This document shows, in pieces, positions 1 through 39,105 of a DNA stretch of 39,105 nt. The notes beneath the pieces were generated by a model. The model was not told the DNA's origin. It ran no database searches and worked only from the letters and a program-made list of their open reading frames with translations. The DNA is from a virus, in IMG/VR virus record IMGVR_UViG_3300018420_000002, positions 1 to 39,105 of that record; one strand, written 5' to 3'. The first letter of the stretch is position 1. Every line of letters begins with the position of its first letter. The position numbers and the translations under genes were made by a program.

Positions 1-123
1 GACCTGCCTGTTCTTACTATTAAAGACTACAAGCAAAACAGAAAAGCCAACTCCGCAAAGATTATTAAGGATGGCGAAGTTGTTTGTAAGGTCGTGTATT
101 CACCTGACAAGCCTTTGTCTTGC
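1..123. repeat. Terminal redundancy, copy 1 (123 bp)
   Basis: These 123 bases are identical to the last 123 bases of the window. The reading frame of a small gene runs through the repeat: the gene starts in the last 180 bases and ends just after this copy. The simplest reading is overlap left by circular or permuted assembly. A true T7-type terminal repeat would not be expected to interrupt a gene in the middle of the replication block. Confidence 0.95.
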
Positions 124-174
124 GGAGCTAAGGTTTGGATTGAAACAGATTTGGAGGTAGAAGATGAGTTCTGA
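1..174 (+). CDS. Small conserved phage protein, 3' part (gene split by the window ends)
   Basis: The frame is open from base 1 and stops with TGA at 172-174. It continues exactly the frame that begins at ATG 38926, giving one 76-residue protein once the 123-bp overlap is merged. Visible features of this part are a lysine-rich stretch (KDYKQNRKANSAK), then VVYSPDKPLSCGAKVWIET and an acidic end, EVEDEF. The pattern of a positively charged half followed by SPDKPLSCGA is one I recall from hypothetical proteins of many phages; no function is known to me. The stop overlaps the next start codon (ATG 164) by 11 bases, so the two are translationally linked, between the primase-helicase and DNA polymerase genes. 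Confidence 0.85.
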   Translation, partial: DLPVLTIKDYKQNRKANSAKIIKDGEVVCKVVYSPDKPLSCGAKVWIETDLEVEDEF

Positions 175-421
175 AGAAGATGATTACGACACCTTGATAC
201 AAGCCGATGGTTTTGATTTAGCAATCATCGGGGTGGCTGAACGCATAGGTAACAAGCCATGCCTTGCTTATTCTTATGAGCAGTGTGTGGACATACTAAT
301 GCAGCAAGCTGAAATGGACTATGAGATGGCTGTGGAGTACATGGATTTTAACGTGTGCGGTGCTTATGTAGGCGAGCAAACACCCATCTTTATACATAAG
401 TGGGAGGAGTATAATGCCTAG
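164..421 (+). CDS. Conserved hypothetical protein upstream of DNA polymerase
   Basis: An 85-residue acidic protein. Start ATG 164 is preceded by GGAGG at about 152-156. It overlaps the previous stop, and its own stop overlaps the polymerase start by 8 bases, which marks it as part of the replication operon. The central segment (GFDLAIIGVAERIG, then AYSYEQCVDILM) and the end (FNVCGAYVGEQTPIF) look like a conserved small protein of T7-like phages near gene 5. I see no catalytic motif, signal peptide or membrane segment. The position suggests an accessory role in replication or in host take-over, but this is inference only. Confidence 0.8.
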   Translation: MSSEEDDYDTLIQADGFDLAIIGVAERIGNKPCLAYSYEQCVDILMQQAEMDYEMAVEYMDFNVCGAYVGEQTPIFIHKWEEYNA

Positions 422-2168
422 TTATATATTCGACCTAGAGACTGACGGTCTTCTCGATGATGTCACTAAGATACATTGTTTAGTTATCAAGGACATCGAC
501 ACAGGGCAATCCCTTGGATACACAGGTAGAGGTATCTGGACTGAGGGCATCCCTAAGTTAGAGAAGGCCGACATGATTATCGGTCATAACATTATTAAGT
601 ACGACATCCCTGTTCTAAAGAAGCTAGGTACTTTCAATCCGAAAGGAGAAGTGTTTGATACCTTGGTTTGCACTAGGCTCATCTGGGCTGACATCAAGCA
701 AGCCGACTTCACCAGAACAGACTTTCCTAGAAAGCTAATAGGAAGCCATAGCCTAGCTGCATGGGGTCACCGCTTAGGTAATTACAAGGGTGACTACGAT
801 GGTGGTTGGGAAGAATACTCTGATGAGATGTTGGAGTACTGCTTTCAGGATGTTGAGGTCACTTACACGCTATATGAAAAGATAGCTGTCAAAAATTATT
901 CACGACAAGCCTTAGAATTAGAACATGAAGTTGCAGAAATTATACATGAACAGGAAGTTGCTGGCTTTGCCTTTGACACAGAGAGTGCTGCTAAGTTATA
1001 TGCGAAACTATCAGCAAGAAAACTGGAACTGGAGACTGAGCTTAAAGAAACATTCCCTGACTGGGAGGTAAGAACTCCGTTCACCCCCAAGGTCAACAAC
1101 AAGAAGCTAGGGTATGAGAAAGGTGTACCCACCTACAAAGTTAAGACAGTCCAGTTTAACCCAGGTAGCAGAGACCATGTAGCTGACAGACTGAAGACAC
1201 TCAGGGGCTGGAAGCCTACCGACTTTACTAATGACGGTAAGCCTAAAGTTGACGAGATGACTTTATCTAAGTTGCCTTATCCAGAGGCAAAGATACTGGT
1301 TGAATACTACACCCTCATAAAGAGGTTGGGGCAACTAGGTGATGGAAGCCAAGCATGGCTCAAGGTAGAGCGAGGGGGGCGTATCCACGGGTCTTGTAAT
1401 ACGAACGGAGCCGTCACAGGGAGAGCGACACACGCATACCCTAACGTGGCACAGGTTCCGTCCTGTGGTGCGCCCTATGGCAGAGAATGTAGAGAACTAT
1501 TCACAGTACCTAAAGGCATGAAGCTAGTAGGTGTCGATGTGTCTGGCCTAGAGCTTAGATGTTTAGCTCATTACATGGCTAGGTATGACGGTGGTGCTTA
1601 CGGTGAGGTAGTAGTGAATGGTGATATACACACAGCAAACCAAGAAGCAGCAGGTTTAGCTGAACGCTCACAAGCTAAGACATTTATCTATGGGTTTCTC
1701 TATGGAGCAGGTGTAGGAAAGCTAGGTGAGATTGTAGGTAAGGGAGCAAAGGAAGGTACTGTCTTGAAAAAGAGATTCCTAGCAAAGCTCCCTGCATTAG
1801 CCACGCTTATTGAGAGGGTTCAGAAAGCAGCAGAAAGAGGATACATAGTAGGACTGGATGGCAGACACTTGAAGGTAAGGTCACCTCACTCAGCACTTAA
1901 TGTATTACTACAGTCTGCGGGTGCTTTGATATGTAAGCAGTGGATGGTTGAGTTTAACTACGCATTGATAGAACAAGGATTGAGAGAGTCATGCCAGCAA
2001 GTAGCATGGGTGCATGATGAAATACAGCTAGAGACAAGGGAAGACATGGCAGATGAAATTGGAAAACTCGCAGTTGAATGTATCAAACGAGCAGGAGATG
2101 CCTTCAGCATCCGATGCCCCCTCGATGGAGAATACAACATCGGAGACAACTGGGCTGAGACCCACTAA
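414..2168 (+). CDS. T7-like family A DNA polymerase with 3'-5' exonuclease domain
   Basis: A 584-residue replicative polymerase (T7 gp5 has 704). The exonuclease domain opens with YIFDLETDG, giving the D-x-E pair D7/E9, then has HNIIKYDIPVL and the third exonuclease motif, EYCFQDVEVTYTLYE. The polymerase domain has motif A (GVDVSGLELR, metal ligand D375), motif B (AKTFIYGFLYGAG, K422 and Y426) and motif C (VHDE, D535). All catalytic positions are intact. Y426 aligns with T7 Tyr526 and E. coli Pol I residue 762. In T7 the enzyme gains processivity from host thioredoxin; I could not locate the thioredoxin-binding loop with confidence, and the shorter length may mean it is reduced. A strong GGAGGAG precedes the start, which overlaps the upstream gene. 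Confidence 0.98.
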   Translation: MPSYIFDLETDGLLDDVTKIHCLVIKDIDTGQSLGYTGRGIWTEGIPKLEKADMIIGHNIIKYDIPVLKKLGTFNPKGEVFDTLVCTRLIWADIKQADFTRTDFPRKLIGSHSLAAWGHRLGNYKGDYDGGWEEYSDEMLEYCFQDVEVTYTLYEKIAVKNYSRQALELEHEVAEIIHEQEVAGFAFDTESAAKLYAKLSARKLELETELKETFPDWEVRTPFTPKVNNKKLGYEKGVPTYKVKTVQFNPGSRDHVADRLKTLRGWKPTDFTNDGKPKVDEMTLSKLPYPEAKILVEYYTLIKRLGQLGDGSQAWLKVERGGRIHGSCNTNGAVTGRATHAYPNVAQVPSCGAPYGRECRELFTVPKGMKLVGVDVSGLELRCLAHYMARYDGGAYGEVVVNGDIHTANQEAAGLAERSQAKTFIYGFLYGAGVGKLGEIVGKGAKEGTVLKKRFLAKLPALATLIERVQKAAERGYIVGLDGRHLKVRSPHSALNVLLQSAGALICKQWMVEFNYALIEQGLRESCQQVAWVHDEIQLETREDMADEIGKLAVECIKRAGDAFSIRCPLDGEYNIGDNWAETH

Positions 2169-2595
2169 GAAGAACAGGAAGAAGTTTGATTTAGATTTAG
2201 CATACGGTCAGATGCACGAAGACAGAGTGCTAGAAATGCTACAAGGTAAGAAGGTTGAAGTTAAAACAGAGAGAGGTATGTGGACTAAGACAGGAAACAT
2301 AGCAATCGAGTTTGAATCTTATGGTAAACCATCAGGCATCAATGCAACGGAAGCTGACTACTGGTTTCATAACTTAGCAGTTGGTGATGATGTTTACTGT
2401 ACCTTGGTCTTTGAAGTAGAGAACTTGAAGAAGATTGTAGAGAAACTAGACAACCATCGCATTGTTAAAGGCGGTGACCACTGGGCATCTAAGATGTACC
2501 TCGTCAACCTTTCTAAGTTATTCTCAACTGACACGCTAAAAATTTATAAACAGCTATCCACGGAGGCAACTAATGAAGAGAACACTACTGATTGA
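2125..2595 (+). CDS. PD-(D/E)XK-like protein between polymerase and exonuclease genes
   Basis: About 156 residues if started at ATG 2125; ATG 2098 and ATG 2053 are possible earlier starts, and none has a well-spaced ribosome site. The first part overlaps the end of the polymerase gene in another frame. The core reads FDLDLAYGQMHED, then KKVEVKTERG, GNIAIEFESYGKPSGI and TEADYWFHNL. An acidic residue followed by a strand ending E-V-K and a later TEADYW is the layout of PD-(D/E)XK nuclease-fold proteins. The family looks common in marine T7-like phages. Whether it cuts DNA or only has the fold cannot be decided from sequence. It is linked to the exonuclease gene by a 23-base overlap. Confidence 0.75.
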   Translation: MENTTSETTGLRPTKKNRKKFDLDLAYGQMHEDRVLEMLQGKKVEVKTERGMWTKTGNIAIEFESYGKPSGINATEADYWFHNLAVGDDVYCTLVFEVENLKKIVEKLDNHRIVKGGDHWASKMYLVNLSKLFSTDTLKIYKQLSTEATNEENTTD

Positions 2596-3295
2596 TGGAG
2601 ACATAGTAGCCTATCGCTACTCCAGTACAGTAGAGCAAGAGGTGGACTGGGGTGACGATGTCTGGTCGCTCTGGTCTGACGCTAAGGAAGCCAAGCAGTT
2701 AATCCTACAGTACCTTGACCACTTGGTTGAGGCTACCGCAGCAGATGACTTTGTATTTACATTTTCTGACAAGGATAACTTCAGGAAGGCTATCTACCCT
2801 GACTATAAACATAATAGGAAAGGGAAGCGTAAGCCCACTTGCTATAAGGGAGTAAAGACTTGGCTTGAGTCTGAGTATGAATCTATCGAGATGCCTGGGT
2901 TAGAAGGTGACGATGTGATGGGCATACTTGCTACGTCTGGAAAGTACGAAGAGACAGTCATTGTTTCTGAAGACAAGGACATGAAGACAATCCCAGGTTT
3001 GTTATGGAGAGCCGCAGAGATGGAAGAAATATCTGAGGAATATGCAGATTACTACCATCTATATCAAACCCTAGTGGGTGATGCCACTGATGGCTACAAA
3101 GGTTGTAAAGGTATTGGTGACAAGAGAGCCACTGACATCCTGAGCAAAGACCCTACATGGGAAGCCGTAGTCAAAGCCTATGAAAAGGCTGGTCAAACTG
3201 AAGAGGAAGCCTTGGTACAAGCTAGGTTAGCTAGAATACTAAGAGCATCTGATTACAACACACAAACAAAGGAACCAATATTATGGACTCCATAG
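2573..3295 (+). CDS. T7 gp6-like 5'-3' exonuclease (FEN/RNase H family)
   Basis: 240 residues, somewhat shorter than T7 gp6 (300). Motifs in order are LLIDGDIVAYRYS (metal-binding D8 and D10), DKDNFRKAIYPDYKHNRKGKRKP (arch region with basic residues), EGDDVMGILA, VSEDKDMK, and the helix-hairpin segment GDATDGYKGCKGIGDKRA. These are the acidic metal sites and DNA-binding hairpin of the 5' nuclease family. In T7 this enzyme removes RNA primers, degrades host DNA and takes part in recombination. ATG 2573 has GGAGG eight bases upstream and overlaps the previous gene by 23 bases. Confidence 0.95.
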   Translation: MKRTLLIDGDIVAYRYSSTVEQEVDWGDDVWSLWSDAKEAKQLILQYLDHLVEATAADDFVFTFSDKDNFRKAIYPDYKHNRKGKRKPTCYKGVKTWLESEYESIEMPGLEGDDVMGILATSGKYEETVIVSEDKDMKTIPGLLWRAAEMEEISEEYADYYHLYQTLVGDATDGYKGCKGIGDKRATDILSKDPTWEAVVKAYEKAGQTEEEALVQARLARILRASDYNTQTKEPILWTP

Positions 3296-3687
3296 ATGAT
3301 ATGACACCCCAAGAGTGGGACAAAGTAACAAGCGATTGGAAAGAAACAGCAGCAAACGCAGCTAAGAATGTGTCCCCAATCAAGCAAGACTTTCAACCTG
3401 TAAAGAAGTTCAAGTTACCTAAAGATGCACAGACTAGGAAAACTATCCCAGCTTACACAGGTTTTGTTAAGTATTTCCCTAGAGCAATTACAGAGGTAGC
3501 AAGAGTCTCTATGATTGGTGGTATTCAACATGGGCAGACCCCTGAAACTTTACATTGGGACAGGGCTAAATCAGGCGATGAGTTAGATGCCATGATGCGA
3601 CACGTTATTGATGAAGACTGGGCGCAGGTAGCTTGGCGAGCTATGGCTAACCTAGAAAAGTTCTTAGAACGCGAAGAAGACAATTAA
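3283..3687 (+). CDS. dATP/dGTP diphosphohydrolase N-terminal-like domain protein
   Basis: 134 residues. The second half reads GFVKYFPRAITEVARVSMIG, then ETLHWDRAKSGDELDAMMRH and AWRAMANLEKFLE. This resembles the DUF5664/dGTP-diphosphohydrolase N-terminal family found in many phages, where a conserved H-W-D and a histidine-ended helix (D-A-x-x-R-H) recur. Known members are proposed to act in nucleotide metabolism. The N-terminal 60 residues are charged and probably not structured like the rest. It overlaps the exonuclease gene by 13 bases and is the last gene before a phage promoter, so it closes the replication operon. The family assignment is from memory of the pattern. Confidence 0.7.
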   Translation: MDSIDDMTPQEWDKVTSDWKETAANAAKNVSPIKQDFQPVKKFKLPKDAQTRKTIPAYTGFVKYFPRAITEVARVSMIGGIQHGQTPETLHWDRAKSGDELDAMMRHVIDEDWAQVAWRAMANLEKFLEREEDN

Positions 3688-3702
3688 TACCCACCATATA
3701 AG
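3682..3702 (+). promoter_or_regulatory. Candidate phage RNA polymerase promoter, copy 1 (structural genes)
   Basis: AATTAATACCCACCATAT (3682-3699) followed by AAG. The same 18 bases occur at 28103 and 35716. The element begins TAATAC and ends CATATA-AG, like the T7 consensus TAATACGACTCACTATAG. It sits in the 25-base gap ahead of the head-gene block and overlaps the stop codon of the upstream gene. This is where T7 places class III promoters. Confidence 0.75.
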
Positions 3703-3712
3703 AGGACTTGAA

Positions 3713-3904
3713 ATGTCAACAAACAAACAAATTGAAAGTTTACCCGTCAGTGTTGATGAGACACTAGCTATGCTAGACCAAGTGTTTCCTGAACTGTCTG
3801 CTCGATTAGAGTGGTCAGAGAAAGAAATATGGTTTAGAGCAGGACAAAGGTCTGTAATCAACTGGCTGTTAGAGTTGAAAAGACGGGAAGAAGACCCTAA
3901 CTAA
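3713..3904 (+). CDS. Conserved small hypothetical protein
   Basis: 63 residues. ATG 3713 follows AGAGGA at 3701-3706. It contains SVDETLAMLDQVFPE and WSEKEIWFRAGQRSVINWLLELK; the second segment recurs in short phage proteins of unknown function. It is the first gene after promoter copy 1, so it should be transcribed with the structural genes. No membrane segment or catalytic motif is visible. Confidence 0.8.
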   Translation: MSTNKQIESLPVSVDETLAMLDQVFPELSARLEWSEKEIWFRAGQRSVINWLLELKRREEDPN

Positions 3905-3920
3905 ACCAGAGGATTTTACC

Positions 3921-4244
3921 ATGTGTGACCCCATATCATTAGCTATTATTGGCAGTACTGTTGTAAGCGCAGGTATTGCAGACCATCAAGGAAGTAAGCA
4001 GCGCGAGCAGATGAGAAAGCAAGCTGAAGAGGCAGAACGTCAGAGAAAAGAACAGCAAGCTAAGTTTGATGCAGAGAGTGCTGCGGCTAGAGCAACCCCT
4101 ACGCTTTTACGTAACGCAACCCAGAAAAGCGGTACCAAGCGTTTAGCTTCACTAAAGGTTAAGAAAAGCGGTGGCATGGGTACTGGGTATAACTCTGTAG
4201 GCACAGGTGGCTCAACATCCACGGGACTAAACATACCTAAATAA
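3921..4244 (+). CDS. Putative small virion protein (T7 gp7.3 position)
   Basis: 107 residues. It starts MCDPISLAIIGSTVVSAGIAD, a short hydrophobic segment, then has a charged helix rich in Gln, Glu, Lys and Arg (about residues 27-50) and a glycine/serine-rich end. T7 gp7.3, a 99-residue tail-associated protein, lies at the same place just before the portal gene and has a comparable build. The assignment rests on position, size and the MCDP start that I recall from marine podoviruses. Confidence 0.65.
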   Translation: MCDPISLAIIGSTVVSAGIADHQGSKQREQMRKQAEEAERQRKEQQAKFDAESAAARATPTLLRNATQKSGTKRLASLKVKKSGGMGTGYNSVGTGGSTSTGLNIPK

Positions 4245-4256
4245 TAGGAATAAGTT

Positions 4257-5795
4257 ATGAATGAGATTACTTCCTGCGCCAAGCGTTACCACAAACTAGC
4301 AGCAGACAGGGAGATTTATCTTGATAGAGCTAGAGAGTGTGCTGAATTAACACTCCCTTCTTTGATAACTCCTGAAGGCTTTAGCTCCGCTACTGACCTT
4401 TACCAACCGTTTCAAAGCATTGGGGCTAGAGGTGTCAACAACTTAGCCTCTAAGCTAATGCTATTACTTCTCCCACCTAACTCGCCTTTCTTCCGTTTAG
4501 CAATGGATAGTAAAACCAAAGCTGAACTAGATGGTGAAGGTGAGTTACGAGCAGAGATTGAACAGGGTCTTGCTGGTATCGAAAGAGAAGTGATGGGTGA
4601 GATAGAGAACAGAGCCTTACGGGTAAACTTCTTTGAAGCACTTAAGCACTTGATTGTAAGCGGTAATGTATTAGTACACCTTCCAAAGAAAGGAGGACTG
4701 CGTGTCTTCCCTATGTCGAGCTTTGTTGTAAAACGTGCGCCTGACGGGGAGTTACTAGAAGTAGTATTAGAAGAGTCTGTGTCACCCAGAGCATTGCCAG
4801 AAGGTATAGAAGGTATTGACTACACAGGTGATGAAGACCTTAAGTTATACACAAAAGTATACAGAGTAAACTCTGATATATACGAAGTTTATCAAGAAGT
4901 TGAAGGGCATGTAGTCCCAGGTTCTGAGGGTAGATATAAGAAAGACCTCATGCCTTGGCTTGCCTTACGTATGGTACACCTTGATGGCGAAGACTATGGT
5001 CGCTCTTTCGTGGAAGAGTATCTAGGAGACCTGAAGTCCCTTGAGGGATTGACGGAAGCATTGGTTAGCTCCGCAGCAGCTAGTGCTAAACTAGTGTTTA
5101 TGGTGCGCCCTAACGCAAGTGTCCGAAGAACTGACCTAGCCAAAGCAGATAACGGTGATGTAATACTAGGTGACCCTAACGATGTTAGTGTACTACAGAC
5201 AGAGAAGTACCCTGACATGCGTGTGGTACTTGATACCGTTCAACGAATTGAAGAAAGACTTTCCTATGCGTTTCTTTTGAACACAGCGATTCAGCGCAAT
5301 GCTGAGAGAGTAACTGCTGAAGAGATACGCTTTATGGCTCAAGAGTTAGAATCCGCATTAGGTGGTGTCTACTCTGTTCTGAGTCAAGAAATGCAACTAC
5401 CTCTCGTCAACATACTGATGAAGAGAATGTCTGCAACTAAGAAGATTCCTAAGCTACCTAAAGGTACTGTCACCCCAGTTATTGTTACTGGTGTGGAAGC
5501 ACTTGGCAGAGGAAACGACTTAAATAAACTACGCACTTATATCACTGACCTTGTGTCATTAGCTCAGGTTTCTCCTGAGACAATACAACGTGTCAACTTC
5601 GGTGACCTAGTAACTCGATTAGCTACTGGTCATGGGATAGATACGATAGGTCTGATTAAGACTGAACAGGAACTACAAGCTGAGATGGAAGCTCAACAAC
5701 AAGCTATGCAGGAGCAGATGCAACAACAGACTATGCAAGATGTAGCCAGCAAAGCTATACCAGAAGTTGTGAAGGCTAATATACAGCAACAATAG
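4257..5795 (+). CDS. Portal (head-tail connector) protein, T7 gp8-like
   Basis: 512 residues against 536 for T7 gp8. Typical segments are CAKRYHKLAADREIYLDRARECAELTLP near the start, then FQSIGARGVNNLASKLML, LLPPNSPFFRL and AERVTAEEIRFMAQELE. The last 45 residues are Gln-rich, as is usual for the connector C-terminus. The dodecameric portal sits at one capsid vertex, docks the terminase during packaging and holds the tail. ATG 4257 has AGGA seven bases upstream. It is followed by a 55-residue gene and the scaffold gene, the standard order. Confidence 0.96.
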   Translation: MNEITSCAKRYHKLAADREIYLDRARECAELTLPSLITPEGFSSATDLYQPFQSIGARGVNNLASKLMLLLLPPNSPFFRLAMDSKTKAELDGEGELRAEIEQGLAGIEREVMGEIENRALRVNFFEALKHLIVSGNVLVHLPKKGGLRVFPMSSFVVKRAPDGELLEVVLEESVSPRALPEGIEGIDYTGDEDLKLYTKVYRVNSDIYEVYQEVEGHVVPGSEGRYKKDLMPWLALRMVHLDGEDYGRSFVEEYLGDLKSLEGLTEALVSSAAASAKLVFMVRPNASVRRTDLAKADNGDVILGDPNDVSVLQTEKYPDMRVVLDTVQRIEERLSYAFLLNTAIQRNAERVTAEEIRFMAQELESALGGVYSVLSQEMQLPLVNILMKRMSATKKIPKLPKGTVTPVIVTGVEALGRGNDLNKLRTYITDLVSLAQVSPETIQRVNFGDLVTRLATGHGIDTIGLIKTEQELQAEMEAQQQAMQEQMQQQTMQDVASKAIPEVVKANIQQQ

Positions 5796-5807
5796 GTACA
5801 ATAAATA

Positions 5808-5975
5808 ATGGCAACAACACCCAAAATGACTTTAAAGAAAGATAACCCGAAGGATGCAACACCTAAGAAAGAAAAGAAGGTTGAGTATCCTAAGTGGCCT
5901 GGAATGGAAGCTGCTGAATTAGGCGTGAAGTATCAGAACGCTAGAGGCAATATTATTCAGCGAGGGAAAAGCTAA
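5808..5975 (+). CDS. Small lysine-rich protein between portal and scaffold
   Basis: 55 residues. The first 25 are very rich in Lys and Pro, and the rest reads YPKWPGMEAAELGVKYQNARGN. The stop codon overlaps the scaffold start (TAATG), so the two are co-translated. An AGG lies at 5794-5796, about a dozen bases before ATG 5808. No family is recognised. The position suggests a minor head component or assembly factor; this is inference. Confidence 0.75.
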   Translation: MATTPKMTLKKDNPKDATPKKEKKVEYPKWPGMEAAELGVKYQNARGNIIQRGKS

Positions 5976-6721
5976 TGGTTGAACAAGTACAGGTAGAAGG
6001 AAATGTTACAGGCTCTGAAGCTCCAGTGGAGCAACCTCAAGAAGCTCGTCCAGAGTGGTTACCAGAAAAGTTTAAGTCTGGTGAAGACCTCTCTAAAGCG
6101 TATAGCGAACTGGAAAAGCAATACACTCAGTCTCGTCAAGAAGCAGCTACAGCTAAAGAAACAGAAGCTAGTAATGAAGTATCGTCAGACCAAACTGAAA
6201 GTGCTTCAGAAGCTAGAGAAGCTGTAGAAAACGCAGGGCTAGACTTTGATTCAATGCAAACGGAATTTGCAGAGAACGGTGAACTCTCTGAGGACACCTA
6301 CAAAGACCTTGAAAGCAGGGGCATACCAAAAGAAATGGTAGATGCTTATGTTGATGGGCAAAAAGCTAAGGCTACTGAATACACTAACGAGATATTTGAG
6401 TTCGCTGGTGGTGAAGAGTCTTACAAAGGTATGCTCGAATGGGCATCCGACAACATGGCTGATAGTGAGATAGATGCTTTTAATGATGCTATCAGTTCAG
6501 GTAACACATCTCAGGCAAGACTAGCTATTGATGGATTAGTATCAAGATACAGGGATAACGGTGGTGCAGAACCTACATTGTTAGGTGGTAAAGCCTCTGC
6601 CTCTGTAGATACTTATAATAGCTGGGCGCAGGTTACCAAGGATATGGGAACCACTGAGTATAAGAAAGACCCCGCCTTCAGAGACGCAGTCCAGAAAAAG
6701 CTCTCACGAAGCACACTTTAA
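5975..6721 (+). CDS. Capsid assembly scaffolding protein, T7 gp9-like
   Basis: 248 residues, strongly acidic, Gln/Glu/Ala-rich and predicted mostly helical. Near the N-terminus it has RPEWLPEKFKSGEDLSKAYSELEKQY, a pattern typical of podoviral scaffolds. The C-terminus turns basic (FRDAVQKKLSRSTL), as in scaffolds that contact the coat protein through a C-terminal helix. It acts inside the procapsid and leaves before packaging. Location between portal and capsid genes agrees. T7 gp9 is 307 residues. Confidence 0.92.
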   Translation: MVEQVQVEGNVTGSEAPVEQPQEARPEWLPEKFKSGEDLSKAYSELEKQYTQSRQEAATAKETEASNEVSSDQTESASEAREAVENAGLDFDSMQTEFAENGELSEDTYKDLESRGIPKEMVDAYVDGQKAKATEYTNEIFEFAGGEESYKGMLEWASDNMADSEIDAFNDAISSGNTSQARLAIDGLVSRYRDNGGAEPTLLGGKASASVDTYNSWAQVTKDMGTTEYKKDPAFRDAVQKKLSRSTL

Positions 6722-6868
6722 CCAGCCTTTCTAGGCTGTTAATCAATTCAATACATCCCCAAAAAACAGTAAGGCTCACCGAGGTGAACACCCTTTCAAG
6801 TGAAGTAAGGATTAGCGAATTATCGGTTATTTAATTTACTAACTTAATTTATTTTAAAGGATATTATT
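6722..6868 (+). other. Leader region between scaffold and capsid genes
   Basis: 147 bases without a gene. A perfect six-base-pair hairpin (CAGCCT-ttct-AGGCTG, 6723-6738) directly follows the scaffold stop codon but lacks a T-run. A weak second stem lies around 6775-6790. The last 50 bases are very AT-rich and lead to AAAGGA ahead of the capsid ATG. T7 has its strongest promoter here; I see no good copy of the 18-bp element, only a loose resemblance around 6747-6760. Confidence 0.5.
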
Positions 6869-7822
6869 ATGGCTAATGCAAGCCCATCAGGAATCGGTCA
6901 GGTAAACAATGCAGGTGCATCTGACGCTCTATTCCTAAAACAGTTCTCAGGAGAGGTTCTTACTTCTTTTGAACAAGCTACAGTAACTGCTGACAAGCAA
7001 ATGGTTCGCACCATTGCTAACGGCAAGTCTGCACAGTTCCCAGTTATGGGTCGTTCAAGCGCAGCGTATCACACGCCTGGTGCTGAAATCACAGGTACAG
7101 ACATCAACCACAACGAGAAAGTTATTACTATTAATGACCTTCTCCTGTCTAGCCACTTCATCTCTAACATTGAAGAAGCTAAGAACCACTACGATGTGCG
7201 TTCAGTTTATTCATCTGAGATGGGTCGTGCGCTTGCTTTCCAAATGGACAAGCACGTTCTACAGACTATGGCTCAGGCTGCTGCTGCATCTGCTAACGTA
7301 GGTGACTCAGGTTACGCTTCAGGCACAATCATCACTGACGCTGATTCTAACACTAACGCTGACTCATTGATTGGTTCAATCTTTGATGCTGCTGAAGCAC
7401 TAGATGACGCATACGTTCCATCTGAAGGTCGTTTTGCCTTCTTGAAGCCAGAGCAATACTACTTGCTTGCTAACGCTTCTAAAGCAATCAATGTTGACTA
7501 TAGCGGTCAAGGTTCGATTGCAAACGGTAACGTAGTTCAGATTGCTGGTATCAACCTAGTGAAGACTCCACATCTTCCTACAGGTAACATTACTGGTACT
7601 GGTGTTGATGCAGGTGGCGCAGGTAGCGCACAAGCTGTCAACGCTGCTAACACTACTGCTCTTATCGCTCACACTTCTGCTGTTGGTACAGTGAAGTTGA
7701 TGGATTTGGCTGTAGAGTCAGAGTACGACATTCGCAGACAAGGAACTTTAATGGTAGCTAAGTACGCTATGGGCCATGGTGTCCTACGTCCAGAAGCTGC
7801 TGTTCAAATCCAGACTGCTTAA
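6869..7822 (+). CDS. Major capsid protein, T7 gp10-like (HK97 fold)
   Basis: 317 residues (T7 gp10A is about 345). Segments typical of podoviral coat proteins include LFLKQFSGEVLTSFEQATVT, RTIANGKSAQFPVMGRSSA, and HNEKVITINDLLLSSHFISN with the ensuing helix, then YDIRRQGTLMVAKYAMGHGV and LRPEAAVQI near the end. It builds the icosahedral shell. AAAGGA lies about ten bases before the ATG. The codon choice is more uniform than in neighbouring genes, with many GCT, GGT and AAC codons, as expected for the most highly expressed product. A strong terminator follows directly. I found no 10A/10B-type frameshift extension. Confidence 0.97.
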   Translation: MANASPSGIGQVNNAGASDALFLKQFSGEVLTSFEQATVTADKQMVRTIANGKSAQFPVMGRSSAAYHTPGAEITGTDINHNEKVITINDLLLSSHFISNIEEAKNHYDVRSVYSSEMGRALAFQMDKHVLQTMAQAAAASANVGDSGYASGTIITDADSNTNADSLIGSIFDAAEALDDAYVPSEGRFAFLKPEQYYLLANASKAINVDYSGQGSIANGNVVQIAGINLVKTPHLPTGNITGTGVDAGGAGSAQAVNAANTTALIAHTSAVGTVKLMDLAVESEYDIRRQGTLMVAKYAMGHGVLRPEAAVQIQTA

Positions 7823-7829
7823 AACTTAT

Positions 7830-7864
7830 AGCGGGAGTCCTTAATTGGGCTTCCGCTTTTTTTT
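7830..7864 (+). terminator. Strong intrinsic terminator after the capsid gene
   Basis: An 11-base-pair stem, AGCGGGAGTCC (7830-7840) with GGGCTTCCGCT (7847-7857), includes two G-U pairs, has a six-base loop TTAATT, and is followed by eight T residues. It stands eight bases after the capsid stop codon, the same place as T7 T-phi between genes 10 and 11. It would raise capsid transcript yield over the downstream tail genes. Confidence 0.93.
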
Positions 7865-7882
7865 ACTTTATGAGGACTTATC

Positions 7883-8485
7883 GTGGCACTACCAACTACA
7901 GAACTAGAAGCTGTCAATTTAATGCTATCAGCCATTGGTGAAGCTCCCGTATCTAGTTTGAATGACCCTTCATTACTTGATGCTTCATTGGCTCAGGAAG
8001 TCTTAGACCAGACATCTATATCAATTCAGACTAGAGGTTTACATTGCAATACAGATTTGAAACTAAAGCTGACAAGAGACTCATCTACTAACGAGATTAA
8101 CCTACCTACTAACACAGCAAAGGTAGACTCATCAGATGTATCAGCACATAGAGATGTAGTGCAACGTGGTACTAAACTTTATGACAGAGATAATCATACG
8201 TTTGTCTTTGATGAAAACATCACTGTAGACATTGTTTACTTATTAGATTTTGATGACTTACCACAGCACGTTAGACGTTATGTGATGACTAAAGCATCAA
8301 GGCGTTTTCAAACACGCTTCATGGGTTCAGAAACACTAGCAGGTTTTACTGCTCAAGATGAACAAGAAGCACTAATAGAATTTGAAAGAACCGAAGCTCA
8401 AACTGAAGATACTAATATATTAACAGGGAGCTACGACACTTATAAAATTATAGCTAGAGGCGTACCTCGCAGAACTACAAGGTAA
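7883..8485 (+). CDS. Tail tubular protein A, T7 gp11-like
   Basis: 200 residues, close to T7 gp11 (196). The N-terminus ALPTTELEAVNLMLSAIGEAPVSSLND is the signature of this gatekeeper family, followed by LAQEVLDQTSISIQTRGLHCNTD and, near the end, RRYVMTKASRRFQTRFMGS. It forms the ring joining portal and nozzle. The start is GTG 7883, with GAGGA six bases upstream; no in-frame ATG fits the family's N-terminus. It follows the terminator by 18 bases, so it depends on read-through. Confidence 0.95.
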   Translation: MALPTTELEAVNLMLSAIGEAPVSSLNDPSLLDASLAQEVLDQTSISIQTRGLHCNTDLKLKLTRDSSTNEINLPTNTAKVDSSDVSAHRDVVQRGTKLYDRDNHTFVFDENITVDIVYLLDFDDLPQHVRRYVMTKASRRFQTRFMGSETLAGFTAQDEQEALIEFERTEAQTEDTNILTGSYDTYKIIARGVPRRTTR

Positions 8486-8491
8486 TCAATT

Positions 8492-10711
8492 ATGGCATTA
8501 GTATCTACTAGCATACCAAACCTATTGAATGGGGTTAGTCAGCAACCTGCTCCTTTACGTCAGGTTACACAGGGAGAAACTCAAACTAATGCCCTGTCAT
8601 CAGTAATTGATGGATTGATTAAACGCCCACCTACAGAGCATATCCAAGAAATACTAAGTGATGCCACAAGCAACGCTGCTATACATGTAGTGCGTATTAG
8701 TGATAATGAAAGACATATCTTTATCGCAAGGAAAGAGCCTACTAATACCAACGCTAATAATGTAGTACTTTATATATTTAAAGATGATGGTACTTCTCTA
8801 ACTTACACCTATGTTGGGGGGGCTGGTATCCCTGGCAATACAATGCCTAGTTACTTAGAGTGTGAGAATCCATCGGAAGACCTAAAGTTTTTATCCTTTC
8901 AAGATGAAGCCCCTCCTACATTTAGTTCAAATTTAAGAATGCTTGGGGTAAGGACTTTAGTATTAAATACAACAAAAACTGTTGCAATGGAACCCACACC
9001 AATTCATAGCCCTGTTAGCTTAAGTGCTACAGTGTATAACGACTTTAGTGACTTACCTGACGGCCATCCAGTTAGTAGTGGGGGGACTGGGGTATCACCA
9101 CTTAACCAGCATTATGAGATTGCAGGGTCACAAAATAACAACTTTGATAGTTACTATGTAAAATGTACAGGAACGGGGCAGTCAACTACTACCTATGAAG
9201 AGACTAAAAGGCCAAATTCTTTATTCGACAATAATGTGCAAATGCAAAATAGAATTGATGCTGCCACAATGCCTTTTGAAATATCGGGACATATTAATGT
9301 TACTAACCAAACTTTAACGTATAATGTATTTAGCCTCGACCTAGGCGAAAGAACAGTAGGGGATGAGCTTTCTGCGCCTGAACCTTCATTTGTTGGCGCA
9401 CCCATCACTAACATGTTCTTTTACAAAAACAGACTAGGTTTATTGAGTGGTGAAAATATAGTAATGAGCGCAGTAGGGGATTACTTCAGGTTCTTCCCTA
9501 AAACAGTTACAACTGTACTAGATGATGGCCCTATTGATGTTACAGTAGGTAGTGCTAAATCTTCTCCATTAAAACAGGCTGTAACATTTAATGACTCCTT
9601 AACAATCTTTTCATCTAATACTCAATTTAAAATAGAAAACACAGGTAACTTAACACCTAGAACTATCTCTGTTGTACCTAGTACTGACTTTGAAAATGAC
9701 GGGTCTATAACGCCAGTAGGGGCAGGTAACTTCCTTTACTTTGTTTCTAAGAAAGGCAACTTCTCTAGTGTACATGAATATTATATTGAAGAAGATTCTA
9801 TAACAACAGATGCTTTAGATGTTACTGCACATGTTCCTAAGTATTTACCAAAAAATATTTTTAAGTTAGCAAGCTCTAGTAATGAAAATATACTAGCCGC
9901 TTTATCCGCAGAAACACCTAACAAGCTGTATGTTTATAAGTGGTTTAGTGACGGGCAACAAAAACTACAATCTAGTTGGTCTACTTGGGAGTTAGCTCCA
10001 GGGGCAACTATACTTGACATTAACATCGTTGAAAGTGAGATGTTCTTAGTTGTTAGTTACTCAGACGGGACAGTCCTTGAGAAAATAGACTTACAATACA
10101 TTGATGACTCTGAGTTAAATTATTGTGTAAGACTTGACCGTAAAGTAGAGCTTACAGGCACTTATGACTCAAATACAGATACGACTACTTGGACACTCCC
10201 TTACACATACTCTGGTGTAATAAAGGCCATTAGGACTAACCAGTGGGCTGCCTACAGAGGGGCTGACATTACGGTAACTAGACCTACTAACACCACAGCA
10301 GCTATTTCAGGAGACTACTCAGGTGGCTCATTTATTATGGGCATTCCTTACACAATGACATACGGGTTTTCCCCACAGTATGTGAGAGAGAAAGATGGCG
10401 CACAGTCTATACAGTCTGGGCGTTTACAAATGAGAACCATGAGGGTTGCCTTTGAGAACACTGGGTTCTTCAAGATAGAGGTAACTCCTGACCATAGGCA
10501 AACCTATGATTATGTGTATTCAGGGGTAACTCTTAACCAAGCAGGTTCAGTTATTGGGGAAGTAGTCCTTAATGACGGTACCTTTAGGTTCCCTCTCCAG
10601 TCTAAGAATGACCGTGTAACTATAGAAATTAAATCAGATAGTTTCTTACCCTGCGCTTTCCAGAGTGCTGAGTGGGAAGGATTCTACAACATAAGGTCTC
10701 AGAGAATATAA
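8492..10711 (+). CDS. Tail tubular protein B (nozzle), T7 gp12-like
   Basis: 739 residues (T7 gp12 is 794). The N-terminus STSIPNLLNGVSQQPAPLRQVTQGETQTNALSSVIDGL is diagnostic. Other family segments are FFYKNRLGLLSGENIVMSAVGDYFRFFPKT, and the end, FQSAEWEGFYNIRSQRI. It forms the hexameric nozzle of the short tail, which carries the fibers and opens for DNA release. The stop TAA shares its last A with the next ATG. Confidence 0.96.
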   Translation: MALVSTSIPNLLNGVSQQPAPLRQVTQGETQTNALSSVIDGLIKRPPTEHIQEILSDATSNAAIHVVRISDNERHIFIARKEPTNTNANNVVLYIFKDDGTSLTYTYVGGAGIPGNTMPSYLECENPSEDLKFLSFQDEAPPTFSSNLRMLGVRTLVLNTTKTVAMEPTPIHSPVSLSATVYNDFSDLPDGHPVSSGGTGVSPLNQHYEIAGSQNNNFDSYYVKCTGTGQSTTTYEETKRPNSLFDNNVQMQNRIDAATMPFEISGHINVTNQTLTYNVFSLDLGERTVGDELSAPEPSFVGAPITNMFFYKNRLGLLSGENIVMSAVGDYFRFFPKTVTTVLDDGPIDVTVGSAKSSPLKQAVTFNDSLTIFSSNTQFKIENTGNLTPRTISVVPSTDFENDGSITPVGAGNFLYFVSKKGNFSSVHEYYIEEDSITTDALDVTAHVPKYLPKNIFKLASSSNENILAALSAETPNKLYVYKWFSDGQQKLQSSWSTWELAPGATILDINIVESEMFLVVSYSDGTVLEKIDLQYIDDSELNYCVRLDRKVELTGTYDSNTDTTTWTLPYTYSGVIKAIRTNQWAAYRGADITVTRPTNTTAAISGDYSGGSFIMGIPYTMTYGFSPQYVREKDGAQSIQSGRLQMRTMRVAFENTGFFKIEVTPDHRQTYDYVYSGVTLNQAGSVIGEVVLNDGTFRFPLQSKNDRVTIEIKSDSFLPCAFQSAEWEGFYNIRSQRI

Positions 10712-11175
10712 TGTTAAGTATTGTAGATGCACTACACCGTGATGCTATTAACTTAGCTCCACGTTTACGTCCTATAGATAAACTTGAAGTAGAGGCTACA
10801 GGTAGCACTCCACACAACAGCTTAGTTAAAGCATTTAATTTACCTAAAGCTAAAGTGTATTCAGGTGTTACTGAAGATAAAGATGTAGTTTTTATGTGTG
10901 GTGTATCTCAGTGCTTACAAGACCCTAATAACGGTGTGATATGGATGCTTACTTCTGAGTTAGCTAAAGACCATAAAAGAGACATATTAAAACTTAGTAA
11001 ACCTACAATAGATGATTTATGTAAAGGCTTTAAAAGCGTCTATAACCTTATACATAAAGACAACAAAAGCAGTATTAGATGGCTAGAGTGGTGTGGGTTT
11101 GAAGTGTTAAAACATAGAACCTACAACCAAGGTGGAGAAGACTTTTACCTTTTGATAAAGAGGATTGAACAATGA
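10711..11175 (+). CDS. GNAT-like virion/assembly protein, T7 gp13 position
   Basis: 154 residues. The C-terminal part contains VYNLIHKDNKSSIRWLEWCGFEV, the same arrangement as in T7 gp13 and related acetyltransferase-fold proteins, where a helix before R-W-L-x-W-x-G-F is typical. The middle VVFMCGVSQCLQDPNNGVIWML matches the beta-strand region of the fold. In T7, gp13 is needed for assembly of the internal core; no acetylation activity has to be assumed. The start overlaps the nozzle stop codon, and the stop overlaps the gp14-like start. Confidence 0.8.
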   Translation: MLSIVDALHRDAINLAPRLRPIDKLEVEATGSTPHNSLVKAFNLPKAKVYSGVTEDKDVVFMCGVSQCLQDPNNGVIWMLTSELAKDHKRDILKLSKPTIDDLCKGFKSVYNLIHKDNKSSIRWLEWCGFEVLKHRTYNQGGEDFYLLIKRIEQ

Positions 11176-11705
11176 GCGCATTCGCAGCAGGAATGGCGGG
11201 CTTACAGTTTGGCTCCCAGGTGGCAGCAGGGTACAGCCAGTTAGAGATGCAGAAGCTACAGAATCAGTATGCCAGAGAAAGTGCATTAGCTGCTATCAAC
11301 CTGGACAGGGAGATACTCATTCGGAGGACTAATGAGGAAGCTAGAGCTTACACCCAAGCAAACATAGATTTACAACGCAGGTCTATGGAAGCTGAGGCAT
11401 CTGCCAATGTTTCAGCAGGTGAAGCGAACATTTCAGGCATCTCTGTAGACAGGATTAAAGACAATATTAAAAGGCAAGAAGGGCAAATATCTGTGCGTCA
11501 GAAGCAGTCCTTTGATAGCCGTATGGCAAACATAGATGACCAGTTTACAAAGGCTGCACAGGGTATGGTGGCTAGAATGCAAGGGCTTACACCTCCTGCA
11601 CAACCCAACCTGTTAGCTATGGCTGCTCAGAGCTTTGGGCCAATGTTAGCTGATACTAGTGTAGCTAGTGACTTTGATGCATGGTGGGGGAGTAAGTTCT
11701 CATGA
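11172..11705 (+). CDS. Internal virion (ejection) protein, T7 gp14-like
   Basis: 177 residues (T7 gp14 is 196). An alanine/glycine-rich amphipathic N-terminus (SAFAAGMAGLQFGSQVAAGYSQ) is followed by long charged helices and ANVSAGEANISGISVDRIKDN. This is the layout of gp14, which leaves the virion and forms a channel in the outer membrane. It overlaps its neighbours by four bases on each side (ATGA type), so it is translationally coupled with the gp13- and gp15-like genes. Confidence 0.88.
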   Translation: MSAFAAGMAGLQFGSQVAAGYSQLEMQKLQNQYARESALAAINLDREILIRRTNEEARAYTQANIDLQRRSMEAEASANVSAGEANISGISVDRIKDNIKRQEGQISVRQKQSFDSRMANIDDQFTKAAQGMVARMQGLTPPAQPNLLAMAAQSFGPMLADTSVASDFDAWWGSKFS

Positions 11706-13438
11706 GTAGACAACCAACACAAGATTTACAGGGGCTAGATAATGTAGCTACCCCTTCAGCTACTATGGTAGATGCCTATGCGGGCGCACCTGGTATGCCT
11801 AGAGAGTCTTCTGCGGGTCAGCTTGCAGATGCTCTAGGGACATTAAGCAGGGCAGGGATGAAGTCTGCTGCACAGGCTAAGGCAGATAAAGAAAAGTTAG
11901 ATGCTGAGAAAGCAGCAACGTATGCAGCTAGATTTAAAGGAGAAGAAGGCGAGTTCCTAGACTCAGTTAAGCTAGGCGAAACCCATGCACATCTATCAGA
12001 CACAGTGGTCGCTAAGATTGTCCAAGACAAGCACCACAATGATTTCTACTCAAAAACTAAGGCACACCTCAACGGGCTAGATAATGACCTAAGATTCAAT
12101 GTAGTGGCTTTAGAGAAGGAGTTTGAAAGGCTTGTTGCTGAAGCCTCAGAGAAGACAGAGGGGATGGACTTTGTGCAGTCAGGGGCTGTCTCAGGAACTG
12201 TAGCAGCTATCACAGAACTGAGAAGTACATTCTCTTCACAACGAGACAAGTTTACTAGAGAACAATCTAAAACTAATACACAAGCAAGTATTTCTAACAT
12301 ACTGGATAAGTATGATTTATCTACTAATGATGGACAAATATCTGCTGTTACTTTAATCAATGATTTAGATGATACACTTAAAGAAACATCACCATTTAGT
12401 AAGTCAGAAGATAAGCAAATTATAGTAGATGCACTAATTACTTATAATAAGAATAACCCAGATTCAGGTGCTGTTAATCTTATCCAAAAGATACCCTACC
12501 TACAAGGAAAAGTAACTGACCAAAAGTTAAACGAAGCTGCGCCAGTTATTGCAGGTTTATCCCTACAAAAGTTAAGAGATGATGCTCAACTTAAAAAGCT
12601 ACAAAACCAACAGACACTAGATGAAGCTCAAGTAAAATTTAACAATCTATCTTTCAATAACGACAAGCCAGGTATTAGAGCAGCCATGGTTAAAGCCAAC
12701 AGCTTAACTGGTGAAGACGCTGCGCTTGGTGCTGCTATGTATAAGATGGGTGAAGTTGCCCTAGCATCTGCTGATGTTGATGTAGATGTAAGCCAGGAGT
12801 TTGCTGCTACATACGAAGATAGCCTGGTTGTTAAAGCTATCAAAGGTGAGCTTAAGAGGGCTGATGTACTTACAGAACTTGCTTCTAGCACTGATATGCG
12901 TGAGGAAGATAAGGAAGCTATACGAGGCAACCTAGACAACATTATGGCTGGTAGTGACCTCATAGCTGCCTCTAAGCATAGCACAGAGTTCAACAATAGA
13001 GTTGGCGATGAAGCCAGAGCTATTGACACATCCATACTTAATATAGGCGGTAAGCTAGAAGGGCGTTCTCTTGAGAGCCGTGTGCGTGACCTATGGGACA
13101 CCACAGTGCTAGACCTTATTGTCGAGTACGCTACAGAGAACAATGCAAAGCCTGAAGGTAGAGCATTACGAGCTATCTATGACGAAGCTGAAGCTATCAC
13201 TGAGAAGCGTATGAATAAGATACGAGGTCTCCCCACTTCTAGTCCACAGCCTGAACCTCAGCCTGAACCTCAGCCTACACTTGAAGTAGGTACAATAATA
13301 ACTGCTGCTGATGGTACAAAAGCTAAGTACCTAGGCGGTGACATAAATGATGATGGTAACTTTGAAGTTATTACAGAAGAAGAAGAAGATACTGGTAGTT
13401 CCATTATAGAAGAACTAGTTGAAACACTCACACAATAA
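11702..13438 (+). CDS. Internal virion (ejection) protein, T7 gp15-like
   Basis: 578 residues (T7 gp15 is 747), almost entirely helical and rich in Ala, Asp, Glu and Lys. The N-terminal third (LADALGTLSRAGMKSAAQAKADKEK) and the position between gp14- and gp16-like genes support the call. In T7 this protein forms the periplasmic tunnel with gp16. The last 90 residues depart from this: there is a PQPEPQPEPQPT linker (about residue 515), then a small acidic segment, EVGTIITAADGTKAKYLGGDINDDG, that looks like a short beta domain, and an acidic tail. I cannot name that end domain. Confidence 0.85.
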   Translation: MSRQPTQDLQGLDNVATPSATMVDAYAGAPGMPRESSAGQLADALGTLSRAGMKSAAQAKADKEKLDAEKAATYAARFKGEEGEFLDSVKLGETHAHLSDTVVAKIVQDKHHNDFYSKTKAHLNGLDNDLRFNVVALEKEFERLVAEASEKTEGMDFVQSGAVSGTVAAITELRSTFSSQRDKFTREQSKTNTQASISNILDKYDLSTNDGQISAVTLINDLDDTLKETSPFSKSEDKQIIVDALITYNKNNPDSGAVNLIQKIPYLQGKVTDQKLNEAAPVIAGLSLQKLRDDAQLKKLQNQQTLDEAQVKFNNLSFNNDKPGIRAAMVKANSLTGEDAALGAAMYKMGEVALASADVDVDVSQEFAATYEDSLVVKAIKGELKRADVLTELASSTDMREEDKEAIRGNLDNIMAGSDLIAASKHSTEFNNRVGDEARAIDTSILNIGGKLEGRSLESRVRDLWDTTVLDLIVEYATENNAKPEGRALRAIYDEAEAITEKRMNKIRGLPTSSPQPEPQPEPQPTLEVGTIITAADGTKAKYLGGDINDDGNFEVITEEEEDTGSSIIEELVETLTQ

Positions 13439-13450
13439 TAGGTGAATTAT

Positions 13451-16400
13451 ATGGGTAAGTTTAGTGATGCTTTAGAGCAACAACAAAGCACTACAGGTAA
13501 GTTTGGTGCAGCTATCTTACAGCAGCAAGCCCCATCAGGATTTAATGCTACTTACCAAGACACTGATGAAACACTGTACGACAATGACCTAGTAAATGAT
13601 GTGAACTTTCAGAAGGCATCTGAAGTTATCTACAACATGAATAACAGTGTAGATGCTGAACGCTTAGGTTCACCAGAAGACTACGCTAGGTACGGTATCG
13701 AGACAATGGGCTGGTTCAACTGGAACTTACCTAAGATGTCTGTAGATGCTAACCGTATCTCTGGAGCTACAGAAGACCAGAAGAAAGCCTTTCTATACAT
13801 GATGGAATCCTATGATGATTTAGGTGTGTCATGGAATGGAGCAAAGCGTTTCTTTAAAGGTGTGTTACTAGACCCTACTACCTATGTGGGGTTGTCTACA
13901 TTTGGTTTCGGCCTATTAGGTAAGGAAGGGACTAAACAAGCAGGTAAGCAAGGTGTAAAAGAATTACTCAAACGCTCAACTAGAGGCGGTATCATTGCGG
14001 GTGTAGAAGCAGGTGTCTATACCGCAGTTGATGATGTAAACAGACAAGTAGTTGAGACTGCTGTATCTGGTGAAGATATAGATGTAGGTAGAGTAGTTAA
14101 GTCTGGTGCTATCGGAGTTGGGGCAGGGTTTACTTTAGGGACTGGCGTTACCGCAATAGTCAACAAGTATGCAGGTAAGTCTACTAAAGAGATAGCTGAG
14201 ACTGTTGATGAAGCTAAGTTAGCTGATGACTTGCCTGAAGTAAAAGATGTAGTTGTAGAAGAGCCTGTTGAGGAAGTTGTTGCAGAGGTTGTTCCCCCTG
14301 CTCCTATTGACACTAGAGGGCAGGGACAGCAATACCACGGCACATCTACAGAGTTAGGGGAGTTTGGTGAAGGGCATGATTACTACTCTAGCATGAACAT
14401 TTATGGGCAGGGATTCTACACCACTGACGCTTTAGATGTTGCAGGGGGGTACAGTAAAAAAGGCAAAGGCGGTAACCCTACTAAGTACAAAGTTATCAAG
14501 ACTAATGAAGCAAAGTTGTATGACCTTGATAAGCCTTTAGATGACGAAGCCTTGGAGTTGTTAAGTGAGTCCACTGAGTTTGGGGCTGATTGGCTACAAG
14601 ATATGGCTCCTAACCCTACAGTTCGGGATGCCTTCGATGAGCTAAGAGATTGGTCTGCTGGTGAGGGCATACCTGCTGATGAAGTACAGGAGATGTTTGA
14701 CAGCTTTAGGTACTTATTGGAGCAAAAAGGTTTCCAAGGATACACCCATGTAGGCGGAGGGTTTACTGGGACTAACTCACACAAGGTTGAAATCTTTTGG
14801 AACCCTAAAGACCATGTACGTTTAGAGAAGATAGAGGATGCTCCTGTAGCACCTAAAGAGCCTGTAGCACCTAAAGAGCCTGTAGCTCCTAAACAGCCGA
14901 TAGTAACAACAGGAGAGCGAATCCGAGAGAACCTTAATGGTGTAATCCAAGCTATCAAGCGTACAGTTCCTACAGGTAAAGCTGCATCATTACGTCCAGA
15001 TGGCACTCAGGACTTAACTGAGCTAGTAGAGTCTGTAGCTCCCTTCAAACAAATGCTTGAGGAAGCCTCTGCTAAGAACCCACAGGAACTTGCAGAATAC
15101 CTGAAGAAGATAGAACTCTCTGATGGGGAAGCACAGTTCCTTGAAATAGCTACAACCCAGACAGTATCTGCACTTAAGGTTAAGGTTTATAACTTACGTC
15201 TTAAGCAAAAGCAGTTAGATGGCGAAGAAGCTCTAGCAATCCAGAAGCAAATCGATGAGATAGAAGAAGTCACTGCACCTCTGGATGAACTAGATGTAGC
15301 TATGTCTACTATCACAGGGCAACGCTTACGAGCTAGACAAACAGGTGAGAACACAGGTGCGCTAAGAGGCAAAACAATCCAAAGCCTTATGGCTGAGGGG
15401 CTTACCCGTACAGAAGCTGAACGTCAGTTCGATGCTATCTTTGCAGAGAAACTACAGAAGCGTGAAGTGCGTGAAGTCACTGCTAAGTTTGATGCTCAGA
15501 TAGAAGAAGCTAGAAAGGCTGGTAACACTTCTGAGTACCTAAGACTTAAGCATGAGAAGAAAGTAAAGTTAGATGAGTTTAAGCAAGATGTCATAAAGGA
15601 AGAAAGTCTAACTGGTACAGGTATCTACGAAGCTATCAATAAGCCTATCAGAGTTATGAATGAGGTGATGATTAGCTTCGTATTCTCTCCAGCTACTCTG
15701 ATTGTAAACACCGTACCATCACTAGCTAAGTCTCTTTATAAGCCTTTCCTTAACAACTTAATGCAGGATGGTTTAACTGCTACGTCTAGGAAGAAGATGG
15801 TGGCTGAGTATTCAGCTATGGCATCTATGATTCCTACAGCAGCTAAGATGGCTAAGGCTGCATGGCGTTACGAGAAGTCTATTCTGACAGGTGACTCTGC
15901 TAGATTCTTAGAAGAGTACAATGTTATCCCTAAGAAATACAAAGGGCATTGGCTGAGACTATTCCCTAGAGCCTTGCTTGCTACCGATGCGTTCTTTGAG
16001 AACATTCATTACAGAGGCTACACAGTAGGTAATGCTACTGGTAAGGCTATGGAAGAGGGTGTAGCTAAAGGGCTGAAAGGTAAGGAGCTAGATGACTTTG
16101 TAAAAGCACAAACTCAGAAAGCCTTAGATAAAGCCTATGCACCTGAAGAGACTGCTATCGACATTCTATTACAAGAGGGTATCTCAAGAGGACTGAAAGA
16201 CAAAGAGCTAGAGAACTTTGTCAGTAAGGAACTCGCTAATAATGAATCTACCTTTGTCAAAGCTACTGACCAAGAGGGGCGTAACTACGTTCAAGATGTT
16301 CTCTTCAAACGAGACTTCTCTGGTAAAGGAGCTGCCTCAAGTGCTGCAAGAGGGTACGAATCATTTGTAAACAAACACCCTGTAATGCGTTTAGCAGGGC

Positions 16401-17641
16401 AGTTGTTCTTCCGTACACCTGTGCGTGTATTTGAGGAAGGCATAAGAATGACTCCAGGGCTTAACTTAGTTAGTCCAAAATTCATTGCTGACCTGAAAGG
16501 TGATAATGGCACTATGCGCCAAGCAAGAGCGCAGGGCGAAGCTATGATGTCTTATGCCATAGCGGGCTATGTGTTTACACAGTATGCCACAGGTAATCTT
16601 ACTGGTGCTATGGGTACAAACTATAAGCAAAGAAGACAGGGAGAAAACACGGGAGGACAGGAGCCATACTCAATTAAATTTAGTGATGGCAGTACCTTTA
16701 ACTACCGTAACTTCGACCCCTTCTCTACGCCTATAAAAATACTTGTTAATGCTATGGAAAGAGCAGAGACATTAGCATACAGAAGAGAGCAAGGTGAGCG
16801 TGTTAGTGATGACCTTATTGCACAGACACACGCATCTGTATCGATTGCTGTAGCTTCTATCTTCCAATCTATCCGTGACGCTAACCTTACATCAGGTATC
16901 GATGAAGTAATTAAAGTTATCAAGGCATCAGAAGATGAGGATGGCGGTGAGAAGTTGTTTAAGTATTTCGGACAGAAAGTACAGACATTCTTACCTAATA
17001 CATACTACAAGATGCAGTTACTTGATAGTCCTGTACTTGGTGACCCCATTACGTTAGAGCAGTTCATCAGACAGAGATTCAACCCTGATGACCCATTAGT
17101 ACCTAAGCAATACACTGCACTAGGCAGAGCAAGAACGCTTAGTAACCCTGCTGCGGGACTATACTACTTCAATACAGCTACTGTAGATGAACGTAAGCGT
17201 GGCGTACCTGAGAAGGAACTAGAGGTAGAACAGTTCTTATACAAACTGGCTCAGGTAGGTAACACACACTTTACGGCTTCCTACAAGTACGAAAAGTATA
17301 TGGGCGATGTAGACCTTAGAACTCAACCAACTAAAGACGGCAAGGAAAGCTACTACGATAGATGGATGAGATATACCCATGAAACTAAAGTAGGCGGTAG
17401 AGGACTGGTAGATGTTCTACACAGTATTCAAGGCTTACCTATGGGTACAGCATCCACAGCAGGAATAGCTGAAAAGCAAACTAGAAACATCATAAATAAG
17501 TACCGTGAGATTGCTATGAACAAGTTACTTAATGAAGAAGGTAACTTAATACAACAACGCAGAAGCGTACTTGAAAAAGAGAATAACGCCCTTTCAGGAC
17601 AGCGTTCTTCAGACAATGTACCGTTTAATATTGGGAATTAA
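13451..17641 (+). CDS. Giant internal virion (ejection) protein, T7 gp16-like, with inserted ADP-ribosyltransferase-like domain
   Basis: 1396 residues from ATG 13451 (AGGTGA upstream); GTG 13442 is less likely. T7 gp16 is 1318 and starts with a transglycosylase domain; I see no such domain here. Instead residues about 293-465 read YHGTS (Y295-H296-G297-T298), GQGFYTTDALDVAGGYS (319 on) and KVEIFWNPKDHV (E447), the order expected of an ADP-ribosyltransferase fold. This segment lies between a Val/Glu/Pro linker (about 258-293) and a repeated VAPKEP linker (about 463-482). The rest is helical with hydrophobic patches, and residues 868 and 908 begin two copies of a 20-residue motif (E/Q-E-G-x-x-x-G-L-K-x-K-E-L-x-x-F-V). 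The protein should be ejected into the cell with the DNA. Confidence 0.9.
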   Translation: MGKFSDALEQQQSTTGKFGAAILQQQAPSGFNATYQDTDETLYDNDLVNDVNFQKASEVIYNMNNSVDAERLGSPEDYARYGIETMGWFNWNLPKMSVDANRISGATEDQKKAFLYMMESYDDLGVSWNGAKRFFKGVLLDPTTYVGLSTFGFGLLGKEGTKQAGKQGVKELLKRSTRGGIIAGVEAGVYTAVDDVNRQVVETAVSGEDIDVGRVVKSGAIGVGAGFTLGTGVTAIVNKYAGKSTKEIAETVDEAKLADDLPEVKDVVVEEPVEEVVAEVVPPAPIDTRGQGQQYHGTSTELGEFGEGHDYYSSMNIYGQGFYTTDALDVAGGYSKKGKGGNPTKYKVIKTNEAKLYDLDKPLDDEALELLSESTEFGADWLQDMAPNPTVRDAFDELRDWSAGEGIPADEVQEMFDSFRYLLEQKGFQGYTHVGGGFTGTNSHKVEIFWNPKDHVRLEKIEDAPVAPKEPVAPKEPVAPKQPIVTTGERIRENLNGVIQAIKRTVPTGKAASLRPDGTQDLTELVESVAPFKQMLEEASAKNPQELAEYLKKIELSDGEAQFLEIATTQTVSALKVKVYNLRLKQKQLDGEEALAIQKQIDEIEEVTAPLDELDVAMSTITGQRLRARQTGENTGALRGKTIQSLMAEGLTRTEAERQFDAIFAEKLQKREVREVTAKFDAQIEEARKAGNTSEYLRLKHEKKVKLDEFKQDVIKEESLTGTGIYEAINKPIRVMNEVMISFVFSPATLIVNTVPSLAKSLYKPFLNNLMQDGLTATSRKKMVAEYSAMASMIPTAAKMAKAAWRYEKSILTGDSARFLEEYNVIPKKYKGHWLRLFPRALLATDAFFENIHYRGYTVGNATGKAMEEGVAKGLKGKELDDFVKAQTQKALDKAYAPEETAIDILLQEGISRGLKDKELENFVSKELANNESTFVKATDQEGRNYVQDVLFKRDFSGKGAASSAARGYESFVNKHPVMRLAGQLFFRTPVRVFEEGIRMTPGLNLVSPKFIADLKGDNGTMRQARAQGEAMMSYAIAGYVFTQYATGNLTGAMGTNYKQRRQGENTGGQEPYSIKFSDGSTFNYRNFDPFSTPIKILVNAMERAETLAYRREQGERVSDDLIAQTHASVSIAVASIFQSIRDANLTSGIDEVIKVIKASEDEDGGEKLFKYFGQKVQTFLPNTYYKMQLLDSPVLGDPITLEQFIRQRFNPDDPLVPKQYTALGRARTLSNPAAGLYYFNTATVDERKRGVPEKELEVEQFLYKLAQVGNTHFTASYKYEKYMGDVDLRTQPTKDGKESYYDRWMRYTHETKVGGRGLVDVLHSIQGLPMGTASTAGIAEKQTRNIINKYREIAMNKLLNEEGNLIQQRRSVLEKENNALSGQRSSDNVPFNIGN

Positions 17642-17646
17642 AAACT

Positions 17647-20600
17647 ATGTCTTATGCACTTACTAGACTCACAGGTGACGGTAGTACACAGACGTTTACT
17701 ATCGGATTTGCCTATAGGGACAAAGCAGATATTGTAGTTAAAGTAGATGGAATCCTTAAGTATCTAACATCAGATTACACCTTTGTTACTGATAGTCAGA
17801 TTAGGTTCAACACTGCTCCCGCTACTGATGCAGCTATCGTCATCCGCAGGGCAACTAGTCAACACAACAGGCTAGTAGATTACGTCTCTGGTGCTGTGTT
17901 CAGAGAATCTGACCTGGACACTGACAGCACACAGGGCTTCTTCATGGCTCAAGAGTCTATCGATATTGCAAATGACTCTATGGTTAAGAATGACAGCAAC
18001 CTTTTTGATGCAGAGAATGTACGTGTCGTTAATGTAGCTGACCCTGTAGGTGACAAAGATGCAGCAAACAAAGAGTATGTACAATCAGCTTTAGCTGACC
18101 AGAATCAGCGTTATTACGGCTCTTCGGCTACAGCTCCCTCATCTCCAGATGTAGAGGAAGGTGACTTATATTGGGACACTACTTCAAAGGGGATGAAGGT
18201 ACACAACGGTACAGGCTGGCAAGATGCTACAGCAGCACTAAGCACAGCTTCAGCAAGAACTGTTTATGTTGTAGGGACAACTTCAGGGGCTTATGGGGGG
18301 AGTACACATATATTCCCAACAGCGTATGATGCTGGCTTTGTAGATGTTTTCCTTAATGGGGCAAAACTTCAGGAAGGCACAGACTTTATAGCAACTAATG
18401 GGTACAACATAGAGCTAACTAGTGCCGCTACAAATGGCGATATTATAGACATAATTAGCTATGGCACACAAACACTCACAAATGTAGAAGCTATAATTAA
18501 TAATGTATCTGACATCAATACAGTTGCTCCACATGTAGCTAGTATTGGGACAGTGGCGGCTGATTTGTCAGGCAGTAATACCATTGGTTCCTCCCTAACT
18601 AATGCTACTAATGCAGCTTCAAGCGCAAGTGCGGCTGCTACTTCTGAGTCAAACGCTGCTACTTCTGAGTCAAACGCTGCTACTTCTGAGGCAAACGCTG
18701 CAACTTCAGAGACAAATGCAGCTACTTCAGAGACAAATGCAGCAGCATCAGCCGCATCTATTACTGGCTTAACAACAGCTACAGGCGCAGAAGGCACTAG
18801 TGTTTCTTACAATAGCACTACAGGGGTTTTAACTGTACCTAAAGGTGATACAGGAGACGGCTTTACTGGAGGGGCTTACAATTCTAGTACAGGGCAAATA
18901 ACATTTTCATCTAATGATGGGATTGGCTTTACAACTGCTGACATAAGAACAGACAGTGCCGTTAAACTCATTAGACAGCCCTCTGGCACTACAATAGCAG
19001 AAGTAGATGCCTTTGGTTTAGATGTTGACGGCTCTACTAGGTTCACAGGTTCCGTAGCTATCAACGGCCTTCGTGCTCCTGCCTACGCTCTAGATGTAGA
19101 AGATGATGTATCTACAGTAGCTGCACTTACATGTACTACTGGTCAAGGGCACTTACAATTAAACGCAAGTGGTACTACCTCTGGTAAAGTTCAAGGTATT
19201 GCTGCTGATGCAGATGATTTGATTTTCTATACAAATAGTAGTGAAAGCGTCCGCATTCAAAATAATGGACGTGTAGGGATTGGCGAAGCATACCCTGGGT
19301 ACTCTTTACATGTAAGCGGGGATACAGATGACATCATAGCCAGCTTTAACAGTACAGACTCTGGGGCGTACATACGTCTTGCAGACAATGCATCTGGTAC
19401 TGGCGCATTAGTTGGTGCTGTAGGAGAAGAACTGTCGCTACTTACAGGCACTACCGAAAAGGTACGTTTAAAAGCCAACGGTAACTTTGGTATAAACGTA
19501 TTAAATCCTACCGAAGCACTGGATGTTGACGGCAACATTAACGCATCTGGAAGTATAACCGCTTCTGGCTACAATTCTAGTAACTGGGACAGTGCATACA
19601 ACGATAAAATAACAGCAGTTAATTACACTGGCTCTACCCTAACGCTTACTCAGCAAGATGGTGGTACATTAACTACGACTATCAATGCTTCTGGTGGCGG
19701 TACAGCTACAGGTGTAGACCTAGCGGATAACGTGAAGGCTACCTTTGGTGATAGTGATGACTTAGAGATTTACCATGATGGCTCACACAGTTATATCGAT
19801 GAGGTAGGGACAGGTAATTTATATATAAGGTCAAATGCTGTTGCTTTTGGAAAACCAGACGGCACTGAGTTCTTTGGCTCGCTAAACAGCGATGGCAGTT
19901 GTTTCTTTAAATATGACAACGATACCAAGCTAGCCACAACATCCACAGGTATAGACGTTACTGGCACAGTGACTGCTGATGGGCTAGATGTCAACTCAGG
20001 AACAATCAACAAAGTAGCTACTTTTACAAGCACTGATGGAACTGCATTTATACAAGTATCTGACAGTAATACTACAGCTTCAGCACATGGTTATGGAGTC
20101 AATGGTAATAATCTGAGTTTGTATGCTAACGATACTGAAAAGATGCGTATCACAGCAGATGGTAACGTAGGTATAGGTACTACTGCTCCTGCTTCGCGTT
20201 TGCACGTCAATAGTGGTGCGAGTGATATAGCCGCAACATTAGAATCGTCAGATAGTGCAGTTAGACTGTCTTTTGCAGAAAGCGGTTCTACTGGTAATAA
20301 TCACATATCATTAGAAAGTAATGAGTGGTATATCTATAGCAATTCTACTGAACGCCTACGCATAGACTCATCAGGCAACGTAGGTATAGGTACTAGTAGT
20401 CCAGTTTCCATTGGCGGACACACAGGCGTATTAACCTTACATGGAGATAACGCAACTGCAATAGTCCTCAAAGATAATGTTAGCAGAAAAGACATTAGGC
20501 TAGACGATGGTAACTTGTCTGTGCGTAATTCGGTAGGTGACGCGCACTTAATGGTTACTAATGGCGGCAATGTAGGTATAGGTACTACTAGTCCTGCATA

Positions 20601-22323
20601 CAAGCTAGATGTTGCAGGGTCAGCTAGACTAGCATCTTCTGGTGGTAATGAGTTAATAGTAGAGGCAACAACAGCAAACGCTTCTACACTCAAATTAAAG
20701 AACACTGCTAATACATATTCCGTAGGCATCACACATAACGGTGCTTACAATATTTATGATGTCAACGCAGCTACTGAACGACTCCGCATAGACTCATCAG
20801 GCAACCTATTGGTGGGTAAGACTTCACCAGACGGTACAGTGGCAGGATTTGAAGCTAGAAGTAATGGTTATTTATTAGCAACGGTTGATGGAAGTAGCTG
20901 TGCAAACTTCAACAGAAAAACTGACGATGGCACTATTGTCAACCTACAAAAAAACGGCACAACTGTAGGGTCTATTGGTACAACAAGCGGTAATTTATAC
21001 ATTGAAGATGATGATGCAGGTTTAAGGTTTTCTAGCGCATCTGATGAGGTTGCGCCTTGTGGTAGTGGCGGTGCTAATAGAGATAACGCTATTAACTTAG
21101 GTGCATCTAATAATCGCTTCAAAGACCTCTACCTATCTGGCAGTATACATGGAGACACCGTCTTTAAGAACAATGCAGGGACTACAGAGTACGCTAGGTT
21201 TAACTCAGGAGGCTATTTAGGTATAGGGGACTCCGTTCCAATTGCAAAACTGCACGTTCAAGGCACATCTCAAGGTTCTGGTTGTAGCATTACGCCAAGC
21301 ACTACAGCATTCTTTGACGCTCAATCAAGTAATTTCATTGGAATAGGTGGTGGAAGTACATCTACTTTAGGAATTAATTTTGGTGATTCTGCTGACGCAG
21401 ACTCTGGTAGAATATATTACAGAAATTCAGTAGACACGATGGCGTTCTATACGCTTGCTAACGAACGCATGACTATTGACCAAAGCGGTAATGTTGGTGT
21501 GGGTACAACTACTCCTTTGTCTAGAATGCACCTAAAGAAATATAGCACTGCATCTGGAGTAGCCCCAAATTCAGGGGCAGCTTTATTCCTAGATGATGCA
21601 TCAAGCGCAGTGCTTCAAATGGGTGCGGCTTACTATGGGACATCTTCAATCCTTTTTGGTAAAGGAGCGTCAGGCAGTACCAGTGCTGATAATGATATAG
21701 GGTCAATATCCTATAATAACTACTATAACTACCTCGCCTTCAGAGTAAACGCAGGTGAAAGAATGCGTGTTGACTCTACTGGTAGCCTTCTTGTAGGGCA
21801 AACTACAGCAGGGTCGTATGGTGCAAAGGTAAGAGTAGGCGGTGTAACTGAATCAACTTATTATGTTTCTACAGGCTCTGGCACTAGGTTTTTAGGTTCG
21901 GGGTATTTCGGAAGCGCAGGAATAAATGTAGAAGCATATACAGACAGTTCTACAACTACTGTAAATCTAGCAAGTTTTAAGAGTTTATCTGGAGTGCAGA
22001 AAGGTTCAATTAGTCTTGTCGCTAATACCGTATCATATAACACAACATCTGATGAACGTCTGAAAGAAAACATCAAAGATGCAGAGGATGCAGGTGATAA
22101 GATTGATGCTATCCAAGTTAGACAGTTTGACTGGAAAGATGGTGGTCAGCATCAAGATTATGGTGTAATAGCACAGGAGTTAGATAAGGTTGCACCTGAA
22201 GCTGTAACTAAAGGTGAGACTGAAGATGACATGATGTCAGTAGATTATAGTAAACTTGTACCAACCTTAATTAAAGAAATACAAACATTACGCAACAGAG
22301 TTGCAGAATTGGAGAAAAACTAA
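17647..22323 (+). CDS. Tail fiber with T7-type anchor and S74 intramolecular chaperone
   Basis: 1558 residues, about three times T7 gp17 (553). Residues 1-150 match the T7 fiber anchor (ALTRLTGDGSTQTFTIGF, LKYLTSDYTFV, then DLDTDSTQGFFMAQESIDIA), which docks to the nozzle. A heptad stretch (AATSESN repeats, about 330-364) and a PKGDTGDG segment follow. The long shaft repeats E-R-(L/M)-R-I-D-S-x-G-N-V-G-I-G-T-T-x-P many times, as in beta-helical fibers. From S1468, SDERLKENIKDAEDAGDKI through DYGVIAQELDKVAPEAV to a terminal coiled coil is an S74 chaperone domain. In that family the serine, with the nearby lysine, cuts off the last part after trimerisation. This is the main receptor-binding candidate. 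Confidence 0.95.
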   Translation: MSYALTRLTGDGSTQTFTIGFAYRDKADIVVKVDGILKYLTSDYTFVTDSQIRFNTAPATDAAIVIRRATSQHNRLVDYVSGAVFRESDLDTDSTQGFFMAQESIDIANDSMVKNDSNLFDAENVRVVNVADPVGDKDAANKEYVQSALADQNQRYYGSSATAPSSPDVEEGDLYWDTTSKGMKVHNGTGWQDATAALSTASARTVYVVGTTSGAYGGSTHIFPTAYDAGFVDVFLNGAKLQEGTDFIATNGYNIELTSAATNGDIIDIISYGTQTLTNVEAIINNVSDINTVAPHVASIGTVAADLSGSNTIGSSLTNATNAASSASAAATSESNAATSESNAATSEANAATSETNAATSETNAAASAASITGLTTATGAEGTSVSYNSTTGVLTVPKGDTGDGFTGGAYNSSTGQITFSSNDGIGFTTADIRTDSAVKLIRQPSGTTIAEVDAFGLDVDGSTRFTGSVAINGLRAPAYALDVEDDVSTVAALTCTTGQGHLQLNASGTTSGKVQGIAADADDLIFYTNSSESVRIQNNGRVGIGEAYPGYSLHVSGDTDDIIASFNSTDSGAYIRLADNASGTGALVGAVGEELSLLTGTTEKVRLKANGNFGINVLNPTEALDVDGNINASGSITASGYNSSNWDSAYNDKITAVNYTGSTLTLTQQDGGTLTTTINASGGGTATGVDLADNVKATFGDSDDLEIYHDGSHSYIDEVGTGNLYIRSNAVAFGKPDGTEFFGSLNSDGSCFFKYDNDTKLATTSTGIDVTGTVTADGLDVNSGTINKVATFTSTDGTAFIQVSDSNTTASAHGYGVNGNNLSLYANDTEKMRITADGNVGIGTTAPASRLHVNSGASDIAATLESSDSAVRLSFAESGSTGNNHISLESNEWYIYSNSTERLRIDSSGNVGIGTSSPVSIGGHTGVLTLHGDNATAIVLKDNVSRKDIRLDDGNLSVRNSVGDAHLMVTNGGNVGIGTTSPAYKLDVAGSARLASSGGNELIVEATTANASTLKLKNTANTYSVGITHNGAYNIYDVNAATERLRIDSSGNLLVGKTSPDGTVAGFEARSNGYLLATVDGSSCANFNRKTDDGTIVNLQKNGTTVGSIGTTSGNLYIEDDDAGLRFSSASDEVAPCGSGGANRDNAINLGASNNRFKDLYLSGSIHGDTVFKNNAGTTEYARFNSGGYLGIGDSVPIAKLHVQGTSQGSGCSITPSTTAFFDAQSSNFIGIGGGSTSTLGINFGDSADADSGRIYYRNSVDTMAFYTLANERMTIDQSGNVGVGTTTPLSRMHLKKYSTASGVAPNSGAALFLDDASSAVLQMGAAYYGTSSILFGKGASGSTSADNDIGSISYNNYYNYLAFRVNAGERMRVDSTGSLLVGQTTAGSYGAKVRVGGVTESTYYVSTGSGTRFLGSGYFGSAGINVEAYTDSSTTTVNLASFKSLSGVQKGSISLVANTVSYNTTSDERLKENIKDAEDAGDKIDAIQVRQFDWKDGGQHQDYGVIAQELDKVAPEAVTKGETEDDMMSVDYSKLVPTLIKEIQTLRNRVAELEKN
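18634..18738 (+). repeat. Five 21-bp tandem repeats coding AATSExN heptads in the tail fiber
   Basis: Five consecutive units encode AATSESN, AATSESN, AATSEAN, AATSETN and AATSETN. The first units are nearly identical in DNA, and the later ones differ at third positions. The seven-residue period suggests a trimeric coiled coil joining the anchor to the shaft. Unit number may vary between relatives. Confidence 0.9.
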
Positions 22324-22614
22324 ATGAAATTTTCAATAGCAGAACTTGAAAGAAACACAGACGGTGGCGTTATCTCAGCACACTGGACTGTCAATAAAAC
22401 ATCAGGAGACAATACGGCTTCTGCTTACGGCTCATGTAGCTTTGTGCCTGATTCAACTAATGAGGGCTATATACCCTATGCTGAATTAACAGAAGCATCT
22501 GTAATTGAGTGGGTTAAAGGTGGGGTTATAGACCTTGAAGCATTAGAAGCAGCCTTGGATGCTGACCTTGCTGAACAAGCATCACCAACCATACTTACAG
22601 GAACACCTTGGTAA
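22324..22614 (+). CDS. Conserved fiber-locus protein of unknown function
   Basis: 96 residues. ATG 22324 directly follows the fiber stop codon; the only purine-rich site, TTGGAGAAA, lies inside the end of the fiber gene. The start, MKFSIAELERNTDGGVISAHWTV, looks like a family of about 100-residue proteins seen next to fibers in marine and other phages. Later segments are EGYIPYAELTEASVIEWVKG and an acidic helix. No enzymatic motif is visible. A structural or fiber-assembly role is plausible from its place between two fiber genes, but it is unproven. Confidence 0.8.
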   Translation: MKFSIAELERNTDGGVISAHWTVNKTSGDNTASAYGSCSFVPDSTNEGYIPYAELTEASVIEWVKGGVIDLEALEAALDADLAEQASPTILTGTPW

Positions 22615-22642
22615 TTAAAATTGTGAAGGAGGTAGTCACAAC

Positions 22643-23494
22643 ATGTCAAAAGCTAGAGACTTAGGGGATGCAGCAAACCAAGCAAACTTCCTCGATAATG
22701 TAACTTCAGATATAAACACCAGCCTTAACTCAGCAGCAGCAATTCCCGCAGGTCTTATCTTACCCTTTGGTAACACTACAGCTCCCACAGGTTACCTAGC
22801 ATGTGACGGTTCAGATGTATCTAAAGAAACATACGCTAACCTCTTTGCAGCTATAGGGACTACCTGGGGGACGGCAGCTACCCCTACAACCCACTTCAAG
22901 CTACCTGACCTCAGAGGAGCCTTCCTGCGGGGGTCGGGTTCTCATGGCACAAGCAACATGGCAAACGGCAGTGCCTTTGCTGGGCAAGCTGTGGGTAGCT
23001 TTGAGAATGACCAAGTGCAAAACCATGCTCACACTATAACACTCGGTTATAATTCTAATGGCTCTACAGAAACAACAGCATCAACCACAAACGGTGCAAA
23101 CACTTTTACTTCTGGCAGAGCTGGCGAAGCATCGGCAATGGTAGTGAATGGTCAAGGAACCCCAAGAACAGGTGACGAAACCCGACCATTCAACGCAGGG
23201 ATACTCTACTGCATATCTACAGGCCCTTCAGTGGTTTCTAGTGGTTCTGGTGGTTCAGGTGGTTCAGGCAGTGGTGGTGGAACTGGTGGCGGCACAAGTA
23301 GTGGCGGTGGGTCAAGTAGCGGTGGCGGTAGCAGCAGTGGTGGCGGTAGTAGCAGCCCTACATCAACAACACCACACGCTAACTTTATGTCCACTGACGG
23401 AGAAATACTTGTAGATTCTACGGGAGAGGTACTAACAACAGAGACTGTAGACGATACAGTTGCACAGGTGAATACTAAACTAGGCGGTCTATAA
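22643..23494 (+). CDS. Short tail fiber with tail-collar domain and Gly/Ser linker
   Basis: 283 residues, with AAGGAGG upstream of ATG 22643. Residues about 33-140 form a tail-collar domain: IPAGLILPFGNTTAPTGYLACDG, then YANLFAAIGTTWG, FKLPDLRGAFLRGSG and a His-containing segment, QNHAHTITLGY. Such domains trimerise and bind receptors. After the conserved end GILYCISTG comes an almost pure Gly/Ser run of about 45 residues (DNA 23239-23353), then a 40-residue tail ending VDDTVAQVNTKLGGL. The C-terminal tag reappears in the next protein. The gene is joined to the subtilase gene by TAATG. Confidence 0.9.
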   Translation: MSKARDLGDAANQANFLDNVTSDINTSLNSAAAIPAGLILPFGNTTAPTGYLACDGSDVSKETYANLFAAIGTTWGTAATPTTHFKLPDLRGAFLRGSGSHGTSNMANGSAFAGQAVGSFENDQVQNHAHTITLGYNSNGSTETTASTTNGANTFTSGRAGEASAMVVNGQGTPRTGDETRPFNAGILYCISTGPSVVSSGSGGSGGSGSGGGTGGGTSSGGGSSSGGGSSSGGGSSSPTSTTPHANFMSTDGEILVDSTGEVLTTETVDDTVAQVNTKLGGL

Positions 23495-25296
23495 TGGTTA
23501 AAGAATATTTAATTACGTTTGCAGAAGGGGTAGATAAATCAGAATATTACTCTGAAGTAGGGAATATTACATACGATTATCCCGCCCGCCCTAAGCTATT
23601 GCTTGCAGAGCTTTCAGATGTGCAAAAAGAAGCACTAGAAAATAATCAAAATGTAAAATTTGTTGTTGATTATAATGAAATGAAAGCTAGGGCAACGGCA
23701 TCTGACTGCGCTACTAGGTCAGTTACTTATCACAGATACCTACAATCAGGGGAGTATGTCACACGTTCTGGTAACGCATCTAATGTAACTAAAGCTAATT
23801 ATGGCTTAATAAGGCATACTTCCGCTACTAATAGTACAAGTACAGACACAGATGTAACCACAAACTACACCTACAATTATGACGGTACTGGGGTAGATTT
23901 AATCCTACATCTTGCAAGTGTTTTAGACCTACAAGACCCAGAGTTTATGACATCGGGAGCCACCCGAATCCAACAGCTTCAGTGGAACACAGTATCAGGA
24001 ATGTCAACCATACCTACTGTAGACTACTCTAGGACAGGCTCTGACATAAATGACCACGCAGAAGCGGTAGCCTACCTCTGTGCATCAAACACCTATGGGT
24101 GGGCTACGGGAGCTACTATATATATTTGGCCTAGAGACCAAATGGTAAATGCTGCTGGTCAAGACCAAACAGAAGAGTGGAGTTGGGACGCTATACGTCT
24201 ATGGCATCAAAACAAAGGGAACAGTAGGCCTACAATAGTGGTTTCTGCTATAGGTTATAGTGCATCGCTTTCCCCATTTCAGTATGAGACAACTAATAGA
24301 CTCCATTACAGGGGGGTTGATTACACCACAATTAATCCAGCAGGGGCAGGTGACCTGCCTGTACCTGAAACCAGAGGAGACAGACAGGGCAGAGCATGGG
24401 CCGCCTTTGGACTTGACAATGATGATATTGCTGAGATGCCGCTAGTGGGGAGACACCAATTACCCTACGGGTCTTCCATCTACAATTTAGATGCTCTTTC
24501 AGCAGACATCATAACTTATTGCGACACTCCCAGTACCAATGATAATTATGCGTCACACGTGGAACCTATTGAAGACATGACTGCGGCAGGGGTTCACCAT
24601 GTTGCTGCGGCAGGAAATAATGGGATGCCCGTCCATCTTTCTAGCCACCCTGATTACGATAACTTTATGACTAAAGGCGCAGCTAGTCTTGACAGATATA
24701 GTAACCCTCCAACTCAAGTTAATTTTGACGCTACGTTTTATACCCGCCCTTCTCCTATAATGGGAGGAGACACTATAGTATGCGCTAATATAGAGTCGAA
24801 ATTTGGCACTGCATACGGTTTTGGAGGAAAAGAACACCTTGCCCCGTCCTCTAATAAGGGGTCAAGAGTAGACTGCGCTGCTGTAGGGACTAATATACCA
24901 TTAGATTTACGCAGTAACGGCTACTATACATGTTTTGGTACTTCATTTGCCAGCCCAAATATAGGGGGAATGGCGTGTTTAGTTTTAGAGAAATACCCTA
25001 GCACAACTCCAGCACAATTAAGGAAATACTTTAGAGACCACGCTGTTGGTACTGATAAACTTTATGACTCAGGAATACAGCCTGTTATATCCTCAAAGTA
25101 TGGAGACGCAGCGTATGAGTATGATTTCGCTGGGCTAAAAGGGTACTCAGGTAATATTGCATACTTAGACCCTAGTTTAACCTTTGACCCAACTACTATT
25201 ACTGACACATCTATCACCTCAACAGTAACACTGGTTGATAATGAGATTGATTACACCACAGCGCAAATAAACACTAAATTAGCTACGTTACCTTAA
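23494..25296 (+). CDS. Subtilisin-like (S8) protein of the tail locus, catalytic Asp apparently absent
   Basis: 600 residues. The first 65 resemble an I9-type inhibitory propeptide (KEYLITFAEGVDKSEYYSEV through QNVKFVVDYNE). The catalytic domain shows a His motif, NDHAEAVAYLCASNTYGWATGATIYIW (H188, against HGTHVAG in active enzymes), the oxyanion motif HHVAAAGNNG (N375), and the nucleophile motif FGTSFASPNIGGM (S484). The Asp motif region reads GTGVDLILHLASVLDLQDPEF (131-151). It keeps G-x-G-V and D-P-E-F but has A-S where D-(T/S)-G is expected. The C-terminus, IDYTTAQINTKLATLP, matches the end of the upstream collar protein. It may be a virion protease, a pseudo-enzyme, or a structural descendant. 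No signal peptide is seen. Confidence 0.85.
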   Translation: MVKEYLITFAEGVDKSEYYSEVGNITYDYPARPKLLLAELSDVQKEALENNQNVKFVVDYNEMKARATASDCATRSVTYHRYLQSGEYVTRSGNASNVTKANYGLIRHTSATNSTSTDTDVTTNYTYNYDGTGVDLILHLASVLDLQDPEFMTSGATRIQQLQWNTVSGMSTIPTVDYSRTGSDINDHAEAVAYLCASNTYGWATGATIYIWPRDQMVNAAGQDQTEEWSWDAIRLWHQNKGNSRPTIVVSAIGYSASLSPFQYETTNRLHYRGVDYTTINPAGAGDLPVPETRGDRQGRAWAAFGLDNDDIAEMPLVGRHQLPYGSSIYNLDALSADIITYCDTPSTNDNYASHVEPIEDMTAAGVHHVAAAGNNGMPVHLSSHPDYDNFMTKGAASLDRYSNPPTQVNFDATFYTRPSPIMGGDTIVCANIESKFGTAYGFGGKEHLAPSSNKGSRVDCAAVGTNIPLDLRSNGYYTCFGTSFASPNIGGMACLVLEKYPSTTPAQLRKYFRDHAVGTDKLYDSGIQPVISSKYGDAAYEYDFAGLKGYSGNIAYLDPSLTFDPTTITDTSITSTVTLVDNEIDYTTAQINTKLATLP

Positions 25297-25307
25297 GGGG
25301 ACACTAT

Positions 25308-25580
25308 ATGTCTAAAGATTCATGGTACTTAAATAAAAGTGTCCCACTCACATTTGTGTTTGCTTTAGCATCACAAGCCATAGCACTCGTATGGTTCTTT
25401 GCTGAGTTAGACTCAAATATTCAAGCAAATGAAAAACAAGTCACACAGCATGAAGCTCGATTATCACAACTAGAGAATCTCGTACAAGGACAGGCGGTTT
25501 CTCTAGCACGTATTGACGCTAACATAAGTCATATACGAGATACGGTTGACCGTGTACTGAGTGCATCAGACAAGGAATAA
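25308..25580 (+). CDS. Small membrane-anchored coiled-coil protein (lysis cassette)
   Basis: 90 residues. One hydrophobic segment (about residues 12-33, VPLTFVFALASQAIALVWFF) is followed by a charged heptad-like helix to the end. An N-in signal anchor with a periplasmic coiled coil is the build of inner-membrane spanins, and the next gene is a holin. No outer-membrane partner gene is visible, so the spanin reading is tentative. Similar proteins are common next to holins in marine podoviruses. Upstream AAGGGGA gives good initiation at ATG 25308. Confidence 0.7.
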   Translation: MSKDSWYLNKSVPLTFVFALASQAIALVWFFAELDSNIQANEKQVTQHEARLSQLENLVQGQAVSLARIDANISHIRDTVDRVLSASDKE

Positions 25581-25587
25581 CTTATAT

Positions 25588-25992
25588 ATGGATATTATCA
25601 AGAACCTAATCGGCCCCGTTTCGGGATTACTAGACAAATTTATAGAGGATAAAGACCAGAAGAATGCTATTGCATTTCAACTTTCAACGATGGCTGAGAG
25701 GCATGCACAGGAGCTTGCGAAAGCACAGCTTGCTGTTAATAAGGCGGAAGCGGCACATAAGAGCCTCTTTGTTGCGGGCTGGAGGCCTGCTGTGGGATGG
25801 GTATGTGTCCTGGGCATGGCGAGCAACTTTATGGTTATCCCACTGGCAAACTTTGCGCTTGCTCTGGCTGAATCTACGGTTGTGGTGCCAATCCTTGATT
25901 TAACACAAATGATGCCTGTGCTTATGGGTATGCTTGGGTTAGGCGCAATGAGAACATTTGAGAAAGCCAAAGGCGTTCAACGGGAGAGATAA
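25588..25992 (+). CDS. Holin of the 3TM/gene-transfer-agent type
   Basis: 134 residues from ATG 25588 (AAGGA upstream); GTG 25561 is less likely because it would overlap the previous gene. A charged amphipathic N-terminal half (QLSTMAERHAQELAKAQLAVNKAEA) leads to FVAGWRPAVGWVCVLGMASNFMV, then a second hydrophobic stretch, and MPVLMGMLGLGAMRTFEKAKG. The R-P-x-x-G-W motif and the G-L-x-x-R-T-x-E-K end are typical of the 3TM holin family. It should form inner-membrane holes that time lysis and release the amidase encoded at 36.9 kb. Confidence 0.87.
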   Translation: MDIIKNLIGPVSGLLDKFIEDKDQKNAIAFQLSTMAERHAQELAKAQLAVNKAEAAHKSLFVAGWRPAVGWVCVLGMASNFMVIPLANFALALAESTVVVPILDLTQMMPVLMGMLGLGAMRTFEKAKGVQRER

Positions 25993-25993
25993 G

Positions 25994-26209
25994 ATGAAGA
26001 GAGATTCTAAACTAGAAGAACTCCATGAGATACTAGCTACAGTTCTCTTGGAGAAGATAAGAGACCCTGAGTGTAAATCAGCAGAACTAAACGTAGCCCG
26101 TCAGTTCCTCAAGGACAATGACGTTACGGCTATACCTACCGATGATAATGCTCTTGCACAGTTACTAGAGGATTTACCTTTTACAGAGGATGTAACGCCT
26201 CTTCAGTAG
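25994..26209 (+). CDS. Small terminase subunit, T7 gp18-like
   Basis: 71 residues (T7 gp18 is 89). KLEELHEILATVLLEKIRDP is followed by SAELNVARQFLKDNDVTAIP, a pattern common in small terminase subunits of podoviruses. The end is acidic. ATG 25994 overlaps nothing upstream and starts one base after the holin stop. It recognises concatemeric DNA together with the large subunit. Position between holin and large terminase is as in T7. Confidence 0.85.
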   Translation: MKRDSKLEELHEILATVLLEKIRDPECKSAELNVARQFLKDNDVTAIPTDDNALAQLLEDLPFTEDVTPLQ

Positions 26210-26245
26210 TCCCTATACCCTACCATTACATTCAAGCATAAAGTG

Positions 26246-26274
26246 CCTTAGAAGGGCTTACAGAGCCTTCTAGG
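26246..26274 (+). other. Possible RNA hairpin upstream of the 43-residue gene
   Basis: CCT-t-AGAAGG-g-CT (26246-26258) can pair with AG-CCTTCT-AGG (26264-26274) with two single-base bulges and a five-base loop. No T-run follows, so it is not a standard terminator. It could be an mRNA processing site. An alternative pairing with ATACCC at 26215-26220 is possible. Confidence 0.4.
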
Positions 26275-26293
26275 GGTATCATAAGGAATAACT

Positions 26294-26425
26294 ATGTCTT
26301 TATATAGAAACATGCACATAAGAAAGAAGAAGGGCATCAGTCGCTCTAAGAAAAACAGTACGATTGACCCTAAGACTTACGCAAAGATGAAAGCTAAGAA
26401 AGGCGGCTTTAAGAAAAAGGGGTAA
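26294..26425 (+). CDS. Very small basic protein between terminase subunits
   Basis: 43 residues with about 16 Lys/Arg. It starts MSLYRNMHIRKKKG and ends KMKAKKGGFKKKG. ATG 26294 has AAGGA at 26283-26287. It ends three bases before the GTG of the large terminase, so coupling is likely. Such composition suits DNA or RNA binding. The position suggests a packaging accessory or minor core protein. No family is recognised. Confidence 0.75.
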   Translation: MSLYRNMHIRKKKGISRSKKNSTIDPKTYAKMKAKKGGFKKKG

Positions 26426-26428
26426 TGT

Positions 26429-28090
26429 GTGGCAGTAAACAAACAGATATTGGACTTCAAAAACTTTCTATACTTAGCATGGAAGCACTTAAACCTACCT
26501 AATCCTACCCCAGTACAATACGACATAAGCGATTACCTACAGAACGCTGATGAGCGCAGGATAGTTATCGAAGCATTCCGTGGCGTTGGTAAGTCATGGA
26601 TAACATCTGCCTTTGTCTGTCACCAACTGCTGTTAAATCCACAAGAAAACATACTAGTGGTATCAGCTTCAAAGACACGGGCAGATGATTTCTCTACCTT
26701 TACCCTGCGCCTCATCCATGAGATGCCCATTCTGGCTCACCTAAAGCCCAGAGATGGACAAAGAATGTCTAAGATATCCTTTGACGTAGCTCCCGCTAAA
26801 GCCTCTCACGCACCCTCTGTGAAGTCTCTAGGTATCACAGGACAACTTACAGGGTCTCGTGCAGGTATCATCATTGCCGATGACGTAGAGTCAGCTAATA
26901 ACTCTATGACACAAATGATGAGAGACAAACTAGCAGAGACCATTAAGGAATTTGAGGCTGTCCTTAAACCAGGGGGCAGAATCATCTTCTTAGGCACTCC
27001 ACAAACAGAGATGTCTATCTATAACCTGCTAGACGAACGTGGCTATAAGACCCGTATATGGCCCGCTAGGTACCCTGATGACAGACTCAAGACAGCTATG
27101 GGGTATAAACTAGCTCCTATAGTGGCTGATGAGGCTGACGTAGAGGGACAACCTACAGACCCAGAGAGATTCGATAGTGATGACCTAATAGAACGTGAGG
27201 CATCCTACGGTAAGTCAGGCTTTGCCCTACAGTTTATGCTTGATGTATCTCTATCTGATGCAGATAAGTACCCTCTAAAGATAAATGACTTTATGGTTAT
27301 GTCTGGCCCTAGTAGCTGGTCTGAAGCCCCTGTCAGTGTCCAGTGGGCATCTGGTAGAGAACAGATAGAAAGCGTTAAGCAACTCCCTAATGTTGGACTG
27401 AAGGGTGACTATTGGGCAGCACCCATGAATATCTCTAACGAGACAGCTAAATGGGATGGCTCAGTGATGTCTATTGACCCCGCAGGTAGGGGTAAGGATG
27501 AGACAGCATACACCGTAGTGAAGATGCTTAAGGGACAACTGTACCTAACAGCAGCAGGTGGCTTACAGAATGGCTATGCAGATGAAAGCCTAGAGGTTCT
27601 CTGTAGGGTAGCTAAGGAACAGAAGGTCAATAAGATTATCGTAGAGAGTAACTTCGGTGACGGTATGTTTACACAGCTAATTAAGCCTGTGTTATCTAGG
27701 GTACACCCATGCTCTATAGAAGAAGTAAGACACAACACCAGTAAAGAGAAAAGGATGATAGATACCCTAGAGCCTATCCTAAACCAACATAGGCTAGTGG
27801 TAGACGATAAGGTTATCCTACAGGATTATCAGTCTGAGGTAGACCTTAAGTATAAACTTTTCTATCAACTTACTAGATTAACTAGAGATAAAGGCTCCCT
27901 GATACATGATGATAGACTTGATGCCTTATCTATAGCCGTGGGCTACTGGGTAGAGACAATGGATAGAGACATCCTCAAAGCTGTCCAAGACCATAAGAGT
28001 GACCTTCTGAAAGAAGAGCTAGATAAGTTTATGGAAAGCTCTATAGGAAGACCACAAAAGAGAGATAATTGGGTTAGCCTAAGACGTTGA
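26429..28090 (+). CDS. terL: Large terminase subunit (packaging ATPase/nuclease), T7 gp19-like
   Basis: 553 residues (T7 gp19 is 586). The start is GTG 26429, after AAAAAGGGG; the ATG at 26425 is in a different frame that ends early. Walker A is FRGVGKSW (about residues 50-57), Walker B is GIIIADDVE (D151/D152), and FLGTPQTEMSIY is the coupling motif. The nuclease half contains SIDPAGRGKDETAY (D350) and IIVESNFGDGMF, with HDDRLDALSIAVGYW near the end, matching the RNase H-like acidic positions. It drives DNA into the procapsid and cuts the concatemer. A phage promoter copy lies 13 bases beyond the stop. Confidence 0.97.
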   Translation: MAVNKQILDFKNFLYLAWKHLNLPNPTPVQYDISDYLQNADERRIVIEAFRGVGKSWITSAFVCHQLLLNPQENILVVSASKTRADDFSTFTLRLIHEMPILAHLKPRDGQRMSKISFDVAPAKASHAPSVKSLGITGQLTGSRAGIIIADDVESANNSMTQMMRDKLAETIKEFEAVLKPGGRIIFLGTPQTEMSIYNLLDERGYKTRIWPARYPDDRLKTAMGYKLAPIVADEADVEGQPTDPERFDSDDLIEREASYGKSGFALQFMLDVSLSDADKYPLKINDFMVMSGPSSWSEAPVSVQWASGREQIESVKQLPNVGLKGDYWAAPMNISNETAKWDGSVMSIDPAGRGKDETAYTVVKMLKGQLYLTAAGGLQNGYADESLEVLCRVAKEQKVNKIIVESNFGDGMFTQLIKPVLSRVHPCSIEEVRHNTSKEKRMIDTLEPILNQHRLVVDDKVILQDYQSEVDLKYKLFYQLTRLTRDKGSLIHDDRLDALSIAVGYWVETMDRDILKAVQDHKSDLLKEELDKFMESSIGRPQKRDNWVSLRR

Positions 28091-28102
28091 TTATAATACA
28101 TA

Positions 28103-28123
28103 AATTAATACCCACCATATAAG
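28103..28123 (+). promoter_or_regulatory. Candidate phage RNA polymerase promoter, copy 2 (genome end)
   Basis: AATTAATACCCACCATAT (28103-28120) followed by AAG, identical in 18 bases to the copies at 3682 and 35716. It lies between the terminase stop and the presumed genome end, where T7 has phi-OR, which primes right-end replication. It points into AT-rich repeats. Confidence 0.75.
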
Positions 28124-28137
28124 GTAGGAAGATAGAT

Positions 28138-28235
28138 ACTATAGATAACCTAAAGAGGTCTATGGAATAAGATTATTTAGGAGATGTATAAGTATTATTC
28201 TCTATAGATAAAACTATAAGATAACTATAGATAAC
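28138..28235 (+). repeat. AT-rich ACTATAGATAAC repeats downstream of promoter copy 2
   Basis: CTATAGATAA occurs at 28139, 28202 and 28225; the first and last extend to ACTATAGATAAC. A variant with one extra A is at 28213-28225. The stretch between the terminase gene and the next gene is otherwise non-coding and AT-rich. Combined with the promoter, it resembles a T7-type origin or end region. Confidence 0.7.
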
Positions 28236-28250
28236 TTAAGGAGTACCTAT

Positions 28251-28472
28251 ATGGTGGCTAAAGTGACTAACATTCGTCCTACAATAGAGGATGAATTAAC
28301 TGAACTATTAATCAACTCTGATTCCTTTGTCATTATAGGTAAGTCTGAGGGTGACATTAAGATGGCATCCAATGCTGACCACAAGGAAGTCTATATGATG
28401 CTAGATGTTCTTAAGGAAGAACTGTTAGCTGAGTATATGGGTGAGCTTATAGGGAGTCAGGAGTATCATTAG
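28251..28472 (+). CDS. Small conserved hypothetical protein near the genome end
   Basis: 73 residues. AAGGAG precedes ATG 28251 by about nine bases. It contains LINSDSFVIIGKSEGDIKMASNADHKEVYMMLDVLKEELL; the order V-I-I-G-K-x-x-G followed by a helix is seen in many short phage proteins of unknown role. It is the only gene between promoter copy 2 and the gene-poor end region, like T7 gene 19.5 in position. Confidence 0.75.
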   Translation: MVAKVTNIRPTIEDELTELLINSDSFVIIGKSEGDIKMASNADHKEVYMMLDVLKEELLAEYMGELIGSQEYH

Positions 28473-28527
28473 GTGGGCAAAAGGTTTTGGTAGAAAAATC
28501 TGAGGGGTCTATCGTATATCCTGGTCG

Positions 28528-28553
28528 TGGGCGCACCCCCATAGGGGTACCCA
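28528..28553. other. CCCC-cata-GGGG hairpin resembling the T7 terminal repeat
   Basis: TGGG-cgc-ACCCC-cata-GGGGT-a-CCCA folds as a stem with a small internal loop. The T7 left end contains CCCCCATAGGGGGTACC, and T3 is similar; here the matching bases are CCCCCATAGGGGTACC (28536-28551). It stands between the last late gene and the early genes, where genome ends lie in this group. Confidence 0.6.
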
Positions 28554-28586
28554 ATGCACCAAAAAAACAGGTATGGGGTGGGGTGG

Positions 28587-28606
28587 TGCCACAATAATTG
28601 CCACAA
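28587..28606. repeat. TGCCACAA direct repeats, possible integrase arm sites
   Basis: TGCCACAA occurs at 28587-28594 and 28599-28606, a 12-base period; on the other strand this is TTGTGGCA. Closely spaced short direct repeats in a non-coding region of an integrase-carrying phage are typical of arm-type sites. No att core could be identified without a host sequence. Confidence 0.35.
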
Positions 28607-28907
28607 AAACCACCTAGAACCATTGATAATGCTCGACTTGTAGGCGATATAGCATCGGTTACTAATCAAATAGTGTAATAAATTCACCAGTCTTAAACTT
28701 TTATAGTTTGGGTGTGTGTTTTTGTTGCACTATTTCCGTGCCTCAGTTCCCCTTTTTTTGCCTTTTAGTCCCATTCACCGCAAATAACTACCCTTTCATC
28801 GCAAAGCCTATTGTAAAACCATTAGCACTCTATATGGTGGCTAGTGTTAATCCTCAAAGGGCCACGGACGGCCACCTAACCAAACAAACAACCAAAAGGT
28901 GAACAAC

Positions 28908-29093
28908 ATGAACAGCTACTTAAAAACTAAAGCATTAATTAATGAGATGGCCACAACACTATATGAAACTCAGCAACATATAGAAACGTGCAGAAATGAG
29001 TTAAAGAAAGTAACAGAGACTGACTTGGACTATATCCAAGAGCAATGCGACACAATCGCTATAAACTTATTAAACATTGAGGGGAACCAATAA
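28908..29093 (+). CDS. Small helical early protein
   Basis: 61 residues from ATG 28908, with AAAAGGTGA just upstream; an earlier GTG at 28899 overlaps that site and is unlikely. The protein appears to be one or two long helices (LINEMATTLYETQQHIETCRNELKKV). The stop shares a base with the next start (TAATG). This is the first early gene after the gene-poor region. No family is recognised. Confidence 0.75.
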   Translation: MNSYLKTKALINEMATTLYETQQHIETCRNELKKVTETDLDYIQEQCDTIAINLLNIEGNQ

Positions 29094-29251
29094 TGTATAA
29101 AGCTAAACAGGACATGATTAAACGAGAAAAACGAAACCAAGCTATAGCCGACACAATAGGTTGGATTATCTTAGCCAGTGGTGGGTTTATACTGGCAAAA
29201 TTCCTTTTAATAGGCTTGCAGATATTTTTTAGCTTGCAAGGTATCCACTAA
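29093..29251 (+). CDS. Small early membrane protein
   Basis: 52 residues. A basic N-terminus (YKAKQDMIKREKRNQ) is followed by a continuous hydrophobic stretch, TIGWIILASGGFILAKFLLI, and a short tail. One membrane-spanning segment with the N-terminus inside is expected. It overlaps the previous gene (TAATG). Small membrane proteins are common among early phage genes; superinfection exclusion or host-envelope effects are possible, but this is inference. The stop codon lies within a 13-base direct repeat. Confidence 0.7.
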   Translation: MYKAKQDMIKREKRNQAIADTIGWIILASGGFILAKFLLIGLQIFFSLQGIH

Positions 29252-29332
29252 GGCATAGTATGTAGCGCATAGCCTAGCATTGGGTTAGGCTATCCAGTAC
29301 ATACTAATATTTTATTAACTATCCACTAAGGC
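29242..29332 (+). repeat. Long hairpin flanked by 13-bp direct repeats
   Basis: TATCCACTAAGGC occurs at 29242-29254 and 29320-29332. Between them, TAGTATGTA (29256-29264) pairs with TACATACTA (29298-29306), and ATAGCCTAGC (29269-29278) pairs with GTTAGGCTAT (29284-29293) with one G-U, leaving a four-by-four internal loop and a five-base loop. There is no T-run. T7 early mRNA is cut by RNase III in hairpins of this size between genes. The second repeat supplies the AAGG ribosome site of the next gene. Confidence 0.8.
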
Positions 29333-29340
29333 GATTGATT

Positions 29341-29637
29341 ATGAAACAGACAGTATATTTTGATGACTTTAAACAAGCATTTAAACAGATGGGCAGAGAG
29401 AATCAGTTCAGCTATGAAGGACTAACGACTCTGTTTGAGATGCTAGACGAATATGAACAGGACACTGGCGAGGAGTTAGAACTAGATGTGATTGCGCTAT
29501 GTTGTGATTTTAGCGAGTACGATTCCTTCAAGGAACTTACAGACAACTATGACCACATAGAAACAGAGGAACGCCTAAGTGATTTCACTTGGTGGCGCAA
29601 AACAGAAACCAATGGCTACATAATCCAAAACTTTTAG
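29341..29637 (+). CDS. Conserved small acidic early protein
   Basis: 98 residues from ATG 29341 (AAGG nine bases upstream, inside the direct repeat); TTG 29335 is less likely. It contains NQFSYEGLTTLFEMLDEYEQDTGEELELDVIALCCDFSEY, a pattern I recall from short proteins in phages, plasmids and chromosomes of many bacteria. It is strongly acidic overall. Acidic small early proteins sometimes mimic DNA (T7 gp0.3 is an example), but no such function is shown here. Confidence 0.8.
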   Translation: MKQTVYFDDFKQAFKQMGRENQFSYEGLTTLFEMLDEYEQDTGEELELDVIALCCDFSEYDSFKELTDNYDHIETEERLSDFTWWRKTETNGYIIQNF

Positions 29638-29650
29638 GGAGCATAAGACA

Positions 29651-29986
29651 ATGATTATTAAACCAACCAAAAAAGAGCAGGAATTCATCAACGCCTATTT
29701 TGAGTGCGTGAGATTCACTGAGGATAACGCCACAGCTTTTTGTGAAGTTTGGGAACGTGAGCAGATTATCGAGTGCCTAGCATTTTTTGTATATGCTGAG
29801 TGCTACCTGTCAGATAAAAGCATCACGCAAGCAGGACATGATTTTTGGTTATCGCGTAATGGTCATGGCACAGGATTTTGGGATAGGGAATCAAGTTATT
29901 ACACTGACCATGTGCGAGACTGGTTACAGCGAAAATCTGAACAGTTTGGCGAGTCAGACGCTATCTATAGTGAGATGGTGGCATAG
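29651..29986 (+). CDS. Conserved early phage protein of unknown function
   Basis: 111 residues; GGGAG at 29637-29641 precedes ATG 29651. The segment ITQAGHDFWLSRNGHGTGFWDRE is a recognisable motif of small proteins found in many phages and plasmids; their role is unknown to me. The N-terminal half is a mixed helical region with several aromatic residues and cysteines. An intrinsic terminator follows 11 bases after the stop, so this gene ends the first early transcription unit. Confidence 0.8.
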   Translation: MIIKPTKKEQEFINAYFECVRFTEDNATAFCEVWEREQIIECLAFFVYAECYLSDKSITQAGHDFWLSRNGHGTGFWDRESSYYTDHVRDWLQRKSEQFGESDAIYSEMVA

Positions 29987-29997
29987 TAAACAGCATC

Positions 29998-30030
29998 AAA
30001 CCCATTAGATTCATTTCTAGTGGGTTTTTT
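29998..30030 (+). terminator. Intrinsic terminator inside the early region
   Basis: AAACCCATTAGA (29998-30009) pairs with TCTAGTGGGTTT (30016-30027), with one T-G pair and a six-base loop TTCATT, and the T-run continues to 30030. It divides the early genes into two units. Confidence 0.88.
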
Positions 30031-30033
30031 AGT

Positions 30034-30061
30034 GTTAACTAATAGGTAACCATTAGCTAAC
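30034..30061. promoter_or_regulatory. 28-bp palindromic operator candidate
   Basis: GTTAACTAAT (30034-30043) and ATTAGCTAAC (30052-30061) are inverted repeats with one mismatch. The eight bases between them, AGGTAACC, are themselves nearly palindromic, so 11 of 14 positions pair. It lies directly after the terminator and upstream of the unit that contains an Xre-like protein. No clear sigma-70 promoter is visible around it. Confidence 0.5.
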
Positions 30062-30102
30062 CAATTAAAACAGCTTAAAACTAAAATTAGAGGTATTAAA
30101 CG

Positions 30103-30264
30103 ATGGACTATAAAGCATTGACTAATATGTATAGAACAGAATGCGCATGTTGTGGCGTTACTATCACGCTATCTTGGCATGAATGGCATTATCGAACTGG
30201 CTATGAATTGTGCAAAAAATGCCAAAAAGAATACGGTAATTCCAATCATGTTGGGGTGGTTTAA
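30103..30264 (+). CDS. Small zinc-ribbon protein
   Basis: 53 residues; AGAGGT lies upstream of ATG 30103. Two C-x-x-C pairs are present: Cys14/Cys17 in ECACCGVTI and Cys37/Cys40 in ELCKKCQKEY, spaced as in a zinc ribbon. Such small proteins bind nucleic acid or proteins such as polymerase subunits. The stop shares a base with the next ATG. First gene after the terminator and operator candidate. Confidence 0.75.
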   Translation: MDYKALTNMYRTECACCGVTITLSWHEWHYRTGYELCKKCQKEYGNSNHVGVV

Positions 30265-30446
30265 TGGTTGAGCGATACGATTTTACACTAATCAAAGACA
30301 ATAAAGACCGCACTAGGATAATCGACGAGTTCTGCGAGATTATTACCGCAAGCAATCACTCGCCAAGCGAGACGATGCAACTTCGGAATGACCTAGTGCG
30401 AGACTATCTTGAATCATGTTCCGTAGGTGATGACGATGACCAGTAA
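30264..30446 (+). CDS. Small acidic hypothetical protein
   Basis: 60 residues, linked to the zinc-ribbon gene by TAATG. It reads YDFTLIKDNKDRTRIIDEFCEII and ends with an acidic run (SVGDDDDQ). No family is recognised. Its end overlaps the start of the Xre-like gene. Confidence 0.65.
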   Translation: MVERYDFTLIKDNKDRTRIIDEFCEIITASNHSPSETMQLRNDLVRDYLESCSVGDDDDQ

Positions 30447-30642
30447 ACTTAAACAAATTGAGTTTGATATAGTATGCCAAGCGTTAAGGCGTAACAGAGC
30501 AGAATTGGCTCATGTTGCGGGCATACACTTAAACACATTGGATAGGGTGTTGAATGGTGGGAACTATACATTCGATACTCTTTATCATGTTGAGCAAGCA
30601 CTTAAAACAGTAAAGGAGAAAAATCATGTTGATTTCAAATAG
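30436..30642 (+). CDS. Small Xre-like helix-turn-helix protein
   Basis: 68 residues from ATG 30436 (AGG eight bases upstream); ATG 30430 and GTG 30427 are alternatives. NRAELAHVAGIHLNTLDRVLNGGNYTFDTLYHVEQAL follows the Xre/Cro pattern: helix, turn, recognition helix with N-T-L-x-R, then a further helix. At this size it is essentially one DNA-binding domain. It could bind the palindrome at 30034-30061 upstream in its own unit, making it a candidate Cro- or Cox-like regulator; this is inference. Confidence 0.75.
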   Translation: MTSKLKQIEFDIVCQALRRNRAELAHVAGIHLNTLDRVLNGGNYTFDTLYHVEQALKTVKEKNHVDFK

Positions 30643-30820
30643 CGATTGGGTTGAAAAAGAAGTCGAGATTGCAGAGTTTATGTTCCTGAACCAATACGGA
30701 ATAACTTTTGATACACTTGATGAACTTGATGACCAACAAGTAGACTGTTGGTTTGAGTGCGTAGACGATGCCGCACATATAATGCATATTGCAGGGTTTG
30801 AACAGGACATAACATCATGA
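30626..30820 (+). CDS. Small acidic hypothetical protein
   Basis: 64 residues, acidic, with AAAGGAGA before ATG 30626. It overlaps the Xre-like gene by 17 bases and the next gene by 4 (ATGA). The sequence WVEKEVEIAEFMFLNQYGITFDTLDELDDQQVDCW is not a family I know. It belongs to the tightly packed second early unit. Confidence 0.7.
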   Translation: MLISNSDWVEKEVEIAEFMFLNQYGITFDTLDELDDQQVDCWFECVDDAAHIMHIAGFEQDITS

Positions 30821-31014
30821 AACTACCAACACTCGAAGAGTTTGACATCATGTGCCAGAAGCATGACTGGTACTATATGTGGTCAGATGACCATAAAGTG
30901 TGGTCTAATGGCGTAGCATCAGCAACTTTGATACAGGCTTTAGTTGAAGGTGGTGGTGAAGAATATAATCAAATCTATAGAAAATACTTAAAGGAGAATA
31001 GTAATGTCGGGTAA
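30817..31014 (+). CDS. Conserved small hypothetical protein
   Basis: 65 residues, coupled to the previous gene by ATGA. LEEFDIMCQKHDWYYMWSDDHKVWSNG resembles short phage and plasmid proteins that share a D-W-x-Y-x-x-S-D-D-x-x-x-W core. Function unknown. Its 3' end overlaps the next gene by 11 bases. Confidence 0.7.
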   Translation: MKLPTLEEFDIMCQKHDWYYMWSDDHKVWSNGVASATLIQALVEGGGEEYNQIYRKYLKENSNVG

Positions 31015-31264
31015 AGGTAGTAAACAAAGACCAACCAACAAAGCTGCCTTCGATGCAAACTTTGACCGCATCTTTGGTAAAACTTACAAGATACAAGATA
31101 TAGAAACTGGTGAGATACTTAACTGGACTATAGATGAAATCTTAAATGAAATTAATCGTGACCGTTCACATGACTGGTCTGACTATAATCAAAGTGACTG
31201 GAAACAAGGGTGGCTTGAGTGGGTTGACGGTAATGTGTACCAACTACTAGAGGAGAATGCCTAA
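31004..31264 (+). CDS. Conserved small hypothetical protein
   Basis: 86 residues; AAGGAG precedes ATG 31004. The N-terminus MSGKGSKQRPTNKAAFDANFDRIFGK is a start I recall from short proteins in many phages. The remainder is acidic and Trp-rich (SDYNQSDWKQGWLEWVDG). Function unknown. Joined to the next gene by TAATG. Confidence 0.75.
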   Translation: MSGKGSKQRPTNKAAFDANFDRIFGKTYKIQDIETGEILNWTIDEILNEINRDRSHDWSDYNQSDWKQGWLEWVDGNVYQLLEENA

Positions 31265-31455
31265 TGACAAAGCTAGTCGCTAATCCTGTTGGCTCAGTCC
31301 GTACCATACCTATTGAGGTAGCTATACGCTTAGAGCGTAACAGGATATTTGACATTGAGTTTGAGACTGGGGATAAACCAGATGATTCTACCCTGCAACG
31401 CATGTATAACTTACAGGCTATGGGTATGTCATGTTGGCATGACCCAGATTTTTAG
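31264..31455 (+). CDS. Small hypothetical protein
   Basis: 63 residues; AGAGGAGA precedes ATG 31264, which shares its A with the previous stop codon. It reads GSVRTIPIEVAIRLERNRIFDIEFETGDKPDDSTLQRMYNL. No family is recognised. Confidence 0.7.
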   Translation: MTKLVANPVGSVRTIPIEVAIRLERNRIFDIEFETGDKPDDSTLQRMYNLQAMGMSCWHDPDF

Positions 31456-31525
31456 TTTGACAATACCTATGCACTTGGGCAATAGTTGTCCTATTGATTT
31501 AACCTTTATGGAAGAAGGAGTCAAA

Positions 31526-31789
31526 TTGTATAGATACGCTAAATGCCCATTTGGATTGTGTGAGTTTTATTTCGAATGGAAGAGAGACAACACCCAGATT
31601 TATGACATCGAGTGGTGTTGCGGAGAGTTGTTCATTTGTATTGGTGTGATGAGGATTATATTCACACCGACCGTTACCCAACCTAAAAAAATAAACGGAA
31701 ATGGAAACAATAATAAAACTAGAGGAGAGTCAGATAAACCATCATCAAGCAGCGTCATCTCTATTAAAGATTATAGAAAGGTTTCGTGA
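31526..31789 (+). CDS. Hypothetical protein with probable TTG start, overlapping the regulator gene
   Basis: 87 residues from TTG 31526, chosen because AAGGAG (31515-31520) stands five bases before it; ATG 31508 and ATG 31469 have no ribosome site. The N-terminal 45 residues (YRYAKCPFGLCEFYFEWKRD, then IYDIEWCCGELFICIG) are rich in Cys and aromatic residues and look folded. The last 35 are Asn/Ser/Lys-rich. That tail overlaps the MarR-like gene by 89 bases in another frame, an unusually long overlap for this genome. No family is recognised. Confidence 0.55.
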   Translation: MYRYAKCPFGLCEFYFEWKRDNTQIYDIEWCCGELFICIGVMRIIFTPTVTQPKKINGNGNNNKTRGESDKPSSSSVISIKDYRKVS

Positions 31790-32072
31790 GATTGATGGTG
31801 AGATGCAAGCACAAGCTATGGCAGTGCTATTGAAAGTCGCAAAGAGTCCTTTGCCTCTGAAGATGCACGACATAGCGGTAGAACTTGGGCTTAGTCAGTC
31901 AACTATAAGCAGGAATGTAGCTTATCTTGGTGACTGGAATAGGCGCAAAGAGGCAGGGCATAAGCTAGTGGAAGCCTACGAAGACCCTGCCGAACGTAGG
32001 CGCAAGCTAGTGAGATTGACAGCCAAAGGTAAGCGGTTTGTCAAATCACTAAATGAAATTATCTACTCATAA
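31701..32072 (+). CDS. MarR-type winged-helix regulator
   Basis: 123 residues. PLKMHDIAVELGLSQSTISRNVAYLGDW is the helix-turn-helix, and the wing region EDPAERRRKLVRLTAKGKRFVKSL closely follows the MarR pattern (D-P-x-x-R-R, L-T-x-x-G). The N-terminal helix is the likely dimerisation part. ATG 31701 has only a weak CGGAA site and lies inside the upstream gene. It ends ten bases before the integrase start. MarR-like genes in this position also occur in marine cyanopodoviruses, to my knowledge. It may set the lysis-lysogeny balance or early transcription. No CI-type repressor is visible, so it is one of two regulator candidates. Confidence 0.88.
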   Translation: METIIKLEESQINHHQAASSLLKIIERFREIDGEMQAQAMAVLLKVAKSPLPLKMHDIAVELGLSQSTISRNVAYLGDWNRRKEAGHKLVEAYEDPAERRRKLVRLTAKGKRFVKSLNEIIYS

Positions 32073-32082
32073 GGAGTATGTT

Positions 32083-33081
32083 ATGCCAGTAAGACAGAGA
32101 GGTAACTCATGGCAAGTCGATGTCCGAAAGAAAGGCATCAGGTTTCGCCATAGTTATCAAACAGAAGACCAGGCTAAGGTCATGTTAGCTAAAGTAGAAG
32201 AAGCTATTAGTCTAGGAAAGGCACTGCCTGACCCTGAAGACTGCAACGATGGTAAAGCTATGACTATCGCTGTCCTTTTAAGGAAAGCTGCTGATAAATA
32301 CTGGAGTGACTCAAGTCATGGGTCGAAGAACACTTCAGTCATTGAAGAAATCATTGCTCATGTTGGGGAGAATGTGCCTTTATCTGCACTGAATCTTGAG
32401 ATGATTGATGAGTTGATTAGCTACTGGAAAAAGAAAGGTAATGCCAGTGCTACTGTCAACAGGAAGCTGAGTGTCTTATCCAAAGCAACCACATACGCTA
32501 AGGATAGGGGGTTCATAGACTTTAAGCCTAAGATTGAATGGCAGAAGGAAGGTAAAGGTAGGGTCAGGTTTGTTACTGACCAAGAAGAAGCTGATATGTA
32601 TCGTGTGCTGACCCAGATGGGCTACTTTCAGGAGCGAGATATATTCATGTTCCTGATAGACACAGGTATGCGTGTTGGTGAACTGAGTAGTATCAGGCTT
32701 AGTGACTTGATAGGTAACAAGCTGCCTATCTGGGAAACAAAAGCAGACCATCCAAGAACTGTTGTCTTAACCAAAAGGGCTAAGGATATTTTTGTTAAGT
32801 ACAAGGGGCATCTTGGTATCCCTTATCGCAGATTGATAAGCCATTGGAACCACATGAAATGTGCATTGGGTCTTGAGCATGATGACCAGTTTGTCATCCA
32901 CTGTTTAAGGCACACCTGTGCATCTCGATTAGTTCAGCGTGGCATCTCAATCATGGTGGTGAAGGAGTGGTTAGGACATAAGAATATTCAGATGACAATG
33001 AGGTACGCTCATCTGTGTCCTACCAATTTAGAACAAGCGGTAAAAGTGTTGGAACCTAGTGTGACAAAGAAGGTGGCATGA
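32083..33081 (+). CDS. int: Tyrosine recombinase (phage integrase)
   Basis: 332 residues from ATG 32083 (AAGGAG six bases upstream). An N-terminal arm-binding segment (RQRGNSWQVDVRKKGIRFRHSYQTEDQAK) is followed by a core-binding helical domain. The catalytic domain has R197 (TGMRVGEL), H273-x-x-R276 (IHCLRHTCAS), H299 (WLGHKN) and the nucleophile Y308 (MTMRYAHL); a lysine lies in TKADHPRTV. All canonical residues are present, so it should be active. It would join phage and host DNA at att sites. T7-like phages with integrases upstream of RNA polymerase are known in marine cyanophages and pelagiphages. No excisionase was recognised, although small early proteins could serve. Confidence 0.96.
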   Translation: MPVRQRGNSWQVDVRKKGIRFRHSYQTEDQAKVMLAKVEEAISLGKALPDPEDCNDGKAMTIAVLLRKAADKYWSDSSHGSKNTSVIEEIIAHVGENVPLSALNLEMIDELISYWKKKGNASATVNRKLSVLSKATTYAKDRGFIDFKPKIEWQKEGKGRVRFVTDQEEADMYRVLTQMGYFQERDIFMFLIDTGMRVGELSSIRLSDLIGNKLPIWETKADHPRTVVLTKRAKDIFVKYKGHLGIPYRRLISHWNHMKCALGLEHDDQFVIHCLRHTCASRLVQRGISIMVVKEWLGHKNIQMTMRYAHLCPTNLEQAVKVLEPSVTKKVA

Positions 33082-33121
33082 GTGTGTCACTGAGACAGTA
33101 AGTACTTGCTATGTCATTGAT

Positions 33122-33175
33122 ATACTTAGATATTCCTGTTTAGTAACAGATAAAATATCTATTGTATCTAAGTAT
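33122..33175. repeat. Perfect 11-bp inverted repeat downstream of the integrase gene
   Basis: ATACTTAGATA (33122-33132) and TATCTAAGTAT (33165-33175) are exact inverted repeats. Inside lie two shorter ones: CTGTT/AACAG (about 33136-33149) and AGATA/TATCT (33148-33160). It has no T-run, so it is not a standard terminator. It could be an operator, a recombinase-binding region or a processed RNA structure ahead of the polymerase gene. Confidence 0.65.
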
Positions 33176-33188
33176 CCTCTCTGGCATA

Positions 33189-33278
33189 GCACCTTAATTA
33201 TATAACTTGGGCTAGTAAAACGCCCGCATCCACTTAGGCATATATTATCTGAGTGCATGTCACAAGAAAATAAGGTGC
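33189..33278 (+). promoter_or_regulatory. RNA polymerase leader: ribosome site complementary to an upstream element
   Basis: GCACCTTA (33189-33196) is the exact reverse complement of TAAGGTGC (33271-33278), which contains the ribosome site of the RNA polymerase gene (ATG 33282). Pairing in the mRNA would hide that site. Between them lies GGGC/GCCC (about 33209-33225), which could form an inner stem. No other gene occupies the 200-base gap after the integrase. Confidence 0.45.
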
Positions 33279-33281
33279 AAT

Positions 33282-35699
33282 ATGACATACAAAACCACTG
33301 ATAGACAAGTAGAACTAGAGCGTGAGATGCGTGAACATGGATTGTCACGGTACCACAAAAATCTAGCGAGAAAAGTAGAACGTGGGCAGGAAGCCAACAC
33401 CGACTACGGACAATATTTATTAAGAGCTACAGTAGAAAAACTAGAAGATGCCATACAGACCTACCTTTATGATGCTTTCAAAGGTAAAGCAGGGAGAGCA
33501 GCCACTGGTGCTGTCCTTGTAGATGCACTAGAACCCGCAGTTGCAGCAGTCATTACACTGCGTGTCCTGTTGAATCAAATCACCAGACAAAGGGCTTACA
33601 CTTCAGCGTCTATTGCATTAGGCATGGCGATAGAAGATGAGGTCAGGATTAGATGCTATGAGGAAAACAATCCTGGTCTGTTTAAGGTGGTGATGCGTGA
33701 CCTTGAAGAACGCTCACAGTCATACACTTATAAGCGTAAGAAAATCTTTGAGACTGGCAGGAAGCAAGGTATTGAATGGCGAGTATGGACGCAGAGAGAA
33801 AGGCTTTTGGTAGGTAACGCTTTGATTGACCTAACAATTTCTGAAACAGGACTGCTAGAACACAAAATAATGAACAAGGAAGGCAAGAAGCGTAGGCTCT
33901 TGTTACCCTCAGAACTCACAATGAAAGCTATCAAAGACCTGACAGCATTCAAAGAGGTACTGAAGCCTGAGTTCTATCCTTGTATAGCACCGCCAAAGGA
34001 CTGGACTACACCATATTCAGGTGGCTACCACACGCATCACATCAGAGATTTATCTTTGGTTAAGACTAACAACCACAATTACCTCTCTGAGTTGAAGCAT
34101 TTTGAGATGCCTCATGTTTATGGTGCTATCAATGCGATGCAACAGACTGCTTTTAAGGTACATACAGGGGTGTTAGATACACTGAAGGAGATATGGGATA
34201 CTGGAGTACACATTCCTACCTTACCACCCTCAGAAAACTTTCCGATACCTGCAAAACCCCTTGACATAGCGACAAATAAAGAAGCGAGAACCGCATGGAA
34301 GCGACAAGCCGTAATTATCCACACAGAAAACAATAGATTAGACTCTAAAAGACTACTGTTAAGGAAGACTATCGAGGTAGCTGACAGATTTAAGGATGAA
34401 GAAGCACTATATATGGTGTATCAGCTTGACTTCAGAGGAAGAATCTATGCTGTACCTAACTATCTCAACCCACAAGGGCCAGACTTTGCCAAAGGACTAC
34501 TGACATTTGCTGAAGGTAAAGCCATAGATGAAGAAGGGGCATGTTACCTAGCCATTCATGGGGCTAATTGCTTTGGCTTCGACAAGGTAGGACTGCAAGA
34601 CCGAATAGATTGGGTGCAAAAAAATCAGGAGCGAATTGTGAATTGTGCAACTGACCCTTTAGCTGACCTCTGGTGGGCTAAAGAAGCATCAAGTCCATTT
34701 CAATTCTTAGCCTTTTGTTTCGAGTGGAAGGGATGGGTAGAGCAGGGTGATGGCTTTGTTTCTCACCTCCCTATCTCTGCTGATGGTTCATGTAATGGGC
34801 TACAACACTTTGCTGCGATGCTTCGGTCAACAACAACAGGCAAGGAAGTGAACTTAGTACCTAATGAAGAGCCACAAGACATCTACCAGAAGGTAGCTGA
34901 CAGGGTAACAGAGATGTTGAAAGAGATGGATGACCCTTTAGCAAAGCTATGGTTACAGTTTGGAGTGAAGCGAGGGTGTACCAAGAGACCCTGCATGGTG
35001 TTGCCCTATGGGGGTAAGCAATATAGCTTCACTGACTTTGTGATGGACTATCTTGTAGACCAGAAAGAGAAAGGTGACATGCACCCATTCGGTGATGACC
35101 CATTCAAAGCCTGTACGTTTTTAGCTAGGGCTATCTGGTTAGCTATCAATGAGGTGGTTCATGCAGCTACAGATGCAATGGCATGGCTACAGAATGCTGC
35201 AAGGATAGCATCATCAGAGGGCTTATCAATTAGATGGGACACACCAGTAAACTTTCCTGTACTCCAGGCATACCAACAGACAAAGCCTTATCGCATCGAG
35301 ACTAAACTGTTGGGGGCTACGTTCAGACCTATGCTTTATAAAGAGACAGGGAAGATAAACAAACACAGGCAAGCTAATGGTATCTCACCAAACTTTGTCC
35401 ACAGTATCGATGCAGCACACATGATGTTGACTATCGATGTGGCTAAACAATGTGAGATACACAGCTACGCTATGGTACATGACAGTTATGGAACACACGC
35501 AGCAGACGCTGAGACCCTATGGTGGTGCTTACGCAAAGCCTTTGTTGAGATGTATTCACAGACAGATGTGCTAGAAGATTTCAGGACAGACCTATTGGAT
35601 GTATTACCTAGAGACAAGCATCATCTGATACCACACATACCTGAGAAGGGTGACTTAGACATAGCTTTAGTTGAAGAGTCGGAGTTTTTCTTTAACTAA
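33282..35699 (+). CDS. Single-subunit T7-type DNA-directed RNA polymerase
   Basis: 805 residues (T7 RNAP is 883). Motif A is ADGSCNGLQHFAAM with D501 (T7 D537). The O-helix motif is RGCTKRPCMVLPYGGKQYSF with R564, K568 and Y576 (T7 R627, K631, Y639). Motif C is MVHDSYGTHA with D734 (T7 D812). The specificity-loop region before NGISPNFVHSIDAAHM differs from T7, as expected for a different promoter. The gene follows integrase by 200 bases and starts at ATG 33282 after TAAGGTG. Host polymerase should transcribe it early; its product would then read the middle and late genes from the AATTAATACCCACCATAT sites. T7-type regulation by the amidase (T7 gp3.5 homologue) is likely. Confidence 0.98.
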   Translation: MTYKTTDRQVELEREMREHGLSRYHKNLARKVERGQEANTDYGQYLLRATVEKLEDAIQTYLYDAFKGKAGRAATGAVLVDALEPAVAAVITLRVLLNQITRQRAYTSASIALGMAIEDEVRIRCYEENNPGLFKVVMRDLEERSQSYTYKRKKIFETGRKQGIEWRVWTQRERLLVGNALIDLTISETGLLEHKIMNKEGKKRRLLLPSELTMKAIKDLTAFKEVLKPEFYPCIAPPKDWTTPYSGGYHTHHIRDLSLVKTNNHNYLSELKHFEMPHVYGAINAMQQTAFKVHTGVLDTLKEIWDTGVHIPTLPPSENFPIPAKPLDIATNKEARTAWKRQAVIIHTENNRLDSKRLLLRKTIEVADRFKDEEALYMVYQLDFRGRIYAVPNYLNPQGPDFAKGLLTFAEGKAIDEEGACYLAIHGANCFGFDKVGLQDRIDWVQKNQERIVNCATDPLADLWWAKEASSPFQFLAFCFEWKGWVEQGDGFVSHLPISADGSCNGLQHFAAMLRSTTTGKEVNLVPNEEPQDIYQKVADRVTEMLKEMDDPLAKLWLQFGVKRGCTKRPCMVLPYGGKQYSFTDFVMDYLVDQKEKGDMHPFGDDPFKACTFLARAIWLAINEVVHAATDAMAWLQNAARIASSEGLSIRWDTPVNFPVLQAYQQTKPYRIETKLLGATFRPMLYKETGKINKHRQANGISPNFVHSIDAAHMMLTIDVAKQCEIHSYAMVHDSYGTHAADAETLWWCLRKAFVEMYSQTDVLEDFRTDLLDVLPRDKHHLIPHIPEKGDLDIALVEESEFFFN

Positions 35700-35715
35700 T
35701 ACTATCCACTCAGTC

Positions 35716-35736
35716 AATTAATACCCACCATATTAG
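35716..35736 (+). promoter_or_regulatory. Candidate phage RNA polymerase promoter, copy 3 (replication genes)
   Basis: AATTAATACCCACCATAT (35716-35733) followed by TAG. Identical in 18 bases to copies 1 and 2. It lies in the short gap after the RNA polymerase gene and before the replication genes, the place of T7 class II promoters. Confidence 0.75.
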
Positions 35737-35777
35737 ACTGGCGGGTCAAACCAAAAGTTAAACTTAAGGAGAAGTTT

Positions 35778-35912
35778 ATGGAAGAACTACTGGATTTCTA
35801 TTCAGAGGCAGGGATGCCAGTCCCTTATGACATCATGGTTAAAGCTGTAGAGGTTTACGGTTTTATTATTGAGAACAACTATCCACAGGAGGATATAATT
35901 GATGGCGAATGA
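35778..35912 (+). CDS. Small hypothetical protein downstream of RNA polymerase
   Basis: 44 residues. AAGGAG stands seven bases before ATG 35778. The acidic sequence MEELLDFYSEAGMPVPYDIMVKAVEVYGF overlaps the SSB start by 11 bases. It is the first gene after promoter copy 3. T7 has small RNA polymerase-binding proteins in the comparable interval (for example gp2), but no similarity is visible and none is claimed. Confidence 0.75.
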   Translation: MEELLDFYSEAGMPVPYDIMVKAVEVYGFIIENNYPQEDIIDGE

Positions 35913-36516
35913 TTACATTGGAGTAGTATCTCCAGAGGGTATTGCCATATACCCACACTTAACTCAACCAGACACTAAGTTCAATGCTATGGGTGAGTAC
36001 AAGGTGAGCCTATCGGTAGACAAGAGTGAGGCTGCACCTCTGATTGGAAACATTGAGACTGCAATGAAGCAAGCGGAGAAGATGATACCTCCAGGCAAAC
36101 GCAAGAAGGTAGCTGAACCCCCTTTCTTTGATGAGCTTGATGATGAAGGTCAGGAAACAGGGCGTGTTGTCTTTAAGTTTAAGATGAAAGCGAAGGTCAA
36201 CACTAAAGATGGACGCACGATTGAGATGAGTCCAAAGATGTTTGATGCCTCTGGCACTCTAATGTCTGACGTTGATTCTATCTGGGGTGGTTCAACCCTC
36301 AGAGTATCAGCAGACCTAGTTCCTTTTTATGTAGCAGCAGTAGGTGCAGGTGTATCAGCACGACTAAAAGCTGTACAGATTATTGACCTCAAGACTGGAG
36401 GAGGGGCAGATGCCTCATCATTTGGATTTGAAGCTACGGAAGGCTACAGCGCACCGCAGGTCGAGACAGCGCAGGACGAAGGATTTGTCGAAGATGAAGA
36501 GACAGAAGACTTTTAG
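35902..36516 (+). CDS. Single-stranded DNA-binding protein, T7 gp2.5-like
   Basis: 204 residues from ATG 35902 (AGGAGG nine bases upstream); T7 gp2.5 is 232. The N-terminal GVVSPEGIAIYPHLTQPDTKFN, then EYKVSLSVDKSEA and SLIWGGSTLRV-like strands (here DSIWGGSTLRVSADLVPFYV) fit the OB-fold of this family. The C-terminus is a strongly acidic tail ending in an aromatic residue (EGFVEDEETEDF), which in T7 docks polymerase and helicase. It coats single strands during replication and recombination. The end overlaps the endonuclease start by 23 bases. Confidence 0.94.
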   Translation: MANDYIGVVSPEGIAIYPHLTQPDTKFNAMGEYKVSLSVDKSEAAPLIGNIETAMKQAEKMIPPGKRKKVAEPPFFDELDDEGQETGRVVFKFKMKAKVNTKDGRTIEMSPKMFDASGTLMSDVDSIWGGSTLRVSADLVPFYVAAVGAGVSARLKAVQIIDLKTGGGADASSFGFEATEGYSAPQVETAQDEGFVEDEETEDF

Positions 36517-36943
36517 TTACAGAAGTGGCTTAGAGGTAAAGGTAGCTGATGAACTTAAACAACTGGGTGTTGCATTTCATTATGAACCACCTGGTTGGGT
36601 CATCTACCAGAAGCCTCACTCAAGATACAAACCAGACTTTGTTCTGCCCAATGGAATCATCGTGGAAACCAAAGGGCAGTTCCTAAGTTCAGATAGGTCT
36701 AAGCATAAGTTAATCAAGGCGCAGAACCCTGAGCTAGACATACGGTTTGTATTCTCAAATTCACGAACACGGATAGGCAGTAAGTCAAAGACAACATACG
36801 GAATGTGGTGTGAGCGTTTAGGTTTTCAATACGCAGACAAAAGCATCCCGCTTGAGTGGTTAGAAGAGACACTACCTAAAGCAACCAAGGAGCATACGAG
36901 GGCATTATTGAAATGCAAACAAGGAAAGAAACAACGGAAATAA
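36494..36943 (+). CDS. Endonuclease I (Holliday junction resolvase), T7 gp3-like
   Basis: 149 residues, the same length as T7 gp3. RSGLEVKVADEL, then YKPDFVLPNGIIVETKGQF and LDIRFVFSNSRTRI follow T7 closely. The active-site residues E14, D48, E58 and K60 correspond to T7 E20, D55, E65 and K67. It resolves branched DNA before packaging and helps degrade host DNA. ATG 36494 was chosen because it restores the T7 length; AAGGA lies ten bases upstream. It overlaps both neighbours (23 and 31 bases). Confidence 0.97.
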   Translation: MKRQKTFSYRSGLEVKVADELKQLGVAFHYEPPGWVIYQKPHSRYKPDFVLPNGIIVETKGQFLSSDRSKHKLIKAQNPELDIRFVFSNSRTRIGSKSKTTYGMWCERLGFQYADKSIPLEWLEETLPKATKEHTRALLKCKQGKKQRK

Positions 36944-37338
36944 TTATCCACTGCGCTGCTACTAAACCTAGCATGAATGTGGATGCAAAAGTTATTGACC
37001 GATGGCATAGAGAAAAGGGGTGGCTGAAGATTGGCTACCACTACGTTATCTGTCGAGACGGTACAATAGAAATTGGCAGGGAAGAAGATGCTGTAGGCGC
37101 ACATGCCAGAGGGTATAACGCTAAGTCAGTTGGTATCTGTCTAGTAGGTGGATTAGATGAAGACATGAAACCTGAAGAAAACTATACAGATGAACAGTGG
37201 CTGATGCTTACAAGACTGGTTGACGGTCTTACAGCTAAGTACCCTGAAGCGAAAGTCATTGGACATAACGATGTGTCTTCTAAGACTTGTCCTAACTTTG
37301 ATGTAGGAGAGTGGTATGCAGAACGATACGGAGACTAG
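36913..37338 (+). CDS. N-acetylmuramoyl-L-alanine amidase, T7 lysozyme (gp3.5)-like
   Basis: 141 residues (T7 gp3.5 is 151). The zinc ligands H13 (IIHCAATK), H118 (VIGHND) and C126 (TCPNFD) and the catalytic Y42 and K124 correspond to T7 H17, H122, C130, Y46 and K128, all with a constant offset. It cleaves the amide bond of peptidoglycan. With the holin at 25.6 kb it forms the lysis system, since no other endolysin gene is visible. In T7 the same protein binds RNA polymerase and damps its transcription; this may apply here. It overlaps the primase-helicase gene by 23 bases. Confidence 0.96.
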   Translation: MQTRKETTEIIIHCAATKPSMNVDAKVIDRWHREKGWLKIGYHYVICRDGTIEIGREEDAVGAHARGYNAKSVGICLVGGLDEDMKPEENYTDEQWLMLTRLVDGLTAKYPEAKVIGHNDVSSKTCPNFDVGEWYAERYGD

Positions 37339-38917
37339 TACCTGTATCGCACATGAGCCATGTCCACAGTGCGGGTCTAGGGATAACCTAGCCCGCTACT
37401 CTGACGGACACGGATTTTGTTTTGGTTGTGGATATTATGAAAAGGCAGAATCAATGGAGGAAATAGAAGGGCCATTCGTGGCAGATGACTTCATCAGGGG
37501 AGAAGTAAAAGCCCTGCCAAAGAGAGGTATAAATGAAGAGACCTCACGAAAGTTTGACTACCGTATCTCACGATACAACGGGAAGACCTGTCAGGTAGCG
37601 AACTATTACAAAGACCGTAAGCTGGTCGCACAGAAACTAAGATACGCAGACAAGTCATTCCAGTGGCTAGGCTCAACCAAAGACTGTGGTCTATATGGTG
37701 AGTGGCTATGGCGTGACGGTGGTAAGATGATTGTTGTTACTGAAGGTGAGCTAGATGCACTCTCACTATCAATGGTTCAGAGCAACAAGTGGCCTGTAGT
37801 ATCTGTAAAGAATGGAGCGCAGGGAGCAAAGAAAGACATACAGAAAAGCCTAGAGTTTCTCGAAGGCTTTGACACGGTAGTCTTTATGTTTGACATGGAT
37901 GAACCTGGACGGTTAGCAGCTAGTGCATGTGCTGCCGTCCTTACTCCTGGTAAGGCTAAGATAGCTGACCTTCCCTTGAAGGATGCCAATGAGATGGTCT
38001 TGAACAAAAAGACTAAGGAACTCATTGACGCTGTATGGGGAGCCAAGACGTTTAGACCTGATGGTATTGTTTCTGGTGATGACTTGTGGGCTGATGTGTC
38101 TACACAAGATGTGGTACACACAGTTGCTTATCCCTATGTAGGCTTGAATGAGAAGACTCATGGGCTACGCAAGTCAGAGCTGACAACCATTACAGCAGGT
38201 TCAGGTATAGGTAAGTCTAACTTAGCAAGAGAGATAGGCTACCACCTCATAGGATTAGGAGAGCGTGTAGGTTTCATTATGCTAGAGGAGACAGTAAAGC
38301 GTACTGCTCTGGGACTGATGGGACTACATTTAAATAAACCATTACACTTAGGGCTAACTGAGTCTAGTGAGGAGGAACTGAGAGGTGCTTATGATTACGT
38401 TATTGGAAATGGTAATACTTACTTTTACGATAGCTTTGGCAGTACTGCTATCGACAACCTACTCAACCGCATCAGATTTTTGGCACAAGGGTGTGAGTGT
38501 TCTTATATTGTTCTCGACCACTTGTCTATTGTCGTATCTGGACTTGGCGATGGGGATGAACGAAGGCTTATTGATAATGCTATGACTGCCTTGAGGACAC
38601 TAGTCCAAGAGACAGGGGTAGGTTTAATATTAGTGTCTCACCTAAAGAGACCCAGTGGTGATAGGGGTCACGAAGAAGGCGCACAGACTTCACTGTCACA
38701 GCTCAGAGGTAGCCATGCTATCGCTCAGTTGTCAGACATGGTGATAGGACTGGAGCGTGACCAACAGGGTGAGGCTTCCAACACAACAACAGTGAGAGTA
38801 CTTAAGAACCGTTTCAGTGGAGAGACAGGTGTAGCTTGCCATGTCCAATACAATCCACAGACGGGACGTTTGCTTGAGTGCAATCCAGAATTTGAAGAGG
38901 TAGAAGATGAGTTCTAG
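37316..38917 (+). CDS. Primase-helicase, T7 gp4-like
   Basis: 533 residues (T7 gp4A is 566). The zinc-binding domain has Cys16, Cys19, Cys35 and Cys38 in CPQCGS and CFGCGYYE, so this is the full-length priming form. The TOPRIM primase part contains VVTEGELDALSLSM and VVFMFDMDEPGR. The helicase part has Walker A (AGSGIGKSNLA, about 294-304), GFIMLEETVKRTALG, YIVLDHLSIVVSG (Walker B), GLILVSHLKRP, and LRGSHAIAQLSDMVIGLERDQ with the arginine-containing end region. The acidic C-terminus (EFEEVEDEF) ends in Phe, as in T7, where it contacts the polymerase. TAGGAGA lies five bases before ATG 37316. Confidence 0.97.
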   Translation: MQNDTETSTCIAHEPCPQCGSRDNLARYSDGHGFCFGCGYYEKAESMEEIEGPFVADDFIRGEVKALPKRGINEETSRKFDYRISRYNGKTCQVANYYKDRKLVAQKLRYADKSFQWLGSTKDCGLYGEWLWRDGGKMIVVTEGELDALSLSMVQSNKWPVVSVKNGAQGAKKDIQKSLEFLEGFDTVVFMFDMDEPGRLAASACAAVLTPGKAKIADLPLKDANEMVLNKKTKELIDAVWGAKTFRPDGIVSGDDLWADVSTQDVVHTVAYPYVGLNEKTHGLRKSELTTITAGSGIGKSNLAREIGYHLIGLGERVGFIMLEETVKRTALGLMGLHLNKPLHLGLTESSEEELRGAYDYVIGNGNTYFYDSFGSTAIDNLLNRIRFLAQGCECSYIVLDHLSIVVSGLGDGDERRLIDNAMTALRTLVQETGVGLILVSHLKRPSGDRGHEEGAQTSLSQLRGSHAIAQLSDMVIGLERDQQGEASNTTTVRVLKNRFSGETGVACHVQYNPQTGRLLECNPEFEEVEDEF

Positions 38918-38925
38918 GAGGGTAT

Positions 38926-39105
38926 ATGAAGACAAGAATACATGTTAATCAACACCATATTAGAGCAAACAATAAAGGTGAAGACCTGCCTGTTCTTACT
39001 ATTAAAGACTACAAGCAAAACAGAAAAGCCAACTCCGCAAAGATTATTAAGGATGGCGAAGTTGTTTGTAAGGTCGTGTATTCACCTGACAAGCCTTTGT
39101 CTTGC
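38926..39105 (+). CDS. Small conserved phage protein, 5' part (gene split by the window ends)
   Basis: ATG 38926 follows AGGAGGG and begins MKTRIHVNQHHIRANNKGED. The frame is still open at the last base after exactly 60 codons. Merging the 123-bp overlap leads to the stop at 174 and a 76-residue protein ending EVEDEF. The H-V-N-Q-H-x-I-R-x-N start is one I recall from hypothetical proteins in many phages. A degenerate promoter copy lies inside its first codons. Confidence 0.85.
   Translation, partial: MKTRIHVNQHHIRANNKGEDLPVLTIKDYKQNRKANSAKIIKDGEVVCKVVYSPDKPLSC
38945..38963 (+). promoter_or_regulatory. Degenerate copy of the phage promoter element
   Basis: TTAATCAACACCATATTAG matches the 18-bp element of copies 1-3 at 13 of 18 positions when aligned over 38943-38960. 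The CACCATAT core and the following TAG are conserved, as in copy 3. It lies inside the small gene ahead of DNA polymerase. In T7 several class II promoters sit inside genes of this block. Confidence 0.45.
38983..39105. repeat. Terminal redundancy, copy 2 (123 bp)
   Basis: Identical to bases 1-123. It starts 57 bases into the small split gene, in frame. See copy 1: an assembly overlap of a circular or permuted sequence is more likely than a biological terminal repeat. Confidence 0.95.

What the first reader, a model, noticed from the sequence alone, without database searches (positions are those of the whole stretch)
14327..14845. ADP-ribosyltransferase-like domain inserted in the ejected giant core protein
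Residues about 293-465 of the gp16-like protein show Y-H-G-T, then G-Q-G-F-Y-T-T-D with a following A-G-G-Y-S, and finally K-V-E-I-F-W-N-P (E447), the order seen in ADP-ribosyltransferase folds such as the ART domains of phage polyvalent proteins. The segment is bounded by low-complexity linkers on both sides, like a cassette, while the usual N-terminal transglycosylase is missing. An ejected protein with this activity could modify host proteins at the moment of entry, as T4 Alt does.
Basis: partly seen in the sequence, partly recalled or inferred. Interest (0 to 1): 0.75.

Follow-up and report, generated by a model that had tools for sequence, protein, structure and literature searches.

The report
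Swappable enzyme cassette in ejected protein
A short-tailed phage carries, inside a giant protein that it probably shoots into the bacterium with its DNA, a domain folded like enzymes that tag host molecules using NAD, and close relatives carry a different domain of that kind, or nothing, at the same spot.

Summary
The segment is real and has an ADP-ribosyltransferase (ART) fold: AlphaFold2 on 44 sequences gives pLDDT 87, pTM 0.84. The best solved match is a domain of the cyanophage A4 pre-ejectosome (9k3a_B, Z 13.5, 156 residues); known ARTs follow at Z 5.5-7.1. It lies in the gp16-position protein of a T7-like virion gene block and is a cassette in a fixed slot: L004 (93/96% identical outside) has the slot empty, L002 (99/97%) has another ART-like segment, while L003 has the same cassette at 97% but 68/66% outside. 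The slot is filled in 6 of 62 distinct relatives, 4 ART-like and 2 otherwise. dN/dS is 0.05. ARTs in injected polyvalent proteins are known (PMC5512222); an ART exchange slot in a T7-like core protein I did not find in ten searches. Most likely an ejected effector acting on a host target at entry; packaging, catalysis, target and delivery are inferred.

The parts
13442..17641 (+). gp16-position internal core (ejection) protein, 1399 aa, host of the cassette
   Evidence: ORF; homologous to LUZ100 gp47, annotated internal virion D (39.6% identity, 76% of the query covered); lies in T7 order after gp13- and gp14-like genes and before a fibre gene
14243..14930 (+). exchange slot: DNA similarity to L002, L004 and L005 stops at 14238-14242 and resumes at 14907-14931
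   Evidence: blastn; for L010 the upstream match already ends at 14197, for L008 at 14155
14306..14836 (+). ART-fold cassette, 177 aa as modelled (type A)
   Evidence: AF2 pLDDT 87.2, pTM 0.84; Z 13.5 to 9k3a_B; ART-PolyVal E=2.8e-4 for window 14291-14845, below cut-off
14246..14305 (+). upstream low-complexity acidic/Val-rich linker
   Evidence: sequence
14837..14917 (+). downstream Pro-rich linker with VAPKEP-type repeats
   Evidence: sequence
14336..14338 (+). His299 codon, first ART motif (YHGT)
   Evidence: 43 of 44 sequences, one gap
14417..14419 (+). Tyr326 codon, second ART motif (GQGFYTTD)
   Evidence: 44 of 44
14780..14782 (+). His447 codon, invariant residue near the expected third catalytic position
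   Evidence: 44 of 44
14789..14791 (+).
   Evidence: Glu in 7 of 44 (window included), Arg or Lys in 30 of 44
11172..11705 (+). gp14-like internal virion protein
   Evidence: Pfam T7_gp14 E=4e-18
11702..13438 (+). gp15-position protein
   Evidence: synteny only; no Pfam hit, weak PHROG hit of unknown function
10672..11175 (+). gp13-like protein
   Evidence: PHROG 308 'internal virion protein' E=4.4e-30; Pfam Phage_T7_Gp13 below cut-off

Best explanation
The segment is an ADP-ribosyltransferase-fold domain of the ART-PolyVal kind. It sits as an exchangeable cassette in one fixed slot of the largest core protein of a T7-like podophage. The phage packages the protein in the head and ejects it with the genome. 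The flexible linkers let the ART domain act as a tethered effector that uses host NAD+ to ADP-ribosylate a host macromolecule during entry; phages swap the cassette by recombination to change effector. Shown here: predicted fold, slot, exchange, purifying selection. Inferred from gene order and from a related solved pre-ejectosome: location in the virion. Inferred only: catalysis, target, exposure to the cytoplasm, benefit.
For: Fold: AF2 pLDDT 87.2, pTM 0.84; Foldseek best hit 9k3a_B, E=1.9e-6; VIA Z 13.5, rmsd 3.1, 156 aligned; next rows diphtheria toxin (7.1), NatT, MbcT, an anti-CRISPR (6kyf), ParT, RES toxins, tankyrases at Z 5.5-7.1. 9k3a_B matches Anabaena phage A-4L ORF27 over all 1717 residues, so a domain of this fold has been seen inside a podophage pre-ejectosome. 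Slot: outside it L004 is 93/96% identical (N/C part) and empty, L002 99/97% with another ART-like segment, L005 76/73% with a third, L003 68/66% with the same cassette at 97%; 4 ART-like and 2 other fillings in 62 distinct proteins. A second, distant sublineage shows the same polymorphism: L037 type A, L085 type B (N end cut by the contig), L169 without a visible cassette. Mobility: the cassette at 78% identity in L024/L020, a carrier that shares nothing else with the others at E<=1e-5 when the cassette is masked, and at 45% in a Delftia protein with LPD37, LPD38 and ddrB-ParB. Later exchange: fourfold sites window/L003 identical 48/64 in the cassette, 131/254 in the C-terminal part (P=7e-4), 41/75 in the N-terminal part (P=0.014). 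Constraint: dN/dS 0.05 window/L003; His299, Tyr326, His447 kept. Virion gene order.
Against: No Pfam ART hit reaches the curated cut-off. The third catalytic position is not conserved, so some homologues may be inactive or use another residue. No significant sequence similarity to T7 gp16: a single-sequence hhalign hint (E=0.042) that would put the slot just after T7's membrane region was not reproduced with five gp16 sequences. Most relatives have the slot empty (56 of 62), so the domain is dispensable. The annotated ARTs score Z below 8, in the range the tool says may be only a common arrangement, although the 50 rows listed are all ART- or RES-type proteins as far as I can name them (for 6kyf and others this is recalled). 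No virion proteomics or activity data.
Confidence: 0.62

Rival explanations
1. Anti-defence effector: the ART cassette modifies or blocks a host immune protein rather than reprogramming host functions, which would explain why cassettes are swapped or lost quickly.
For: 6kyf, an anti-CRISPR protein, is among the fold matches (Z 6.5; that it is itself an ART is recalled); presence, absence and replacement among close relatives; the literature places phage ARTs in virus-host conflict (PMC9503650, passages).
Against: No target known; the fold match is in a crowd of equal Z scores. This is a special case of the main explanation rather than a different biochemistry.
Confidence: 0.3
2. Inactive or binding-only ART fold: the domain has lost ADP-ribosyl transfer and serves as a nucleotide-binding or packing module in the core.
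For: The third catalytic position is Arg or Lys in 30 of 44 sequences; empty-slot relatives show that the domain is dispensable.
Against: His and Tyr motifs nearly invariant; dN/dS 0.05; three different ART-like segments fill the slot, which a mere spacer would not require.
Confidence: 0.22
3. NAD+-consuming domain (hydrolysis or phosphorolysis, as recalled for MbcT and NatT) rather than a transferase.
For: MbcT and NatT complexes are matches at Z 6.7.
Against: Diphtheria toxin and ParT, which transfer ADP-ribose, score about the same (6.2-7.1); the sequence hits are ART-PolyVal and DUF3990, no RES family was listed.
Confidence: 0.12
4. Assembly artefact: the slot differences are chimaeric metagenome contigs.
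For: The near relatives are metagenome-derived IMG/VR contigs; L083 joins a gp16-like N part to sequence shared with L084 and might be a chimaera.
Against: Reading frame intact across both cassette ends in window, L002, L003, L005; both flanks of L004 (DNA 0.88-1.00) and L002 (0.93-0.98) match the window; an identical gp16-position protein lies in a second contig, L012; type C is in several contigs with identical proteins.
Confidence: 0.03

Closest known systems
ART domains of polyvalent proteins (ART-PolyVal, PF18760; Tox-ART-HYD2 clade; Iyer et al. 2017, PMC5512222: section 9 read whole, other passages)
   Same: His and Tyr motifs; profile matches below cut-off; a homologous cassette (45% identity) in a Delftia protein with LPD37, LPD38 and ddrB-ParB; the paper predicts injection and names an ART in a podovirus N4-type virion RNA polymerase
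   Different: Here one ART sits in the gp16-position core protein of a T7-like phage and no second effector domain was recognised; the Asp of the H-Y-D configuration was not located and the third position varies
Cyanophage A4 (A-4L) pre-ejectosome protein ORF27, PDB 9k3a chain B
   Same: Same fold by structure (Z 13.5), YHGT and GSGTYF motifs, within a large protein of a podophage pre-ejectosome
   Different: No significant sequence match; the domain is near the C end of ORF27 (1420-1603 of 1717), here in the N-terminal third. The paper (PNAS 2025, e2423403122) is not held; I saw only its title in a reference list
T4 Alt
   Same: ART carried in the virion and injected (PMC5512222, section 9)
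   Different: R-S-E clade; by the same section a separate head-packaged protein, not a domain of an ejection-channel protein
Lysozyme/transglycosylase swapping between gp15 and gp16 homologues (PMC8954989, passages)
   Same: Functional domain mosaicism in ejection proteins
   Different: Wall-degrading enzymes, not NAD-dependent effectors; no single slot with alternative fillings in the passages seen

Membership tests
ADP-ribosyltransferase superfamily | ART fold | tested here: met
   AF2 model with Foldseek and VIA matches; the split sheet was not inspected, as no coordinates are given out
ADP-ribosyltransferase superfamily | His (strand 1) and Tyr (strand 2) of H-Y-x ARTs | tested here: met
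   His299 43 of 44, Tyr326 44 of 44, in the first two predicted strands
ADP-ribosyltransferase superfamily | Third catalytic residue (Glu/Asp) | tested here: inconclusive
   Glu450 in 7 of 44, Arg/Lys in 30 of 44; His447 44 of 44; no superposition possible
ADP-ribosyltransferase superfamily | NAD-dependent transfer activity | not testable with these tools
   bench assay needed
ART-PolyVal (PF18760) | Profile score above the curated cut-off of 31.2 bits | tested here: not met
   window segment 22.1 bits, E=2.8e-4; L003 23.1, L002 24.8, L005 26.9 bits. Related, not a Pfam member
Tox-ART-HYD2 clade | Asp in strand 5 | tested here: inconclusive
   no conserved Asp seen in the fifth or sixth predicted strand; Asp361 (41 of 44) lies in the fourth, Asp399 (43 of 44) in a helix; strand numbering may differ from the paper's
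T4 Alt / R-S-E ARTs | Arg-Ser-Glu active site | tested here: not met
   His and Tyr at the first two positions
Polyvalent proteins | two or more domains of disparate activity in one polypeptide | tested here: not met
   Pfam and PHROGs list no second credible enzymatic domain in the 1399-aa protein
T7 gp16 / internal virion protein D | position in the virion gene block after gp13, gp14, gp15 and before the fibre | tested here: met
   the LUZ100 homologue was assigned by synteny (PMC10134795, passages)
T7 gp16 / internal virion protein D | sequence homology to T7 gp16 | tested here: inconclusive
   hhalign E 0.0024-0.96, probability at most 12%, against five gp16 sequences; E 0.042 and 0.74 against T7 alone
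T7 gp16 / internal virion protein D | packaged in the head and ejected | not testable with these tools
   needs virion proteomics

The most novel reading that the evidence does not exclude
T7-like ejection proteins of this lineage carry a dedicated effector bay, a single site where phages exchange NAD-dependent (and other) cassettes by recombination to match host targets or defences. The type A cassette uses a non-canonical H-Y-H active site instead of H-Y-E or H-Y-D.
Probability: 0.3. Interest if true: 0.78.

Novelty: new variant of a known kind. Interest (0 to 1): 0.58.

Why it matters
If true, the channel-forming core protein of T7-like phages doubles as a delivery vehicle with an interchangeable payload, so effectors used in the first minutes of infection could be found by reading one site in related genomes. 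Near-isogenic pairs (filled and empty slot, about 95% identity elsewhere) make the benefit of an entry effector directly testable. The solved A4 pre-ejectosome may show where such a domain sits in the head.

Tried and rejected
Direct sequence hits of the cassette in the PDB: none meaningful. Annotated phages and plasmids: no match to the cassette (with the Delftia cassette, phages only). Structure of the type B cassette: the model failed (pLDDT 41.8, four sequences), so type B rests on Pfam (E=4.2e-5, below cut-off) and type C likewise (9e-6); as whole proteins L002 gives 0.0039 and L005 no hit at 0.1. Profile comparisons are weak: A-B probability 45% (E 2.3e-4), A-C 12%, B-C 0.4%. Placing the slot on T7 gp16 topology: a single-sequence hint was not reproduced, dropped. 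ART elsewhere in empty-slot records: 0 of 18, but the records are fragments and the same search missed 2 of the 5 ART-filled records, L005 and L037. The domain in the slot of L111 has no Pfam hit; that of L117 was not scanned. A residue match to PARP1 and diphtheria toxin from memory suggested that E450 sits at the catalytic-Glu position; a lead only, not used. Literature: ten searches listed no paper on an ART slot in T7-like core proteins; two searches showed only 15 of 44 and 12 of 127 papers, and the library lacks most subscription journals.

Rows dropped before counts: 8 of 81 proteins under 600 aa were dropped (six cut by contig ends, among them L140 of type C; L158 and L160 not cut), leaving 73, or 64 distinct; L037 and L085 were then left out of the 62 because they were found through the cassette. 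One search used 50 of the 55 loci (left out: L027, L035, L036, L078, L080) plus window, L003, L081 and the B and C carriers, 58 in all. Alignment A2 used 44 of those 53 type A entries (L020 and L025 standing for L024 and L037); nine were left out as apparent near-duplicates, not checked.

Full report
1. The observation. The ORF at 13442-17641 (+) encodes 1399 aa from GTG. The motifs YHGT, GQGFYTTD, AGGYS and KVEIFWNP are present in order, flanked by an acidic Val-rich linker and a Pro-rich VAPKEP repeat. The segment alone matches ART-PolyVal at E=2.8e-4 and DUF3990 at 2.4e-3, both below Pfam's cut-offs; in the whole protein ART-PolyVal scores E=0.0036. PHROGs gives nothing useful.

2. Setting. 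The neighbours, in T7 order, are head-tail connector, scaffold, major capsid, tubes gp11 and gp12, gp13-like, gp14-like (T7_gp14, E=4e-18), a gp15-position protein, this protein, and a fibre. The nearest annotated relative is LUZ100 gp47, labelled putative internal virion D. Its authors assigned it by synteny because no sequence similarity to T7 gp16 could be detected (PMC10134795, passages). I also found none that is significant. Virion location is therefore an inference from gene order.

3. Fold. An alignment of 44 sequences (33-97% identical to the window's) gave an AF2 model with pLDDT 87.2 and pTM 0.84. Foldseek's only PDB match at E<=0.001 is 9k3a_B, 'Cyanophage A4 pre-ejectosome' (1.9e-6). 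VIA gives it Z 13.5, rmsd 3.1 over 156 residues at chain positions 1420-1603; the other rows are diphtheria toxin, NatT, MbcT, an anti-CRISPR, ParT, RES toxins, tankyrases and the like at Z 5.5-7.1, below the tool's mark of 8 for a trustworthy match. 9k3a_B matches ORF27 of Anabaena phage A-4L over all 1717 residues; its positions 1423-1449 show SLYHGT and GSGTYF. Among predicted viral structures 39 matches have E<=0.001, several named ART-PolyVal-like. So a domain of this fold has been seen in the pre-ejectosome of another podophage. I could not read the paper on it.

4. Active site. In the 44 sequences (window included) His299 is 43 (one gap), Tyr326 44, Asp361 41, Asp399 43, His436 39 and His447 44 of 44; position 450 is Arg 15, Lys 15, Glu 7, Asn 5, Val 2. 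The window keeps a Glu there, but the family does not. Polyvalent ARTs are described as His-Tyr-Asp with the Asp in strand 5 (PMC5512222, section 9); I could not find a conserved Asp at that place. The third residue is open, and a His447-based site is possible.

5. The slot. Outside residues 261-490 the window is 93/96% identical (N/C) to L004, whose slot is empty; 99/97% to L002, whose slot holds another ART-like segment (type B); 76/73% to L005 with a third (type C); and only 68/66% to L003, which has the same cassette at 97%. DNA similarity stops at 14238-14242 and resumes at 14907-14931 (L002, L004, L005). Between window and L003, fourfold sites agree at 48 of 64 in the cassette, 131 of 254 in the C-terminal part (P=7e-4) and 41 of 75 in the N-terminal part (P=0.014), which points to a later exchange of the cassette than of its surroundings. 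The window/L003 cassette has dN/dS 0.05. Base composition does not set it apart.

6. Survey. A profile scan returned 77 loci. With the window, LUZ100, L037 and L085 this is 81 proteins; 8 under 600 aa were dropped, leaving 73, or 64 distinct. Leaving out L037 and L085, 6 of 62 have a filled slot: type A (window, L003), B (L002 = L093), C (L005), and a different domain in L111 and L117; 56 have 63-99 aa between the anchors. For distant relatives the anchors depend on the alignment. Among the ten most similar (identity 0.75 or more in two anchor regions, window included) 4 are filled; three of the empty ones (L011, L095, L096) are close to each other. In a distant sublineage L037 (type A) and L085 (type B) are 54% identical in the C part but have unrelated fillings, and L169 shows none. 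Types B and C rest on sub-threshold Pfam hits (4.2e-5 and 9e-6); type B's model failed and the profile comparisons are weak.

7. Mobility. Type A was found in 55 loci of viral contigs, among them the window-identical contig and two fragments, and at one place in the genome collection, a Delftia tsuruhatensis contig, probably a prophage. With cassettes masked, 58 carriers of types A-C form 19 groups at E<=1e-5 and more than 60 residues (single linkage, so groups may be joined through other shared domains). The 78% identical copy in L024/L020 lies in a protein of its own group; the local alignment to the window runs on from the cassette to residue 558. The Delftia protein has LPD37, LPD38 and ddrB-ParB, so the family occurs in a polyvalent protein of the described kind. 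ART-PolyVal was not found in 18 of 18 empty-slot records, but that search also missed two of five filled ones.

8. How it most likely works. The core protein would be packed in the head and ejected at infection; in T7 the protein at this position passes into the envelope and its C-terminal part is thought to reach the cytoplasm (PMC8954989, passages). The ART domain, on flexible linkers, would meet NAD+ in the cytoplasm (general knowledge) and modify a host target as the genome arrives. Predicted fold, slot, exchange and constraint are shown; packaging is inferred from synteny and the A4 structure; catalysis, target and cytoplasmic exposure are unproven.

9. Known and new. ARTs in injected polyvalent proteins, including a podovirus one, are known (PMC5512222, section 9); about 3% of podoviruses were reported to encode ARTs (PMC9503650, passages); domain mosaicism of ejection proteins is known (PMC8954989, passages). 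Not listed by my ten paper searches: a single exchange slot for ART-like and other cassettes in a T7-like core protein. I rate it a new variant of a known kind.

Noticed in passing
window 23494-25296: A 600-aa ORF downstream of the fibre genes has a subtilase (Peptidase_S8) domain, E=2.4e-14.
   Followed up: no
L111 and L117, slot of the gp16-like proteins (211 and 205 aa between anchors): The same slot holds a different segment (KPRYNYG..GFGLTFESD..); the L111 copy has no Pfam hit.
   Followed up: partly
L083 3-6836 and L084 4204-12450: L083 joins a gp16-like N part (70% identical to the window) to a type B cassette followed by a long stretch with an HEVYH motif (ATLF, E=0.007, below cut-off); L084 shows the same cassette and continuation, by eye, after a different N part. 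Recombination or a chimaeric contig.
   Followed up: partly
L028 298-1128 and L033 2996-3841: Small stand-alone type A proteins (277 and 282 aa); the N-terminal stretch of L033 weakly matches the pre-toxin TG domain (E=0.018, below cut-off).
   Followed up: no
L026 6580-7053: A second segment that looks ART-like by eye (LLHGYS.., GVYLEE..) directly follows the type A cassette in a 1751-aa protein; no Pfam hit.
   Followed up: no
L091 (A-4L) ORF27, 20116-25269, - strand: The solved pre-ejectosome protein is annotated only as a tail protein, and Pfam gives its ART-like domain only E=0.2.
   Followed up: yes

Follow-up and report, generated by a model that had tools for sequence, protein, structure and literature searches.

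This locus raises the question of what a subtilase fold is doing in a phage tail once its catalytic aspartate has gone. It lies in an IMG/VR virus record of 39,105 bases (the window), which carries a T7-like gene set—T7-type RNA polymerase, DNA polymerase, terminase, and tail-fibre N-domain—plus an integrase. The open reading frame concerned (23494..25296, +) encodes a 600-residue S8-fold protein without Asp32. Its start overlaps, in the sequence TAATG, the stop of the gene for a 283-residue tail-collar-domain protein (22643..23494, +; Pfam Collar, E 1.7e-18); downstream follow a 90-residue ORF, a holin, and then terminase genes, so that tail-fibre/collar genes flank it on one side and lysis/packaging genes on the other. 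Two further features of the window deserve mention in their own right. A 1399-residue protein (13442-17641), encoded between internal virion and tail-fibre genes, shows weak similarity to ADP-ribosyltransferases (ART-PolyVal, E 0.0036, which misses Pfam's cut-off). The integrase gene (32053-33081) sits upstream of the RNA polymerase in this T7-like phage, and no tRNA gene was found within the window.

The protein is a subtilase-fold protein, S8 by fold and descent. Pfam Peptidase_S8 matches only its Ser half (residues 340-517, E 2.4e-14); the remainder of the fold was read from an AF2 model built from 107 aligned sequences of the window and related contigs (pLDDT 86, pTM 0.83), after a model from 9 sequences had been poor (pLDDT 59). 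VIA-align superposed the better model on aqualysin I with Z 30.1 over 269 residues at 2.3 Å. In this model the strand 135-140 ends at L140, as expected for the Asp strand, the helix 187-197 holds H188, and S484 stands at the start of the helix 483-500. The initial annotation had also proposed an I9-like propeptide (residues 1-66; 23494..23691, +), and its support comes from the fold: modeled residues 3-59 run strand-helix-strand-strand-helix-strand, the order of the I9 propeptide, Foldseek matched the model to pro-subtilisin E (3whi), and a homologous segment forms a separate ORF in the related viral contig L298 (L-numbers denote such contigs). A match to the Pfam I9 family, by contrast, was not found in the protein. 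The protein departs from the canonical S8 catalytic site at the Asp and in the His motif; the catalytic His, Ser, and oxyanion Asn are present.

Alignment places L140 (codon CTT; 23911..23913, +) opposite the catalytic Asp32, within GTGVDLILHLASVLDLQDPEF, where Asp-bearing relatives carry D, as in GKDVDVVIVDAHVNPNHPEF of cyanophage S-CREM1. The motifs on either side align, as the initial annotation had maintained, and together with the modeled strand they bear out its central claim that the Asp motif is lost. The query by itself retrieved no relatives in a scan, and alignments were needed to find them. Scans of viral contigs then gave 29 distinct sequences (query included) in which the Asp32 position holds no acid, alongside 99 that have Asp there. 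The suspicion that a whole clade might have lost the residue also proved right: an acid occupies the position in 0/29 members, which instead carry L, I, T, V, A, or G, mostly Leu or Ile. With the two key columns masked before tree building, the Asp-less sequences form one branch (SH-aLRT 100; 24 clade members in the tree), and both alignment and tree indicate common descent with Asp-bearing relatives, including the cyanophage T4-GC_292-like S8 family. On these sequences, a single loss of Asp32 in the clade is the best explanation.

The rest of the catalytic apparatus is kept. His188 (24055..24057, +) and the oxyanion residue Asn375 (24616..24618, +) are each conserved in 29/29 sequences, and Thr483 with the nucleophile Ser484 (24943..24945, +) in every sequence that reaches that region, so that the assignment of H188, N375, and S484 to S8 motifs stands. 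After thinning, median pairwise identity within the clade is 39%, and the five motif codons (His, Glu, Asn, Thr, and Ser) vary silently across it.

Searches outside the viral contigs gave little. tblastn of the protein against phage records returned nothing at 1e-5, the annotated collection searched held no clear Asp-less clade member among its phage records, and the literature searched contained no description of the clade. A scan of genome contigs brought up nothing but generic S8 genes, with the match in the Ser region; H-x-E occurred in 0/43 of these, a weak control given that the HG(T/S) motif was recognized in only 17. The viral contigs themselves held some variants of the S8 arrangement. 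Two distant S8 relatives (L053, 1248-3155; L017, 9341-11212, −) have Glu in place of Asp at the catalytic acid position. L008 encodes two Asp-less S8 paralogues (1044-2918 and 4995-6737) in one phage tail locus, as also seen in L009, L010, and L014, and L055 carries two adjacent Asp-bearing S8 genes (2276-4984 and 4974-6632).

The second deviation pointed out by the initial annotation, the His motif, is equally real: the query reads HAEAVA rather than an HG(T/S)-type motif. H-(A/S/G)-E occurs in 28/29 clade members, and Glu at His+2 (E190 in the query; 24061..24063, +) is matched by an acid in 0/99 Asp-bearing relatives. The sole exception is L195, which is placed inside the clade, has Lys there (codon AAA), and thus lacks an acid at both the Asp32 position and His+2. 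Across the alignments, E190 is the only near-universal gained acid adjoining the active site, since D135 varies in neither the Asp-less nor the Asp-bearing sequences, D145 is variable, and D148 and D251 are clade-typical without being fixed. D148 (in the thinned set 17 D and 6 N) and D251, where the query has Ser, were both rejected as replacement acids. The loss of Asp and the gain of Glu fall on one long branch and therefore count as a single event rather than as repeated covariation; the same branch also saw the fixation of further clade-specific residues.

Changes extend beyond the two motifs. In savinase, N123, S125, and G65 belong to the zone that surrounds Asp32 and His64 (PMC11593635). 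In the clade, the N123 position is V/I/F, the S125 position A/S, and the G65 position mostly A/S. G127, which we take to be a residue of the substrate-binding strand, is mostly lost. A literature search on what Thr66 does in subtilisin yielded no useful information. As judged from these aligned positions, the nucleophile and oxyanion half of the active site is intact and the acid half has been dismantled or rebuilt.

Our reading of these comparisons, held at slightly better than even confidence, is a serine peptidase whose acid has been rebuilt or is absent. The protein would be a subtilase-derived module of the phage tail for which we infer catalysis, with serine-peptidase chemistry running through Ser484, His188, and the Asn375 oxyanion hole and with the acid side rebuilt. 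His188 might work without a classical acid, in a dyad-like and slow manner suited to self-processing or to local action at the cell surface; or E190 may support His188 by a route other than the classical contact. The invariance of His, Asn, and Ser, kept at such divergence and under silent codon turnover, makes us lean against a plain pseudoprotease. Counting against a peptidase are the altered acid-side and substrate positions (N123, S125, G65, and G127), the Lys at His+2 in L195, and the encoding of the L298 propeptide on a separate ORF. Loss of Asp32 should moreover cost much of the rate unless compensated, because engineered D32 subtilisin mutants are anion-dependent (PMC7935941). Those D32G or D32A enzymes resemble the window protein in lacking Asp32 while keeping His and Ser, and they depend on nitrite or azide; their cavity is open for the anion, whereas Leu or Ile occupies the position in most of the window clade.

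The main competitor, to which we give appreciable weight short of an even chance, is a pseudoprotease: a subtilase fold serving as a structural or receptor-binding tail module without catalysis, in which the surviving Ser, His, and Asn would serve structure or ligand binding. The degradation of the Asp32 position together with the four surrounding positions speaks for it, as does L195 with neither acid, and the separately encoded propeptide of L298 implies that auto-cleavage may be unneeded there. On the question of activity, the pattern of conservation can be read either way. Subtilisin-like precedents exist, and the way in which they decayed differs from what the clade displays. CspA and CspC of Clostridioides difficile have, as here, a subtilase fold with catalytic residues lost, but they lost two triad residues (in CspC, His and Ser, with Asp kept; PMC6636752), whereas the window clade lost only Asp. 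Plasmodium PIMMS2 is subtilisin-like and thought to be a pseudoenzyme, and Asp is missing in one orthologue; in its orthologues the GTS motif is missing and residue loss follows no regular pattern (PMC5520436), whereas the window clade holds His, Asn, and GTS. The known subtilisin-like pseudoproteases lose His or Ser or both (PMC6636752, PMC5520436), and the window clade does not; His, Asn, and Thr-Ser remain invariant across sequences far apart, their codons turning over silently.

A direct relocation of the triad acid to Glu190, which would make a Ser-His-Glu triad whose acid sits on the His helix, is a special case of the peptidase reading and one that we consider unlikely. In its favor, Glu190 is the only nearly fixed acid gained beside the active site, and the S53 family demonstrates that an acid can move to the base helix, at +4 (PMC11593635). 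Geometry is the main objection. We judged the reach from His to the acid by a rotamer test on an ideal helix in place of model distances: Glu at +2 comes no closer to His ND1 than 4.3 Å with His at N1 and 6.0 Å with His at N2, and reaches 2.5 Å only if His is the N-cap, whereas acids at +4, the S53 arrangement, reach contact. Since the helix starts at 187 in the model, direct contact between E190 and His188 would probably require an irregular helix start. The loss of N123, which helps position Asp32, and the Lys at His+2 in L195 count against such a triad as well.

Sedolisins (S53) offer a known parallel to an acid moved off the Asp32 strand, having a subtilisin fold with the acid on the base helix (PMC11593635). 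Their active site comprises a Glu base, Asp at +4, and Asp at the oxyanion site, where the window protein has His188, Val192, and Asn375. The clade departs from S53 at each of these points: the base is His in 29/29, +4 is 22 V and 1 C in the thinned set, and the oxyanion Asn is invariant. None of the 50 VIA-align matches listed was an S53 chain, an absence that we do not count as evidence. A survey of the subtilisin fold describes only two acid placements, those of S8 and S53 (PMC11593635). That the clade represents a third natural subtilisin-fold active site—one that retains His and Ser, gives up the Asp strand, and has a Glu at His+2 that provides the acid function or stands in for it, within a tail cassette whose two proteins share a docking tag—is an idea that we consider improbable.

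Relocation of the acid to D135 or D145, raised in the initial annotation, is very improbable: both lie near L140 in the query sequence, but D135 is invariant in the Asp-bearing relatives too (99/99) and hence not compensatory, and at D145 the clade members vary among D, N, H, K, E, and T. A sequencing, assembly, or alignment artefact is of negligible likelihood, since the sole hint of one is that Pfam covers little of the Asp half, the flanking motifs align, and the same loss in 29 sequences from many contigs excludes the frameshift or assembly error in the Asp segment that had been named as fatal to the claim.

Where the protein works is indicated by gene fusion and context. L298 encodes the same S8 domain as part of a fusion with a T7-like tail tubular protein A (phrog_446, E 6e-48), the tail part of the fusion being 54% identical to a phage tail tubular protein A. 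This fusion and the position in the tail locus, which the initial annotation had recognized, make the S8 protein probably tail-borne. In the same contig, the I9-like propeptide ORF (2781-2996) and the S8 ORF (2998-5433) are one base out of frame (TAATATG); the separation may be genuine or may stem from a single-base error in this contig. The gene is also patchy in its distribution: three phages (L087, L091, and L092) with terminases 94-99% identical to that of the window have no S8 gene, pointing to a cassette that is gained and lost.

A shared C-terminal tag links the S8 protein to its upstream neighbor. The S8 protein ends in IDYTTAQINTKLATLP (25246..25293, +). The collar protein ends, after a Gly/Ser linker (about 23237-23365, +), in VDDTVAQVNTKLGGL, part of a C-terminal module (23390-23491, +) whose ending is TVAQVNTKLGGL. 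Close relatives are untagged: the collar proteins of L091 and L092 have neither linker nor tag at their ends, and the tag is absent from the closest phages along with the S8 gene. A related module ends the upstream ORF at 23 of the 26 clade loci that have upstream sequence, the window included; its typical form is DSxGxxLxDSxGxxLTxxNIxxTxxQINTKLGxI, with some weaker variants among the 23, and the core shared with the S8 tag is TxxQINTKLGxI. The upstream partners vary—collar protein, tail-fibre N-domain, baseplate wedge, or virion structural protein—and in L011-L013 the partner is an ORF of 61-62 residues that is little more than the tag, nearly stand-alone. A DNA pattern for AQINTKLG hit 15 stretches in the whole viral collection, 15/15 on contigs with this S8 clade. 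From this distribution we infer a docking element, with a cleavage site as the alternative. The tag would dock the S8 protein on the tail alongside the tagged collar-type protein, and the peptidase, so displayed, would act slowly or locally; its target may be itself, the tagged partner, or the host surface.

The nearest described relatives are cyanophage proteins: the T4-GC_292 S8 proteins (P-SSM2_297 and S-MbCM7_177), S-CREM1_165, and S-SCSM1_228 are homologous over the propeptide and subtilase domain at 23-28% identity, and they too are encoded among tail-fibre or baseplate genes. They differ in keeping Asp and HG(T/S/I)H motifs, in lacking Glu at His+2, and in having no INTKL tag; they belong to large myoviruses. 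Two possibilities stand for the S8 protein of the window: it is still an enzyme, its active site rebuilt, or the protease has become a part of the tail. A clade with no acid at the S8 or the S53 place and with Ser, His, Asn, and Glu fixed offers a natural test of the limits of triad rebuilding, and a marine phage tail cassette that pairs a tagged tail protein with a tagged subtilase, found in some phages but absent from close relatives, could bear on host range.
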